Below, in pieces: positions 1 through 64,000 of a stretch of DNA of 64,000 nt. The stretch's first letter is position 1. Each line of letters begins with the position of its first letter. The notes beneath the pieces are model-generated. The model was not told where the DNA came from and searched no databases. It saw nothing but the letters and a program-made list of their open reading frames with translations. The DNA lies in contig WFMF01000080.1 of the NCBI GenBank assembly GCA_011033025.1, positions 372,001 to 436,000 of the forward strand, given 5' to 3'. Both the position numbers and the translations under genes were made by a program. Source of the stretch: Beroe forskalii. Its lineage: Eukaryota; Ctenophora; Nuda; Beroida; Beroidae.

Positions 1-870
1 GCGATTTTCTAAGGTGCGGTGAAAAATCGATGTCGAAAATTTAGGACAAAAATTAAACGAGTGAGATATCAAGAACTGCGACTTATCTTGAGATGAGACC
101 GGTCAAAGTATGTTGTACTAAGGCGGAATTGTCTTATAGGCTATATGGAAAGTTGGTTTGAGCCTATTTGGGTGCTGTGATGACGTCATCAAAATCGCGT
201 AAAACCACTAAAATAGCGTATTTTGCGATAAAACGCTATTTTGCGCTACTTTGAACATCTCTAACTCAAAGAGTTTTCATCGGATTATGTTTTACTTCGA
301 TATTTTGCTTTTAGATCTCGAGATTTAGCTATAAAACGAGTTTCACGGCGATCGGTCGAAATATGTCGTCATGTGAAGCCTCTAAAAATTGAGCTGCAGA
401 ATGGTTGTAATTACGTTTATGACGAAAAATTGTCCTGTAGCCCTATTCTGTGATGCGATGGTGAATTAATAATGGTTTCTTCATGTCTCACAGTTACTAA
501 ATGTGGGAAATATATGATGAAATAGTGAATCACGTGAGTTCACGTGGACGTTTTGTAGAAATTAGGGGATTTAAAGAAATTGATATTTACACGCGATTTT
601 CGACTTGGTTACGTTGAAATGAGTTCAAATACGACTGATGCACGTGAAATTAGATCTGGGTGCCAAATTTCAGCACGTGAGTTCACGTGGACGATTTGTA
701 GAAATTAGGAAATTGGTCAATTCTTGTAATTCCAAGTAAGAATAACGTTGTTTCGGAATGCGTGAGGTTTAGTTACGTTGGTTCCAACCGAAAGAAATGG
801 ACTGACGTCACCAAATCAGCAGGGGGTTACTACGACAACCGTCCCGGTTTTGGAGAGCCTATTATATATA
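1..870. repeat. dispersed repeat, copy 1 (partner near 19012-20200)
   Basis: From base 1 this stretch aligns by eye with 19012 onward: same opening, same 'gatgacgtcatcaaaatcgcg' type core and same 'tagaaattaggggattta' module. Inside it a module of about 140 bp repeats, each starting with the inverted repeat CACGTGA-GT-TCACGTG (531-546 and 674-689). It ends near a short G/C hairpin module at 820-850. The left end lies outside the window. No coding potential is visible. It is probably part of a non-autonomous transposable element. Confidence 0.7.
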
Positions 871-2075
871 TTATGCATTATTGTACGAGGCGAAGCCGAG
901 TTCAATAATGATGTGTTTTGTACGAGGCGAAGCCGAGTTCAAAACTAGATGTTACTTATCTTTACTGAGGTTAATAATAGTGATATTATATGGCGAAACC
1001 ACTCATTAAACGTAATTAAAACATGGAAAATAATGGTCTTTCGATGGGAGCTGCAGACTTCCGGAAGCAAGACCCATTGGTAATCTTATTCACAGGGCTG
1101 ATTACATTTAGTTTTTAAAGTATCGAATGCTCAAATATGCAGTACAGAATTATGTAGTTACGCATTTACAGGCCGGATGAAAATGAATTACAACGGATTA
1201 TAGTTAGATAATTCGTTCATCTTCATGTGATGAATCGGTAACTTAATGAAGCGATACACGTTTTCCCCTTCACCTGAACATCAAAGTAATTCTTGAAATT
1301 CCATCAGAATTAGAGTGGGGTATCACATATAAGGCAGCTTGGTCGGTACTTTTAATTTGTTACTTCTACGCATGATAATGACGCTATAAGAGTCTACCGC
1401 TAATTTGTTCATGTCGATTCTCGATTCTCGAATCTTGAGTACAGGGTGTGTCAAACCGTGATACCGGAAATAAATTGTAAGCCGTTTGCTATCATGAATT
1501 TCGTTAAGACTGATGTAGAGCAGCTAATTTTTGACTCCTCTGACTTTGAGAAGCTCTAATTGATATTGCGACGAATGTGATTATGCAGCCAAGATTTAGA
1601 TTGTTTAATTGAAAAAAATTACTCTTAATGTCGTTGGGGTTATTCGGTCGATATTGGACTAATAACCCGTCTCAGGGACTCAATATAAAGGGTTATTAAT
1701 AACCTGGTTCACGGTTAGTAACCCTTCAATACTACTATGTACATGATAGCAAATAAGGGCTTGGGAGCCATATAATATGAATGATACCAACGTAGTGTTT
1801 CTAATACTACAGTAGCTGAGGGCAAGTCCGTGGGCACTTCGTTGCCCACGGCATTTCTCAACGGTTTTCGATACTTTGAAGTATAACAAACTAAGGTTTT
1901 TTTTGGGGAAGCCACAGACCCACCCCAGGATGCTGGATTTTTCGGACAACAGACCCACTTTTTTGGAAAAACTTCTGTCAAAATTAAACACAATTTTTAA
2001 CTTTTCTTGGCTTCACTTATATTAACAAAAATTGAAATTTTCATTTTACCAGAACAGTATAAAGTCTCTCAATGA
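871..2075. other. AT-rich stretch with two small hairpins, no gene seen
   Basis: I see no supportable ORF. Two copies of GAGGCGAAGCCGAG lie at about 887-900 and 924-937, each able to form a short stem. Two short minus-strand ORFs near 1680-1993 overlap each other in different frames and show no recognisable motif. Two CAGACCCAC-like words near 1913-1950 resemble the satellite that starts at 5388. Confidence 0.5.
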
Positions 2076-2083
2076 ATTCCTGC
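2076..2083. repeat. 8-bp target site duplication of hAT copy 1 (ATTCCTGC)
   Basis: ATTCCTGC occurs immediately before the element (2076-2083) and immediately after it (3026-3033). An 8-bp duplication is the hallmark of hAT superfamily insertion. Confidence 0.9.
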
Positions 2084-3025
2084 TAGGGTTTCCATTATCG
2101 GTAGCAATTTTTTAACGGCGATAATCGATAACTTTTTGTGAATTATCGGCGATACCGATAATTATCGGCGATAAATTTACTTCACTTTTAGACGTCAATT
2201 TATTTCAATTTTTCTCAATTTATGAATCCGCAAACATTAATTCAGCCACTTTGCTGCGTATGATGGTCGGCGAGCTGTGCGCTAGTAACTTCTTTTCCCT
2301 CATAGCATCCTTAATGAAACTGATCGTTGCTATCTGGTTGAAAGTCAATTTGTCAACAGCTGCAAGGGCAGCATACATTTGTTCTTGGCATTTTTCTCAG
2401 CATATGATACGATTAAATTTTGCTGAGTTTTTGGCCGCTTTGCCATCTCGGCCTGTGGACACTGGACGATCAATACTGTGCTTTGCTTTGAGATGATACC
2501 ACAAACTAGAATAACTTAACTGCTCTCCGAAGTTTCGGCAGAGTAAGACTTCGTACAATGCTTGCAGACCACTTCCTCCCCCTCTTTTGTAAAGAACTGT
2601 CATAATAAGAATAATAATATGCTGTGGCTTGCCATGTTAAATACAAATTGAAGTATGAAGTATCAATCAACGGAAACTCGGAGTAGAACGTCAGTCGAAG
2701 GTCAAACGCTTATTAAAAGAGTTCGAAAAAATTAAAAATTAAACTAAGCTTGGGCGTATTTTGTTTTGACATAATAATCATAATCATGAGACACATGGCC
2801 GTGAAAAATGCTACGAATTGTTATTCAAACTGGCCCGTTGCTTTTGAATTAGTAAAAACCGTGAAATTGACTTATTTTTACTTTATTTGAGTTAAATATT
2901 ATGGTTTCAAAAATATTAAATTTTATCGGTTTATCGGCACAAAATTATCGCCGATAACCGATAACTGATTTTGGTCCAATTATCGCCGATAATTTTATCG
3001 GCGATATTATCGGTTGGAAACCCTA
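2084..3025 (-). mobile_element. non-autonomous hAT-like DNA transposon, copy 1
   Basis: The ends are perfect 11-bp inverted repeats, TAGGGTTTCCA, flanked by an 8-bp duplication. Subterminal DNA is full of TTATCGGCGATAA-type words at both ends. A minus-strand relic ORF (2397-2603) encodes a degenerate BED-finger-like segment (CRNFGE...LWYHLKAKH); the second zinc-ligand Cys is replaced by Phe. Further minus-strand text near 2260-2400 reads like the segment after a hAT BED finger (KLTFNQIA). There is no DDE catalytic domain, so this is a deletion derivative of about 0.94 kb. A nearly identical copy lies at 22118-23074. Confidence 0.88.
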
Positions 3026-3033
3026 ATTCCTGC

Positions 3034-3234
3034 TAAACTTCAGGTTCATCAATGAGCAGAAGTCTCAGTTAGCAGCCTCTAAAAGCGATAAATCCTACAT
3101 GAATAAAAATAGTCGCCTCCAAACTTCCAAAATAGAATCTCGCTAAAGCCTCAATAGCTCAATAGGATCTTGCTATAATTTCTATTGACTTTTGATCAAA
3201 CTGTCCGAAACAACGTTACCAGAGCAAATTAACA
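3034..3234. other. short unannotated spacer
   Basis: About 200 bp of AT-rich sequence between the hAT element and the tandem array. It has some loose similarity to the array that follows ('tcgcctcc', 'aataggatcttgctataattt'), so it may be a diverged edge of that array. No ORF. Confidence 0.4.
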
Positions 3235-5290
3235 GGTTCTAATGGTAAGCAGGGGTCTGGGGGCGGCAGCCCCCAGAAGCCAGACGTTCGCAGCGGATAA
3301 AAATGTCGCCTGAATAGGATTTTAAAATAATCTTTCTCGACTTTCGACGTCACTGTCCGAGGCATAATCACCAGTGTAATCTGATAACTTTAATGGTAAG
3401 CAGGGGTCTGGGAGCGGCAACCCCCAGAAGCCAGACGTTCGCAGCGGATGAGATGTCGCCTCACTAGGATTTTGCAATAATCTTCCTTGATTTTAGACGT
3501 AACTGTCCGAAGCATAATCACCAGAGTAACTTGATAACTGTAATGGTAGGTAAGCAAGGGTCTGGGGGCGGCAGCCCCCAGAAGCCAGACGTTCGCAGCA
3601 AATAAAAATGTCGCCTCAATAGGATTTTGCAATAATTTTCCTCTACTTTCGATGTCACTGTCCGAAGCATAATCACCAGACTAATTTGATAACTATGATG
3701 GTAAGCAGGGGCCTGGGGGCGGCAGCCCCCAGAAGCCAGACGTTTGCAGCGGATAAAAATGTTGCCTAAATAGGATTTTGCAATAATTTTCCTCTACTTT
3801 CGACGTCACTGTCCGAAGCATAGTCACCAGAGTAAATTTGATAACTTTAATGGTAAGCAGGGGTCTGGGGGCGGCAGCCCCCAGAAGCCAGACGTTCGCA
3901 ACGGATAAAAATGTCGCCTCAATAGGATTTTGCAATAATCTTCCTCTACTTTCGACGTCACTGTCCGAAGTTCGCAGTGAATAAAAATGTCGCCTCTATA
4001 GGATTCTGCAATAATTTTCCTCTACTTTCGATGTCACTGTCCGAAGCATAATCACCAGACTAATTTGATAACTATACCTAATGGTAAGCAGGGGCCTAGG
4101 GGCGGCAGCCTCCAGAAGCCAGACGTTTGCAGCAGATAAAAATGTCGCCTAAATAGGATTTTGCAATAATTTTCCTCTACTTTCGACGTCACTGTCTGAA
4201 GCATAATCACCAGAGTAATTTTGATAACTTTAATGGTAAGCAGGGGTCTGGGGGCGGCAGCCCCCAGAAGCCAGACGTTCGCAGTGAATAAAAATGTCGC
4301 CTCAATACAGTAGGATTTTGCAATAATTTTCCTCTACTTTCGACGTCACTGTCCGAAGCATAATCACCAGAGTAAATTTGATAACTTTAATGGTAAGCAG
4401 GGGTCTGGGGGCGGCAGCCCCCAGAATCCAGACGTTCGCAACGGATAAAAATGTCGCCTCAATAGGATTTTGCAATAATCTTCCTCTACTTTCGACGTCA
4501 CTGTCCGAAGTTCGCAGCGAATAAAAATGTCGCCTCTATAGGATTCTGCAATAATTTTCCTCTACTTTCGATGTCACTGTCCGAAGCATAATCACCAGAC
4601 TAATTTGATAACTATAATGGTAAGCAGGGGCCTGGGGGCGGCAGCCTCCAGAGGCCAGACGTTTGCAGCAGATAAAAATGTCGCCTAAATAGGATTTTGC
4701 AATAATTTTCCTCTACTTTCGACGTCACTGTCCGAAGCATAATCACCAGAGTAATTTTGATAACTTTAATGGTAAGCAGGGGTCTGGGGGCGGCAGCCCC
4801 CAGAAGCCAGACGTTTGCAGTGGATAAAATGTCGCCTCACTAGGATTATGCAATAATCTTCCTCGACGTTCGACGTAACTGTCCGAAGCATAATCACCAG
4901 AGTAACTTGATAACTGTAATGGTAAGCAAGGGTCTGGGGGCGGCAGCCCCCAGAAGCCAGACGTTCGCAGCGAATAAAAATGTCGCCTCAATAGGATTTT
5001 GCAATAATTTTCCTCTACTTTCGATGTCACTGTCCAAAGCATAATCACCAGACTAATTTGATAACTATAATGGTAAGCAGGGGCCAGGGGCGGCAGCCCC
5101 CAGAAGCCAGACGTTTGCAGCGGATAAAAATGTCGCCTAAATAGGATTTCACTATATTTTTGTCTTACGTAGCAGTAAAGCAGTCCGAAGCAAAATCACA
5201 TGAGTAATTAATAGATTTTTTGTTCTGGTAGCAGGGGTCTGGGGGCGGCAGCCCCCAGAAGCCAGACGTTCAAAACAAATGAATCCATAG
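3235..5290. repeat. tandem array, ~152-bp unit with a GC-rich hairpin
   Basis: About thirteen units, each with the perfect palindrome-like word CTGGGGGCGGCAGCCCCCAG followed by AAGCCAGACG, then an AT-rich half with 'aataggattttgcaata' and 'gacgtcactgtccgaag'. Unit starts fall near 3240, 3393, 3546, 3698, 3850, 4083, 4235, 4390, 4619, 4770, 4919, 5071 and 5225. A truncated unit at about 3965 recurs at about 4508, giving a higher-order period of about 540 bp. Minus-strand ORFs of 80-101 codons here are by-products of the repeat. Confidence 0.92.
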
Positions 5291-5387
5291 CCTCAATAGG
5301 ATTTCGCTATAATTTCTTTCAACTTTCGATGAAACTGTATGACGCAAAATCACCAAAACCTTATTGGTATGCAGGGGCACAGACGGC

Positions 5388-6230
5388 ACCGACCCATATT
5401 CCAAGTTTTAGATCCACGATCAACAGAAATTGTCAGACTCACATTCAATGTCACAGACCCACGTTAAAACAGACCCACGTTCAACAGACCCAAACTCAAT
5501 TCTACTTTTAGACCCACATTCAACGGCACAGGCCTAAATACAGCGGCACAGACCCAAATTCAATGGCACTGACCCACTTTCATCGGTGCAGACCCATATT
5601 CTTCAGACCCATATTCAACAGTGCATGCCCATATTCAACGGCATAGGCCCATATTTTACTCGGAGACCCACATTCAACGACACAGGCTCATGTTCAACAG
5701 CACAGAGCCAAATTCCAAATATCAGACCAACGTTCAACAGACCCCCAATTTCGTCGTCAGACCCCCATCCAACAGCACAGGCCACAGGCTCAAGTTCAAC
5801 ACTCAACAGACCCACATTCAATTCGCTTTGTAGACCCACAGGCCACATTCAACAACGAAGGCCTATATTCAACGGCACAGACCCCAATTCAACGGCACAT
5901 ACTCAAATTCCAAGTGTCTGCAGGCCCTCGTTCAACACATCCACATTTATTAAATTGTCAGACCCACATTCAACAGCACAGACCCATGTGTAACAGACCC
6001 ACGTTCAACAGACCCACGTTCAACAGACCCACGTTCAACAGACCCACGTTCAACAGACCCACTTTCAACAGACCCAGATTCAATTTTACTTGTAGACCCA
6101 CATTCAACGGCACAGACCTAAATTCAGCGGCACAGACCCAAATTCAACGGCACTGACCCACATTTATCGGCGCAGACCCATATTCTGTGTCAGACCCACA
6201 TTCAACAGACCCACATTTAAATCATCAGAT
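5388..6230. repeat. 20-bp satellite, left part (CAGACCCACATTCAACGGCA type)
   Basis: Loose tandem copies of a 20-bp word built on CAGACCCAC plus ATTCAAC(A/G)GCA. The array stops exactly at the Gypsy insertion (target duplication CAGAT at 6226-6230) and resumes at 13029. Around 5990-6070 the copies are cleaner, with period CAGACCCACGTTCAA. Confidence 0.9.
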
Positions 6231-6246
6231 TGTAGTAACCTAGAAG
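6231..6246 (+). repeat. 16-bp remnant of the 5' LTR
   Basis: TGTAGTAACCTAGAAG is identical to the first 16 bases of the 3' LTR at 12664. After it the sequence enters gag-like text directly, so the rest of the 5' LTR, the primer-binding site and the gag N-terminus are missing. Confidence 0.8.
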
Positions 6247-6611
6247 ATACTACTATCACTACATTCGAGAAAGCTACAGAGGAAGCTTCTCGATTGGAAA
6301 CAATCAAAGCCACAGTTGGTAAGAGACCAACTTCACCCCAGCCGATGAATGAGGACGACCTCATTCTGGGGATAGCAGATGACAAACAAGGTCATCACCC
6401 TCCCCCCACAACCAGAAACAACTTTCGTGAGCAGAACCACGAAGGTTTCCAGCAACATTCACAGCCTCCCACATCCTCCCAGTCACAGGACAACCGACAG
6501 CCACGTCGGAACCATTCCCAAAGACCACGCTCATCGAACAAAGGTCCTGTGGTATGTTTCAAATGTTCTGGACTCAACCACTTTGCCCGAGACTGCAAGG
6601 CTTTAAACTAG
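6247..6611 (+). pseudogene. gag C-terminal fragment with CCHC zinc knuckle
   Basis: The ORF running to a stop at 6609 is Gln/Pro/Asn-rich and ends with one retroviral-type zinc knuckle, CFKCSGLNHFARDC (C-x2-C-x4-H-x4-C). Such knuckles bind element RNA during packaging. The capsid part is absent because the left end of the element is deleted, so the ATG at 6294 is only the first Met left in frame and not the original start. The protease frame begins within its last codons, offset from it, as expected for gag-pol frameshifting in this class. Confidence 0.8.
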
Positions 6612-6960
6612 CAGAGGGTTGTGCTGACCAACCCGAATCAAAGCAGCACATGAGCGCCATGATCTCCAGTAATGCTAGCCACATCATCGTGAGGGGATCG
6701 TGTATGGGCAATCAAGCCACCTTCTTCATCGACACAGGCAGCTCGGTTAGCTTGGTGAGCAGTAGTTACGTCGATTGCCTGAAAGCCACTGATCGAATCA
6801 AGGCTGATCCCAGCATCAGCATCTCCTCTTTCACGTCCACTAAGATCAAAACTTATGGTACCATCCCCTACCATTGATCTTCCGGTCACATTAGCTCACC
6901 AGACGTCCTCGCACAGGATGATTGTGTCAGACCCAGGATTGATACACACTTTCTGATTGG
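6554..6960 (+). pseudogene. retroelement aspartic protease fragment
   Basis: The frame overlapping the end of gag carries the catalytic-site motif FIDTGSSVSLV near 6727-6760, the signature of retropepsins that cut the Gag-Pol polyprotein. The frame stops at 6875-6877. Continuing text up to HFLIGMDFLEPN (about 6945-6975) is the usual protease C-terminal motif (IGMDFL), but is reached only through a frame change. The protease is therefore broken. Confidence 0.8.
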
Positions 6961-6961
6961 A

Positions 6962-8629
6962 ATGGATTTCTTAGAGCCCAATCAGATCAACATTGACGTC
7001 ACTAACCGCAGCCTCACATCTCCGAAGGGTACTACTCAGTTCATGAGGAGATTCAAGCAGCAGTCTAAACCTAGTCCCCTGGTGTGCTCCAAAACCAGAA
7101 CTATCCCTCCTAACACCGTGATGTTCGTATCAGCTACGGTCACTGATTTTGATAGGGATTACTGTTCCACTGGATTCGTGGAACCTAGCATCAACCTCCT
7201 CACAGAAAAAGGTCTGTTAGTCGACAGTTCCCTGAGCTACACTGAAGATAAGCAGACACCAGTCAGAGTGTCTAATCTTAACGATTTCCCTATGCAGATT
7301 CACAAGAACAAGGTTTTGGGGAAGGTCTACCCCATTGAGAACCACTGCGATGCCCAACTGAGGAGTGTCAAACGGATTGACACTAGGTCGGAGACCAGTC
7401 ACGATAGGATAAACAAACTGTCTACTGCACCACACCCGAGAGGACAGGAACTGAAGTCCACTCCTGGATCATGCCAGGATCAAGTCACCAGTGCTACCGA
7501 TCTCCCTGAGTCACAGGAGGTGACATGTGACACTCCTGAATCCAAAGAATGGGATAGGGACAAGCTCTTGTCGGGTTTGAGGCTGGAGGCCATTGTAGGC
7601 ATCACACAGGAAGAGCGAGATAAGTTGAAAGACCTCGTCTGGCGTTACAGACAGTGCTTCTCCAATGGCCCATTTGATCTTGGAGAGTGTAAGCAGTACG
7701 AGGCGGAAATCACCCTTAAACCTAACTACACACCTACCTGGGTCCCGGCCCGACCTGTTCCTTACAAGCTGAGGGATCAAATGGATGCTCACATCGAAGG
7801 TTTGGAGAAAGCAGGTGTCATCGAAAAGTGTACCTCCAAATCATACTTTAACTCACCAGTGTTCTTGGTAAAGAAACCCCACCAGCCTGACAAAATGCGT
7901 TTTGTTTGTGACATGAGACAGGTCAACCTCCAGTGCATGCCTGACTCATTTCAGATGCCTCTGATCGGGCATGTGGTGGACAAGGTGGCGGGTAACACCT
8001 GGTACAGCACTTTTGACCTCTCGTCCTCATTCCATCAGATTCGGTATACGGAGGCATCAAGACACGTGACCGCCTTCACAACAGCGAATGGAAGCCGGTA
8101 TTGGTTTCGGAAAATGGTTATGGGCCAAAAGAACAGCAGCGCACAGTTTAGCCGCATCATGTCGAAGATTATGATGGATCTGCCATTTGAACAGTTAGTG
8201 TTCTTCCTCGACGACTTGCTCCTGGCTTCAGAATCAGTCTCGGACCATTTGGAGCGACTGGAAATGGTGCTGCAGAGATTAGCCTCAGCAGGAATGAAGC
8301 TCTCTGTTGGGAAATGTAACTTCTTACAACGCCAAGTTCAATTTGTGGGCATCAACATAACCTCTGAAGGGCTCCAGATCACTGAAGAAAGGGTCAAAGC
8401 CTTGCTCGATCTTCAAGCTCCCTCCAACCGTAAATCCCTGCAAAGTTTGCTTGGTTTCTTCAACTACAATCGTAAATGGATTCCCCAGTATGCAGCACTC
8501 ACGAAATGTATGTATAAACTCCTGCAGAAAGGTAAACCCTTCCATTGGACACAAGAGTGTGACCAAAACCTCCAAGCCCTCAAAGATGCTGTGAAGAGGT
8601 TAGAGGGGCGTCATACTTGCCGTTCCTGA
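6962..8629 (+). pseudogene. Gypsy reverse transcriptase domain of pol
   Basis: An open 555-codon stretch. The N-terminal ~200 residues are linker. Reverse transcriptase motifs follow: PYKLRDQMDAHIEGLEKAGVI, SPVFLVKKP, RFVCDMRQVN, TFDLSSSFHQI, the active site FFLDDLLLA (about 8200-8225), and the connection LGFFNYNRKWIPQYA. FLDD in place of YVDD occurs in Gypsy elements. The enzyme copies element RNA into DNA. The first Met is not a natural start, since pol is made as a fusion with gag and protease. The frame breaks at the start of RNase H. Confidence 0.93.
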
Positions 8630-9040
8630 CCTCCATGACTCCCTAAAATCATACAGACTCGTTATTGATGGCTCAAAGCACGGAATGGGTGCTCACTTAT
8701 CCCAGGTAATCAATGGTACTAGACGGGTGATAGGCTACTTTTCCAAAGCAGTACCCGAGCATAAACGTGAATGGAGCCAGACGAAGTTAGAGCTGCTAAC
8801 TCTATTCCACGCCATTAAGTTTTGGGACCCATACCTCCGTGGTACTGATTTCTCGGTGAAAACCGATTGCTTATCTATCTGTAGCCTCGACACGATCTTC
8901 AAGAAGAACGATGCTAATCTGAGAAGGAAGGTGCAAGCATTAGCCGACTACTCCTTCTCCATCGAGCATGTCTCGGGTAAGTCAAATCATGTTGCAGACT
9001 TCTTCTCTCGATATCCGTATAAGAAGAAGTTACAAGACCA
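8630..9040 (+). pseudogene. Gypsy RNase H domain
   Basis: In the frame that includes the ATG at 8685, the text reads YRLVIDGSKHGMGAHLSQ, then VIGYFSKAVPEHKREWSQTK, LELLTLFHAIKFWDPYLRG, FSVKTDCLSI and HVSGKSNHVADFFSR. This is the standard Gypsy RNase H series, which degrades RNA in the RNA-DNA hybrid, with Asp of VIDGS, Glu of KLELL, Asp of KTDC and Asp of VADFFSR as the metal-binding residues. It is one frame away from the reverse transcriptase and was separated by an indel near 8630. The same frame continues into the linker minisatellite. Confidence 0.88.
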
Positions 9041-9149
9041 ATCTACTCAGTGTGACCTCATTTCAACCCCACCCACAGTTGGCAAAGACGTTGCTAAGAT
9101 CAGACAAGACACCCCTCTCACCAGTAAAGAAAGGCACTATAGGATAGTG

Positions 9150-9275
9150 CAGGTTGTTTCCAGTTTATGTAAGCAGCAGAACAGACAGAAAGATCTTCAG
9201 GTGGATCGTATGCAAGTTGTTTCCAGCTTATGTAAGCAACAGAACAGACAGAAAGATCTTCAGGTGGATCGTATG
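9150..9275 (+). repeat. 63-bp tandem duplication in the pol linker
   Basis: Two copies of a 63-bp unit (21 codons, starting QVVSSLCKQQNRQKD) lie head to tail at 9150-9212 and 9213-9275. Being a multiple of three, the duplication keeps frame. Confidence 0.9.
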
Positions 9276-9552
9276 ATCCAGGAAGTGCCTAATAATCAGA
9301 AAATGTCCCAGGAGGGACATACTCTCTCAGCAGTCAAGAGTACGATTCCCGTGAATCACGGGAATCACGTGACAGAACGTCACGAGGATGCTGAACTACT
9401 CCTACCTACCTGGCTATTTGATGAGACAGCCAGACGAAGCCCCTTACCACAGGCAGCCTCCACCACGAAGCCCACAGACGACGGTACGGTCAACTGCATC
9501 TGCTACCTCCTCGGTTGGACCGAGGAGCAAGGGAGCTCTCATGATCACAGTA

Positions 9553-9911
9553 ACTCCACTTCGCATCATCCTGACAAAGACTCCACCTCGCATCATCCTG
9601 ACAAAGACTCCACCTCGCATCCTCCTGCCAAAGACTCCACCTCGCATCATCCTGCCAAAGACCCCACCTCGCATCATCCTGACAAAGACTCCACCTCGCA
9701 TCATCCTGACAAAGACTCCACCTCGCATCATCCTGACAAAGACTCCACCTCGCATCATCCTGACAAAGACTCCACCTCGCATCATCCTGCCAAAGACCCC
9801 ACCTCGCATCATCCTGCCAAAGACCCCACCTCGCATCATCCTGACAAAGACTCCACCTCGCATCATCCTGCCAAAGACTCCACCTCGCATCCTCTTGCCA
9901 AAGAATCGCAC
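9553..9911 (+). repeat. 27-bp in-frame coding minisatellite between RNase H and integrase
   Basis: About thirteen copies of a 27-bp unit (tccacctcgcatcatcctga plus caaagac) encode a nine-residue repeat, D/A-K-D-S/P-T-S-H-H/P-P. Two variants, DKDSTSHHP and AKDPTSHHP, are interspersed. All three forward frames and one reverse frame stay open, a property of the repeat. It forms a histidine-rich hydrophilic linker in pol. Confidence 0.92.
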
Positions 9912-9958
9912 CCTCCGGACACCGATCACCTTGTTGCCACTATCGGACCGTCGATAAC

Positions 9959-11665
9959 TGCTTTATCTTCTATGCTTCAGGAGATAAAGGATGCCCAGGA
10001 ATCAGACCCCATCCTGAGTGTTGTTAAAGGTTGGATCATTGCTGGATCCAAGCCAAAGGCTCTCCAAGCCTACAGGAGCCTAAGCCTCTAGTATCTTACT
10101 GGAAAATCTTTAGTTTGCTAGAGATCAAGGACGGAATCGTCATGAGGAAATGGCTCGGAGTCAACGACGGTTCGCAACAAGCTGATAGGCTACTCTCTTG
10201 CATTCCGGACTCATTGCAGGAGAAGGTCCTGCAACTTTGCCACAATGCACGCTCAAGTAATCACCCTGGTATTAGACCCACCCTGGAAACATGCAGAAAG
10301 TACTTTTACTGGTGCGACATGACGCATGACGTGGAGTTATACGTGAATGCATGCACCACATGCGGAAAGATGAAACAGCCCCAAGCCTACTCTAAAGCTC
10401 CTCGACACCATGTGATCGCTCATGAGTTCAACGGTATCATAGAGATAGATCACATACCTAGAGCCGGAAAAGTTAGGACTGACAGGCCGTGGAAATAAGT
10501 ATTATATTCTCACTATCGAGGATATTTGGAGTGGCTACGTGGTCGCTGTCCCCACTAATAGCCAGAAGGCTATAGAGAATATAAGCCTTATCATGCACCA
10601 CTGGGTGCTGAAACATGGCGTTCCCAGAGACGTCATTTCGGACGGAGCCCCTGGCTTTATTAAGGCCAAGTTCTACAAGGCAGTCCTCAGCAGTCTTAAC
10701 TGCCATTACAGTACTCATATGGTTTACCATATGAGTGTCGTTCAACTGCCAAGGTTGAACGCACGAACAAACGTTTGAACACAAGTCTCCGCCTGATCTT
10801 GGACGGGAAGGACCCGAAGCTTTGGGATAAGTACATCAACTATGTGTGTGCCGTGTTAAATAGCCTTAAAAACAGACTTACAGGCTACTCTGCCAATTTC
10901 TTAGTGTACGGCAGAGAGCTAAATACGCCCATGTCTCTTCTGATGACAAATGGGGACGAGAAGGATGTCTTTGATCCTTCGTCGCCTGTCCCCTATCACA
11001 AACAGGCTTATCAGCATCACCAGGCTTATAAGAGCATTATCCAGACCATCAGCAAGCGGCTAAAATCTTACTATGCTCATGCGGATATGAGTTTTAACAG
11101 GAACATCAGGAACCCTCCCTTCAAGGAGAACGATCTCTGCTTCCTGCGAATCAGATGCCCGAGCCACAAGTTTGGTCCCCGATGGTATGGCCCCATCCCC
11201 GTGGTGAAAGTGGTCAATGATCACATCTATGTCGTGAAGTTGCCACGCGGTGAAAAAGTTGTTAACATCAGTAAGCTCAAGAAGTACAAAGGGCTGGGAG
11301 CCAAGAAGCCAGACAGCCGGTTGGCCGTTGGAGATCCCCCTAACAATCCCCAGGATGGCAACTCCACCAAGAGGAAGGGTCTTCAGATCATGGTCCATAG
11401 TAGCCCACCCTGGGAGGAAGAGCCCCACGGATCCAAAGATCCTCCAGTTGTCAACACCAACCCCCTCCCTGACAACATTCCCCCTCCAGCAGTACCCTCC
11501 ACTGAACACCACGCCAGGGAACCCCCCACAGTGGAACCCCTCCCAGCTATGGAACCCCTCCCTACCCGAGATGTTCAGGTCCCCAGTACTCGCCCGAGGC
11601 GAGAGGTCAAGAAGACTCAGCATCTTCAGTTGGACCCTCGTGCTAAATCATACACTCATTGGTAG
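9959..11665 (+). pseudogene. Gypsy integrase, frameshifted
   Basis: The text spans three frames. The HHCC zinc-binding domain is LCHNARSSNHPG with CTTCGKMK (about 10235-10375). The catalytic core has EIDHIP (about 10440), then FVISDGAPGF-like text at about 10635-10665, and the third acid in KVERTNKRLN (about 10745-10780), each in a different frame. The C-terminal domain runs from about 10775 to 11665 and includes LVYGRELNTP and a GPY/F-like module, KFGPRWYGPIPVVKVV. Integrase inserts the element DNA. At least two indels (near 10498 and 10740) and a frame change near 10090 disable it. The tail is proline-rich. Confidence 0.88.
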
Positions 11666-12663
11666 TACGTCATCATCCAGGCTTCCAGGCTCATTTGCAT
11701 CCAGTACTCTCAAAGACCTTCATGACCCTCATCCATCTCATTAGGCCATGACAATGGGTCTTGAGCGTACTTGCATGGAAACAATTTGGGCCTAGACTGT
11801 AGTAGATCACATCAGACTATGATAGACTATCCACCACATAGTTGGGACTTGATGGGATAGACAATGCATTATAACCTAATGCTCTAATGAGCCTAGTTAA
11901 GGGCATTTCATCCAATGACGTGTTATGATTTGGCACAAACTGAATTGTTTGAGAATTGCATGCAGACAGTGAGTAAATTTGTTCCTAATGAGGTTCTCGG
12001 GTGTCATGAGTGAAATTTTTAGTAGTGTTACTTTTACGAGTGTAATTTCGTAGCATTTTATAGTAATGACACACCGATTGAGAGTAAGGAATTTAGTCAC
12101 ATTGGATTGTTGTGCATTTGGAAATGCATGCGCTTGTGTAACCAATTAATTAATTATAGCATGGATTTATGAAAATATCGGTGATATTTTCAGGTTTTGG
12201 TGTATGAGAATGACATCAGATTACATTACATTTTCCTGTTTTGTGATGTAGGTATTTACATTGTATTTACCTGTTTTTCATATATAGTATATTCCTAAGA
12301 TTCTGTTTTGACCGTACTGAGTACGTTGTTATGACCACTAAAAGTTTTGTTGATTTTGAATACAGTACCTTAAATTATTGATTTCCTGTATTTTGAGTTT
12401 ACCACTAAAAGTTTTGTGGATTTTGAGTACCTTAAATTATTGATTTCCTGACGTATTTTGAGTTTTTAGTTGTATTCCTGATGTATATACATACTTACAG
12501 AAAGTCTATTCATGTTATTTATTACCTGTTTTACCTTAAATTATTTATGCATAAATATGGAACCTTTCCTGCGTTGATATTTAGCACTGTTTTTATATCT
12601 TATTTTTCAGTCACGTTTCGGTGAGAATATCTTATAATATTCTCAAAATTTTAGGGTATTGGT
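11666..12663 (+). other. 3' non-coding region of the Gypsy element
   Basis: About 1 kb without a supportable ORF lies between the integrase stop and the 3' LTR. It is AT-rich and contains a local duplication ('accactaaaagttttgt' near 12336 and 12401). A clean polypurine tract just before the LTR is not obvious: the flank reads 'ttttagggtattggt'. Confidence 0.6.
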
Positions 12664-13028
12664 TGTAGTAACCTAGAAGTTAGATATTTCGTACGTGAGT
12701 TTCTAGCAAACTACTTTCTAGGAAACGTAGCTCTTTTGGAGAATACCTTTGTCGTGGGACCGCCGTGACCCGAGGCGTCAACTGATCGGCGTTGAGTTTC
12801 CGGAAGATACTTCTCAATCCGATTAGGGGACGCAGTCTCCCGGCTCTCCCACGTCACGAGATATTATCCCCTCATTAATAACTTATTACTTTATTGGATC
12901 TTACCTACGCGTGTATCCGAGGTCCACGTCAGCAACGCGTGTGTATTAAAGCTGAGTGTATTGTTTATTTTACCAGTTCCGTTCCTACCCTAAACCGCTG
13001 TGTTTACTGTCTCCCCGGGGTTACCTCA
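12664..13028 (+). repeat. 3' LTR of the Gypsy element (365 bp)
   Basis: It begins TGTAGTAACC and ends GGTTACCTCA, giving the TG...CA ends and short inverted termini typical of LTRs. The duplication CAGAT follows directly (13029-13033). The first 16 bases match the left-end remnant at 6231. Confidence 0.85.
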
Positions 13029-13390
13029 CAGATCTTTATTCAACGGCACAGACAAATGTTCAACAGACCCACATTCTTCTTTTCAGACCCACATTTAACT
13101 CGTCAGACCCATATTATTAACAACAGCAGGGACCCTCATTCAACGGCTAACACCCATTATTTTCAACGGCACAGACCCACATTCAATGACACAGACCCAC
13201 TATTTTCAATGGCGCAGACCCACATTCTACTTTTCAGACCCACATTCTACTTGTCAGACCCAAACCTAACTCGTCGGACCAAAATTCTACATGTGAGACC
13301 CACATTTAACTCATCGGACCCTTTCTCAACGGTACAGGCCCACATTCAACAGCACAAATCCATATTCAACGACACACAGCCGCGTTCAAT
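13029..13390. repeat. 20-bp satellite, right continuation (CAGACCCACATTCAAC type)
   Basis: The same CAGACCCACATTCAACGGCA-type units as at 5388-6230 continue immediately after the Gypsy 3' duplication. Interspersed variants end in 'ttctacttgt' and 'ttaactcgt'. Confidence 0.88.
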
Positions 13391-16300
13391 GGCACAGACC
13401 CACTCTGTAGAGAATGGACCCACTCTGTAGAAAACAGACACATTTTGTAGAGAACAGACAGACAGACAGAATAGACCTATTTTGAAGAGAACAGACCCAA
13501 TTAGTAGAGAACAGACCCACTCTGTAGAGAACAGACCCACTCTGTAGAGAACAGATCAACTCTGTAGAGAACAGACCCACTCTGTAGAGAACAGACCCAC
13601 TCTGTAGAGAACAGACCCACTCAGTAGAGAACAGACCATTCTGTAGAGAACATACGCACTCTGTAGAGAACAGACCCACATTGAAAAGAAAAGACCCACT
13701 TTGTAGAGAACAGACCCAATTTGTAGAGAACAGACCCACTCTGTAGTCTGTAGAGAACAGACCCACTTTGTAGAGAACAGACCCGCTCTGTAGACTTGTA
13801 GAGGACAGACCCACTTTCTAGAGAACAGACCCACTATGTAGAGAACAGACCCACTATGTAGAAAGCAGACCCACTCTGTAGAGAACAGACCCACTCTGTA
13901 GAGAACAGACCCACTGTGTAGAGAACAGACCATTCTGTAGAGAACATACAGTACGCACTCTGTAGAGAACAGGCCCACTCTGTAGAGAACAGACCCACTC
14001 TGTAGAGAACAGACCCGCTCTGTACAGAGTAAAAAGAACACACCCACTTTCTTGAGAACAGACCCACTATGTAAAGAACAGACCCACTCTGTAGAGAACA
14101 GACCCACTTTGTTGAGAACAGGCCATTCTCTAGAGAACAGACCCACTCAGTAGGAAACAGATCCACTTTGTGGAGAACAGACCTACTCTGTAGAGAACAG
14201 ACCCAATTTGTAGAGAACAGACCCACTCTGTAGTCTGTAGAGAACAGACCCACTTTGTAGAGAACAGACCCGCTCTGTAGACTTGTAGAGGACAGACCCA
14301 CTGTCTAGAGAACAGACCCACTATGTATAAAACAGACCCACTCTGTAGAGAACAGACCCACTTTGTAGAGAAAAGACCCACTCTGTAGAGAACAGACCCA
14401 CTCTGTAGACAACAGACCCGCTCTGTACAGAACACACCCACTTTCTAGAGAACAGACCCACTATGTAAAGAACAGACCCACTCTGTAGAGAACAGACCCA
14501 CTCTGTAGAGAACAGACTCACTCTGTAGAGAACAGACCCACTCTGTAGAAAACAGACTCACTCTGTAGAGAACAGACCGACTCTGTTGAGAACAGACCCA
14601 CTTTGAAGAGAAAAGACCCACTTTGTAGAGAACAGACCCAATTTGTAGAGAACAGACCCACTCTGTAGTCTGTAGAGAACAGACCCACTATGTAGAGAAC
14701 AGACCCACTATGTAGAAAAAAGACCCACTCTGTAGAGAACAGACCCACTTTGTAGAGAACAGACCCACTTTGTAAAAAATAGACCCATATTTTAGTATTT
14801 TAGAGAACAGACCCGCGCTGTAGAAAACAGACCCACTCTGTAGTGAACAGACCCTCTCTGTAGAGAACAGACCCACTCTGTAGACAACAGACCCGCTCTG
14901 TAAAGAACAGACCCACTCTGTAGAAAACAGACCCACTCTGTAGAGAACAGACCCACTTTCTAGAGAACAGACCCACTTTTTAGAGAACAGACCAACTATG
15001 TAAAGACTAAAGAACAGACCCACTCTGTAGAAAACAGACCCACTCTGTAGAGAACAGACCCACTTTCTAGAGAACAGACCCACTTTTTAGAGAACAGGCC
15101 CACTTTGTACAGAAAAGACCCATTCTCTAGAGAACAGACCCACTCAGTAGAAAACAGGTCCACTTTGTTGAGAACAGACCTACTCTGTAGAGAACAGATT
15201 GACTTTGCAGAGAACAGACCCACTCTGTAGAGAACAGACCTGCTCTGTAGAGAACAGACCCACTTTCTAGAGAACAGACCCACTGTGTGGAGAACAGACC
15301 CACTCTGTAGAAAACAGACCCACTCTGTAGAGAACAGACCCACTTTGAAGAGAAAAGACCCACTTTGTAGAGAAGAGACCCATATTTTAGAGAACAGACC
15401 CGCGCTGTAGAAAACAGACCCACTCTGTAGTGAACAGACCCACTCTGTAGTGAACAGACCCACTCTGTAGAGAACAGACCCACTTTGTAGAGAACAGACC
15501 CACTCGGTAGAGAACAGACCCACTTTCTAGAGAACAGACCCACTCTGTAGAGAACAGAGCCACTCTGTAGAGAACAGACTCACTCTGTAGAGAACAGACC
15601 CACTCTGTAGAAAACAGACTCACTCTGTAGAGAACAGACCGACTCTGTTGAGAACAGACCCACTTTGAAGAGAAAAGACCCACTTTGTAGAGAACAGACC
15701 CAATTTGTAGAGAACAGACCCACTCTGTAGTCTGTAGAGAACAGACCCACTATGTAGAGAACAGACCCACTATGTAGAAAAAAGACCCACTCTGTAGAGA
15801 ACAGACCCACTTTGTAGAGAACAGACCCACTTTGTAGAGAACAGACCCACTTTGTAAAAAATAGACCCATATTTTAGTATTTTAGAGAACAGACCCGCGC
15901 TGTAGAAAACAGACCCACTCTGTAGTGAACAGACCCACTCTGTAGAGAACAGACCCACTCTGTAGACAACAGACCCGCTCTGTAAAGAACAGACCCACTT
16001 TCTAGAGAACAGACCAACTATGTAAAGAACAGACCCACTCTGTAGAAAACAGACCCACTCTGTAGAGAACAGACCCACTTTCTAGAGAACAGACCCACTT
16101 TTTAGAGAACAGGCCCACTTTGTACAGAAAAGACCCATTCTCTAGAGAACAGACCCACTCAGTAGAAAACAGGTCCACTTTGTAGAGAACAGACCTACTC
16201 TGTAGAGAACAGATTGACTTTGCAGAGAACAGACCCACTCTGTAGAGAACAGACCTGCTCTGTAGAGAACAGACCCACTTTCTAGAGAACAGACCCACTG

Positions 16301-16690
16301 TGTGGAGAACAGACCCACTCTGTAGAAAACAGACCCACTCTGTAGAGAACAGACCCACTTTGAAGAGAAAAGACCCACTTTGTAGAGAAGAGACCCATAT
16401 TTTAGAGAACAGACCCGCGCTGTAGAAAACAGACCCACTCTGTAGTGAACAGACCCACTCTGTAGTGAACAGACCCACTCTGTAGAGAACAGACCCACTT
16501 TGTAGAGAACAGACCCACTCGGTAGAGAACAGACCCACTTTCTAGAGAACAGACCCACTTTGTAGAGAACAGAGCCACTTTGTAAAAAATAGACCCATAT
16601 TGTAAAGAACAGACCCACGCTGTAGAGAACAGACCCACTTTGTAAGTTTGTAGAGAACAGACCCACTCTGTAGAGAACAGACTCACTCTG
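13391..16690. repeat. 20-bp satellite, main block (CAGACCCACTCTGTAGAGAA)
   Basis: About 165 tandem units of 20 bp. Because 20 is not a multiple of three and the reverse strand of the unit lacks stops, all three minus frames stay open and encode the same periodic 20-residue peptide (GLFSTEWVCSLQSGSVLYRV type). Blocks of variants recur: the arrangement at about 14520-15520 is nearly repeated at about 15580-16540, a higher-order period near 1.0-1.06 kb. The ORFs here are not genes. Confidence 0.95.
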
Positions 16691-17039
16691 TAGAAAACGG
16701 TCCCCCTTTTTTACCAATATTATGACTGACAGGTAAACTAAAAGAGTAAAAGGGTAAACTATTTAGTTAGACTATTTAATTTTTCGATATCAAATGGGTA
16801 GTTCAGTTATATATTCGCGAAATCTTGGACTGAGATCTTTTTGAAATATTTTTTTTTAATCCAGATTATACTACCTATACCCCCTACCCCCCTTTTCCCG
16901 AAAAACTCCTTGGTTTTCGCATTTTCAGCCATTTTTTCAAAATGGCCGAAAAGTCCTTGAGCAGGATGCCAGCGCCCCCAGCGCCCCCAAAAAAACATTA
17001 TAACAAACAAATCCTACTTGCTGACATTTCCTGTATCGA
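16691..17039. other. AT-rich spacer, no gene seen
   Basis: It contains a C-rich patch near 16880-16900 and 'gcgcccccagcgcccccaa' near 16971-16989. No ORF with recognisable content. Confidence 0.4.
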
Positions 17040-17484
17040 CGCCATTTGGGCTCCAGGGCCACACCCATGTTCGACCGTGGGAAAATTTCGAAAAATATTT
17101 TTATTGCTGTTGTGGCAAGATGGGTATCAAAAGTTATGTTTTCAGACCCGCTGAATCGATTGCAGGGGTTTATTTTGAGCTGGGAGGCTTCCTAGAGCCT
17201 TTTGGCCACACGGGTTCGACCGTGGGAAAATTTCGAAAAATATTTTTATCGCTATTAAGGCAAGATGGGTATCAAAAGTTACATTTTCAGACCCTCTGAA
17301 TCGATTGCAGGGGTTTGTTTTGAACTGGGAAGCTTCCTAGAGCCTTTCGGCCACGCCCATTCCCGACCGTGGGAAAATTTCGAAAAATATTTTTATCGCT
17401 ATTATAAGAATAATGATAATAATTATGGCAAGATGGGTATCAAAAGTTACGTTTTCAGACCCGCTAAATCAATTGCAGGGGTTA
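17040..17484. repeat. ~145-bp tandem repeat, three units, right end at 20661
   Basis: Units share GACCGTGGGAAAATTTCGAA (about 17075, 17217 and 17367), then 'ggcaagatgggtatcaaaagtta', 'ttcagacccgct' and 'gattgcaggggtt'. The third unit is cut at 17484 by an insertion. Its continuation 'actatttttgagctaggg' is found at 20662, matching 'attttgagctgggagg' in the intact units. Confidence 0.85.
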
Positions 17485-18254
17485 CCTTAGTACATGAAAT
17501 TAAGTACCGTAAGCAGAAAATTAAGCACTCCAGCCGCCAAAAATGCTTAATTTGATGTAACGTAGTTATGTGCTTTCTTAATTAAATGAATAAATGGTCC
17601 GACATTAAATGCGATCTTAATTTATTTCAGAATCAAATCAAAACGTGCACCGCGCATATTCAACCATGTCATGAGATAATCAGACAAAGAAATATGATGC
17701 AGAAGTGATACACCAGTTATCGATTAAGGATAGTCAGCTTGCTTCATCACCTAATATCGTGATAGTCGAAATCTCAAAAAATTTCACTCACTTAGCCTCA
17801 CCTCTAGATCTGACTGTGAACAAATCTTTGAAGTTTTTTGAGCAAAAGGAATTTTTTCGACATATTTTTCAAGTTTTCTTGCAGAAATCGTTGCCAATAT
17901 TACTACCATGGATATTGCAGATACTAAAGTAGATTCCCGCCCTGGCCAGGGCGGTAACCCCCCGCGGTAATAGAAAAGACTGGCCAGGGTATATATTAGA
18001 CGAACGAGTGTCACAGGGTGATATAAGCATAATATAGATAGATAGATATAAGATAGATCATGATAATTGGGAGCAAATTTATAAAGCCGAGATCTCAAGA
18101 ACGGGAAATGGTAGAACCATGATCGAGGTCAGGTTTTGTTGATCTAAGATGGGAAAATGTTATAGGCTATAAGAGAAGTTCTGGTGACGTCATTTTCACG
18201 TCATTATGACGTCATCAACTTAGCGAAATTTTATTGCTTTTTTTAGCGAAAATA

Positions 18255-18869
18255 CCTTAGTACAGGAAATTAAGATCTCCGAAAATTAAGAAGGCACAAT
18301 ATTACGCAGCACCAAATTAAGCATTTTTTGTGACCCCAGTGCTTAATTTTATGCTACTTAATTTAATGCTTTCTTAATTCCCTGCACCTAATTGATTCGA
18401 GTTTAATTTAGGCAGTAAGAATGAGTCCATTTTCATTTAAGTAGAATAACAAAAGTAAATATAATGATTTATTGGGCTTCTTAAATTCTTAATCACAAAT
18501 TTGAACGTTTGAGAACGGATCTAGTAGCTGGTCTACTGATGGATTCCTACACTCCTGAATCGCTCTGAGAATACCAGCTCCCTTCCACCCATTGATTATT
18601 ATCTTCCTTCCTTCTTCTGTTTTAAAGAAACCAGAAGAAACTTGGAGATTGCTCGTGCGTGTGTGTCTACTTTGTCTGATTACCTGTTTATCTAATGACA
18701 TGATTAAATATGCGCGGTGCACGTTTTGATTTGGTTCTGAAATAAATTAAGAACGCATTTAATGTCGGACCATTTAATTAAGAAAGCACATTACTACGTT
18801 ACATCAAATTAAGCATTTTTGGCGGCTGGAGTGCTTAATTTTCTGCTTACTTAATTTCATGTACTAAGG
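18255..18869 (+). mobile_element. CCTTA-terminus TA-target element, intact 615-bp inner copy
   Basis: It is flanked by TA (18253-18254 and 18870-18871). The ends read CCTTAGTACAGGAAATTAAG and, inverted, CCTTAGTACATGAAATTAAG. Eight or more AATTAAG words lie in the outer 200 bp. No transposase is encoded, so it is non-autonomous. It lies in inverted orientation to the copy it sits inside. Confidence 0.85.
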
Positions 18870-18871
18870 TA

Positions 18872-20056
18872 GTCTCTTTTCGAGCGCATTTTTCACCAAG
18901 AAGGAAGCGAGATAGCTCTCTGATTTTTCAGAATGATTTTTAGAGAATTTAAAGAGGTTTCAGAAAATCATATGGATTATTGGGCTACCTCGATTTTTCA
19001 TCGAGATATACGCGATTTTCTAAGGTACGGTGTAGAATCAATTTCCAAATTATAGGACAAAACTTTAACGAGTGCGATGTCAAGAACTACGACTTATCTT
19101 GAGATGAGACTGGTCAAAGTATGTTGTACTAAGGCGGAATTGTCTTATAGGCGATATCGAAAGTTGGTTTGAGCCTATCTGGGTGCTGTGATGACGTCAT
19201 CAAAATCGCGTTAAACCACTAAAATAGCGTATTTTGCGATAGAATGCTATTTTGCGCTACTTTGAACATCTCCAACTCAAAGAGTTTTTATCGGATTATG
19301 TTTTACTTTGATATGCTGCTTTTAAACGTTTAGATTTAGCTATAAAACGAGTTTCAGGGCGATCGACAGAAGATTGTTGTCGTGAGAGGCTTCTGAAAAT
19401 TGAACTGCAAATTGATTGAAATTACGTTTATGAGGAAAAATTGTACTGTAATCCTGTTCTGTGATACGATGGTCAACTGATAATGGTTTTTCTATGTCTC
19501 ACAGTGAATATGGATGGGAAATATACGATGAACTAGTGGAGCACGTGAGTTCGCGCGGACGTTTTGTAGAAATTAGGGGATTTAAAGAAATTGATATTTA
19601 AACGGGATTTTCGACTTGATTACGTTGAAATGAGTTCAAATACGACTAATGCACATGAAATAAGATGCATGTGCTATACTTCAGCACGTGAGTACACACG
19701 GATGTTTTGTAGAAATTAGGGGATATTTAAAGAAATTGATGTTAACACGGGATTTTCGACTTGGTTACGTTGAAATGAGTTCAGATCCGACTTTTGTATG
19801 TGAAAAAAGATCTTGCTGCTATATTTAAGCACGTGAGTTCGCGTGGACGATTTGTAGAAATTAAAAAATATATCAATTCTAGTGATTCCAAGTTAGAATA
19901 TCGTATTTTTGGACTTTGTCAGGGTGAGCTACATGGTTTCGGCTTGCGTATGGGCTAGTTACGTGGGTTCGGACTTCGTGAGGGCAAGTAACGTGGGTCC
20001 AAACTGCCTTTGGGCAAGTAACACGGGTTCAAACTACATACATCTGTCAAGATATC
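18872..20056. repeat. dispersed repeat, copy 2 (partner 1-870)
   Basis: From 19012 the sequence follows 1-870 closely, including the ~140-bp module with CACGTGAGTTC starts (about 19543, 19684 and 19829). The inverted CACGTG pairs have decayed here. The copy continues towards the palindrome at 20057. Confidence 0.72.
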
Positions 20057-20200
20057 ACCACCAAAACCGTTGGACGGTTGGTCTAGTAACCCCCCGCGGG
20101 TTTGGATGTGACAACGGAACCTGAAAAGAGACAAAATGGGCTGATCACATCCAAACCAGCGGGGGGTTACTAGACCAACCGTCCAACGGTTTTGGTGGTT
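20057..20200. repeat. 144-bp palindrome with ~60-bp arms
   Basis: Arms read CACCAAAACCGTTGGACGGT, then TGGTCTAGTAACCCCCCGC and inward, and return in reverse complement to 20200. The interior is about 45 bp. Similar GGGGGTTACTA text occurs at about 822-835, where copy 1 ends. It would form a strong hairpin in single-stranded DNA or RNA. Confidence 0.85.
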
Positions 20201-20662
20201 TATATAATACGCTTATTAAGTAAGCTCAAGCCCTTATACGCACGAGCAATCTCCAAGTCTTACCTATGGTTTCTTTAATAAAACAGAAGAAGATAATAAT
20301 CAATGGGTGAAAGGGACCTGGTATTCTCAGAGCGATTCAGGAGTGTAGGAATCCATCAGTAGACCAGCTACTATATCCGTTCTCAAACATTCAAATTTGT
20401 GATGAAGAACTTAATAAGAAGCCCAATAGATCATTAATATCCAACTTAATACAGTAACAAAATTTTGTTACTTATTAAATGAAAATGGTCTCATTCTTAC
20501 TGCCGAAATTTAACTCGAATTAATTACGTGCAGGAAATTAAGAAAGCATTAAATTAAGAAGCATAGAATTAAGCACTGGGGTCACAAAAAATGCTTAATT
20601 TGGTGCTGCGTAATATTGTGCCTTCTTAATTTTCGGAGTTCTTAATTTCCTGTACTAAGGTA

Positions 20663-21300
20663 CTATTTTTGAGCTAGGGGACGTCTAAAGCCTTCAAGCC
20701 ACGTCTAATGGGCCATTTGTCTATAAAAAGATAAAACTCTTGATTTCGGCCAATTGGTCATTGGCCTTTTTTCCCTTTTTATTCCTGGTTTTGTCCAGGA
20801 CTATTTTAGTTGAAGGTTGTGGGAGAGAAAGCTGTTACAATTTCTGTGGCTATGTACCACCCCCCCTGTAATGGTCTAGGACATGAGGGTTCAAGTGCAC
20901 TGTGAAGATTATCCGTGAAGTAAATTTCTGCACTGAGAAATCCATCCCAGTATAGTCTTATTCTTGCCATGCTCGGTGCTTGGAACAATTTCATGTACCT
21001 ACATGTAACATTGGTAAAATTGGTACTGGTAAGATATGGTTCTGGTAAGATAGGTTCAGTTCTATCGACTGTCTCCCTGTTCGTACCTATATGAGTATGA
21101 CCTAGGGATTACATTCACAAGCTCAAGCTTAGCAGTCCTAAATAAGTAAATAGTTTACGCAGTTCAATTGTACTAAAGCCTTATAGGTCAATATGATGTC
21201 TAGGATAGGCTTAGGCCTCAATTGTGTGGTGCCACATTCAAGGAATTAGCCCAGGCTGGCAAGTAGGGGGAGCTCATGTAGGTATCCATTTTGGATATAC
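20663..21300. repeat. dispersed repeat related to the 39419-41629 element, left part
   Basis: The modules 'cggccaattggtcattggcc', 'ttattcctggttttgtccagga', 'gagagaaagctgttacaattt', 'atgacctagggattacattcaca' and 'actaaagccttatag' occur in the same order as at 39470-40040. Downstream parts may resume at 24196-24450 ('ggtaactccccttttgcagat', compare 40490). The copy appears split by the nested stack at 21301-24195. Confidence 0.6.
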
Positions 21301-22109
21301 GGGCTGAAACCTCAATATTGACAAAATACCTTATTGGCCTTTATTTAACCGGCCCTTAAGGACAAAAATGACTTTGAGATTTTTGTCCAAAGGGCCGGTT
21401 AAAAAAAGGCCGGTTAAAGTGGGGCCGGTCAAATTGGTAATCGCACTATATAGTGACACCGCACTATATAGTGACACCATGTCACTGTATAGTACGCTGA
21501 CACTATAAAGTGTTTTTACGCACTATATAGTGACAAAAAGTAGACCATAATATGTTATTGACTGTACCGAATCATCTTGAAAGGAAAGCGCACTATACGG
21601 TGACATGGCCTCATTAACGCCACAGTATCTTGGTGGATCACGTTGCATCCTATGCAAGTGATAGGGTACGCGTTGTCCCCTATGTTCCCCGTTGTCCCAC
21701 ACAACATGCAATCACATTACACCCAGAGACTCAGAGAGTTATAAGGTTCTCCCATAACCGCACTGGTCCAAACATCATGCACAAAGTTCTCCCATAACCG
21801 CACTTAATCAGTGCACATCATGTTACGTATCTCGTCACTGTAAGTATATATGGGGGGTTCATCCAGGCAAAGTATCCCATTCGCACCATGTCTACTCTCC
21901 CACCCCCTCTCCTCCAGCTCCTGCTGACCCTACTCCTACTCCTCCTGCCTCCCTCCCTCCCATTGAGTACACCACTGGCAAGAGAGGAGGAACCAACATC
22001 ATCTGGCTGGGCTTCCGGTGATCGACGGAACCTTCAAGGTGGCTCCCTCCCTGTTCACCGAGCTCCTGACAGTCCATGGGCTCCATGATGACGGCTGGAG
22101 GATTCCCTG

Positions 22110-22117
22110 CTCCTACG
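22110..22117. repeat. 8-bp target site duplication of hAT copy 2 (CTCCTACG)
   Basis: CTCCTACG lies at 22110-22117 before the element and at 23075-23082 after it. Taking the element and one copy out restores a continuous MULE reading frame (..PCSYG then LHPGKTE..). Confidence 0.9.
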
Positions 22118-23074
22118 TAGGGTTTCCATTATCGGTAGCAATTTTTTAACGGCGATAATCGATAACTTTTTGTGAATTATCGGCGATACCGATAATTATC
22201 GGCGATAAATTTACTTCACTTTTAGACGTCAATTTATTTCAATTTTTCTCAATTTATGAATCCGCAAGTTACATTAATTCAGCCACTTTGCTGCGTATGA
22301 TGGTCGGCGAGCTGTGCGCTAGTAACTTCTTTTCCCTCATAGCATCCTTAATGAAACTGATCGTTGCTATCTGGTTGAAAGTCAATTTGTCAACAGCTGC
22401 AAGGGCAGCATACATTTGTTCTTGGCATTTTTTCTCAGCATATGATACGATTAAATTTTGCTGAGTTTTTGGCCGCTTTGCTTAAGACTCTGCCATCTCG
22501 GCCTGTGGACACTGGACGATCAATACTGTGCTTTGCTTTGAGATGATACCACAAACTAGAATAACTTAACTGCTCTCCGAAGTTTCGGCAGAGTAAGACT
22601 TCGTACAATGCTTGCAGACCACTTCCTCCCCCTCTTTTGTAAAGAACTGTCATAATAAGATAATAATATGCTGTGGCTTGCCATGTTAAATACAAATTGA
22701 AGTATGAAGTATCAATCAACGGAAACTCGGAGTAGAACGTCAGTCGAAGGTCAAACGCTTATTAAAAGAGTTCGAAAAAATTAAAAATTAAACTAAGCTT
22801 GGGCGTATTTTGTTTTGACATAATAATCATAATCATGAGACACATGGCCGTGAAAAATGCTACGAATTGTTATTCAAACTGGCCCGTTGCTTTTGAATTA
22901 ATAAAAACCGTGAAATTGACTTATTTTTACTTTATTTGAGTTAAATATTATGGTTTCAAAAATATTAAATTTTATCGGTTTATCGGCACAAAATTATCGC
23001 CGATAACCGATAACTGATTTTGGTCCAATTATCGCCGATAATTTTATCGGCGATATTATCGGTTGGAAACCCTA
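22118..23074 (-). mobile_element. non-autonomous hAT-like transposon, copy 2
   Basis: Same perfect termini (TAGGGTTTCCA) and nearly the same sequence as 2084-3025. It differs by small indels, for example an extra 'gttac' near 22268 and an extra 'cttaagact' near 22481. A minus ORF (22435-22719) carries the same degenerate BED-finger-like segment. Two close copies with perfect 8-bp duplications imply recent mobilisation by a transposase encoded elsewhere. Confidence 0.9.
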
Positions 23075-24195
23075 CTCCTACGGACTTCACCCTGGGAAGA
23101 CGGAGATCCTCTACACCAAACTTCTGGAGGACTACGAGAAGGCTCTCCAGAACGCTGTCCTCAACGTCTGGCCCGGCACCACCCTCAGAGGATGCTACTT
23201 CCACTACAATCAGGCCATCTGGCGGAAGCTCTCCCAGTCAGACCTGGTTCCAGAGTACAATGTCAACGGATCTGCTGTCAGGAAGGCCTTCCAGATGATC
23301 GGAGCCCTACCCTTCCTCCCCCTCGGTGACATCGACATGGTGAGGAGGCTCCTCCGTCCAACCCTCCCTGCTGAGATGTTCCTGGAGGCGCTGAAGCTGG
23401 AGCTGGCCGTCACAGACGAGAAGTACTGCAACCACCTCATGCGGGTTCCTCCTCCTCCCAGGCAGAAGAAGTGGGCGAAGCTCGACGAACGCCTGCAGGA
23501 CATCATCGACCACTACGATGACTACGAGCCGCTACGCTTCTTGACTGTTATTGGTTGTTTGATTGCTGGCTAATTTGAATGAATTACAGTATACATTTCT
23601 ATTACATGTGTTAATAATTGAGGTATTACAGATTCATGTTATAGATTCATGTTATTATAGTTGTTACAATATTTTTGATCAAATTTATGTTTCTACCTTT
23701 TATATATACATGTCACAATGAATTTGTCACTATATAGTGCGTTGACAAGTTATAAAGTGTTTTTACGCACTATTTAGTGACTTGGTGATTTGGCACCAAA
23801 ACAGCTTGTCACTATATAGTGCGGAGTCACTATATAGTGCGGCAATCGTCAAATTTAAGGCCAGTCAATTTAGGTCAAATGAAACTTTTATGACTTGCTT
23901 TTTATTCTCGTGAACGTCATTATATAACACGAGAATGACCTAAATCATCATATAAGATCGGGATTTGGGTCTTTTGGTGCAATTTATTAAGTATAAATGG
24001 GTTTTAATGGCCATTTTAGAGCGAAAAATCCTTGGTCTGGTGACCACTGGAAAAATTTTTGTCCAAGGGGCCGGCTAAAACGGTTCAAAATTGATTCAAT
24101 TTTTGTCCATAGGGCCGGTTAAAAAAAGGGCCGGTTAAAAAAAAGGCCGGCTAAATAAAGGCCAATAAGGTATGTCAATATTGAGGTTTCAGCCC

Positions 24196-24956
24196 ATATT
24201 ATGGGTTTACCTCCAATCATAGCCCTAGCACAGTATGATGGATCCCACAACTACCCGGATGCTGAGTATGTTAGGTCTCAAATTTGCTTTGGGGTTCCTG
24301 TAGTTGCCAGCCCCATAAGTGCTATTGTATCTTTGTATGTAGTATGGACATTTGAGTCAGGATGAAGAGGGTTTTTATAATGCACTGAGCTGGGGTAACT
24401 CCCCTTTTGCAGATGAGTACAGTGCAGTGCAAGGTACAGTGAGATCCTTAAGGGGACACAGAAAAATTTTTTTCAGCTGGTGCCATCTTGCCACCTATGT
24501 AGTCGTGTGAGGTATATAAAAATATGAAAATTACCCAAATATGAGCCATAACCGAGATGACTAAAATTTTCAAATCGGCATTTAAGTTTTCAGCAAAAAA
24601 CGACGTTTTTGACTATTGTACGTGCTAGGAAAGTGCCCCGACCACCAAATTTGGAGGAATTTTAGTTAACCTGACCATCTAACTTCTCTCAAAAGGATTT
24701 TGCTTTATCTCAAAAAATGAATTTTTCTCGGCCAATTAAGTGATTTTTTGAGGCTCCCATCTTTAAAATAGTCTCAAAGGCGTCTGGGGCATGATATAAG
24801 GTTGTCCTTTGGAAATTAGTTCAATTAAACATGGAAAAAAATTGGTGAAAAAATCAGCCCTCGCACGTAAAAAATGTAGGCACAGTAACGAGATAATCTC
24901 GGCTGGGCGTCAAAAATGCCATTTTTGGCGGTTTTTGCTGTTTTTGACCACATAAA
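24196..24956. other. AT-rich stretch, part of a dispersed repeat, no gene
   Basis: The first ~250 bp may continue the 39419-type repeat. The rest (24440-24956) is AT-rich with 'aaattttt' runs and no convincing ORF. Confidence 0.4.
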
Positions 24957-26264
24957 TGTCTCTGGAACAAAAAGTAAGGCTTTTCCCATGCTGCCCGTTG
25001 GATATGTCTTAGATAAACCATTTTTCTGAAACATATCTGAATTTCATTGGTTTAGACAATGTGTATCATGGCCAAACTGGCAATTAAAAAAGTTGTGTTT
25101 TTCGACCTGAGCTCCTGAAACTGGAATTATTATGAAAACCATCTCATTTGAGATGACGAAACCGACAGGAAACGATTTTTTGGGTCATTTCACGTCGGAA
25201 TGATGCTTTTTTGAGCGTTATTACTGTACATACATTTCTGGGATTTTCTCGAGATTCGAGGGCCCAGACTCGAGGAAGCCGCCAAAATGGCCATAATTTC
25301 GTATCTCAGTCCAGGAAGGTCGTAGAGACTTCGTTTAGGGCGCAAAATGAGCGGAAACATCATTTTTATATACGACTTGTGAATAAACATAATACATTCT
25401 AAAATGCTCAAGAACAAAGTTATAGGCTAAAAACCGGTTTTGAAGCCAAAAAATAGGCCCTATCTAAGTCCAAGAAAATCATAGGGGCTCGGCTTTGGGC
25501 TCAAAATGTTCGTAGCTGCCATATTCATAGTCTATAATTAAACCAAAATATTGCCTAGAACGTTCAGGAACCGAGTTATGACCCAAAAACTGTCAACCTT
25601 TAGGTACGTTTGTTATTGCTGTTTTCAGTTTAAATGGTTTTTGGGCCCTAACTCGGTTCCTGAACGTTCTAGGCAATATTTTGGTTGACAAAAGAATATA
25701 AATATGGCAGCTACGAACCTTTTGAGCCAAAAGCCGAGCCCCTATGATTTTCCTGAACTTAGATAGGGCCTATTTTTTGGCTTCAAAACCGGTTTTTAGC
25801 CTATAACTTTGTTCCTGAGCATTTTAGACCATATTATGTTTATTCACAAGTCGTATATAAAAATGATGTTTCCGCTCATTTTGCGCCCTAAACGAAGTCT
25901 CTACGACCTTCCTGGACTGAGATACGAAATTATGGCCATTTTGGCGGCTTCCTCGAGTCTGGGCCCTCGAATCTCGAGAAAATCCCAGAAATGTATGTAA
26001 TAACGCTCAAAAAAGCATCATTCCGACGTGAAATGACCCAAAAAATCGTTTCCTGTCGGTTTCGTCATCTCAAATGAGATGGTTTTCATAATAATTCCAG
26101 TTTCAGGAGCTCAGGTCGAAAAACACAACTTTTTTAATTGCCAGTTTGGCCATGATGCACATTGTCTAAACCAATGAAATTCAGATATGTTTCAGAAAAA
26201 AGGTTTATCTAAGACATATCCAACGGGCAGCATGGGAAAAGCCTTACTTTTTGTTCCAGAGACA
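24957..26264. mobile_element. 1.3-kb fold-back element, arms ~630 bp
   Basis: The left arm 24957-25590 and right arm 25632-26264 are near-perfect reverse complements, starting TGTCTCTGGAACAAAAAG and closing with its complement. The spacer is only about 40 bp. Each arm contains modules ('gtcgtagagacttcg', 'tatacgacttgt', 'aataaacataat') that recur at 28540-28810. No target duplication was found. ORFs of 63-75 codons are mirrored in both arms and are by-products. Confidence 0.88.
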
Positions 26265-26289
26265 CCTTATGCGTTAACTTTCTAAGAAT

Positions 26290-26640
26290 GCGTGTAAAGT
26301 ACAGGGTAATATTCGCCACACTAGCATTATATTCGCCAAAGTGGTCGCAAGTTTATAAACAAATGCAATGATAAGCAACTATTCGCCTGGGTAACACATT
26401 TATTCTTTCGGAATATTTCGCCGTGTTAGGAAATATTCGCCTACTGGATAACTTATTCATTCTTAGAGAATAATTCGCCGTGTTGGGATGTATTCGCATA
26501 CTGGGTAACATATTTATTCTTAGAGAATATTTCGCCGTGTTTGGAAAATATTCGCCTTAGAAAACATTTCGCCGTGTTAATGAATTTTCGCCATATGTTA
26601 TGATAACATGTACACTCTAAACTAATTAAGTTACACATAT
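26290..26640. repeat. degenerate repeats built on ATTCGCC
   Basis: Words such as ATATTCGCC, TTTCGCCGTGTT and TATTCTTAGAGAATA recur with a period of about 60-65 bp. No coding evidence. Confidence 0.7.
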
Positions 26641-27357
26641 AACAGCCCCACCCTGACCTTGATTCACATCTGTACAAAATGTGTTCTAACTTGACTCCTG
26701 AAATTTTTTTATTTCATATCATGAACAGATGATGTTTTGATGTACACAAAGTTGCACTCAGCAATACAGACCTACTGTGTATAGTGCAAATTCAAGCACT
26801 TATATTTTTCGGATTTAACACATCATAATGTTAGTTCGTTATAAGGTTATACTGTTAAAGCTTAACGGAGAGCCTGTTTTTATAATAATATGATGATGGG
26901 GGCATAACATAGTACGATGGAGCGAGGTTTAGAACGTGGGAACCAGATTGAACACGAGGGGGGAGCGACTTAGAAGCAGTATTGGGATAAGAGGAGCTCA
27001 GCTTAGTGTGGTGTGGAAGAGCCCAACTTAGTATGGCAGATCCCAACTTAGTGACTAGTGTGCGGGAGCCCGAATTTGTATGGCCAATGGGGGCGCCTGA
27101 CTTAGTATCATAGGGATCCCAACCTACCATCAAGTGCAGGCAGGCAGCCCGAGTCAGTATGTGGAGCCAGACTTGTCGACTGAATTAAAGTGACATAGTG
27201 ACGTAATGATACGTAGAGCCCGCCTCAACCATTATGGGGAGCCCAACCTGCAGTATCATGGGGAAACTCAACTTACTAACATAGTACTTTAGTATGCACT
27301 ACATGTTTTAGCCCAAATTAGTATGGGGTAACCCAGGTAAGAATGGGAAGCTCGAAG
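26641..27357. repeat. degenerate repeats built on GAGCCCAACTTAGTATG
   Basis: From about 26890 the words 'ggagcccaacttagtatg', 'gatcccaacttagt' and 'gagcccgaatttgtatgg' recur irregularly up to about 27340. The first 250 bp hold nothing I recognise. Confidence 0.55.
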
Positions 27358-28346
27358 TTGAGTCGTCGAGTCGAGTCGTCGAGTACTCGAGTCGTCGAGA
27401 CAAGTCGTCGACTCGAGTCGTCGAGTCGAGTCGTCGAGTCGTCGAGTCGAGTTGTCGAGTCGAGTTGTCGAGTCGTCGAGTCGTCGAGTCGAGTCGAGTC
27501 GAGTCGTCGAGTCGAGTCGTCGAGTCGAGTCGTCGAGTCAAGTCGTCGAGTCAAGTCGTCGAGTCGATTCGTCGAGTCGAGTCGAGTCGAGTCGAGTCGT
27601 CGAGTCAAGTCGTCGAGTCGAGTCGAGTCGAGTCGTCGAGTCGAGTCGACGAGTCGAGTCGTCAAGTCGAGTCGTCGAGTCGAGTCGAGTCGTCGAGTCG
27701 TCGAGTCGTCGAGTCGTCGAGTCGAGTCGAGTCGAGTCGAGTCGTCGAGTCGTCGAGTCGTCGAGTCGTCGAGTCGAGTCGAGTCGTCGAGTCGTCGAGT
27801 CGAGTCGTCGAGTCGTCGAGTCGTCGAGTCGTCGAGTCGAGTCGTCTAGTTGAGTCGTCGAGTCGAGTCGTCGAGTTGAGTCGTCGAGTCGAGACGTCGA
27901 GTCGAGTCGTCGAGTCGAGTCGTCCAGTCGAGTCGTCGAGTCGAGTCGTCGAGTCGAGTCGTCGAGTCGAGTCGAGTCGTCGAGTCGAGTCGTCGAGTCG
28001 AGTCGTCGAGTCGTTGAGTCGTCGAGTCGTCGAGTCGTCGAGTCGTCGAGTCGAGTCATCGAGTCGAGTCGTCGAGTCGAGTCGTCGAGTCGAGTCGTCG
28101 AGTTGAGTCGTCGAGTCGTCGAGTCGTCGAGTCGAGTCGAGTCGAGTCGAGTCGAGTCGTCGAGTCGAGTCGTCGAGTCGAGTCGTCGAGTCGAGTCGTC
28201 GAGTCGAGTCGTCGAGTCGAGTCGTCGATTCGAGTCGTCGAGTCGTCGAGTCGAGTCGTCGAGTCGTCGAGTCGAGTCGTCGAGTCGTCGAGTCGAGTCG
28301 TCGAGTCGAGTCGTCGAGTCGAGTCGTCGAGTCGTCGAGTCGTCGA
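27358..28346. repeat. ~1-kb array of two words, GAGTC and GAGTCGTC
   Basis: The block is a string of the 5-bp word GAGTC and the 8-bp word GAGTCGTC in irregular order, with few point changes. It is extremely rich in CpG and TCGA compared with its AT-rich surroundings. Every frame lacks stops, giving apparent Ser/Arg/Val/Glu-rich proteins on the + strand and Arg/Leu/Asp/Ser/Thr-rich ones on the - strand. These are not genes. Confidence 0.95.
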
Positions 28347-29380
28347 TAGTCTGGTCAGTTAAGGCAAAAAAAGGGCTGAGGCCTGCAACGGCTTGAAACA
28401 ACATAATGACCGGTTCAGTGAAGTAGTTTGAGACCCCCTAAGTCCAAATCCGACGATACCTATTTTTGTTAGGTGGTGCATCATGGCGCAATTGCGCCAT
28501 TTTGGCGCCATGGCGCCCAAAATACTAACTTTTGATAGGAAGGTCGTAGAGACTTCTACTTGGGCTCAAACGAACCGCAATAGCCATGTTTATATACGAC
28601 TTGTTAATAAACATATTATGCCCTTAAATGCTCACAAGCTGAGTTATGGGCCAAAAACTGTTTTGAGGCTATGCGCAAGCTAAAATTTGGCGATTTTTCA
28701 TAACTTGGGCCAGAAACGTCGTAGAGACTTCGTTGATAGCTCAAAAGAATCGCAATTGCCATGTTTATATACGACTTGTTAATAAACATAATATGCTCTA
28801 AACCGTTTACTTTTCGAGTTATGAAGCAAAAGCCGTTTTTGGGGGATGCGCATGAAGGACAAAATGTCATATATAATGGTACAAGCACACCAACCAAAAA
28901 CTGCTTTTCATTCAATTCTTATGTTCGGTTTATACATGTCTCGTCATTAATGGGTTCAAATGGGAAAAACTGGGACTTAGAGTCAGAAGATGATTTCCCC
29001 CAAACCGGGATGTAAGTTGTTTTTGGCATCTTGACGGGGCATAAAAGCATAAATTGGTCCAGAATTGGTTCAAATCTTGAAAAGTTGTAAAATTGCTGAT
29101 TCCCTGCCATTTTGGTCGATGTTGGTGGTTTGCTGCACTCCATTCCATACCTAGCATTCATGTTAGAATCTAATTTCCACCAATAAAATAGGACATAGGT
29201 ACAGTAATAAGAAGAACATGACAATTGGTCTGATCGAAAAATATCAATGTATTCCCATATTGAGAAAAAAAAATCACAAAAATTGAAACACCTCATACTA
29301 TATCTCGCCGAAATTGATCCACTTCAAACTATATCTCAGCTCAGGAAGGTGCTACTGAGTAGGTATATCAGATCACACCT
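28347..29380. repeat. two diverged ~185-bp modules related to the fold-back arms
   Basis: Segments at about 28538-28680 and 28708-28850 both carry 'gtcgtagagacttc', 'gccatgtttatatacgacttg', 'aataaacata' and 'gagttatg', as do the fold-back arms at 25320-25430. The rest to 29380 is AT-rich without a convincing ORF. Confidence 0.6.
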
Positions 29381-29738
29381 GTCATCAGATCACACCTTTC
29401 ATCCTCTACAGTTGTGCAGACCTGCATCCCCGACACCAGTCCCCGAGAAAGTCATTTATCAACTGTCGAACCCGGTATCCCTGACATTACTATGCCAGAC
29501 TTGGCATACTTCTATACTTCACAATCTATACTTGACTGGCCACATCAGTTCATCAGTATGTGAAGCCTGAAATCCTCGATACCAGAGAGTCAGACCTGGT
29601 ATCCCTGACACCAGTACTTCAGTACCTCAGCGGTCAGACGAGTTATCCCTGAGACCAGTCTTTCAGTTTCAGACCATGTATCTATAATCTATATCCCTGA
29701 TGGCAGTTCATAAGAACAGGTATCCTGGAAAGTTCATA
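29381..29738. repeat. degenerate repeat with TATCCCTGACACCAG words
   Basis: Variants of 'cagacctggtatccctgacaccagt' recur with a period of roughly 35-60 bp. The series is cut by the element at 29739 and resumes as 'gacctgatatcgctgacagcagt' at 30887. Confidence 0.65.
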
Positions 29739-30874
29739 GGGTAGAGCGGGGTAACTTTGAACATGGGGTAACTTTGAACAGCTTGGGGTAACTTTGAATT
29801 TTCCTGGGGTAACTTTGAATTTTCCTGGGGTAACTTTGAACAGCAAATAAATCAATTCGATTTGCTTCCATATCACTTCCATTATTTCCTACATTCAACA
29901 AACGGGTTTTTAGAACAATTCTGCCACATATAGAAGTCATTTGGTTTCTTTATTGCTTGTTCCGAACAATTTCATGTAAAAGTCCTTGAAGTCGATATTT
30001 TCGGCTATACGTTCAGATTTGGTAATATTAAGCCTACTGGTATGCTCAAATATCCGTAAACTTTTTGCCAGATTATATCAGATATCTTGCATCAGGAATG
30101 TGTTTTTGTTTGAGACTTTGTTTGAGTTTTGTTTCAGATATTTTCATGCAGGCAATTTCTTATTTATGCTTTTATGGATTTTATTTTTAAAGGCCTTGAT
30201 CCACCTCAAATTTGCCCAGACATCAATAATGGGGCTTTATTTTTGTAATAATTAAGTAGATACATGTTGAAAGTTGACCTTGGCTAGCCAAATCATGATC
30301 TAGAGGACCTCATGCAAAATTCTATCTGGAAAAAAATTATTAGTGAATGGGGGTAACTTTGAACACTTTTCAAAAGTGGTCAAATCTCATTGCCCAAAGG
30401 TATTTTTTGTAAGAATGGCATATAAGAAGCATCATTAGCATATTTTAAATACAATTTAGCACAATTTGAATCAAAAAAACACAAAAAATTATCTGGGGTA
30501 ACTTTGAACAACACTTTTGAATGGGCGTGGCCGTGGTTCCACAATCTGGATTGATGAAATGAATTATGTGGTAATGAACGTTTCATTGACCCAGAATTTG
30601 TCCTAAACATAAGAATATATATCCAGGAGGCTTTTGATTGGTTTAATTGGGTGTTCAAAGTTACCCCAGAGCCGGGTAACTTTGAACAAGTTAGTTGCAA
30701 ATTTGATCACGTGATCATGGCTCTGTTAGTACAAACTGACACATCTCATATACCAGGTTTATTAGCCAGGGCCCCTAATGGTTACAAGAACACACAAACT
30801 TTTTGGCATGTGTTCTATTCTCAGAGGGCAGTTAGAAAAACTCAAAAATCGTTCAAAGTTACCCCGCTCTACCC
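29739..30874. mobile_element. TA-target TIR element with GGGTAGAGCGGGG termini
   Basis: The ends GGGTAGAGCGGGGTAACTTT and its inverted copy at 30851-30874 are flanked by TA (29737-29738 and 30875-30876). The terminal word GGGGTAACTTTGAA is repeated four more times just inside the left end and again near 30352, 30495 and 30655-30685. No transposase is visible, so it is non-autonomous. Mariner-type or another TA-duplicating superfamily is likely. Confidence 0.85.
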
Positions 30875-30876
30875 TA

Positions 30877-31709
30877 CCCTTAGTAAGACCTGATATCGCT
30901 GACAGCAGTATTTCCAGGAAGTCAAGACTTGCTAAGCAGTTGAAGCTTTGGGGCATCGGCATTCTGACAGGGATGTGTGGTCCAGATCTGGCTCTCTACC
31001 CTCATCTCTGGATATACACGGCAGTCGAGTAGCTCTGCCAATTCATGAGAGCACGACTTTCGGCCTAGCATACAGGGCCTCTATCCTTTGCATGACTGCC
31101 ACCCGGCTTGGTCGATCAAAGCAATTTCCACTCATAACTCACCCCAATCAACTCACAACATACCCCTCTCAACTCATAATCCACCCCAATCAACTCATAA
31201 CATACCCCTCTCAACTCATAACCCACCCAAATAAACTCATAACTCACCCCTTTCCACTCATAATAACCCACCCCAATCAACTCACAACCCACCCCTTTCC
31301 ACTCATAATGCACCCCAATCAATCTGGGGTTGTGTTGAGAAACACACTTTTGTATATACCAACATTTTACACAATAGCAGTTTGGACTGAACGGAACCTC
31401 TCGGCTTCAGTTCCTTGTTTAACATGCCGTTCAGCAACTCATAACACACCCCTTTTCACTCGTAACACACCCATCTCCACTCACAACTCACCCCGATCAC
31501 CGTGCAGCTACTTGCCCATTTCATGAGTTTAGCATGTAAATGTAATATGAGTTTTTTTTTCTTGAGTTTCGAAAGCTTGAAGTATAGGTATATTATATTT
31601 AACAACCTTGAGTCTTGACTGATAGTGATAGAGACTTCAGCCACATTATACTGCTCTCCCCCTTCTAACCTCCAAAATCGGAAAGTATTCCTAAGTTTCT
31701 GAACCACAG
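30877..31709. repeat. spacer with a ~20-bp CACCCC minisatellite
   Basis: From about 31128 to 31325, and again at 31437-31500, units like 'aactcataacccaccccaatc' repeat with period 20-23 bp. I see no exon here. The last ~30 bp (31680-31709) match the intron end that precedes the exon at 44334. Confidence 0.7.
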
Positions 31710-31757
31710 GCCGGTGGAGCTCTGAGTGACGAGTGCTGGCTCTTCAACACCACCTCC
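31710..31757 (+). repeat. decoy copy 1 of the Kelch exon start
   Basis: After an acceptor-like CCACAG the sequence repeats the first ~48 bp of the exon at 44334 (GGAGCTCTGAGTGACGAGTG and on to ACCACCTCC). It then passes straight into the C-rich array. The preceding 30 bp also match the true intron end. Confidence 0.85.
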
Positions 31758-32690
31758 CCCCTTCTAACCCCATTCTTAACCCCCTCTAACCCCCCTTCTA
31801 ACCCCCTTCTAACCCCCCTTCTAACCCCACTTCTAAACCCCCTTCTAACCCCCTTCTAACCCCCATTCCACCCCTATTTTAACCCCCCTTCTAACCCCTT
31901 CTACCCTCCTGCTAACCCCTTCTACCCCCCCCCCTTCCACCCCCCTTATACCCCCCTTCTTACCCCCTGCTAACCCCCTTCTACCCCCTTCTACCCCCTT
32001 CTACCCCCTTCTTACCCCCCTCTAACCCCATTCTAACCCCTTCTTACCCCCTGCTAGCCCCCTTCTACCCCCTTCTAACTCCCCTTCTAACCCCCATTCC
32101 ACCCCCCTATTCTAACCCCCTCTAACCCCCTTCTTACCCCCTGCTAGCCCCCTTCTACCCCCTTCTAACCCCATGTTATAACCCCCTTCTACCCCCCTTC
32201 TACCCCCCTTCTACCCCCCCTCCCACCCCCCTTCTACCCCCCCTCCCACCCCCTTCTACCCCCCCTTACACCCCCTTCTAACCCCCGTCTAACCCCCTTC
32301 TAACCCCCCTTCCAAACCCCTTCTAACCCCCTTCTAACCCCCTTCTAACCCCCATTCTAACCCCCATTCTAACCCCCATTCTAACCCCCTTCTAACCCCC
32401 CTTCTAACCCCCTTCTTTGAAAGTATTCCTAAGTTCCTAAACCCACAGGCCGGCGGAGCTCTGAGTGACGAGTGCTGGCTCTTCAACACCACCTCCTCCT
32501 GCTGAACCCCCTTCTAACCCCACATTCTTACCCCCTTCTAACCCCCTTCCAACCCCTTCCAACCCCCTTCTAACCCACTTCTAACCCCCATCTAACCCCA
32601 TTCTAACTACTTCTAACCCCCTTCCAACCCCGTCCTAACCCCAATTCTAAACCCCTTCTAACCTCCTTCTAACCCCCTTCTAACCCCCAT
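31758..32690. repeat. C-rich array, CTTCTAACCCC type, block 1
   Basis: Degenerate tandem copies of an 10-11-bp word, CCCCCTTCTAA, with variants in T, A and C number. The complementary strand is G-rich (TTAGAAGGGGG), telomere-like in composition but not a canonical telomere. It contains decoy copy 2 at 32449-32504. Confidence 0.95.
32449..32504 (+). repeat. decoy copy 2 of the Kelch exon start
   Basis: 'ttcctaagttcctaaacccacag' is followed by 56 bp matching the exon at 44334 through ACCTCCTCCTGCTG. The next bases are A-CCCC, so the exon frame reads TGC TGA, a stop, where the true exon reads TGC TGG. Confidence 0.9.
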
Positions 32691-34494
32691 TATTATTATT
32701 ATAAGAGACGGTAGGCTTACTAAAGCCTCCGTAGTGCCCCCCACCCCACGGATTTGGAGGTCATATATGCACGACCATACCCTTCAAGAAACCTGGGTCG
32801 GCATGTTCCCATTCAGGTATGCGTACAATTTATAAGCATACTCACTTTAAGAGTACAATCTCTCCCCACTAGCGTAGCTCTAGGGTGGAGGTCATGGTGG
32901 TTTGAGGATGTCAGCCGACCCTGAATTGTTTATAGCTGTGGTGCTAGTTAGTAATGACAGCGCGTTTGACTATGACATTTGTTGGGTGCGCGCGTCTTGC
33001 TGAAGTTATTATAATTATGAAAGTGCTGCTGTGCGATTCGTCACACGCTGTTTGCCGCGCATGGGCTCTCCGTTGGCTAGTGCCTACGCACAGCCGTACA
33101 GGGATAGCCCACGCACAGGACACAGCAGCGTGTTCCATGAGTCGAGGTTCGGACCGCAATTGAGGATTCCTAGGTGCACATAGATGTACTTCTTAGTAAA
33201 AAGAATGATTTAGTAAAAAGAATGATTTTTATTCATCTCCACAATATACAATTCAAAACACACACACAAAATACAAATGAGGTCTTGCTGTTAGGATAAT
33301 TATTTCTGCAAGCCTAGAATAAGTCAAAGTAAGCTTGAAAGGTACTTATTTAACTATTTAAATACAAGCTCTATAATAGAATGTCTTGGGGAAAACAAGT
33401 TAAATGAAGGAAATTTGAGGGGCAATCTGTTAAATTGATGCGTTTTACTTATTAATTATCAATGAATACAGTATTTCTATAAAAATTAGATATTTTACTT
33501 GCATTCTTCATGGTTGAGCTTAGATACAATTTGATGATATCTAAATTTGAAAATGATCCTAACATGTCCACATTTGTAGAACCCATGTCTCTGGGTTAGA
33601 AAAGCAAACTAGACAGTTAATAAATGGTATAGGGCACTCTTATACCAATGTGCAGTGTGGGTGTGTGTGTTATACATTCACACCCAAAATGTGACTATAC
33701 AGGATGATGAATCATCCTGTATAAAGTTTGGACTGCACAAATTGAGAGCTTTCTATAAACTATATTGACCACACGAAGCAATTCAGGCCTCATAAACTGG
33801 TCCGAACCTCTAGCACACCCATGGTCAAACTGCACTGTTTGAGAAGCCTAAGGTAGAGATCGGCCAATTTAAATAAATAACGACCAAGAATGGCAGAGCA
33901 GAAATGCGGCTGGAGAAAGGAGCACAGTGGCGGTTTGCTTCATAGTGCCCCTTGGGGACCACCTGGTCTACCACTCAGGGTCGTATACCTAGGTAAAAAC
34001 AAGGTCAAGATGGGAGTAAATTCATTTTAACTTCCTAAGTATTTAAACGTTACATGCTTTTTCAAATTGTGTTACACTAATATGTATTAGCATGAAGAGT
34101 TGCTTGTATAGCATTGTAACAATTGATTATCAGGAAGACCTGATGCGTCGTGTGTATACTCTCATTAAAACATGAAAGCCAATGACATCCATATTGTTGT
34201 TGTTCATTGGAATCAGTTGCAAACGTTTTTGGACTGTCATTCACTTTACAACACATTTCATTTCTTTTTCCCTTCACATTTGGTCAAGGATAGATCCTTC
34301 GATTGTGTTATTTGTAATTGATAATTTATCCAAATTTCCAGATGAATTTATGAATTTTGAATTACAGAACTTCATAGCTCTATGCCCAATAAAGAGGTTT
34401 GTTGGGCATCACCATATTTTTACATATCCACCATCCCGAGTCATGGTCATTCCTGAGTGAAACCTCGATCCAAATTCTGTATCTATATTTATAA
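32691..34494. other. 1.8 kb with no recognised gene
   Basis: It starts with a short ATT run, then mixed sequence. I note one perfect 12-bp-arm palindrome, ATACAGGATGAT with ATCATCCTGTAT, at about 33697-33722. Short ORFs at 32944-33163 lie on both strands and are uninformative. It may include 3' flank of the LINE that follows on the minus strand. Confidence 0.4.
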
Positions 34495-34591
34495 GAGTAC
34501 AGTTAAATAAGAACACAAACATTGGTCTGTTCATTCACACTTTCACATTATCGATGGGTCTTCACTACATAATTTGGAAGAGATATAACTA

Positions 34592-35427
34592 TTATTGACT
34601 ATCCCTTGCAAGAAACTCTGTAAAGTTTTCTTTGCACCAACTCTCTGGCTGCCGCATTTGGGCAGACAATAGAGAATTCCTTAAAAGATTTTTGATCAAG
34701 TTTTCATCATTTCCAAGTTCAATATTAACCATACTTTTTCGAAAGTTGTTCCATAGCCAGGGTGCTTTATAAGAAAAATATATAGATGGCATCGGTGTTA
34801 AGAAGCGGTTGATATTTCGATGGGATCGATTCAAAGACTGGTAGAGGGGCCCTGGTTCTCCAGACTGAATTATTTTCACTAGTTCTGTGATACATCTTAA
34901 CCGATATAAGTTCTGTACAGTGAGAAGGTTATGGCTAATGAATAGTGGTTTAGATGGTTCTCTACTGTAAAATTCTATGCCAAGCTTTTGATCACCAAAT
35001 GGTCTAGCTCGCACACAAGTGCGAAATTTTTCCAAATAAGACTCAGTATCACCAAAAATTATACGTAAACATTTTTTCTGAGTACGAAATAATGGTTCTA
35101 GGTTAGTTAAGGCTACCCCACCCCAAACAGATATTGCATAGCTAAGGTGAGATTCAAAGAGAGAGTGGTAAATCTGCTTATAAAGCTTAGTTGGAAGAAA
35201 ACTTACAATTCGGTATAGCCTCCCACATGCACTCTTAAGAGTTTTGTTAAGCTTTGAAATGTGGGGTTTCCAAGAGAGTTTGTCATCTATTAATACTCCT
35301 AAAAATTTCGTTTCATTGACTTTCTTGATAATTTTACCATTTATTGATAGATTAAGTTCTGGTGTCAGATTGTCGGCCCCCTTCTTGCTTGGAGAGAAGA
35401 GCATGTAGCAACATTTCTTTGTATTCT
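34592..35427 (-). pseudogene. 5'-truncated LINE: C-terminal part of reverse transcriptase
   Basis: A 270-codon minus-strand ORF preceded in frame by NTKKCCYMLFSPSKKG. Motifs FLGVLIDDKLSWKPHISKLN, LYKQIYHSLFESHLSYAISV and WGGVALTNLEPLFRTQKKCL are the thumb and C-terminal region shared by Jockey/CR1-like non-LTR retrotransposons. The polymerase active site is absent: homology starts abruptly near 35427, as expected for incomplete target-primed reverse transcription. It abuts the 3' end of the next LINE. Confidence 0.85.
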
Positions 35428-35527
35428 ACAGGTTGCGTCCGCCTATGTCATATAGCGACAGTGTGTCAAAGCTGAACTGATTTGGTACTGGTAGGGTTGA
35501 AAGTGATGCAACGAGTATGGAGGGGTG

Positions 35528-35815
35528 TTATAATTCGATGTCTTCCGTGAATTTAAGCAGTGTAGTTAGGTTCATGTTACGGGCCTGTTTAATGAATCGG
35601 AGCACCTGGTCTATTGTGGTAGGGTCTTCACCAAGTGTATGCATTCTGTTAACAGAGAATTTTGGGCAGACGCAGATGAGATGGGTAGCAGTTTCGTGTA
35701 CTTCGTCATCACAGAAGCGACAAAAGGGAGGAGTCACGTAGTCTACCTTGTTTTGGAAATGATTGAGATTATTGTGGCCTGTGATTAGTCGTGTGAGAGG
35801 TCTTAAAAATTCCAT
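35528..35815 (-). pseudogene. LINE C-terminal cysteine/histidine segment
   Basis: A 95-codon ORF with CRFCDDEVHETATHLICVCP, the C-x2-C-x(8)-H-x4-C zinc-binding motif found after RNase H in I/Jockey-type LINEs (LTRLITGHNNLNHF precedes it). It ends at the stop near 35528. Confidence 0.8.
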
Positions 35816-35856
35816 ATCTAGTTTGAAGAGATGTTGACCTTGTAATTGGTTGTCTG

Positions 35857-36363
35857 CTAGTAAAGTGATAAAGCTTTTTGTATTTTTACTGATTTTGGAT
35901 GATTTCCATCTACGACAGTACGACTAAGTTTAGTCGTGATGTGATCGAGGATTTTATTTTTAAAGACTGCATGGGGTACAGGGGGGTGGTTAGCTGCTAA
36001 GGTAGGAGAATGCTCTACCGACCTGATATTGGCTAGCTTATCAGCCATTTCGTTGCCGATATGGCCTTTATGTCCTGGTATCCAGTTGATGAAGAGTTGA
36101 TTATTAGCTGATGTTGTATTGAGGCTGTCGTGAAGATTTGATATAGTCTTGCTGGTGGTGTATGGGTTTTCGAGGGCTCTGATGAGTGCTTGAGAGTCAG
36201 TGTAAATTATAGCATTGTATTTAGCGTATTGTGGTGTAGTGAAGATTCCTTGGAGGATAGAGCTTGCTCTGAGCAGAGCATGGGCTTCGCACTGGAAGAC
36301 AGTGTTTGATTTGGAAAGGATGTAGTTTTCTGTGATTTGGTTGTTGAGGTCTAAGAATATCAC
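35857..36363 (-). pseudogene. LINE RNase H domain
   Basis: A 168-codon ORF. RNase H motifs in order: CEAHALLRASSI (catalytic Glu), YTDSQALIRALEN (catalytic Asp) and WIPGHKGHIGNEMADKLA (final His and Asp). It removes RNA from the cDNA hybrid during retrotransposition. The first catalytic Asp should lie just upstream (FTAYTDGSKHSDD-like text near 36370-36420 in another frame). Confidence 0.88.
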
Positions 36364-36467
36364 AACCCCGTATCCTGTACTGTCGTCAGAGTGTTTTGAT
36401 CCGTCTGTGTAAGCAGTGAAGATGGAGTCTCTAGGAACGACTGGGGTGAAAGCTTCCGTTGCATTTG

Positions 36468-36845
36468 CTATGTCAAGTTTGTAGTATTTGGTGCTAATAT
36501 CTTAATATCTGTAGGTTTTTCAAGATCTGATTTCTTACTATTGTATTGGCCAAAAATTTTGTTAACTATGCGGTCTATAACTATGTGACATGGTTCAAAG
36601 GAGGGTCGCTGCTTATGGTCAATGGTGACTTTTGGCCAGTGGTCCAGGCTCTTAAGTCGTAATGCTTGAAGTAGTGAGGTTTTCTCAAGTTCTAACTCAG
36701 CTGGAAGAAGGGTAAAGAGAAAGTGAAGTGCTTCTTGAGAGGTGGAATGTCGTGCCCCAGAGGCAAGAAGCAATGTTAAATTGCCAGTGCTATTGAGAGG
36801 TTGCATGTTGGACTTGGTGGTAAATAATCTAGGTGCCCATGTCAC
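36468..36845 (-). pseudogene. LINE region between reverse transcriptase and RNase H
   Basis: A 125-codon ORF on the minus strand with TSQEALHFLFTLLPAELELE, a typical 'AL..LL...P' linker of this LINE type. No catalytic motif. In continuity with the surrounding LINE despite frame changes. Confidence 0.6.
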
Positions 36846-37048
36846 ACAGGGCGTAGGTCATGATTGGTTTAATGATGGCATTGTAAATCCAGAGAATTTT
36901 GTCAGGACTGATTCCCCAGCGGTCACCTATCATTTTTCTAGTTGCAAAGAGGATATTGGTGCACTTTTTTGCGGTTACATTAATGTGGTGATGCCAGTTT
37001 AGCCTGTTATCGAGGTGGATACCTAAGTATTTAACTGTGTTGCAGAAT

Positions 37049-37900
37049 TCAATTTCTACCTAATCCATGTAATTTGAGTGGGCGAGGTAAAGGAATGTTA
37101 TACTTCCTACTGAAGATAATTACTTGTGTTTTAACTGTGCTGATTTGCAGTCCATTTTGTTCACACCATTTGTTACAAGCTGTAAGGTATTGTTGTCCAA
37201 GGTCCCTAAGCGTGGCAAGACAGAAACCTGCAATTAAAATTGCTAGGTCATCAGCAAATGCTTGGAGATGTCTGAGGGTGTCTAGAAGAATTAGCAAGGA
37301 GTCAAGTACTATATTCCAAAGAAAGGAGATAATACTCCGCCTTGGGGACACGAGTATCCAGATAATAAGTGCTATTCCTTTAAGATTGAGTTGTAGCTTC
37401 CTGGTTGATATGAGGTGAAGGATCCAATTACTTACATTGCCTTTTGCTTTGGTTTTTTCGAGTGCTTTTTTGATAGCTATGAACGGTATGTTATCGAAGG
37501 CACCTTGTATGTCAAGGAAGATTCCTAGAGCGTAGTTACTTGATTTGAGAGCTGTTTCAACTGTGGAAACTAGTTTCAGAATGGCAGCTTCAGTACTGCT
37601 TCCTTTTCTGAAGCCGTATTGTTTCGTTGAAAGGGATGCCTCTAATTTTAAGTCTCTTTGAAGGTGCCACAGTATTAGTCTTTCCATGAGTTTAAGTGTG
37701 CAAGAAGAGAGTGTAATTATGCGATATGATTTTGCTAGGAAGTAGTCATCTTTGCCAGGTTTTGAGAGAATGACAGAGTTGGAGGTTTGCCAAGCCTTCG
37801 GGAGTTTGGCGCGAAAGAGTGATAATTTGAAGATATTTAGACTTTTAGAAGAGGTACCTACTTTAATGATGTCATAGGCCTCGATTAGGATTTCGTTGGT
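37049..37900 (-). pseudogene. LINE reverse transcriptase domain
   Basis: Motifs on the minus strand: the ALPKAWQ-like region near 37800, LMERLILWHL, STKQYGFRKGSSTEAAI, GIFLDIQGAFDNI (first catalytic Asp), LWNIVLDSLL and the active site FADDLAIL, then EQNGLQISTVKTQVIIFSRK. The PQGG box before LWNIVLD is readable only in another frame (near 37340), so at least one indel disrupts the core. The ORF with all late motifs spans 37049-37687. Confidence 0.88.
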
Positions 37901-38069
37901 AATTTTGTCATTACCCGGAGATTTATTTTTCTTTAGGGTTTTGATTGCTTCATCTAATCTGTTTGGTGAGATGATATGGTCTATTTCGTCTAAGGGAAGT
38001 CTGTCCTCACATGGCGTAAGTTCGTTGAAGTCTGGTTCATTTTGTGTGAAGAGTGATGTAGATAGAAGT

Positions 38070-38694
38070 TCAAGAGTTTCTTTGGGACTCTCTGTATAGA
38101 GCCATCGGATTTCCGCAGGAGCTTATAGATGATGATTTATTGCCTTGAAGGGATTTACAAATTTTTGATACGTCTTTTTGTTTTTGAAGTCCAGAGCAGA
38201 ATGCCCTCCAGTTGTTGTTGGACTCTGTGGTTATGAGTTTGTTTAATAATGCTTCATGAGCCTTTGTATATGGCGTGCAGTTCAAGGTCATGGGGATCAG
38301 TCTCGTGTTCATTCCTAGCTTTGATTAGATTTATCTCAGCCTCGGTAAGGTCTTTTGTCCACCACGAAAGTGTTTTTCTTGTTTCGTATGAAGGTATTTG
38401 GGCAAGCAGATGTAAAGCATTTAATTAATATTCTGTTGAGGTTATCTACTTGAGTGTTCAAGTATGACATGTTCTTTTTGAATACAGATTCATTCATTTT
38501 ATCGTTTTTTAAGTGTGGACAACTTGATAATTCTTTCTTTAACATGTCTCTGAAGGAATTCCAGTTGCATTTTTTTGTATTGATGTTACGTATTGGTCTT
38601 GTTTTAATGTTGTTATTGTTAAGATTTATGACAAATTCGATAAGAACATGATCCGAGAATGAGAATTCAGGATTCGTATCCCAGAATTCAATGT
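38070..38694 (-). pseudogene. LINE endonuclease end and linker
   Basis: The text starting at 38694 reads FWDTNPEFSFSDHVLIEFVI, whose SDH motif is the last catalytic block of the APE-type endonuclease. Two ORF fragments (38336-38545 and 38070-38312) follow in different frames and form the usual endonuclease-to-polymerase linker. Confidence 0.7.
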
Positions 38695-38938
38695 TCTAAC
38701 CCCCAATTTTAAGCCCCAATTTTAACCCCCTTCTAACTCCCCTTCTAATCCCCTTCCAACCCCCTTCTAACCTCATTCTAACCCCATTCTAACCCCCCAT
38801 TCTACCCCCTTCTTAGAAAATATTCCTAAGTTTCTAAACCACTAGGCTGGTGGAGCTCTAAGTGACGAATGTTGGCTCTTCAACACTACCTCCTCCTGCT
38901 AACCCCCTTCTAACCCCCCTTCTAACCCCCTTCTAAGC
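38695..38938. repeat. C-rich array, block 2
   Basis: The CTTCTAACCCC array resumes directly after the LINE 5' end and contains decoy copy 3. Confidence 0.9.
38846..38901 (+). repeat. decoy copy 3 of the Kelch exon start
   Basis: After ACTAG the sequence matches the start of the exon at 44334 for about 55 bp, with a few base changes. In the exon frame it reads ...TCC TCC TGC TAA: the stop falls exactly where exon similarity ends and the C-rich array takes over. Confidence 0.9.
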
Positions 38939-39306
38939 GGTTACATGTCGAAGTGGTGACCGTATACCGAAACTTACATGGTCGAGGCGACAGCCGAGAC
39001 TGTGTAAGTTGGATAATGGACGAGGCGTGCCGAGTTCATTATCGAAGGTATACGGTCACAGCTGAGATCATGGAACCGGATTATACCCCGACCGGAAATA
39101 GCTGGGACCTACTATTCTCTGACCAAACAACAGTATTTCTTCCCACTCGGGTCTGACGACCCTCGTCCGGATCCAACGTTTAAGTAGATTTTTGAGTGCT
39201 CCTTTATAAAATCAAATTTACTTTTAAGCTTTTTTGCACTGAAAATCAGTGGAGACCGTATAACCAAACTTACACGGTCGCTAAAACAAGCTTGGGAGGG
39301 GTATAA
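38939..39306 (+). repeat. 370-bp element, copy 1 (inverted partner 43560-43943)
   Basis: It starts GCGGTTACATGTCGAAGTGG and runs to AGGGGTATAATA. Internal inverted words (GTGACCGTATACC near 38958 and its complement near 39050) could pair. Both copies are embedded in the C-rich array in opposite orientation, so they look like two insertions of one short element and not the ends of a single large one. Confidence 0.8.
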
Positions 39307-39412
39307 TAACCCCTTTCTAACTCCCCTTCTAACCCCCATTCTAACCCCCATTCTAACCCCTATTCTAACTCAGGTAATGACAACTGTAAGAACGTCAATT
39401 ACCTGGACCTCA
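39307..39412. repeat. C-rich array, block 3, and short spacer
   Basis: Four or five CTTCTAACCCC-type units up to about 39370, then unique sequence to the next element. Confidence 0.75.
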
Positions 39413-39418
39413 ACATTT

Positions 39419-41629
39419 GGGGGGGGGGTCCACCGGCCAACGGCCAACCGTCTTAAAAATTTGGTGTTTCGGCCAATTGGCCGTTGGCCGGTTGGCCGTT
39501 TTTTTTCCTTTTTCATCCCTGGTTTCGTCCAGAAGCATTGAAAGTTGAAAGTTGTGAGAGAAAAAGTTGTTACAATTTCTATAACTGGCATTTTCCTGCT
39601 AATTTGATTGGTGGGGGGGGGTGTCAAATGTGTCAATCAAGGTCGTTGAAACAGTTGAAATTAGCCCTTGTGCTTGAAGAATGCCCAAGCTCCATATGTT
39701 TATTATATAATGCTGTTTTATGTTGCCAAAATCAACTTTTGAAAGTTGTTAATGGTCTAGGATATGTAGATTAACCCTTGATAAGTTCAAGTTTAGACCA
39801 TCCCACCTGTAAGGTTCTTCCCTTATAGTCTTAAAAAATCCGTCACCCAGTATAGTCATGTTGTCTTATCCCTGATTCCCTGCCACGCCTGGAACTATTT
39901 CCTGTTCATGTATAAAACAAATGATTCTATTGATTGTCTCCTGCATGTATTATATGACCTAGAAGTGACATTCACAGGCCCTTGCCAGCTTGCCCTAGCA
40001 GTCCTTAATAGTTTATGCAGTCCAAGTACTAAGGCCTTATAGTTTGCAATGATTCCTACGACCCTCCGACAATACACCCCCCAACACTTGATCTATAAGA
40101 CATGTAGACATAGTCAGGAAGCTGTCAGCAGTAGGTCTGGAGTAGTTCCGGATGAGGATCGGGATCCTCTCGTTCCTCCTTGTTTCCAGGGCAGATGGCT
40201 TGATCACGTCTCCTCTGCCCAGGCACGGAACATCTTGGTTCAGGAGGAGGTTCATCCCACTTGAAGACCTTGAATTAGCTGCGGATTATTGTGTTTGATT
40301 TGAAGTTGATTCATCGAGGAATGCAATGCCGGGGGGGGTTAAATGTTGCTGCAATCCTCGAACTGTGATGATTGATCCCCCGCTTTCCTCTACAGATTTG
40401 CTGTACTGAAGTAGGTGATGTAATGTTGGGGGTTAAATGTCCCTTAACCGGTTTTATGGTGCTCTGAGCAGAGGGAAGCACCTGGTCGGAGTGAATTCCC
40501 CCTTGCAGATAACAAAGGGGAATTTGTGTACAATAACAGTGAGACTAAGTCATAAACCATAAGGTGTCCAATGATACAATGATGAGGTGCCTATGATAGA
40601 GAGATAGAGGAACTATCTGGTAAAGGTAGGGATCTGTTGTAGCTTGGGGACCAGATGTACCATCATATCCAGGATGTGCAGGGTAAGCGATTCGTCTAAA
40701 CTCCAGGTAGAGGATATATTTGTGCAGCAGGAGGGGGAGTTGGTGGTTTCTGCAACACTCGATTGAGATGGACAAAGGAATCCATTGGCGAGGGCCAGGA
40801 GCTGCAAGACAGGATGAAAATACTGAGGAGGAGACTGGGTACAAGACTCAGAACGAAGTTGTGGAGCAGTGTCAGATCAAGAGGAGTTGAGGAGGAGGCC
40901 AAGGTACTAAGGCGGGACAGGGCTGAGAATCCATGGTACTATAGTGTGAGCCGTGAGGCACTGAGTCAGGGCAACAAGATGGGCAGGGGCACTTTCAGGG
41001 CTAAATTGGGGCAAAGAGGCTGTACTGGAAGAAGGACGGTGGAAGAATGAAGTCAGGAGGTGAAGCTGAAGAGCACTGGTGTTGAAGGAGGTAATATAAG
41101 TTGTGGAAAGGTGATATAAGTGGTTGAAACTGGTTGCAGGGCCTTGAGGTTGACAGAATTCTGGGAAGCCAACTTTAGCTCCAATAGTCCAATGTCAGGA
41201 CTCTGTGCCGCAGTCTTATTAATTGGCAATCCCTTTCATCAGAATTAAGGAGCCCTCATGCAAGGAGTTTTTTTTTTCAAGCACTCAAGTACTTTCCCGG
41301 CCACTGGAACATATTCAATACCTCTTGGTGAACCTATTTAGATGAACAGTGGGATGATCCTGGTCCATGAGTTGCTAAAAGTACTAGACTGTACGAAAAT
41401 GAGCTAAATTATCTTTAATATCACATTTTTTTCAATATTAGTGTCTTCAAATGTACTCAGATGTGTTCTTAGAACTATTACAAGCAACTTTCTCTCTGGG
41501 AGTTTTTTGATTGGACCCCCCTGAAGAGTGTAAATATCAAAAATAAAAAAACGGCCAACCGGCCAACCGTCTAAAAAATTTCCAATTTCGGCCAATTGGC
41601 CGTTGGCCGTTGGCCGGTGGACCCCCCCC
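39419..41629. mobile_element. 2.2-kb TIR element with CGGCCAACGG termini
   Basis: Ends start with a G-run, then TCCACCGGCCAACGGCCAAC, then 'cggccaattggccgttggcc', and appear inverted at 41550-41629. ACATTT flanks both ends (39413-39418 and 41630-41635). The interior includes modules shared with 20663-21300. ORFs inside (40049-40264, 40763-41050) have no domain I recognise. Superfamily unknown. Confidence 0.65.
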
Positions 41630-41680
41630 ACATTTCCATCCAACCAAACAAAATTATTGTGTCTGTATATAACAAGACAG

Positions 41681-42677
41681 GGGGGGGGCCAACCCCCATA
41701 AACCCCCGGTGGATATCGAAAATGGCAAATGGGGGTTTAATTTTTGGGGGTTTATGGGGGTTTATGGGGGCTTAATTTAGTAAAATTTTGCTGGTTTATG
41801 ACTGATTTTGTTCGCGATTTTTGACGTTTTTACGGAATGGTACCATTTTTGATGAAGATTTTTGGCCTTTTTTGAAATGGTACCATTTTTTGTTGAAGAT
41901 TTTCGACCCTAATCTGAAATGGTACCATTTTTGGTTGTGTATTTTGGGACCTTTTCTGAAATGGTACCATTTTTGGCCATTTTCTGAAATGGTACCATTT
42001 TTTGTTGATGATTTTCGACCCTTTTCCGAAATGGTACCATTTTTTGTTGACGATTTTTGGCCCTTTTTGGAAGTGGTACCATTTTTTGTTGACGATTTTC
42101 GGCCTTTTTCTGCAATGGTACCATTTTTTGTTGACGATTTTCGACCCTAATCTGAAATGGTACCATTTTTGGTTGTGTATTTTGGGACCTTTTCTGAAAT
42201 GGTACCATTTTTTGGCCATTTTCTGAAATATGGTACCATTTTTTGTTGATGATTTTCAACTCTTTTCCGAAATGGTACCATTTTTTGTTGACGATTTTTG
42301 GCCCTTTTTGGAAATGGTACCATTTTTTGTTGAAGATTTTCGACCCTAATCTGAAATGGTACCATTTTTTGTTGTGTATTTTGGGACCTTTTCTGAAATG
42401 GTACCATTTTTGGCCATTTTTTGAAATGGTACCATTTTTTGTTGATGATTTTCGACCCTTTTCCGAAATGGTACCATTTTTTGTTGGCGATTTTCAACCA
42501 TTTTCTGAAATAATACCATTTTTGTTGCGTATTTTCGGGCCTTTTCTGAATGAAAATTTGACCTTTTTCGAAATGGTACCTGGAAAATTAAACCCCCATA
42601 AACCCCCAAGTGGATATAGAAAAAGGCAAATGGGGGTTAAATTTTTGGGGGTTTATGGGGGTTGGCCCCCCCCCCCC
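41681..42677. mobile_element. TIR element whose core is a ~42-bp KpnI-site tandem repeat
   Basis: Inverted ends: a G-run, then CCAACCCCCATAAACCCCC. The 8-bp flanks CAAGACAG at 41673-41680 and 42678-42685 fit a target duplication. The core (41835-42580) is about 18 copies of GGTACCATTTTTTGTTGA plus 'tgattttcgacccttttccgaaat'. With period 42 (14 codons) it gives long Trp/Tyr/His/Phe-rich pseudo-ORFs on both strands. Confidence 0.85.
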
Positions 42678-42685
42678 CAAGACAG

Positions 42686-43559
42686 ATGACTTTAACTTCT
42701 CTGTAGTTTCCTTAACATTTCCACAGAGTAATATCCCTCTAGAAGTAGGCCATAATGTTTTTTATAGTCAAATCCTTAGACCTATGCTAACATTTGTACA
42801 GAATTTGAGACTTTCCTTTTCAATCTTAAAAAAGTTTTCCAAAAACTGATTGAAAGAGGATACAATAACTCCAATCTTGTTGACATCATTAAACGTTGCC
42901 TAAATAAGAATAGCTCAGTTTTTCAAAAATATGCCATTTTAGATAATAGTATAATCTTAGATCAATTTGATTAGGTGTCGACCCGCGAGGTTCTTCACAT
43001 TCTGTACAGGGTTGTTGTACAGCTTATTGCTGACCTCGAGCAATCTACTGCATGATTAGCCTGGGACTGAATGTGTAGCTGAACAGGCAGATGCCTCCAA
43101 CCTCCATTTCATTTCATTTTTAACTTTCTCTTTCATGTTTTGATAGCATACAGTAACATCTAAATATTTCTCACGATTTTAGCACTCAATGATCTTTCAC
43201 CTCTACTGAACTCTTTCCTTTTCCTCTCCCTTCCCTCTAAACTGTGTTGCTCAGGAATCCGGAGTCCTGGGTGGCCCAGCCCTGCAGTTGTAAGCTGTGA
43301 GGGGTACGTGGGCCGAAACCCCTCCGTTTCCCTTTGTCACCTGCTGATGGGACACCTACATCGCAGATGGCAGGGAAACCTTACTACTGTAGGGTAACCG
43401 CTGACGATTCACAGTTTAGTCTCTTCCGCCTCTTATGCCTATCCTTACATTAGAAAATCGATATGCAGTAATTTGTTATGTTTGTAGTATACACATACAC
43501 CTCTATAGATAAGACATTGGATCCCATTCTAACCCCTATTCTTACCCACATTCTAACCC
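42686..43559. other. 0.85 kb with no recognised gene
   Basis: Mixed sequence. 43240-43440 is relatively GC-rich ('ctgggtggcccagccctgcag') and could be a dispersed repeat, but I cannot assign it. A few C-rich array units reappear at 43521-43560. Confidence 0.4.
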
Positions 43560-43943
43560 CTATTATACCCCTCCCAAGCTTTTTAGCGACCGTGTAAGTT
43601 TGGTTATACTGTTATACGGTTTGCAATGAATTACCTACAGTGCAAAAAAAGCTTAAAATGAAATTTGGTTTTATAAAGGAGCACTCAAAAATCTACTTAA
43701 GCGTTGAATCTGGACGAGGGTCGTCAGACCCGAGTGGGAAGAAATACTGTTGTTTGGTCAGAAATAGTAGGTCCCAGCTATTTCCGGTCGGGGTATAATC
43801 CGGTTCCATGATCTCAGCTGTGACCGTATACCTTCGATAATGAACTCGGCACGCCTCGTCCATTATCCAACTTACACAGTCTCGGCTGTCGCCTCGACCA
43901 TGTAAGTTGCGGTATACGGTCACCACTTCGACATGTAACCGCT
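43560..43943 (-). repeat. 370-bp element, copy 2, inverted
   Basis: Reverse-complement match to 38939-39306, with small differences (for example, an extra 'ctgttatac' near 43605). It ends ...CACTTCGACATGTAACCGC at 43943, then the C-rich array resumes. Confidence 0.85.
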
Positions 43944-44333
43944 TATTCTAACCCCCACTCTAACCCCTATTCTAACCCCCATTCTTACCCCCTTCTAACC
44001 CCCTTCTTACCCCCTTCTAACCCACATTCTAACCCCTCCCCCATTCTAACCCCCTTCTAACCCCCCTTCTAACTCCCCTTCTAACACCCCCTTCTAACCC
44101 CCTAACCCCTTCTAACCCCCCTTCTAACTCCCCCTTCCAACCACTTCTAACCCCTTCTAAGTTCTAACCCCCTTCTACCCCCCCTTCTAACTCCCCCTTC
44201 CAACCACTTCTAACCCCCCTTCTAACTTTCTAACTCCCCCTTCCAACCACTTCTAACCCCCTTCTAACCCCTTTCTACCCCCCCATTCTAACCCCCCTTC
44301 TTAGAAAGTATTCCTCAGTTCCTAAACCCACAG
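43944..44333. repeat. C-rich array, block 4, ending at a true 3' splice site
   Basis: CTTCTAACCCC units run to about 44300, then 'cttagaaagtattcctcagttcctaaacccacag' leads into the exon. The repeat word contains CTAAC, a good metazoan branch-site match, plus a pyrimidine tract. Confidence 0.85.
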
Positions 44334-44472
44334 GCTGGTGGAGCGCTGAGTGACGAGTGCTGGCTCTTCAACACTACCTCCTCCTGCTGGACTCAATACC
44401 CTTCTCTGGTGGAAGCAGTAGCAGGACACACCCTCACACTAGCTCCCCCCAACAGGGTGCTCCTCTTTGGAG
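44334..44472 (+). CDS. MEGF8/attractin-like gene, Kelch exon A
   Basis: First visible exon (139 bp) of a Kelch-PSI protein of the MEGF8/attractin family, large membrane proteins with extracellular Kelch propellers. Acceptor CCCACAG at 44327-44333; donor GAG|GTAATG after 44472. The frame reads AGGALSDECWLFNTTSSCWT, then AGHTLTLAPPNRVLLFGG, a Kelch blade ending in the hydrophobic strand plus di-glycine. It ends in phase 1 and joins exon B to restore Gly. Upstream exons (CUB, EGF and earlier blades in family members) are not visible; the 12 kb upstream is array and TE. Three truncated copies of this exon's start lie in that array. Confidence 0.82.
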
Positions 44473-44781
44473 GTAATGGGCGTACAGTGTACACCCATTG
44501 AACCTCCTTTTTATATTACAGCTTGACTGAGTGGTTTCTTTGGAGCAAGAAGTACTTCCCGGCCCCTCAATCTATTAAATCTGTATGAGCATTGGGTTAC
44601 AGTATATAGATTTCATAAATTGAGGAGCCGGGAAGTACTTTTAGCACCCCTTGAGAGACCCAAGTTTAGTCAAGCTGTCATATAATAAGGAAATTTACCA
44701 TCAGTACTGTACTCCTAGCTGAAATTTCCAGATTGGTGTCTATTGTATACTGTATTGGTGTCTATTGTATACTGTATACTA
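44473..44781 (+). other. intron A-B, left part
   Basis: Intron DNA beginning with the donor GTAATG. It contains a short inverted pair around 44550-44640 ('aagtacttcccggcccctca' and its complement) and a duplicated 'ggtgtctattgtatactgta'. No exon seen. Confidence 0.5.
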
Positions 44782-46170
44782 CCTTATCGGACATAATTAT
44801 CACGTCCATTACGTTCACGCTGAGCACCTCAGCGTGAATATTGATGTCCGTGAAAATTTTGTCCGTGAAACTAGGTAATGTACTGTACATGATTTTCAGG
44901 TCCGTGAAAATCAAGTCCGGTATTTCCTCCTAAAATTTCTAAGATAGAGACACAAAATTTTTGACTTCATCTCTTTAAATGCACAAAAAATAAAAAATGT
45001 TAACCTGGGAATTATATTTTCATGCTTAGTACCTGCAATATGGGGTAGCAATTTCAGATACCATTCTGTCAGCGCCACCACTTGAAATACCACTATTATT
45101 AGTAATGTGAGAGAATATACAATAAGTATTACTATTAGTGAAAATATGTTGATGAACGAAAGTAGACACGTGAGTTCGTAACCAGTAAGTGTGATAGAGT
45201 ACAATTACATGTAACAGTAATAACAGTCTCGTAGATAGTACTGGTCTCTCAAATAGTACTGTCTCAAATCCCCTTATAGAGTTCCCTTCAATCCTCCCCT
45301 TGTAGTAAACTCTCCTTGTAGTAAAATCCCTCGTAGTGTCGTCCCAAGTGTAGAGAAAAAGCTCTAACTAAAACAGTAAAACTGCCTCCCGTGTCCTGGG
45401 ATTATTAAAGTATTAACCCCAGATTAGAACGACTTTTGATCACGTGAGCATACGTACTACCTATTTTGGTTGGTTCTCAAAAGCTCAAAGTCTCCAAACC
45501 TATGATTGAACCCTATTACCCTAGTCCCTATGTCTCATTGTGATTGGTTCTCCTTCAGTTGCATTGAAACTGCTGAATTCTCAAAGACGCTCAATTCCAA
45601 TATTATTAAAATAGTAAAATATGTTGACCACTTAGAACCACTTAGGAAAGTTTAAATAATATTATTTCCAATTGTCTGGGTTCAACTTCTTTGGCGCCTA
45701 ACCCTTTGGCGCCTAACCCTTGTATAACAAAGGATTCATAATTTCAAGAGATTCTTCAATTGCCAAAAAACCGAAGCAGAATAGGCGTACCATGTATTTG
45801 CAATTAATATAATAATCTCTAAACTGAATAATATTAATAACATTAGCAAAATATTACTCAGAGGGTTTAGAGACCCAGTTTAGAGGGTCCAGTTCCTAGC
45901 TTTGTCACCAATCTAAATTGGCGTACGCATTTGAGACAAAATGTGGTGCTCAAAATCCCAAATATGGAAATTTATAATATTAATTAACGAAAAATATTGA
46001 AAAAAATATTCAATTCAAGTATTCAAATCGTGGAAGAAAATGAGAAAAATCGAGCCGATAATTTCGAAGTTTTCTTGAAATTTTAAGTGGCTGGATTGAG
46101 CGTGAATATTTATGTTCGTGAAGTTTTTGGTCCGTGAAACTAAAGTCCGTGATAATTATGTCCGATAAGG
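44782..46170. mobile_element. CCTTA-terminus TA-target element, 1.39 kb, intronic
   Basis: Termini CCTTATCGGACATAATTATC and its inverted copy ending GATAAGG at 46170, flanked by TA (44780-44781 and 46171-46172). The sub-terminal words GTCCGTGAAA and CACGCTGA recur at both ends. No coding domain recognised. It fills most of the intron between exons A and B. Confidence 0.85.
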
Positions 46171-46172
46171 TA

Positions 46173-46627
46173 GGTATGATACGTAGACACTCAAGCCTAA
46201 TCGGGTTGAAGTATTGGCCCTTAGAAACTTAGAAACTAGACCATTGCTTCAGCCTTCAGGCTGTGGGTTATAGCCATATCCATCTATCGGGCTCCGCAAA
46301 ATGGACCTATAGGGGCATAGGGCCTACCGACAAGTGCGCACATAAGAATCTATTTCCCATAGTCTAACAGCTTAAAAGGGTGACATGTCAATGAATTGAG
46401 CTGTTGAGCACTTGAGATGCTGAAAACGACAACTGCGCACATTGCAGCACAGCCAGCTCAGAATCTAAACCAAACAACAAGTGCACTCAATGTTTCTAGT
46501 GGTGACTCCGAGTGGGGAGTCTCTTGGCGTTGCCAATGCCCCACCACGCGCAGTTTAAGAGTTTGTGATTTAAGCCCTAGATGCTCCCCTATATAACTTT
46601 CTCTGTTCTCATCTGACTTCCCCACAG
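46173..46627 (+). other. intron A-B, right part
   Basis: Unique sequence of about 450 bp ending in a pyrimidine-rich stretch and CCCCACAG at 46620-46627. No other feature seen. Confidence 0.5.
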
Positions 46628-46854
46628 GACTAACTGGCGTTGACACTGAGAACTACTCCGACCGCCTGTACACCCTCTACCTCCTTAAGAACCACACTGC
46701 CACGCCCTGGGAACTGACTACGCCCATCATCCCCCACTCCAACCATCTCCGGAGATACGGGCACACCACCGTCCTCGACTCCGCCTCACGCAGTCTCGTC
46801 GTGTTCGGAGGCATTGTGCCTCTGCCTCGCATTCAGAAGGAGAAGAGTAGTGAG
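46628..46854 (+). CDS. MEGF8/attractin-like gene, Kelch exon B
   Basis: A 227-bp exon that completes a Gly codon with exon A and then reads LTGVDTENYSDRLYTLYLLK, next RRYGHTTVLDSASRSLVVFG with another di-glycine, the canonical Kelch RYGH...hhhhGG pattern. It ends ...KEKSSE, phase 0. A second in-frame donor six bases further (GTGTGG|GTGAAA, exon to 46860) would add Val-Trp. The next exon also begins GTGTGGGTG, so the two junctions differ only in repeating Val-Trp. Acceptor CCCACAG. Confidence 0.85.
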
Positions 46855-46885
46855 GTGTGGGTGAAAACCCTCATTATAATGTTTA

Positions 46886-47088
46886 CCTTAGGAGGTGTAT
46901 TTATGTGGGGTAAAATTTCGGTGTTTCAAATTTTGGTCAGTTGAAAATATTACTCTTGTTATTACTCTTGTTAACATATTATAATGATAATGACGTCATT
47001 TTGAAATTTCATGGTGGGTGAAAAATGGGGATTTTTCTGAAAAATCCCCAAATTACAACCTTTTTAATAAATAAACCTCTTAATAAGG
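46886..47088 (+). mobile_element. 203-bp CCTTA-terminus MITE, intronic
   Basis: Ends CCTTAGGAGGTGTATTTATG and inverted CCTTATTAAGAGGTTTATTT, flanked by TA (46884-46885 and 47089-47090). It contains 'gaaaaatggggatttttctga' and 'aatgacgtcatt'. The closely related 198-bp copy at 48656-48853 is in the opposite orientation. It makes up almost half of the B-C intron. Confidence 0.88.
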
Positions 47089-47322
47089 TATTTGGGATCA
47101 AAAATAGTAAATTCAACTTAACACGTCAAGCGATGACTGAAATCCCCGAAGGGCACTGCAAAGGGCTTCAAAAAATATCATTAAAATCAACTTTATACTT
47201 GACTTAGCACACATTGATAAACGTATTAAACACATTTGTGACTCTTCGTCTTTATTTTGGTGACATTTTCTCATTTTGTCAAAATTATTTATCATGTGTT
47301 TCAACTCGCTATTCATTCTCAG

Positions 47323-47564
47323 GTGTGGGTGTATAACATCGCACAGAACGTGTGGTCTCTGGTGAAGACAACTCGGGAGGTGCCGGGTGTGGTGTTCCAC
47401 AAGGCGGCGTCTTTGGGCCGCTACATGATCGTGTTTGGGGGTAGTCTCCAGGATGACGAAGAACACGGGAAGTGTTTCAGTGGGGAGATGTTTGTGTTTG
47501 ACATGGGTTGCATGGAGTGGACTGCTCTGCCGTCTGCGAAGCAAGACCAGTTAGCGACCCCAAG
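47323..47564 (+). CDS. MEGF8/attractin-like gene, Kelch exon C
   Basis: A 242-bp exon. Acceptor TTCTCAG; donor CAAG|GTACTG. It reads VWVYNIAQNVWSLVKTTREV, then FHKAASLGRYMIVFGG, then FSGEMFVFDMGCMEWTALPS. This is two blade halves; the 'GKCFSGEMFVFDMGCMEW' order is what I know from attractin/MEGF8 Kelch propellers. It ends in phase 2 (AG) and joins exon D to give Arg. Confidence 0.88.
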
Positions 47565-47839
47565 GTACTGAATACTGATATATGCACTCTTCAGGCCCAT
47601 CTCAATCATTGTCCATATTGATATATTTGAGGGTTTTCTGCTAAGTCCCAAATTCAATCTTTACGCGCCAAACAAAAGCGCGTAATGCGCGCTGTAGTGC
47701 CAAGTTTGTGAGATAGATACTTCTTCAAAGAAGGCAAGATACTGTACCAACCCACACGCGAGATTACTTTAAGGAATTAATTTAAGGCAAAACTTTAAAG
47801 AAATTGTCACCGTACACGTCTCAATCAGTAATCACTCAG
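47565..47839 (+). other. intron C-D (275 bp)
   Basis: GT...CAG intron without an obvious element. Contains 'cgcgccaaacaaaagcgcgtaatgcgcgc', a small GC-rich self-complementary stretch near 47658-47690. Confidence 0.6.
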
Positions 47840-47995
47840 GTACGGTCACGCCGTGGCGGTGTACCACGGCACGCTGCTGGTGGTGGGAGGTTTCAGTGGT
47901 CGGAGTCTGAGTGACGTGCTGCTCTACTCACCCCCGGGGGAGGACTGCGCCACCACCCCGCGACGCAGCTGCGAGGACTTCCAGCACTGCGTCAG
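47840..47995 (+). CDS. MEGF8/attractin-like gene, Kelch exon D
   Basis: A 156-bp exon. Acceptor CACTCAG; donor GTCAG|GTGAGA. The joined frame gives RYGHAVAVYHGTLLVVGGFS then GRSLSDVLLYS, the last Kelch blade, followed by a cysteine-bearing tail SCEDFQHCV that leads into the PSI exon. It ends in phase 2 (AG), completed by G at the start of exon E to make Arg. Confidence 0.88.
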
Positions 47996-48021
47996 GTGAG
48001 AAGAGGGGTTCCTGGCCAGGG

Positions 48022-48050
48022 CGGTAACCCCCGCGATGGGGGTTACCGCG
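48022..48050. repeat. short perfect hairpin GCGGTAACCCCC
   Basis: GCGGTAACCCCC and GGGGGTTACCGC are separated by 5 bases. The same left module (CTGGCCAGGGCGGTAACCCC) occurs at about 17941-17960. Located 26 bases after the exon D donor. Confidence 0.8.
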
Positions 48051-48655
48051 TCAGGTGGGGTCTATTTCTATAAAAGTATAAATAACTAAATAACACACGA
48101 CCAGTTGAAAATTCATTTTTAATAACCATAAAGCGTTAAAAATTTTACCCGTCTTTATCGAGCCATCTGTCAATGGAGCGGTCTGCACACGTTTGCGACT
48201 CTGCGTAAAATCTATCGTAGACTATAATTGTCAGGGCTGTTAATTCAACAGTTCAAACATTATCAAAACAACCCGGGTATCAGGTGCGGTAAGCAGTGTA
48301 AGCCGGTGGAGAAGTAGATTAATATGTCGTAGAATAATATGTTGTTACTAAGTTACTACACACTATAGAGGTGTGGATTTGGGAATATTCCTTGAGGAGA
48401 AGCCGAGTGGAATATCTGAATATGGGAAATCCACTCCGAAATAGTGTGTAATAACAGTATTGTCTAACGACCCGAGCATTAAATAATGAATAATAATTAT
48501 CAGGTGCGGTAAGCAGTGTAAACCGGTGGAGAAGTAGACTAATAACTTAATAATATCAGGTGCGGGGTCGTAGAATAATATGTTGTTACTACACACTATA
48601 GAGGTGTGGATTTGGGAATATTCCTCGAGGAGAAGCCGAGTGGAATATCTGAATA

Positions 48656-48853
48656 CCTTAGGAGGTTTATTTATGAAGGTTGTAATTTGGGGATTTTTCA
48701 GAAAAATCCCCATTTTTTCACCCATCATGGCAGTTCAAAATGACGTCATTATCATATGTTAACAAGAGTAATGACTTGAAAAATCCCCATATTTTCAACT
48801 TACCAAAATTTGAAACACCGAAATTTTATCCCACATAAATACACCTCCTAAGG
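48656..48853 (-). mobile_element. 198-bp CCTTA-terminus MITE inside the 233-bp array
   Basis: Termini CCTTAGGAGGTTTATTTATG and CCTTAGGAGGTGTATTTATG (inverted) with TA on both sides (48654-48655 and 48854-48855). In neighbouring units the same place reads 'atctgaaTAtgggaaatcc', so the empty site is visible next door. Confidence 0.92.
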
Positions 48854-49953
48854 TATGGGAAATCCACTCCGAAATAGTGTGTAATAACAGTATTGTCTAA
48901 CGACCCGAGCATTAAATAATGAATAATAATTATCAGGTGCGGTAAGCAGTGTAAACCGGTGGAGAAGTAGACTAATAACTTAATAATATCAGGTGCGGGG
49001 TCGTAGAATAATATGTTGTTACTACACACTATAGAGGTGTGGATTTGGGAATATTCCTTGAGGAGAAGCCGAGTGGAATATCTGAATATGGGAAATCCAC
49101 TCCGAAATAGTGTGTAATAACAGTATTGTCTAACGACCCGAGCATTAAATAATGAATAATAATTATCAGGTGCGGTAAGCGGTGTAAACCGGTGGAGAAG
49201 TAGACTAATAACTTAATAATATCAGGTGCGGGGTCGTAGAATAATATGTTGTTACTACACACTATAGAGGTGTGGATTTGGGAATATTCCTCGAGGAGAA
49301 GCCGAGTGGAATATCTGAATATGGGAAATCCACTCCGAAATAGTGTGTAATAACAGTATTGTCTAACGACCCGAGCATTAAATAATGAATAATAATTATC
49401 AGGTGCGGTAAGCAGTGTAAACCGGTGGAGAAGTAGACTAATAACTTAATAATATCAGGTGCGGGGTCGTAGAATAATATGTTGTTACTACACACTATAG
49501 AGGTGTGGATTTGGGAATATTCCTCGAGGAGAAGCCGAGTGGAATATCTGAATATGGGAAATCCACTCCGAAATAGTGTGTAATAACAGTATTGTCTAAC
49601 GACCCGAGCATTAAATAATGAATAATAATTATCAGGTGCGGTAAGCGGTGTAAACCGGTGGAGAAGTAGACTAATAACTTAATAATATCAGGTGCGGGGT
49701 CGTAGAATAATATGTTGTTACTACACACTATAGAGGTGTGGATTTGGGAATATTCCTCGAGGAGAAGCCGAGTGGAATATCTGAATATGGGAAATCCACT
49801 CCGAAATAGTGTGTAATAACTTAATAACAGTATTGTCTAACGACCCGAGCATTAAATAATGAATAATAATTATCAGGTGCGGTAAGCAGTGTAAACCGGT
49901 GGAGAAGTAGACTAATAACTTAATAATATCAGGTGCGGGGTCGTAGAATAATA

Positions 49954-50433
49954 CCTTATTGTAACAAATTTAGTAAGCAACTAATTAATCCGCAGGAAAA
50001 TAATAAAGCAGCAAATTAAGAAACTTTTTTAAGGCTGAAAATTAATTAAGAAACTTTTTTGGAACTGGAGTAAATTAAGAAACTTGCATAGCTCCATAGA
50101 ATGAGAATATTTAATTGTTACTGAAATTTTTTTCACAGACAAGCAATTTTTTCCTATAAGTTTGTAAAATATTCAAATTCCGTGCTCAACCCGGCAAAAG
50201 GATCTAAAAGTAAGTCAACCGAGGTGTCTCTTGAGTCTTTTTTGGCTTTTGAACTACAAATTTTTTAATGTTAATGTAAAATTAATATTTCATTAAAATA
50301 AGAGACACAAAATTAAGGTTCATAAAATTAATCTACATATAATTGAAAAAACATTAAATTAAGAAGCAGTTTATTAAGAAACTTTTTTGCCCGGTTTCTT
50401 AATTAACTGCTTTCTTAATTTCATGTAATAAGG
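49954..50433. mobile_element. 480-bp CCTTA-terminus MITE inside the 233-bp array
   Basis: Starts CCTTATTGTAACAAATTTAG after TA (49952-49953) and ends CATGTAATAAGG before TA (50434-50435). The empty site 'tagaataaTAtgttgttac' is intact in other units. It carries many AATTAAGAAACTTTTTT words near both ends, shared with the pogo-like transposon at 53668-57723. Confidence 0.9.
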
Positions 50434-50812
50434 TATGTTGTTACTACACACTATAGAGGTGTGGATTTGGGAATATTCCTTGAGGAGAAGCCGAGTGGAA
50501 TATCTGAATATGGGAAATCCACTCCGAAATAGTGTGTAATAACAGTATTGTCTAACGACCCGAGCATTAAATAATGAATATAATATAATTATCAGGTGCG
50601 GTAAGCGGTGTAAACCGGTGGAGAAGTAGACTAATAACTTAATAATATCAGGAGCGGGGTCATAGAATAATATGTTGTTACTACACACTATAGAGGTGTG
50701 GATTTGGGAATATTCCTCGAGGAGAAGCCGAGTGGAATATCTGAATATGGGAAATCCACTCCGAAATAGTGTGTAATAACAGTATTGTCTAACGACCCGA
50801 GCATTAAATAAT

Positions 50813-52512
50813 CATTATGCAACTTCTAAGGAGGTTTACACAGTGCTCCTTTATACCCATTATGCACGCTAAAACAGTTCCACTTTTTAAAAAGTGTAAC
50901 TACAGTGCCAAAAAAGTGGAACTGCAGTTGATAATAAAACCATTTTGGCATTGTTCCCCAGTGTTCTTCAAAACGTGACCTTATTATATAGCAGGGAGAG
51001 GTGTTAAAAATGAACACTGGGGTGACAGACCGCAGATTTCACACTGAAGGATACAGTAGCTGCTCTTATTACAATAGCTCAAATACTAGACAAGCCAATA
51101 ACACTACATATTCTATTATTCTCATATTCTTGCTTGAATTATACATAATTACGAAATATATGCCTAAATGTATTGTCGTTGCATAATTCGGTTTTGTAAC
51201 TCGCAAAACTGCAAACCTTCCATTAAAACCTCGGCCTTCGGCCTCGGTCTTAATGTGTTATTATGCCCTCGCGCTTCGCGCTCGGTGCATAATATCGCGG
51301 TTTGCAATTTTTGCTAGTTACAAAACCTCTCAATGGCCAATCTTCATCAATTCTGACCACATATGCACACAATTTAGGTGGGGTTGTGTACTGGGACGGG
51401 GAGGGATTTACAGATTTCCAATTGGGCTCATAAAGTTGGAGTTAGCAGTGAAGTCGCTGGACGTAACGTTAATAAATCCCAATTATGCAACTTCTAAGGA
51501 GGTTTACGCAGTGCTCCTTTATACCCATTATGCACGCTAAAACAGTTACAGTTTTGAAAAAGTGTAACTACAGTGCCAAAAAAGTGGAACTACAGTTGAT
51601 AATAAAACCATTTTGGCATTTTTCCCCAGTGTTTTTCAAAACGTGACCTTACTATAGCGGGGAGAGGTGTTAAAAATGAACACTGGGGTGACAGACCGCA
51701 GATTTCACACTGAAAGATACAGTAGCTGCTCTTATCACAATAGCTCAAATATTATATAGACAAGCCAATAACACTACATATTCTCATATTCTTGCTTGAT
51801 TATGCATAATTACGTAATATATGCCTACATGTATTGTCGTTGCATAATTCGGTTTTGTAACTCGCAAAAACTGCAAACCTTCCATTAAAACCTCGGCCTT
51901 CGGCCTCGGTCTTAATGTGTTATTATGCCCTCGCGCTTCGCGCTCGGTGCATAATATCGCGGTTTGCAACTTTTGCTAGTTACAAAACCTCTCATTATGC
52001 AACTTCTAAGGAGGTTTACGCAGTGCTCCTTTATACCCATTATGCACGCTAAAACAGTTACACTTTTTAAAAAGTGCAACTACAGTGCCAAAAAAGTGGA
52101 ACTACAGTTGATAATAAAACCATTTTGGCATTATACTCTAGTGTTTTGAAAACGTGACCTTACTATAGGAGGGAGAGGTGTTAAAAATGAACACTGGGGT
52201 GACAGACCGCAAATTTCACACTGAAGGATACAGTAGCTGCACTTATTACAATAGCTCAAATACTAGACAAGCCAATAACACTACATAATACATAATATTC
52301 TCATATTCTTGCTTGAATTATACATAATTACGAAATATGCATCTACATGTATTGTCGTTGCATAATTCGGTTTTGTAACTCGCAAAAACTGCAAACCTTC
52401 CATTAAAACCTCGGCCTTCGGCCTCGGTCTTAATGTGTTATTATGCCCTCGCGCTTCGCGCTCGGTGCATAATATCGCGGTTTGCAATTTTTGCTTGTTA
52501 CAAAACCTCTCA
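50813..52512. repeat. three ~520-bp tandem units with strong hairpins
   Basis: Units at 50813-51333, 51482-51993 and 51994-52512, the first two separated by ~148 bp of other sequence. Each ends with two perfect stem-loops, CTCGGCCTTCGGCCTCGG-like and CTCGCGCTTCGCGCTCGG-like, then 'gcataatatcgcggtttgcaa'. An inner self-complementary pair ('aacactggggtgacag', 'ccccagtgtt') is also present. No coding evidence. Confidence 0.9.
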
Positions 52513-52527
52513 ATATATAATTATCAG

Positions 52528-52662
52528 GTGCGGTAAGCAGTGTAAACCGGTGGAGAAGTGCCGGCACCGGATGAGTCAGTGCGGAGTGTGCTACAGACTG
52601 AGCCACTGCACGGAGTGCACCCTGTGGGGCTGCGAATGGTGTGTCGAGGACGCCAGCTGCAG
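52528..52662 (+). CDS. MEGF8/attractin-like gene, PSI exon E
   Basis: A 135-bp exon, acceptor TTATCAG, donor GCAG|GTAATG. With phase-2 input from exon D it reads RCGKQCKPVEKCRHRM, then SQCGVCYRLSHCTECT and LWGCEWCVEDASC: ten cysteines in 44 codons, including GCEWC, the signature of plexin-semaphorin-integrin (PSI) modules that follow the Kelch propeller in attractin and MEGF8. I chose the acceptor at 52527 over a later AG because only it keeps the frame from exon D. Its first 31 bases are copied eight times in the array upstream. Confidence 0.87.
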
Positions 52663-52817
52663 GTAATGCTATCAGTAAAACCAATAATTACTCCGGCAAT
52701 TGATGACGTTTCAATATCAAATGCACACATAAACAATGGACGAATAATTCTAAATCTGCTAGTTTTCTCTCCAAAACGTTGTTATTCATTCCATCACCCG
52801 GGTGATTTCCATTGCAG

Positions 52818-53082
52818 GACGCGGGGTAGCGGCAACCTGTGCGGCGTCCAGTCCCCGGCCCCGTGGTGGGGCTCTGCGGGCTCTCTCCTCCTCGAGCCTG
52901 CGCAGTGCGAGGCCCGCGACACGCCCCCCGGCCTGCACTGGATCACGCACCACGACCCAATCAACACCACGCACCCCGACCACGTGACCATCGTGAGGAA
53001 GGCTGACGTGCACCTGCTCTATACGAGGGACTGGTCGCTGCCTCAGGGGGACAAGGATGTGCGGTATAGGGGCTATCTCCAG
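52818..53082 (+). CDS. MEGF8/attractin-like gene, exon F
   Basis: A 265-bp exon. Acceptor CATTGCAG, donor CTCCAG|GTATGG, preceding intron 155 bp. It completes Arg with exon E and reads TRGSGNLCGVQSP, PAPWWGSAGSLLLEPAQCEA, DHVTIVRKADVHLLYTRDWS and KDVRYRGYLQ. It is GC-rich and codon-biased unlike the AT-rich surroundings. I cannot name the domain; it looks like a beta-rich extracellular segment after the PSI module. Ends in phase 0. Confidence 0.8.
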
Positions 53083-53228
53083 GTATGGGTTTCTTTGGAG
53101 GTGCTGGCTTCCTTGCTTGCAATTTTGAAATTTTTATGTGATTCTCGGATTTGTCTGATTATAAGACGAAAACTGGAGACTTTTTCAATTTTTGATGAAT
53201 TAAGAAAAACCCAGCATCTTATCCGCAG

Positions 53229-53403
53229 GGCTTTATAAACGTGACGACCCCCGAGGGGGGCGGGAAAGCCCCCACAACCCCTTACAACATGGGGCCTGGT
53301 GGGGTGCCGGATCATTACGAAGTGATCAGACTCAGCTACATTCATGGAATAGTGACGCTTTACACGGGGGTGTCGCGCTACAACGCTACCCGAGTTATGA
53401 CAG
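53229..53403 (+). CDS. MEGF8/attractin-like gene, exon G
   Basis: A 175-bp exon. Acceptor TCCGCAG, donor GACAG|GTGAGT, preceding intron 146 bp. Frame: GFINVTTPEGGGKAP, then PDHYEVIRLSYIHGIVTLYT and GVSRYNATRVMT, phase 1 at the end. It continues the beta-rich extracellular region; NVT and NAT are potential N-glycosylation sites. The next exon is not in the window: the intron is entered by a 4-kb transposon at 53668 and then by repeats and a LINE. Confidence 0.82.
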
Positions 53404-53898
53404 GTGAGTGCTTTATATCTGATTGAAAAACGCCATTGGCGCACGTCAAAGGACTTCAAATAACAATGCACAATAATCATATCTAGATAAAGTTAGAGCA
53501 AATTCCAGAGTGCTTTATATTGGAATATATATTGGCACTTTTTTATTTGGAAATTTAAATTATAACATACAATATGGAGTTGTACATGGCAATTGGATCA
53601 AATTAGAGAAGCTCTAGGTCAGTGAACTAATTTACTTATTAAATAGTAAGGGAATAATATTGTTATACACTCAGTTTTTTTTATAAGAAACTGTCTATAA
53701 GAAACTGAGCCTAGGATTTTGAAAAAATTAAGAAACTTAGCCTAGGATTTTGGAAAAATTAAGAAACTCAAATGAATTCTAATTAAGAAATTAAGAAACC
53801 TGTAGCCTAGATTTTGATCAAATCCTCTCTGAATTTCGAGTTCAAAACAATAAAACATGTAATGAGCAAGAATGATAAAGATACAATTAAAAATCAAT

Positions 53899-54279
53899 TC
53901 ATTGAGCAACGTCTGGAAGCTGTTCTACACATTTTTTCTTCTTGAGCGAACGTTCAAACTTTTTGATCGTTCGGCGATCTTGAGCTCTAATTGTCAACTT
54001 TAGTGGCACCTCAAGTCCTCTTCCTCCTCCTACTCCACGAGGTTGTCCACAAACAGTTGCACTTGAATCGCAAACTTCCAAAATTGATGTCATCAATTTG
54101 GAAATTTCTTTGGGAATGTGGCCGACATCTCGGTCTTGATGAGTACCTTTGACTGCAAATCTGTCAAAAGGGTTATCAGGTTCCTGTACAAGGCAAACAC
54201 ATTCTCCTTCGATGGGTTTCCAAATATCTGAATGAACGTGGTAACCTCGTAGTCCAATTACTACTGTGAAAGAATGCAT
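53899..54279 (-). CDS. HIRAN-domain protein (transposon accessory ORF)
   Basis: 126 codons, uninterrupted, starting MHSFTVVIGLRGYHVHSDIW. The whole protein looks like one HIRAN domain, a small fold that in HLTF/Rad5-type proteins binds DNA 3' ends: DIWKPIEGECVCLVQEPDNP, FDRFAVK, DVGHIPKEISKLM, then GLEVPLKLTI and a basic C-terminus (FERSLKKKKCVEQL). No helicase or nuclease domain is attached. It is transcribed away from the transposase and lies inside the same TIR pair. Function in transposition is unknown; binding to transposon ends or target breaks is my inference. A glycine-rich loop (GVGGGRG) precedes the last strand. Confidence 0.8.
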   Translation of the reverse strand: MHSFTVVIGLRGYHVHSDIWKPIEGECVCLVQEPDNPFDRFAVKGTHQDRDVGHIPKEISKLMTSILEVCDSSATVCGQPRGVGGGRGLEVPLKLTIRAQDRRTIKKFERSLKKKKCVEQLPDVAQ

Positions 54280-55194
54280 ACTGCGACTTTCTTACTGCTA
54301 ACTGATCTCAAAAAGAAGGAGGGTAGAGGGCACTGAACATCAACTTCCTATTTTCATGGTTTTACAATTCACACTTTAGTGTATCAGAGGTACAGGATCA
54401 TGCTTCATAGTAATGGATGGGAGAAGTAACAGGACAGCTACGACTCACCCTTTAATTCAATCAGATACGGTAAGTGACATTTGGGTAATTGCTTATATCC
54501 CGACACGTATAGGCATTTTTAAATGCCGTTATTTGATTTTGTAGTACATACCTACCTGTGAGATCAATAGCCTTTACGTCTTTATCTACTAGTATTTATG
54601 AAACTCTACATTGAAATTTATTGATACAATGGGCCCTTGTCAAGAAGTCCAAATTCACATACTGTTGTGCTGTTATTCACGTGAAGCTGTTCCAGTTTCA
54701 GAGGATCCATAGATATTCTAGAAATATTTCCTGATAATTATCGCTGATGCTTCAACTTTATCGACTACTTTTAAGACAGATAAGAACTTTTTCAAATTGC
54801 CGACTCGGTGCTGATCAGCGCCGATTGCCACTGATCAGCGCCGATCGGTGGTATACCGGCGCTGGTCAGCCCCGAGTCGGCGATTTGAGAAAGATTTCAT
54901 CTGTCTAAATCTATGTATCCTATTCTGTCAATTCATGTTGTTAGGAGGTTGCAGATCCAACTAAAATCGTAGGAAAACCAATGTAAAATTGTTTCTGTGT
55001 TTAATCTTTTTGGAGAAGTCGACCTTTATACCTACCACTAGTGTCCTTCTATTAAAATGAGGTTTTCAAAATAGAGTCTGTTCTCAATTATACACTCTTA
55101 TCTTTCTGCCAGTCTTTCACACATAGCTTGATATGTTAAAACATTTTAGAATTCGCCTGTTAGTTAAACCGATATCCTTTTCCAGCCAGACAAA

Positions 55195-55890
55195 GTGTTG
55201 ATCATCGAGTGGTTGGTTATAGTATTTACTTATGCTATGACTCAGAAATCTCTGTTTCAATATGGGTTTTCTAAAAGAATTAAGCGAGATAATGGCGATG
55301 TTTTTGAACTCAAAGTTGATAACAATGATGCTTCAGTAATTGACTTCAAGTGTGAATATTCTGGATGTTACGAAACATTTAAATCAAAGAGAGGTCGCTC
55401 ACAGCATTATCTATGGAAGCATAGTGACATTGATTCATATCAGTCTTCAGGGAATTCTAATCAAGAACAACTACGCCTGAAGAATCAGGTGGTTTCTGTA
55501 TCAGTTAACCCAGATTTAGAGGAAGAAGTTATCGACAGCCCTTCGTCTGGAGAACACACAATATCCGTGGAACTTGAAGTAGTTGGCGACTCTTCTGGAG
55601 AGCAGTGCCCAGCACCAACAGTACAACCCGGGGAAGTGGAAAAATCACCGTCTCAAGATGACTTAGAGGGGAATTTACACTCGCCAGGCGTTTCTACAAC
55701 CTATCAAGCTGAAGATGAAGGGGAAAACGATTCAGATACAGAATTTGTTGTATTAGATGAGGGCCAATGGCATACAAAGAAAACGTGTGGTGCAAAGAAG
55801 AGGGTGACTTATCCAGTATCTCTAAAAATGTGTGTTATAGATGCAGTTATTGCTTTATTGAGAACCCCAATTGCGCTTATGCTGATATAG
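55195..55890 (+). CDS. transposase N-terminal ORF: C2H2 finger and start of helix-turn-helix
   Basis: 231 codons. Met15 (55237) begins MTQKSLFQYGF, a more likely start than Met1. A C2H2-like finger (C53, C58, H71, H76; CEYSGCYETF...HYLWKH) is followed by an acidic Ser/Glu-rich linker and, at the end, KKRVTYPVSLKMCVIDAVIA, which is the first helix of a psq/CENP-B-type helix-turn-helix. The frame then runs out at 55888-55890. The second half of the DNA-binding domain lies in the next frame, so this ORF and the one starting at 55767 are one gene separated by a single frame change near 55855. Confidence 0.8.
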   Translation: MLIIEWLVIVFTYAMTQKSLFQYGFSKRIKRDNGDVFELKVDNNDASVIDFKCEYSGCYETFKSKRGRSQHYLWKHSDIDSYQSSGNSNQEQLRLKNQVVSVSVNPDLEEEVIDSPSSGEHTISVELEVVGDSSGEQCPAPTVQPGEVEKSPSQDDLEGNLHSPGVSTTYQAEDEGENDSDTEFVVLDEGQWHTKKTCGAKKRVTYPVSLKMCVIDAVIALLRTPIALMLI

Positions 55891-57458
55891 CTGAGGATTT
55901 TAATATTCACAAATCTCTGGTTACTAAATGGATTAAGCAAAAAGAAGCCATTACTGATCATGCCCTCTCCAGAAACAAGTTGTTGCACCGAAAAATTCGT
56001 AAGTCAACAAAATTCAATGATGTACACAATGTTCTATGGGAATCATTTAAAAAACATCGAGGTAAAGGAATGAGAGTCAGTTTTAGCTGGATTTGGTCGA
56101 AAGGTCGGCAGATCAGTCGTGACCTGAATGGTGACAAGGGAGTTTATCCTCGCTCCCAAGTTCATAACTTTGTGAAACGATTTGGTATTAAGATAAGAAA
56201 ACGCCAGCGTAATAAAAGAGTAGATAAGCTCCACCATGAACCAGAAATGCTTAAGTGGCACTCTAATTTACGAGAACGAATGATAAGGCCCTTATCAGGT
56301 GATAGTTCTAGTATTGATGGGAAATGGGGTAGGTACCTTCCATCACAGCGCCTTAATGTTGATCAGGTGCCACTGCCTTTTGCAATGGATGTTAAGCAAA
56401 CTTATGAAGCCCCTGTCCCTAAAGATGATAGACGACATCACAAGGTGTGGATTGCTCAACCTCAAAGTGGGCTTGACAAACGGCAGTGCACACTTCAGTT
56501 ATGTTTCTCCCCAGACCCTGATGTTTACATCAAGCCAGCTGTCATCTTCAGGGGCAAGGGACTGCGGCTCTCTCGTGATGAAGTTTTAGCTTACCACCCT
56601 GGAGTTGACGTTTTATGGCAAGAAAAGGCATGGGCAGACACGAAAGTTTGTGTGAATTGGGCTGAAACAACTTTGAAAAACGGTACAACTCAAAATGGTA
56701 TAACGAAATTCATTCTATTTGCGGATAGGTTAGAAAGTCAAGTTTCACAAGAGTTTCAACAGGCGGTTAACAAGGCCAATGGCTGTGTATGGTTTGGGCC
56801 TCCTGGTGCAACAGATCTCTGGCAACCTGTCGACGCTGGTTATGGTAAACTTTTTAAGGATTTGGTATCAAAAGCACACTATGATTGGCTCGATCATGAC
56901 GAAAATCTCGAAAAATGGTTAGGAAATTCTGGAGACCTATCGGCCAAACAGAGACGAATCCTTATAACCCAATGGGTAGGAGAGGCTGCAGGTAATATCT
57001 CCAATGAAAAATATAATCATGCCAGATGGAGATTCTTTGAAAAAACTGGGTGCCTGATAACGGCTGATGGAACTGACGACGATAAGATTTCTCCGGAGGG
57101 ATTATCAGACTACAAAGTGCCAACACCATCACCATTTGTTCTCCCTCAAATAATGGCTCAGACAGATGCGGAAGTCTCTGCTGAGTCCGCTTCGAATGAG
57201 CTGGAGTCAGATGATGAAATTGATTACGAAGATGATACTGATGTTCTTGAAGATAGGGCTGAAGATAGAGTTTTTAATTCTGAACTGTACCCTCTCATTG
57301 GTCGAAAAGTCCGTGGAAATTATGATAATGGTTGCTTCATTGGCCATGTTAAATATTACAACACAACATTAATGGAGTATGTTATCGAATATGAAGACAA
57401 AACATGTGATTTTGTGATTCAGGACGATTTCAATGACACAGATCTTGTTCTGTTATAA
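55767..57458 (+). CDS. pogo/Tigger-like DDE transposase, main ORF
   Basis: 563 codons; the true protein should enter this frame near 55855, and the Met at 55767 is a by-product of overlap. From NPNCAYADIAEDFNIHKSLV then TKWIKQ (second half of the HTH) comes a CENP-B-like HTH region, then the catalytic core: NVDQVPLPF (D199), FILFADRLESQ (D320) and LWQPVDAGYGKLFK (D356), spacing DD35D. The final motif matches the 'LQPLD.G....FK' block of Tigger/pogo. An acidic linker precedes a C-terminal module RKVRGNYDNGCFIGHVKYYN with YVIEYEDKTCDFV, resembling Tudor-like folds. Ends TAA at 57456-57458. The core is otherwise intact. Confidence 0.87.
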   Translation: MAYKENVWCKEEGDLSSISKNVCYRCSYCFIENPNCAYADIAEDFNIHKSLVTKWIKQKEAITDHALSRNKLLHRKIRKSTKFNDVHNVLWESFKKHRGKGMRVSFSWIWSKGRQISRDLNGDKGVYPRSQVHNFVKRFGIKIRKRQRNKRVDKLHHEPEMLKWHSNLRERMIRPLSGDSSSIDGKWGRYLPSQRLNVDQVPLPFAMDVKQTYEAPVPKDDRRHHKVWIAQPQSGLDKRQCTLQLCFSPDPDVYIKPAVIFRGKGLRLSRDEVLAYHPGVDVLWQEKAWADTKVCVNWAETTLKNGTTQNGITKFILFADRLESQVSQEFQQAVNKANGCVWFGPPGATDLWQPVDAGYGKLFKDLVSKAHYDWLDHDENLEKWLGNSGDLSAKQRRILITQWVGEAAGNISNEKYNHARWRFFEKTGCLITADGTDDDKISPEGLSDYKVPTPSPFVLPQIMAQTDAEVSAESASNELESDDEIDYEDDTDVLEDRAEDRVFNSELYPLIGRKVRGNYDNGCFIGHVKYYNTTLMEYVIEYEDKTCDFVIQDDFNDTDLVLL

Positions 57459-57725
57459 CTTATCAAACCATTTCGCTAAATGATGACACTGTGAAATTTC
57501 GAATTCGCTGATATTGTACTGTATTCAAATTTTAAACTGACCGAATAAGCCGTTTTTCGATTACCTAAAATGAAAATAAGCTTTAAAATGAGAATTCTCG
57601 AAAAAGTATATGTCGCAGAAAATTAAGAAACTGGTTAAGAAACTTTTAGGCTCAAAATCCTGGAAAATTAAGAAACTTGTAGCCTAGAATTTCAATAAGT
57701 TTCTTATAAAAAAAAACTGAGTGTA

Positions 57726-58680
57726 TGTAGGGTATCTGCAAAAAATTCCTTACTAAGGTTTTATTGGCTCAATCGACTCTAATAGGTGTCTAGAGCCACC
57801 AAAAAAATTGATTCAATTTTTCGAGCTTCGGAAACCTCAGGGTGGCCACGCCCTTTTTTGACCGTGGGAATTTTAAAGAAAAATTGCTAAAAATTTATTC
57901 AAAAGCAAATAGGGCATGATTATACTCTAACCCAATGTTTTTTGGCATGAGAAATCGTTTAAAACCAATATCTAAGTCCTAGAACCAATATTTTGGTCAT
58001 TATGGGCCACGCCCGGCCCACCTTTTGTCATCAAAATTATGGCCGAAAATCAAAAGTTTTCATATGGTATCAACTAGGGCATGATTATACTCGAACCCTA
58101 GGTATTTTGGCACAAGAAATCGATTAAAGCAACTTTCAGAACGCTTAATCCATTATTTTGGGCATTTTGGGCTACGCCCACTTTTTGTCATCAAAATTAT
58201 GGCCGAAAATCAAAAGTTTTCATATGGTATCAACTAGGGCATGATTATACTCGAATCCTAGGTATTTTGGCACGAGAAATCGATTAAAGCAACTTTCAAA
58301 ACGCTAACACCAATATTTTGGGCATTTTGGACCACGCCCATTTTTTTTGGCATGATCAATATTATGGCCGAAAATCTGAAGTTATTATACGTCCTCAATT
58401 AGGGCATGATTATACTCAAATCCTAGGTTTTTCGGCACGAGATTAAAGCAATTGTCAAAATGCTAACACCAATATTTTGGGCATTTTGGAACACACCCAC
58501 TTTTTCGCATCAATATTATGGCCGACAATCTGAAGTTATTATATAATGACTTAATGATTATAGGTCATGATTATAGGTCATGATTATACTCGAATCCTAG
58601 GTTTATTGGCAAGAGAAATCTAAACGCTAGTCGCTAAGTCCAATATTTTGGGCATTTAGGACTGTGCTCACTTATTGTCA
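57726..58680. repeat. ~155-bp tandem repeat, about five units
   Basis: Units carry 'aatattttgggcattttggg', 'ccacgcccactttttgtcat', 'aaaattatggccgaaaatc' and 'ggcatgattatactcgaatc'. The first, diverged unit contains 'gaccgtgggaatttt', also found in the 17040-17484 repeat, so the two families may be related. Confidence 0.85.
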
Positions 58681-59500
58681 TCGAGCTTTTGGGGCCTTTT
58701 GACTGAATATCCGAATCCATTAACAAGTTATAAAAAGGGGGCATTATGATTTATACTCTAAACGCTTTAATAGTTTAATAGTTGAACTTAAATTTAGTCT
58801 CTTGTGATACGCTCATATTTGTCACGAAGCTTTTGGCCATGGTCGTCCAGATGGCAACAAGTCGACTACAGGAGTATGTAGTTATTCAATGGAGGCAAGG
58901 ACTCTGTGCTGTTGGATACTCATTTGCAGTAGCTTGTCAGCCCTTTTGAGAGGTAGGCAGTCCACAGTCTTCAGAAGTGAAATTCGGCATGACTCATGAG
59001 ATGAAATCCATCTTACTTCAAGTTAAGCACCTTCTTGAGGATGTCCTACAGTCATGATGTACATGCAACGATAGAACTATCAAAGTATCAAGTCATTGCA
59101 ACGCAAATTTTGCTGGATGTTCATGGCAATCGTAGCAGCCATCATCGTCATAATATCAAAGCTGACTTTTAGAATCAGGAATCCATCACGATCTGAAGGG
59201 TGGAGGAGAAAGCTGTATAGGACCTCGCATGTATTTAAGTATTTAGTTATACAGTAGACTTAGACGCCACCTAGACGGTTCATACCGCGGAAGGTAGTGT
59301 CATAATGGTAATATATCAAGACAAATCATTAACAGCTACAGGCCATTTTTACATTGTTAAGATGATATTTTATTGATATTACTAAAAAAAAGAATAAAAA
59401 AGATGTTTATCTAGACCGTATTGAAAACCGTGAAAAGGGTCTTTCTAAAACTATAAATCTGGCGCAATTGAGGGATTCAATTCATATTTGGGATGAATGA
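58681..59500. other. 0.8 kb with no recognised gene
   Basis: Mixed sequence without repeats I can name. A stretch at 59400-59500 has a short open frame (LDRIENREKGLSKTINLAQL) that could be a TE protein remnant, but I cannot assign it. Confidence 0.4.
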
Positions 59501-59700
59501 TTTGATTTTGATTTTTAAATTTTGTTGTAAACTTAACAACACTACTAATTGCAATCAAATTTGAGGAACCCCAGTCAAATTTCCTTGGATTTATTGTCTA
59601 AAGTTCTGCTTGCAAAACTTGAATTCAACAGAGAAAGCACTTTGCTTGTCCTGTCAATCACCCTAGCTGAAATTTTCTCTCCTGGGGTTCTTCAGATAGG

Positions 59701-60720
59701 ATGTCACTGTTACAGGCAAATAGTAGACAAGATGACCATGGAATTGATTCTGACAGCTCATCACAAGATGTCAGAAAAATTGATGATGAAGGTGTTTGTA
59801 ATAACTGCAATGCTGAAGGTGCTAAAGAAGACTCGGTATGCTGTTTGTTTTGTAAAGTTCATTATCATGCTCTTTGCTATGGTTTGAAAGATAATAAGAG
59901 GGATTACTACTCAGATAATGCTTGTACTAAATCCTTCTTTAATGGTTTCAATCAAAATGCTATCAATAAAAGTAAGACAAAAAGATTTGGCAGTTTTGTG
60001 TTCGTATGTGACCATTGTTTAACTAAGCATGAAAACAGTGTAACATGCAACACCAATGATAGAGTGAACATTCTAGATAATAGAGTGACTAATCTGGCTG
60101 ATGATGTCACAGAAATAAAGAGACTACTCAAATCTGTTGTTAACCCACCCCCAACTATTCCTGATATTCCCTCATCACCTATTTCACCTAACACTACTAA
60201 CACTTCTACCCTAAGCTCTCCAAGCAGCAGCAGTAATAGCAGTGGTTTCAGTGAAACTAGTGGTGCTAGTGGTTCTAATGGAGCTAGTGATTCTAGTGGT
60301 TCTTGCCAGCCAATCTCTACCAATGTTTGGCTCGATCAAAATAGAGTCAAATCTCTGCTGGTTGTGGCTAAGGATGCTAATGTTGAAGGTTCTGATTTGG
60401 AGAAAACCGTAATTGATAATGGAATTCAGGTTCAGAAAAAGTATGTGAATAAGAATGGAGATACTGTCATAATATATTATGCCCGAACCAAAAATATATG
60501 CCCGAACCAAAAATCTAGAGATGACCTCAAGCAGAAGTTAACATCTTCTGGGGTCACATCAAATCTTCTCAAAGAACCCAAGGAAAAATGTCCAGTCATT
60601 GCTGTTTTTGGTATTCCTAAAGAACTAGGGAAAGAAAATAAAGATGCTATATTTAAGTATATATATAATAACTTAATAATACCCTCCTTAGCCAAAATCC
60701 CTACATTGGTGAATGTCTGA
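59701..60720 (+). pseudogene. LINE ORF1, PHD-like finger part
   Basis: 339 codons. Cys/His ligands VCNNCNAEG, VCCLFCKVHYHALC and VCDHCLTKH form a PHD-type zinc finger, found in ORF1 of CR1-group LINEs. It is followed by a short heptad-like stretch (VNILDNRVTNLADDVTEIKR) and a Pro/Ser-rich linker. The C-terminal third reads VWLDQNRVKSLLVVAKDANV and on. Sense is lost near 60655, where 'aagtatatatataataactta' appears to have been inserted; collinear text resumes in another frame (NPYIGECLKNNSSVFDILSV). ORF1 proteins bind the LINE RNA. Confidence 0.8.
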
Positions 60721-60889
60721 AAAACAATTCTTCAGTGTTTGATATCTTGTCTGTTAAATCTTTGAAGTCAAATGACAATGTTAACCAGGCTATTATCAAG
60801 GTTAGTGATGACATCAGACTGGCAATCAAAAACCATAGAAACAAGCTGTACTTTGGCCTTGTGTCCTGTCCAATTTAAGTATATATAAT

Positions 60890-61182
60890 ATGATCAACTG
60901 TATATCAAACGTTGTCATAAGTGTCAAGGTTTTGGGCACTATGCTATGGAATGTTCTAAAGCTACTTGTTGTGGTATATGTGCTTCATCTGGTCATGAAA
61001 CCAGGGACTGTAACCACAAGGACTCCTCAGATATTCAGTCTGTTTATAAGTGTTGTAACTGTGCCAATGCAGGAAAATCAGGAGAAGATATAAATCATCC
61101 AGCTTCTTCCAATGATTGCCCATCATATCGTGAAAAGCAAGACAAGCTCAAAGCATCACTTTCATACTATTCAAAAAACTAG
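60890..61182 (+). pseudogene. LINE ORF1, zinc-knuckle end
   Basis: In frame with the text before it (CHKCQGFGHYAMEC, CGICASSGHETRDC, CCNCANAGKSGEDINH) this holds three Cys/His knuckles, two with perfect C-x2-C-x4-H-x4-C spacing. They bind RNA. A 13-14-bp AT insertion ('taagtatatataa', ~60878-60890) separates it from the preceding ORF1 sequence. The stop TAG at 61180-61182 overlaps the start of ORF2 (ATG at 61182 or 61194). Confidence 0.8.
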
Positions 61183-62385
61183 TGAAATCTAAAATGGATC
61201 CTCAGTCTTATCTTAAATTTCTAGTGTGGAACCCAAGAAGTATCAATAATAAGTGTGCTGATACTATGTGTTTGCTTGAAGACAATACTGTTGATGTAGC
61301 TTTCATCTCTGAAACTTGGCTTACAGACCATGCTAATTCTATAACAGCAGATATCAAGTCATATGGATACACTATCCTGCATGAGCACAGATCAGATGCC
61401 AAAGGTGGAGGTGCTGGTTTATTATTCAAATCTTCCCTCCAGTTTAATCCAGTCAACCTCAAGGTCAATGGTATAAAAACTTTTGAATACAGCACTGCTT
61501 CTCTGACTTGTTCAGTGGATATGAAAATACTATGTATTGCAATATACCGTACAGGTCCCATTACCAAGAAGTTCTTTGAGGAACTTGATGTTCTTCTTGG
61601 GGTGGCCACCTTGAAAAGTGATTACATGTTAGTTGGTGGGGATTTTAATATCCATGTGGAATCAGTCAACAGCTTCTCCTCTGAACTAGAGCAATTGACA
61701 GCATCATATGGCCTTCATCAGATTATTCACCAACCAACTCATGCTAGCGGAGGTACAATTGATCTTCTCTTTGACAACAGTAATATACTTGATCCATCTT
61801 CTATAAAAGTGGATTCTCAGTGTGCTCTAAGCGACCACTACCCTATTTTGTGCTCTACCAAGAATATTCTGGTCAATTTGAAAAAACCGAAAGTGATATC
61901 AGTGAGAGACCTTAATACAATTGATAAAGACTTGCTTTCAAGCAATATCTTGGAGGTTGTCTCAAGCTTTGAGTTGCATGACCAGTTTCATGATTCTTGC
62001 TTAGACTTTTTCAAAAAGCTACATGACACGCTTGACCATCATGCCCCACTAGTACAGAAAACCATCTCTGTTGCTGCTCATGCACCATGGTTTGACTCTG
62101 AATACAAAAGTCAGAGGAAATTAAGAAGAAAAGCTGAGAAATATAAGAACAAAAGTCTACATCACAAAATAATGTTCGAGGAAATCCGAGCAGAGACTAC
62201 CATCATGGCCAATCTCAAAAAGAAGCAATACTATAGTTCTCTGCTAGAAAGGAACAAAGGTAACATTAAGGCAATCTACAATGTTGTAAACCGTGAGTTG
62301 GATAGGAAACAGGATCATATTCTTCCTGAGGCTCAGGACATAGGACTTCTCAGCAAAAAGTTCAATGAATATTTCAATGAAAAAA
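61182..62385 (+). pseudogene. LINE ORF2, endonuclease domain
   Basis: The open frame from 61182 carries the APE/EEP endonuclease blocks in order: FLVWNPRSINN, AFISETWLTD, GGAGLLFK, MLVGGDFNIH and CALSDHYPILC. This enzyme nicks target DNA to start target-primed reverse transcription. The Met at 61194 (MDPQSYLKFLVWN) is an equally good start. After FNEYFNEKI at 62385 the frame enters a TTTA microsatellite and ends at 62460, so the link to the reverse transcriptase is lost. Confidence 0.9.
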
Positions 62386-62427
62386 TTTTTTATTTATTTA
62401 TTTATTTATTTATTTTATTTATTTATC
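62386..62427. repeat. (TTTA)n microsatellite inside LINE ORF2
   Basis: A run of about ten TTTA-like units between FNEKI and ENIRATLPS. It shifts the frame and is probably an expansion or a small insertion within the element. Confidence 0.9.
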
Positions 62428-63825
62428 GAGAACATTCGTGCTACCCTACCCTCCATAAGTAGTTCCTGTTGTGTTGAATCTAAACCAGTTTTCTCTGATG
62501 GTTACCTGAATGACTTTTCCCCATGCACTGAAGATGAACTCAGAGAAATCATTCAATGTAGTGGAATCAAATGTGCACCATCCGATTTCTTACCAGAATA
62601 TTTAGTCAAAGACAATATAGACACCCTCATTCCACTGCTGTGTAAACTGGTCAACCAATCACTATCCACTGGTTCAATTGATGGGTTAAAAATTGCTGAC
62701 ATCATCCCTACTCTGAAGGATGCTAAACTAGACCCAAATGATTTTAAAAACTTCAGACCGATATCCAATCTTTCCTTCTTAGGTAAGCTTATTGAGCGTG
62801 TTGTCCTTGAAAGACTCAATGACCACCTGGATAGAAATAACATGAATATTCCACAGCAGTCGGCATACAAGAAAAACTTCTCCACTGAAACAATCCTTCT
62901 AAAGGTAACAAATGACTTATTGATAGCTTGTGATAAAAGATCTGCTACAGTAGTACAGTGTTGATTATGTTGGACCTCTCAGCAGCATTTGATACTGTTG
63001 ATCACAAGAAGTTACTCGAAATCTTGAGTCATGAGATTAAAATCAGGGGAACTGCTTTGAAGTGGTTCAAGAGCTTTTTGATGGGCCGATCTCAACGGAC
63101 TAGGCTGGGGAGCATTGTCAGTGACTCCATAACTCTTCAGTTTGGGGTACCTCAAGGCTCTGTGCTTGGGCCAATTTTGTTCAACATATACACTAGATCC
63201 TTGTACAAAACAATTGAAAAGACTGGGTTCATGATTCATGGGTATGCTGATGATCAGCAGGTGTATAAGACATTTAGTCCTAGTGAACAGGCTGAAGTAC
63301 TTAACACCCAGGTCATGAATTGCTTCAAAACTGTTCATGACTGGATGATTGACTTTTGCCTGCAACTTAATCCTGGTAAAACTCAAATCATGGTTATTGG
63401 ACCTCCACATATTTTGAATCAGATTAACATTGGTGGTGTAATTCTTCCTGGTAATATCTGTATAAGATTCACCTCTAATGTGCGAAACTTGGGGATCACA
63501 GTTGATAACAAACTTTCATTTGACACTCATGTTACTGCTCTCAAGAAGGACTGCTTTCGCCTCATCAGAAATGTGGTAAAGAAGCGATTCATCTTCTCAA
63601 ACGATCAGATGAAACTTGTCGTAAATAGTATTGTGGCCTGTAGACTGGACTACTGTAATTCTATTTATTTTGGTATCAACGAAAACCTGTTAAACCAACT
63701 TCAGCTTATTCAGAATGCAGCTGCTAAAGCTGTAGTGGGCCTCTACAAGCATGACCACCTAGGTGAAACTTTAAGAGAACTGCATTGGTTACCAATTAAA
63801 TACCGTGCCCATATCAACATCGTAT
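62428..63825 (+). pseudogene. LINE ORF2, reverse transcriptase domain
   Basis: Two frames. 62428-62957: IRATLPSISSS, LREIIQCSGIKCAPSDFLPE, PLLCKLVNQSLSTGSI, NDFKNFRPISNLSFLGKLIE, QSAYKKNFSTETILLK. 62958 onward: VLIMLDLSAAFDTVDHKKLL (first catalytic Asp), GVPQGSVLGPILFNIYT, the active site GYADDQQVY, CLQLNPGKTQIMV, and the C-terminal NLGITVDNKLSF. The order and residues fit CR1/L2-type reverse transcriptase. A single indel near 62957 splits the domain. Similarity ends at HINIV near 63825, where foreign sequence begins. Confidence 0.92.
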
Positions 63826-64000
63826 CTAATTGGTCATCCCCGAAGTGAAATTTGGTCATCCATTTTTTGAATTTTTTTTTCTGGAACAAAAAATATATTG
63901 ATTTTTAAGCTTTAAAACTCAATGGTATTCAGGAAATTTTGATCGAAGATTTTAGACAAATAGATTATGTTATAATCAACAATCATCCCTTATGTTAGTT
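63826..64000. other. AT-rich end of window, probable further insertion
   Basis: The LINE frame is interrupted at about 63826 by 'ttggtcatccccgaagtg', with 'ttggtcatcc' repeated at 63852. This may be the edge of another element that continues outside the window. Confidence 0.4.

Follow-up and report, generated by a model that had tools for sequence, protein, structure and literature searches.

The presence of eight near-identical copies of an exon's 3' splice site within the very intron that this exon ends raises the question as to whether such copies are decoys with a role in regulating splicing. They lie in the window, by which we mean the whole stretch of 64,000 nucleotides of Beroe forskalii DNA that was analysed (C914:372001-436000), and searches were made against a genome of 216 Mb in 1,134 contigs. 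Seven exons, named K, A, B, C, E, F and G (44334-53403), join into a single open frame of 446 amino acids whose product matches the attractin/LZTR1 beta-propeller in Pfam (PF24981, 5.9e-43). No PSI match was reported by Pfam for this product, and the cysteine-rich part encoded by exon E is what we take to be a PSI domain, the name also used in the original prediction. The C|E intron of this copy is 4,532 bp long and most likely corresponds to 47996-52527. The joining of 47995 to 52528, as had been proposed, is supported by the single frame and by two homologues, P0001 (64% identity) and P0002 (57%), whose alignments run uninterrupted across the C|E join. The motif CVRC-K-CKPV-KC at the start of exon E is kept in both, the last K being R in P0002. 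As P0002, on a 590-kb contig, is encoded from mid-B to G as one open stretch, this relative may lack the introns in question. A short protein motif search of the window, L059 and the contig C196 did not find an exon following G.

All eight decoys are found inside the intron that exon E ends and derive from that exon (Table 1). Each carries 32 bases of the exon start, rather than the 31 first counted, and the match is exact in four and has one mismatch in four, at position 19 (AAA/AAG) in decoy 1 and at position 12 (CAG/CGG) in three. An in-frame TAG directly follows the match in 8/8 copies, just as predicted, and is most simply explained as one inherited junction and not as eight independent events. 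The positions originally given were about right except for the first, which had been placed at 48291. The 18-mer across the acceptor, TTATCAGGTGCGGTAAGC, occurs exactly eight times, in seven decoys and in the true exon E, and genome-wide is restricted to this locus; decoy 1 is without its first T. The acceptor block reached a best local score of 44.0, with 40 shuffles giving at most 11.0, which excludes chance. A short form, ATCAGGTGCGGGGTCGTAG, expected once per unit, is present in seven of the eight units (six exact, one variant) but missing from the first, and the long forms are spaced 220-1932 bp apart. The sole donor-like site before the decoy stop is GCG|GTAAGC, 5 nt in, and the true exon E has the same site.

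Table 1 Positions within the window of the exons, decoys, repeats and inserts discussed in the text
Feature	Positions	Strand	First exon-like base
Exon K decoy acceptor, in CCCCCTTCTAA satellite	31672..31757	+	
Exon K decoy acceptor	32408..32504	+	
Exon K decoy acceptor, with a 55-base identity to exon K of C196 in its exon part	38805..38900	+	
True exon K, kelch	44334..44472	+	
Exon C (exon D of the original prediction), last kelch exon, donor CAG|GTGAGA	47840..47995	+	
Short, hairpin-bearing insert at the C donor, GCGTCAGGTG on both sides	47989..48057	+	
Exon E decoy 1: TATCAG and 32 exon bases, then TAG	48278..48315	+	48284
Exon E decoy 2	48498..48535	+	48504
Insert with ACCTTA inverted ends, inside array	about 48653..48856		
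Exon E decoy 3	48931..48968	+	48937
Exon E decoy 4, CGG variant	49164..49201	+	49170
Exon E decoy 5	49397..49434	+	49403
Non-exon part of one 233-bp unit, dispersed repeat, in ~188-bp tandem units elsewhere	49473..49619	+	
Exon E decoy 6, CGG variant	49630..49667	+	49636
Exon E decoy 7	49871..49908	+	49877
Second insert with ACCTTA-type ends, inside array (bounds approximate)	49951..50437		
Exon E decoy 8, CGG variant	50590..50627	+	50596
Three copies of another ~510-670-bp repeat, between array and true exon E	50805..52516		
True exon E, PSI-like, CGKQCKPVEKCRHRMSQC...	52528..52662	+	

The decoys belong to the 233-bp array that had been described, whose units are present but broken by two inserts. 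When one unit was compared with the genome 97 matches were listed, a lower bound as 40 of 244 candidates were scored, and among these 10 lie in the array and at least 87 elsewhere. All 87 listed outside matches are limited to the non-exon part of the unit, of which ~147 bp is a dispersed repeat, and the exon-derived origin of the decoys, which would have been in doubt had the exon bases occurred in unrelated copies of the unit, is upheld. In the two outside arrays that were read (L039 and L040) the dispersed element forms ~188-bp tandem units with a spacer of its own, and the window contains a derived form of this element in alternation with the exon E piece. The reverse origin, exon E arising from the repeat, is ruled out because P0001 and P0002 both keep the beginning of the exon, which is missing from the dispersed copies listed.

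A second copy of the gene, either an allele or a paralogue, is present on C196 and has the same seven exons of equal length with introns in the same places. Its codons differ from those of the window copy by 70 synonymous and 16 nonsynonymous differences, which indicates that both copies have been under constraint. The C|E intron on C196 is 1,257 bp long and the array is absent from it, with only a short acceptor-like remnant recognised by eye; as this constrained copy is without the array, a regulatory reading is not supported. Exon E of C196 carries the CGG and AAG states found in some of the window decoys. Upstream, the J|K intron is 284 bp on C196 and contains one decoy, and its counterpart in the window is more than 12 kb, with satellites and the three exon K decoys of Table 1, its homology beginning ~5 bp past the donor position. 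Within the 55 bases where the decoy at 38805 is identical to exon K of C196 it has four differences from its own exon K. Such agreement of several decoy variants with the other gene copy makes it probable that the copying was recent and that diverged copies or alleles took part in exchange. Exon I was found on two contigs, C196 and C458 (at 89%), and not on C914; counterparts of exons I-J lie on C458 and those of K-G on C914, and a blastn comparison of C196 with the window found no exons upstream of K. It is therefore possible that the copy in the window is truncated, rearranged or misassembled.

Donors are copied as well. In the C196 copy the 642-bp intron after exon F contains repeats of the exon end, the donor and the start of the intron, so that CTCCAG|GTA is present eight times, once as the true site and seven times as a decoy downstream, the first step being 69 bp. 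The F donor of the window was checked for a decoy-donor match and none was found.

In order to look beyond this gene we examined 46 kinase and helicase loci, a partly hand-picked sample of two families which includes related genes (both C340 loci, for example), so that the loci are not independent. The kinase sample, taken by hand, comprised 6 multi-piece loci and 20 hits whose start lay within the domain, one of these 20 having an internal stop and further such hits being left out; the helicase sample comprised the first 20 hits with a profile start of at least 30, an open frame of at most 180 aa and no stop. Decoy acceptors were found at 8/46 loci, namely two of the six multi-piece kinase loci (L070, L072), one of the 20 within-domain kinase hits (L085) and five of the 20 helicases (L100, L102, L106, L110, L111). 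At six of the 46 at least 20 exon bases were copied, the copied exon part being only ~6 bases in L072 and ~12 in L102. Four further loci (L075, L076, L095, L103) have tandem arrays near, and not across, the acceptor. Decoys are spaced 70-85 bp apart at L100, L110 and L111 and 40-85 bp apart at L072, and the arrays of L070, L100, L106 and L110 consist of intron tail and exon start only.

L100 has 22 decoy matches, and the largest array, at the helicase locus L110, contains 68 decoy copies in C170:151090-156256, between the exons at 156286-156408 and 150972-151079. Here the exon-intron junction reads AG|GTAGG, ~50 nt separate it from the first acceptor and the remainder of the 5.2-kb intron is array; a search of the genome did not find a second place for the L110 exon, so that the gene, if expressed, must splice past the array. 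The copied segment has ACCTA at both ends, in intron and exon alike, and at L070 TAATCCCTCCC in the exon is accompanied by TAATCTCTCCC in the intron tail. Such short shared sequences at the junctions suggest that the duplications may have been microhomology-mediated. With regard to donors, L122 has a duplicated one, CGGACATCAG|GTAA being present twice; six further donor windows (L115-L120), in only three of which the donor was judged to be near, contained no decoy donors, and L116 has one 26-bp repeat inside its intron, the sample being too small for a comparison of rates. The decoys of exons K and F and those of the kinase and helicase loci rule out an oddity specific to the exon E locus, and the donor array of C196 exon F together with L122 rules out a process confined to acceptors.

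We then asked how the decoys differ from their true exons. In nine sets (exon E, exon K in each gene copy and six loci outside this gene) 24 of 27 differing sites are synonymous and three nonsynonymous, where ~8.3 of 27 would be expected to be synonymous (binomial P 5.6e-10); the six loci outside the gene, among which L110 has no substitution, give 14 synonymous against 1 (P 2.6e-6). These sites were counted by hand after the data had been seen, omitting indels and such positions as we considered to be outside the copied part, the latter being L072 after +6 (mostly nonsynonymous), L102 after +12, L111 +22 and K decoy 1 after +48. Sites common to the decoys of a locus were counted once, K +3 was counted for both gene copies, and L072 and L085, with no difference within the copied part, were left out. 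At L100 all five substitution sites are synonymous, as confirmed by alignment, and 2/15 decoys share the same one-base deletion. At L110, 4/14 decoys have indels not divisible by three (one base in three of them, 2 + 3 in one). With such frameshifts the decoys are not simply coding, and coding constraint becomes a less likely explanation of the synonymous excess. The excess is not what would be expected of old neutral copies and would need either an assembly artefact or a recent origin of the decoys as copies of functional alleles. Together with the identity between the decoy at 38805 and C196 exon K we read it as recent copying from functional alleles, a pattern that short-read polishing could mimic.

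Could the decoys of exon E nevertheless form a poison region, in which partial use of a decoy gives transcripts that stop at the TAG and thereby lowers expression? The retention of acceptor and exon start in all eight copies, each stopping in frame at the junction, would fit such a region, as would the mostly synonymous differences from true exons. However the constrained copy on C196 does without the array, the TAG has the appearance of a single inherited junction, the exon parts of the L100 and L110 decoys contain indels not divisible by three and arrays that are comparable or far larger are present in unrelated genes. The special regulatory role suggested by the original prediction therefore finds no support, and we regard a poison region as improbable. 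We likewise see little chance that the arrays are artefacts of assembly, either misassembled or with haplotype variants placed onto repeat units by polishing. Nearly all differences being synonymous is what heterozygous sites would give, the indels at L110 are for the most part located in runs of C or GT, and exons I-J and K-G are placed on different contigs, but the units differ in their intron tails, in length and in whole inserted elements, the deletion at L100 falls outside any run, and there are many separate loci with different periods.

An introner-type origin, in which a dispersed element inserts at AG|GT, duplicates its target and makes or restores splice sites so that the decoys are enlarged target-site duplications, draws on several features of the gene. 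TATCAGGTGCGG is present on both sides of the element within a unit, the insert at the C donor is bounded by a 10-bp duplicate and C196 has the corresponding empty site, the ends of intron A|B carry a direct repeat of 11 (C914) or 13 (C196) identical bases, and the open stretch of P0002 from B to G means that introns may be absent there. It is set against this that the 32 copied bases exceed the 3-9-bp duplications that PMC9860276 reports for introner families described earlier. The C|E intron exists on C196 without the element, so that the element did not create this intron, and the L070, L100, L106 and L110 arrays, as noted, contain intron tail and exon start only; on balance we consider this origin unlikely.

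It is instead likely, in our assessment, that the exon E decoys are by-products of tandem duplication across the exon-intron boundary, a process at work in many genes of this genome which needs no regulatory function, and the eight copies are probably one accidental case of it. The first event would have been either a short duplication that took in the acceptor or the landing of an element beside a duplicated acceptor, which placed a second acceptor and exon start upstream. The unit of acceptor, 32 exon bases and dispersed repeat then multiplied in tandem, an outcome that is directly observed and for which unequal exchange was probably the engine, and other elements are seen to have inserted into the array and increased its distance from the exon. 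Under exon definition the donor that closes the real exon would pair with the nearest upstream acceptor, in which case only the last acceptor would count, and the decoys would be tolerated since the copy chosen for splicing would be the one belonging to a complete exon. A broader reading is offered tentatively and with some doubt: introns may grow largely at their edges by self-copying, the edge behaving as a minisatellite, and edge and decoys may co-evolve by unequal exchange between alleles. Decoys would then renew the working exon start, nonsynonymous variants would be removed at the last position and a strict nearest-to-exon rule would hide dozens of perfect acceptors.

In NAGNAG-type tandem 3' splice sites several acceptors stand in a row, a few nucleotides apart, at one intron end. 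The arrays described here likewise line up multiple acceptors at the end of an intron, but with spacings from ~40 bp to kilobases, near-identical exon starts and tens of copies. In poison exons coupled to nonsense-mediated decay the use of a splice site leads to an early in-frame stop. A decoy acceptor would lead to such a stop too; however there is no clear donor downstream of the E decoys, and the array is not common to the two gene copies. Introners, as described in PMC9860276, resemble the present case in their dispersed intronic elements, direct repeats at splice sites and extra AG|GT copies. The many dispersed copies expected of an introner are found (at least 87 among the matches listed outside the array), but several arrays are without any dispersed element, and that of the window sits in an intron which exists without it.

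The closest parallel is intron gain by tandem duplication of a segment carrying a splice signal, which adds splice sites to a gene and has been reported for ATP2A1, a potato RdRp and fission yeast, the latter with a few tandem copies inside an intron (PMC4974935; see also PMC2809761 and PMC3443670). Here it is an existing intron that grows, as illustrated by the C|E intron without array on C196 and the ~50-nt start of the L110 intron, and up to 68 copies of intron tail and exon start, or of exon end and donor, accumulate. Keyword searches of open-licence papers brought up nothing comparable apart from such intron gains, and the growth of introns by tandem copying of their own edge seems to be little described. 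Such arrays would mislead gene predictors, and up to 68 near-identical acceptors before one exon represent a natural test of how the last site is chosen among equals.

Three intronic copies of the exon K acceptor, carrying up to 56 exon bases, are embedded in CCCCCTTCTAA satellite and spread over 12.6 kb of the window. Comparison of these decoys (intronic copies of a splice site and the adjoining exon edge) with the true exon shows that all seven differences within the first 48 bases are synonymous. At two loci on contig C169, L111 and L123, the decoys resemble whole 27-nt mini-exons, CAG/GTGTTGCTGGTGGCAGGGCTCCTGCAG/GTGACT, with 12 in L111 and further ones in L123, and these could be cassette microexons.

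The intron between exons A and B carries a direct repeat, AG/GTGTGGGTG, at both ends (13 bp in the second gene copy, contig C196), the pattern that would result if this intron arose through an insertion or a tandem duplication. At a further locus (L121, contig C170) 17 bases of the preceding exon recur in the intron directly after the donor (AAGTGTGAGGCGGTCAA).

Positions of features in the window
Feature	Positions	Description
Open frames	~6400-11700	Resemble protease and integrase parts
Tandem array	13394-16698	3.3 kb; 20-bp unit ACAGACCCACTCTGTAGAGA; 161 copies
Exon K acceptor copies and true exon K	31672-44472
Intron A-B	46854-47323

One gene copy has its exons K-G in the interior of C914, the contig that contains the window, whereas the closest counterparts found for exons I-J sit in the interior of C458; the gene may be split or rearranged, or the assembly may be faulty. 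Among genome-wide kinase matches many domains are full length within one open frame, and intron density therefore seems to differ strongly from gene to gene. By their motifs, the open frames at about 6400-11700 of the window may code for protease and integrase parts of an LTR-retrotransposon.
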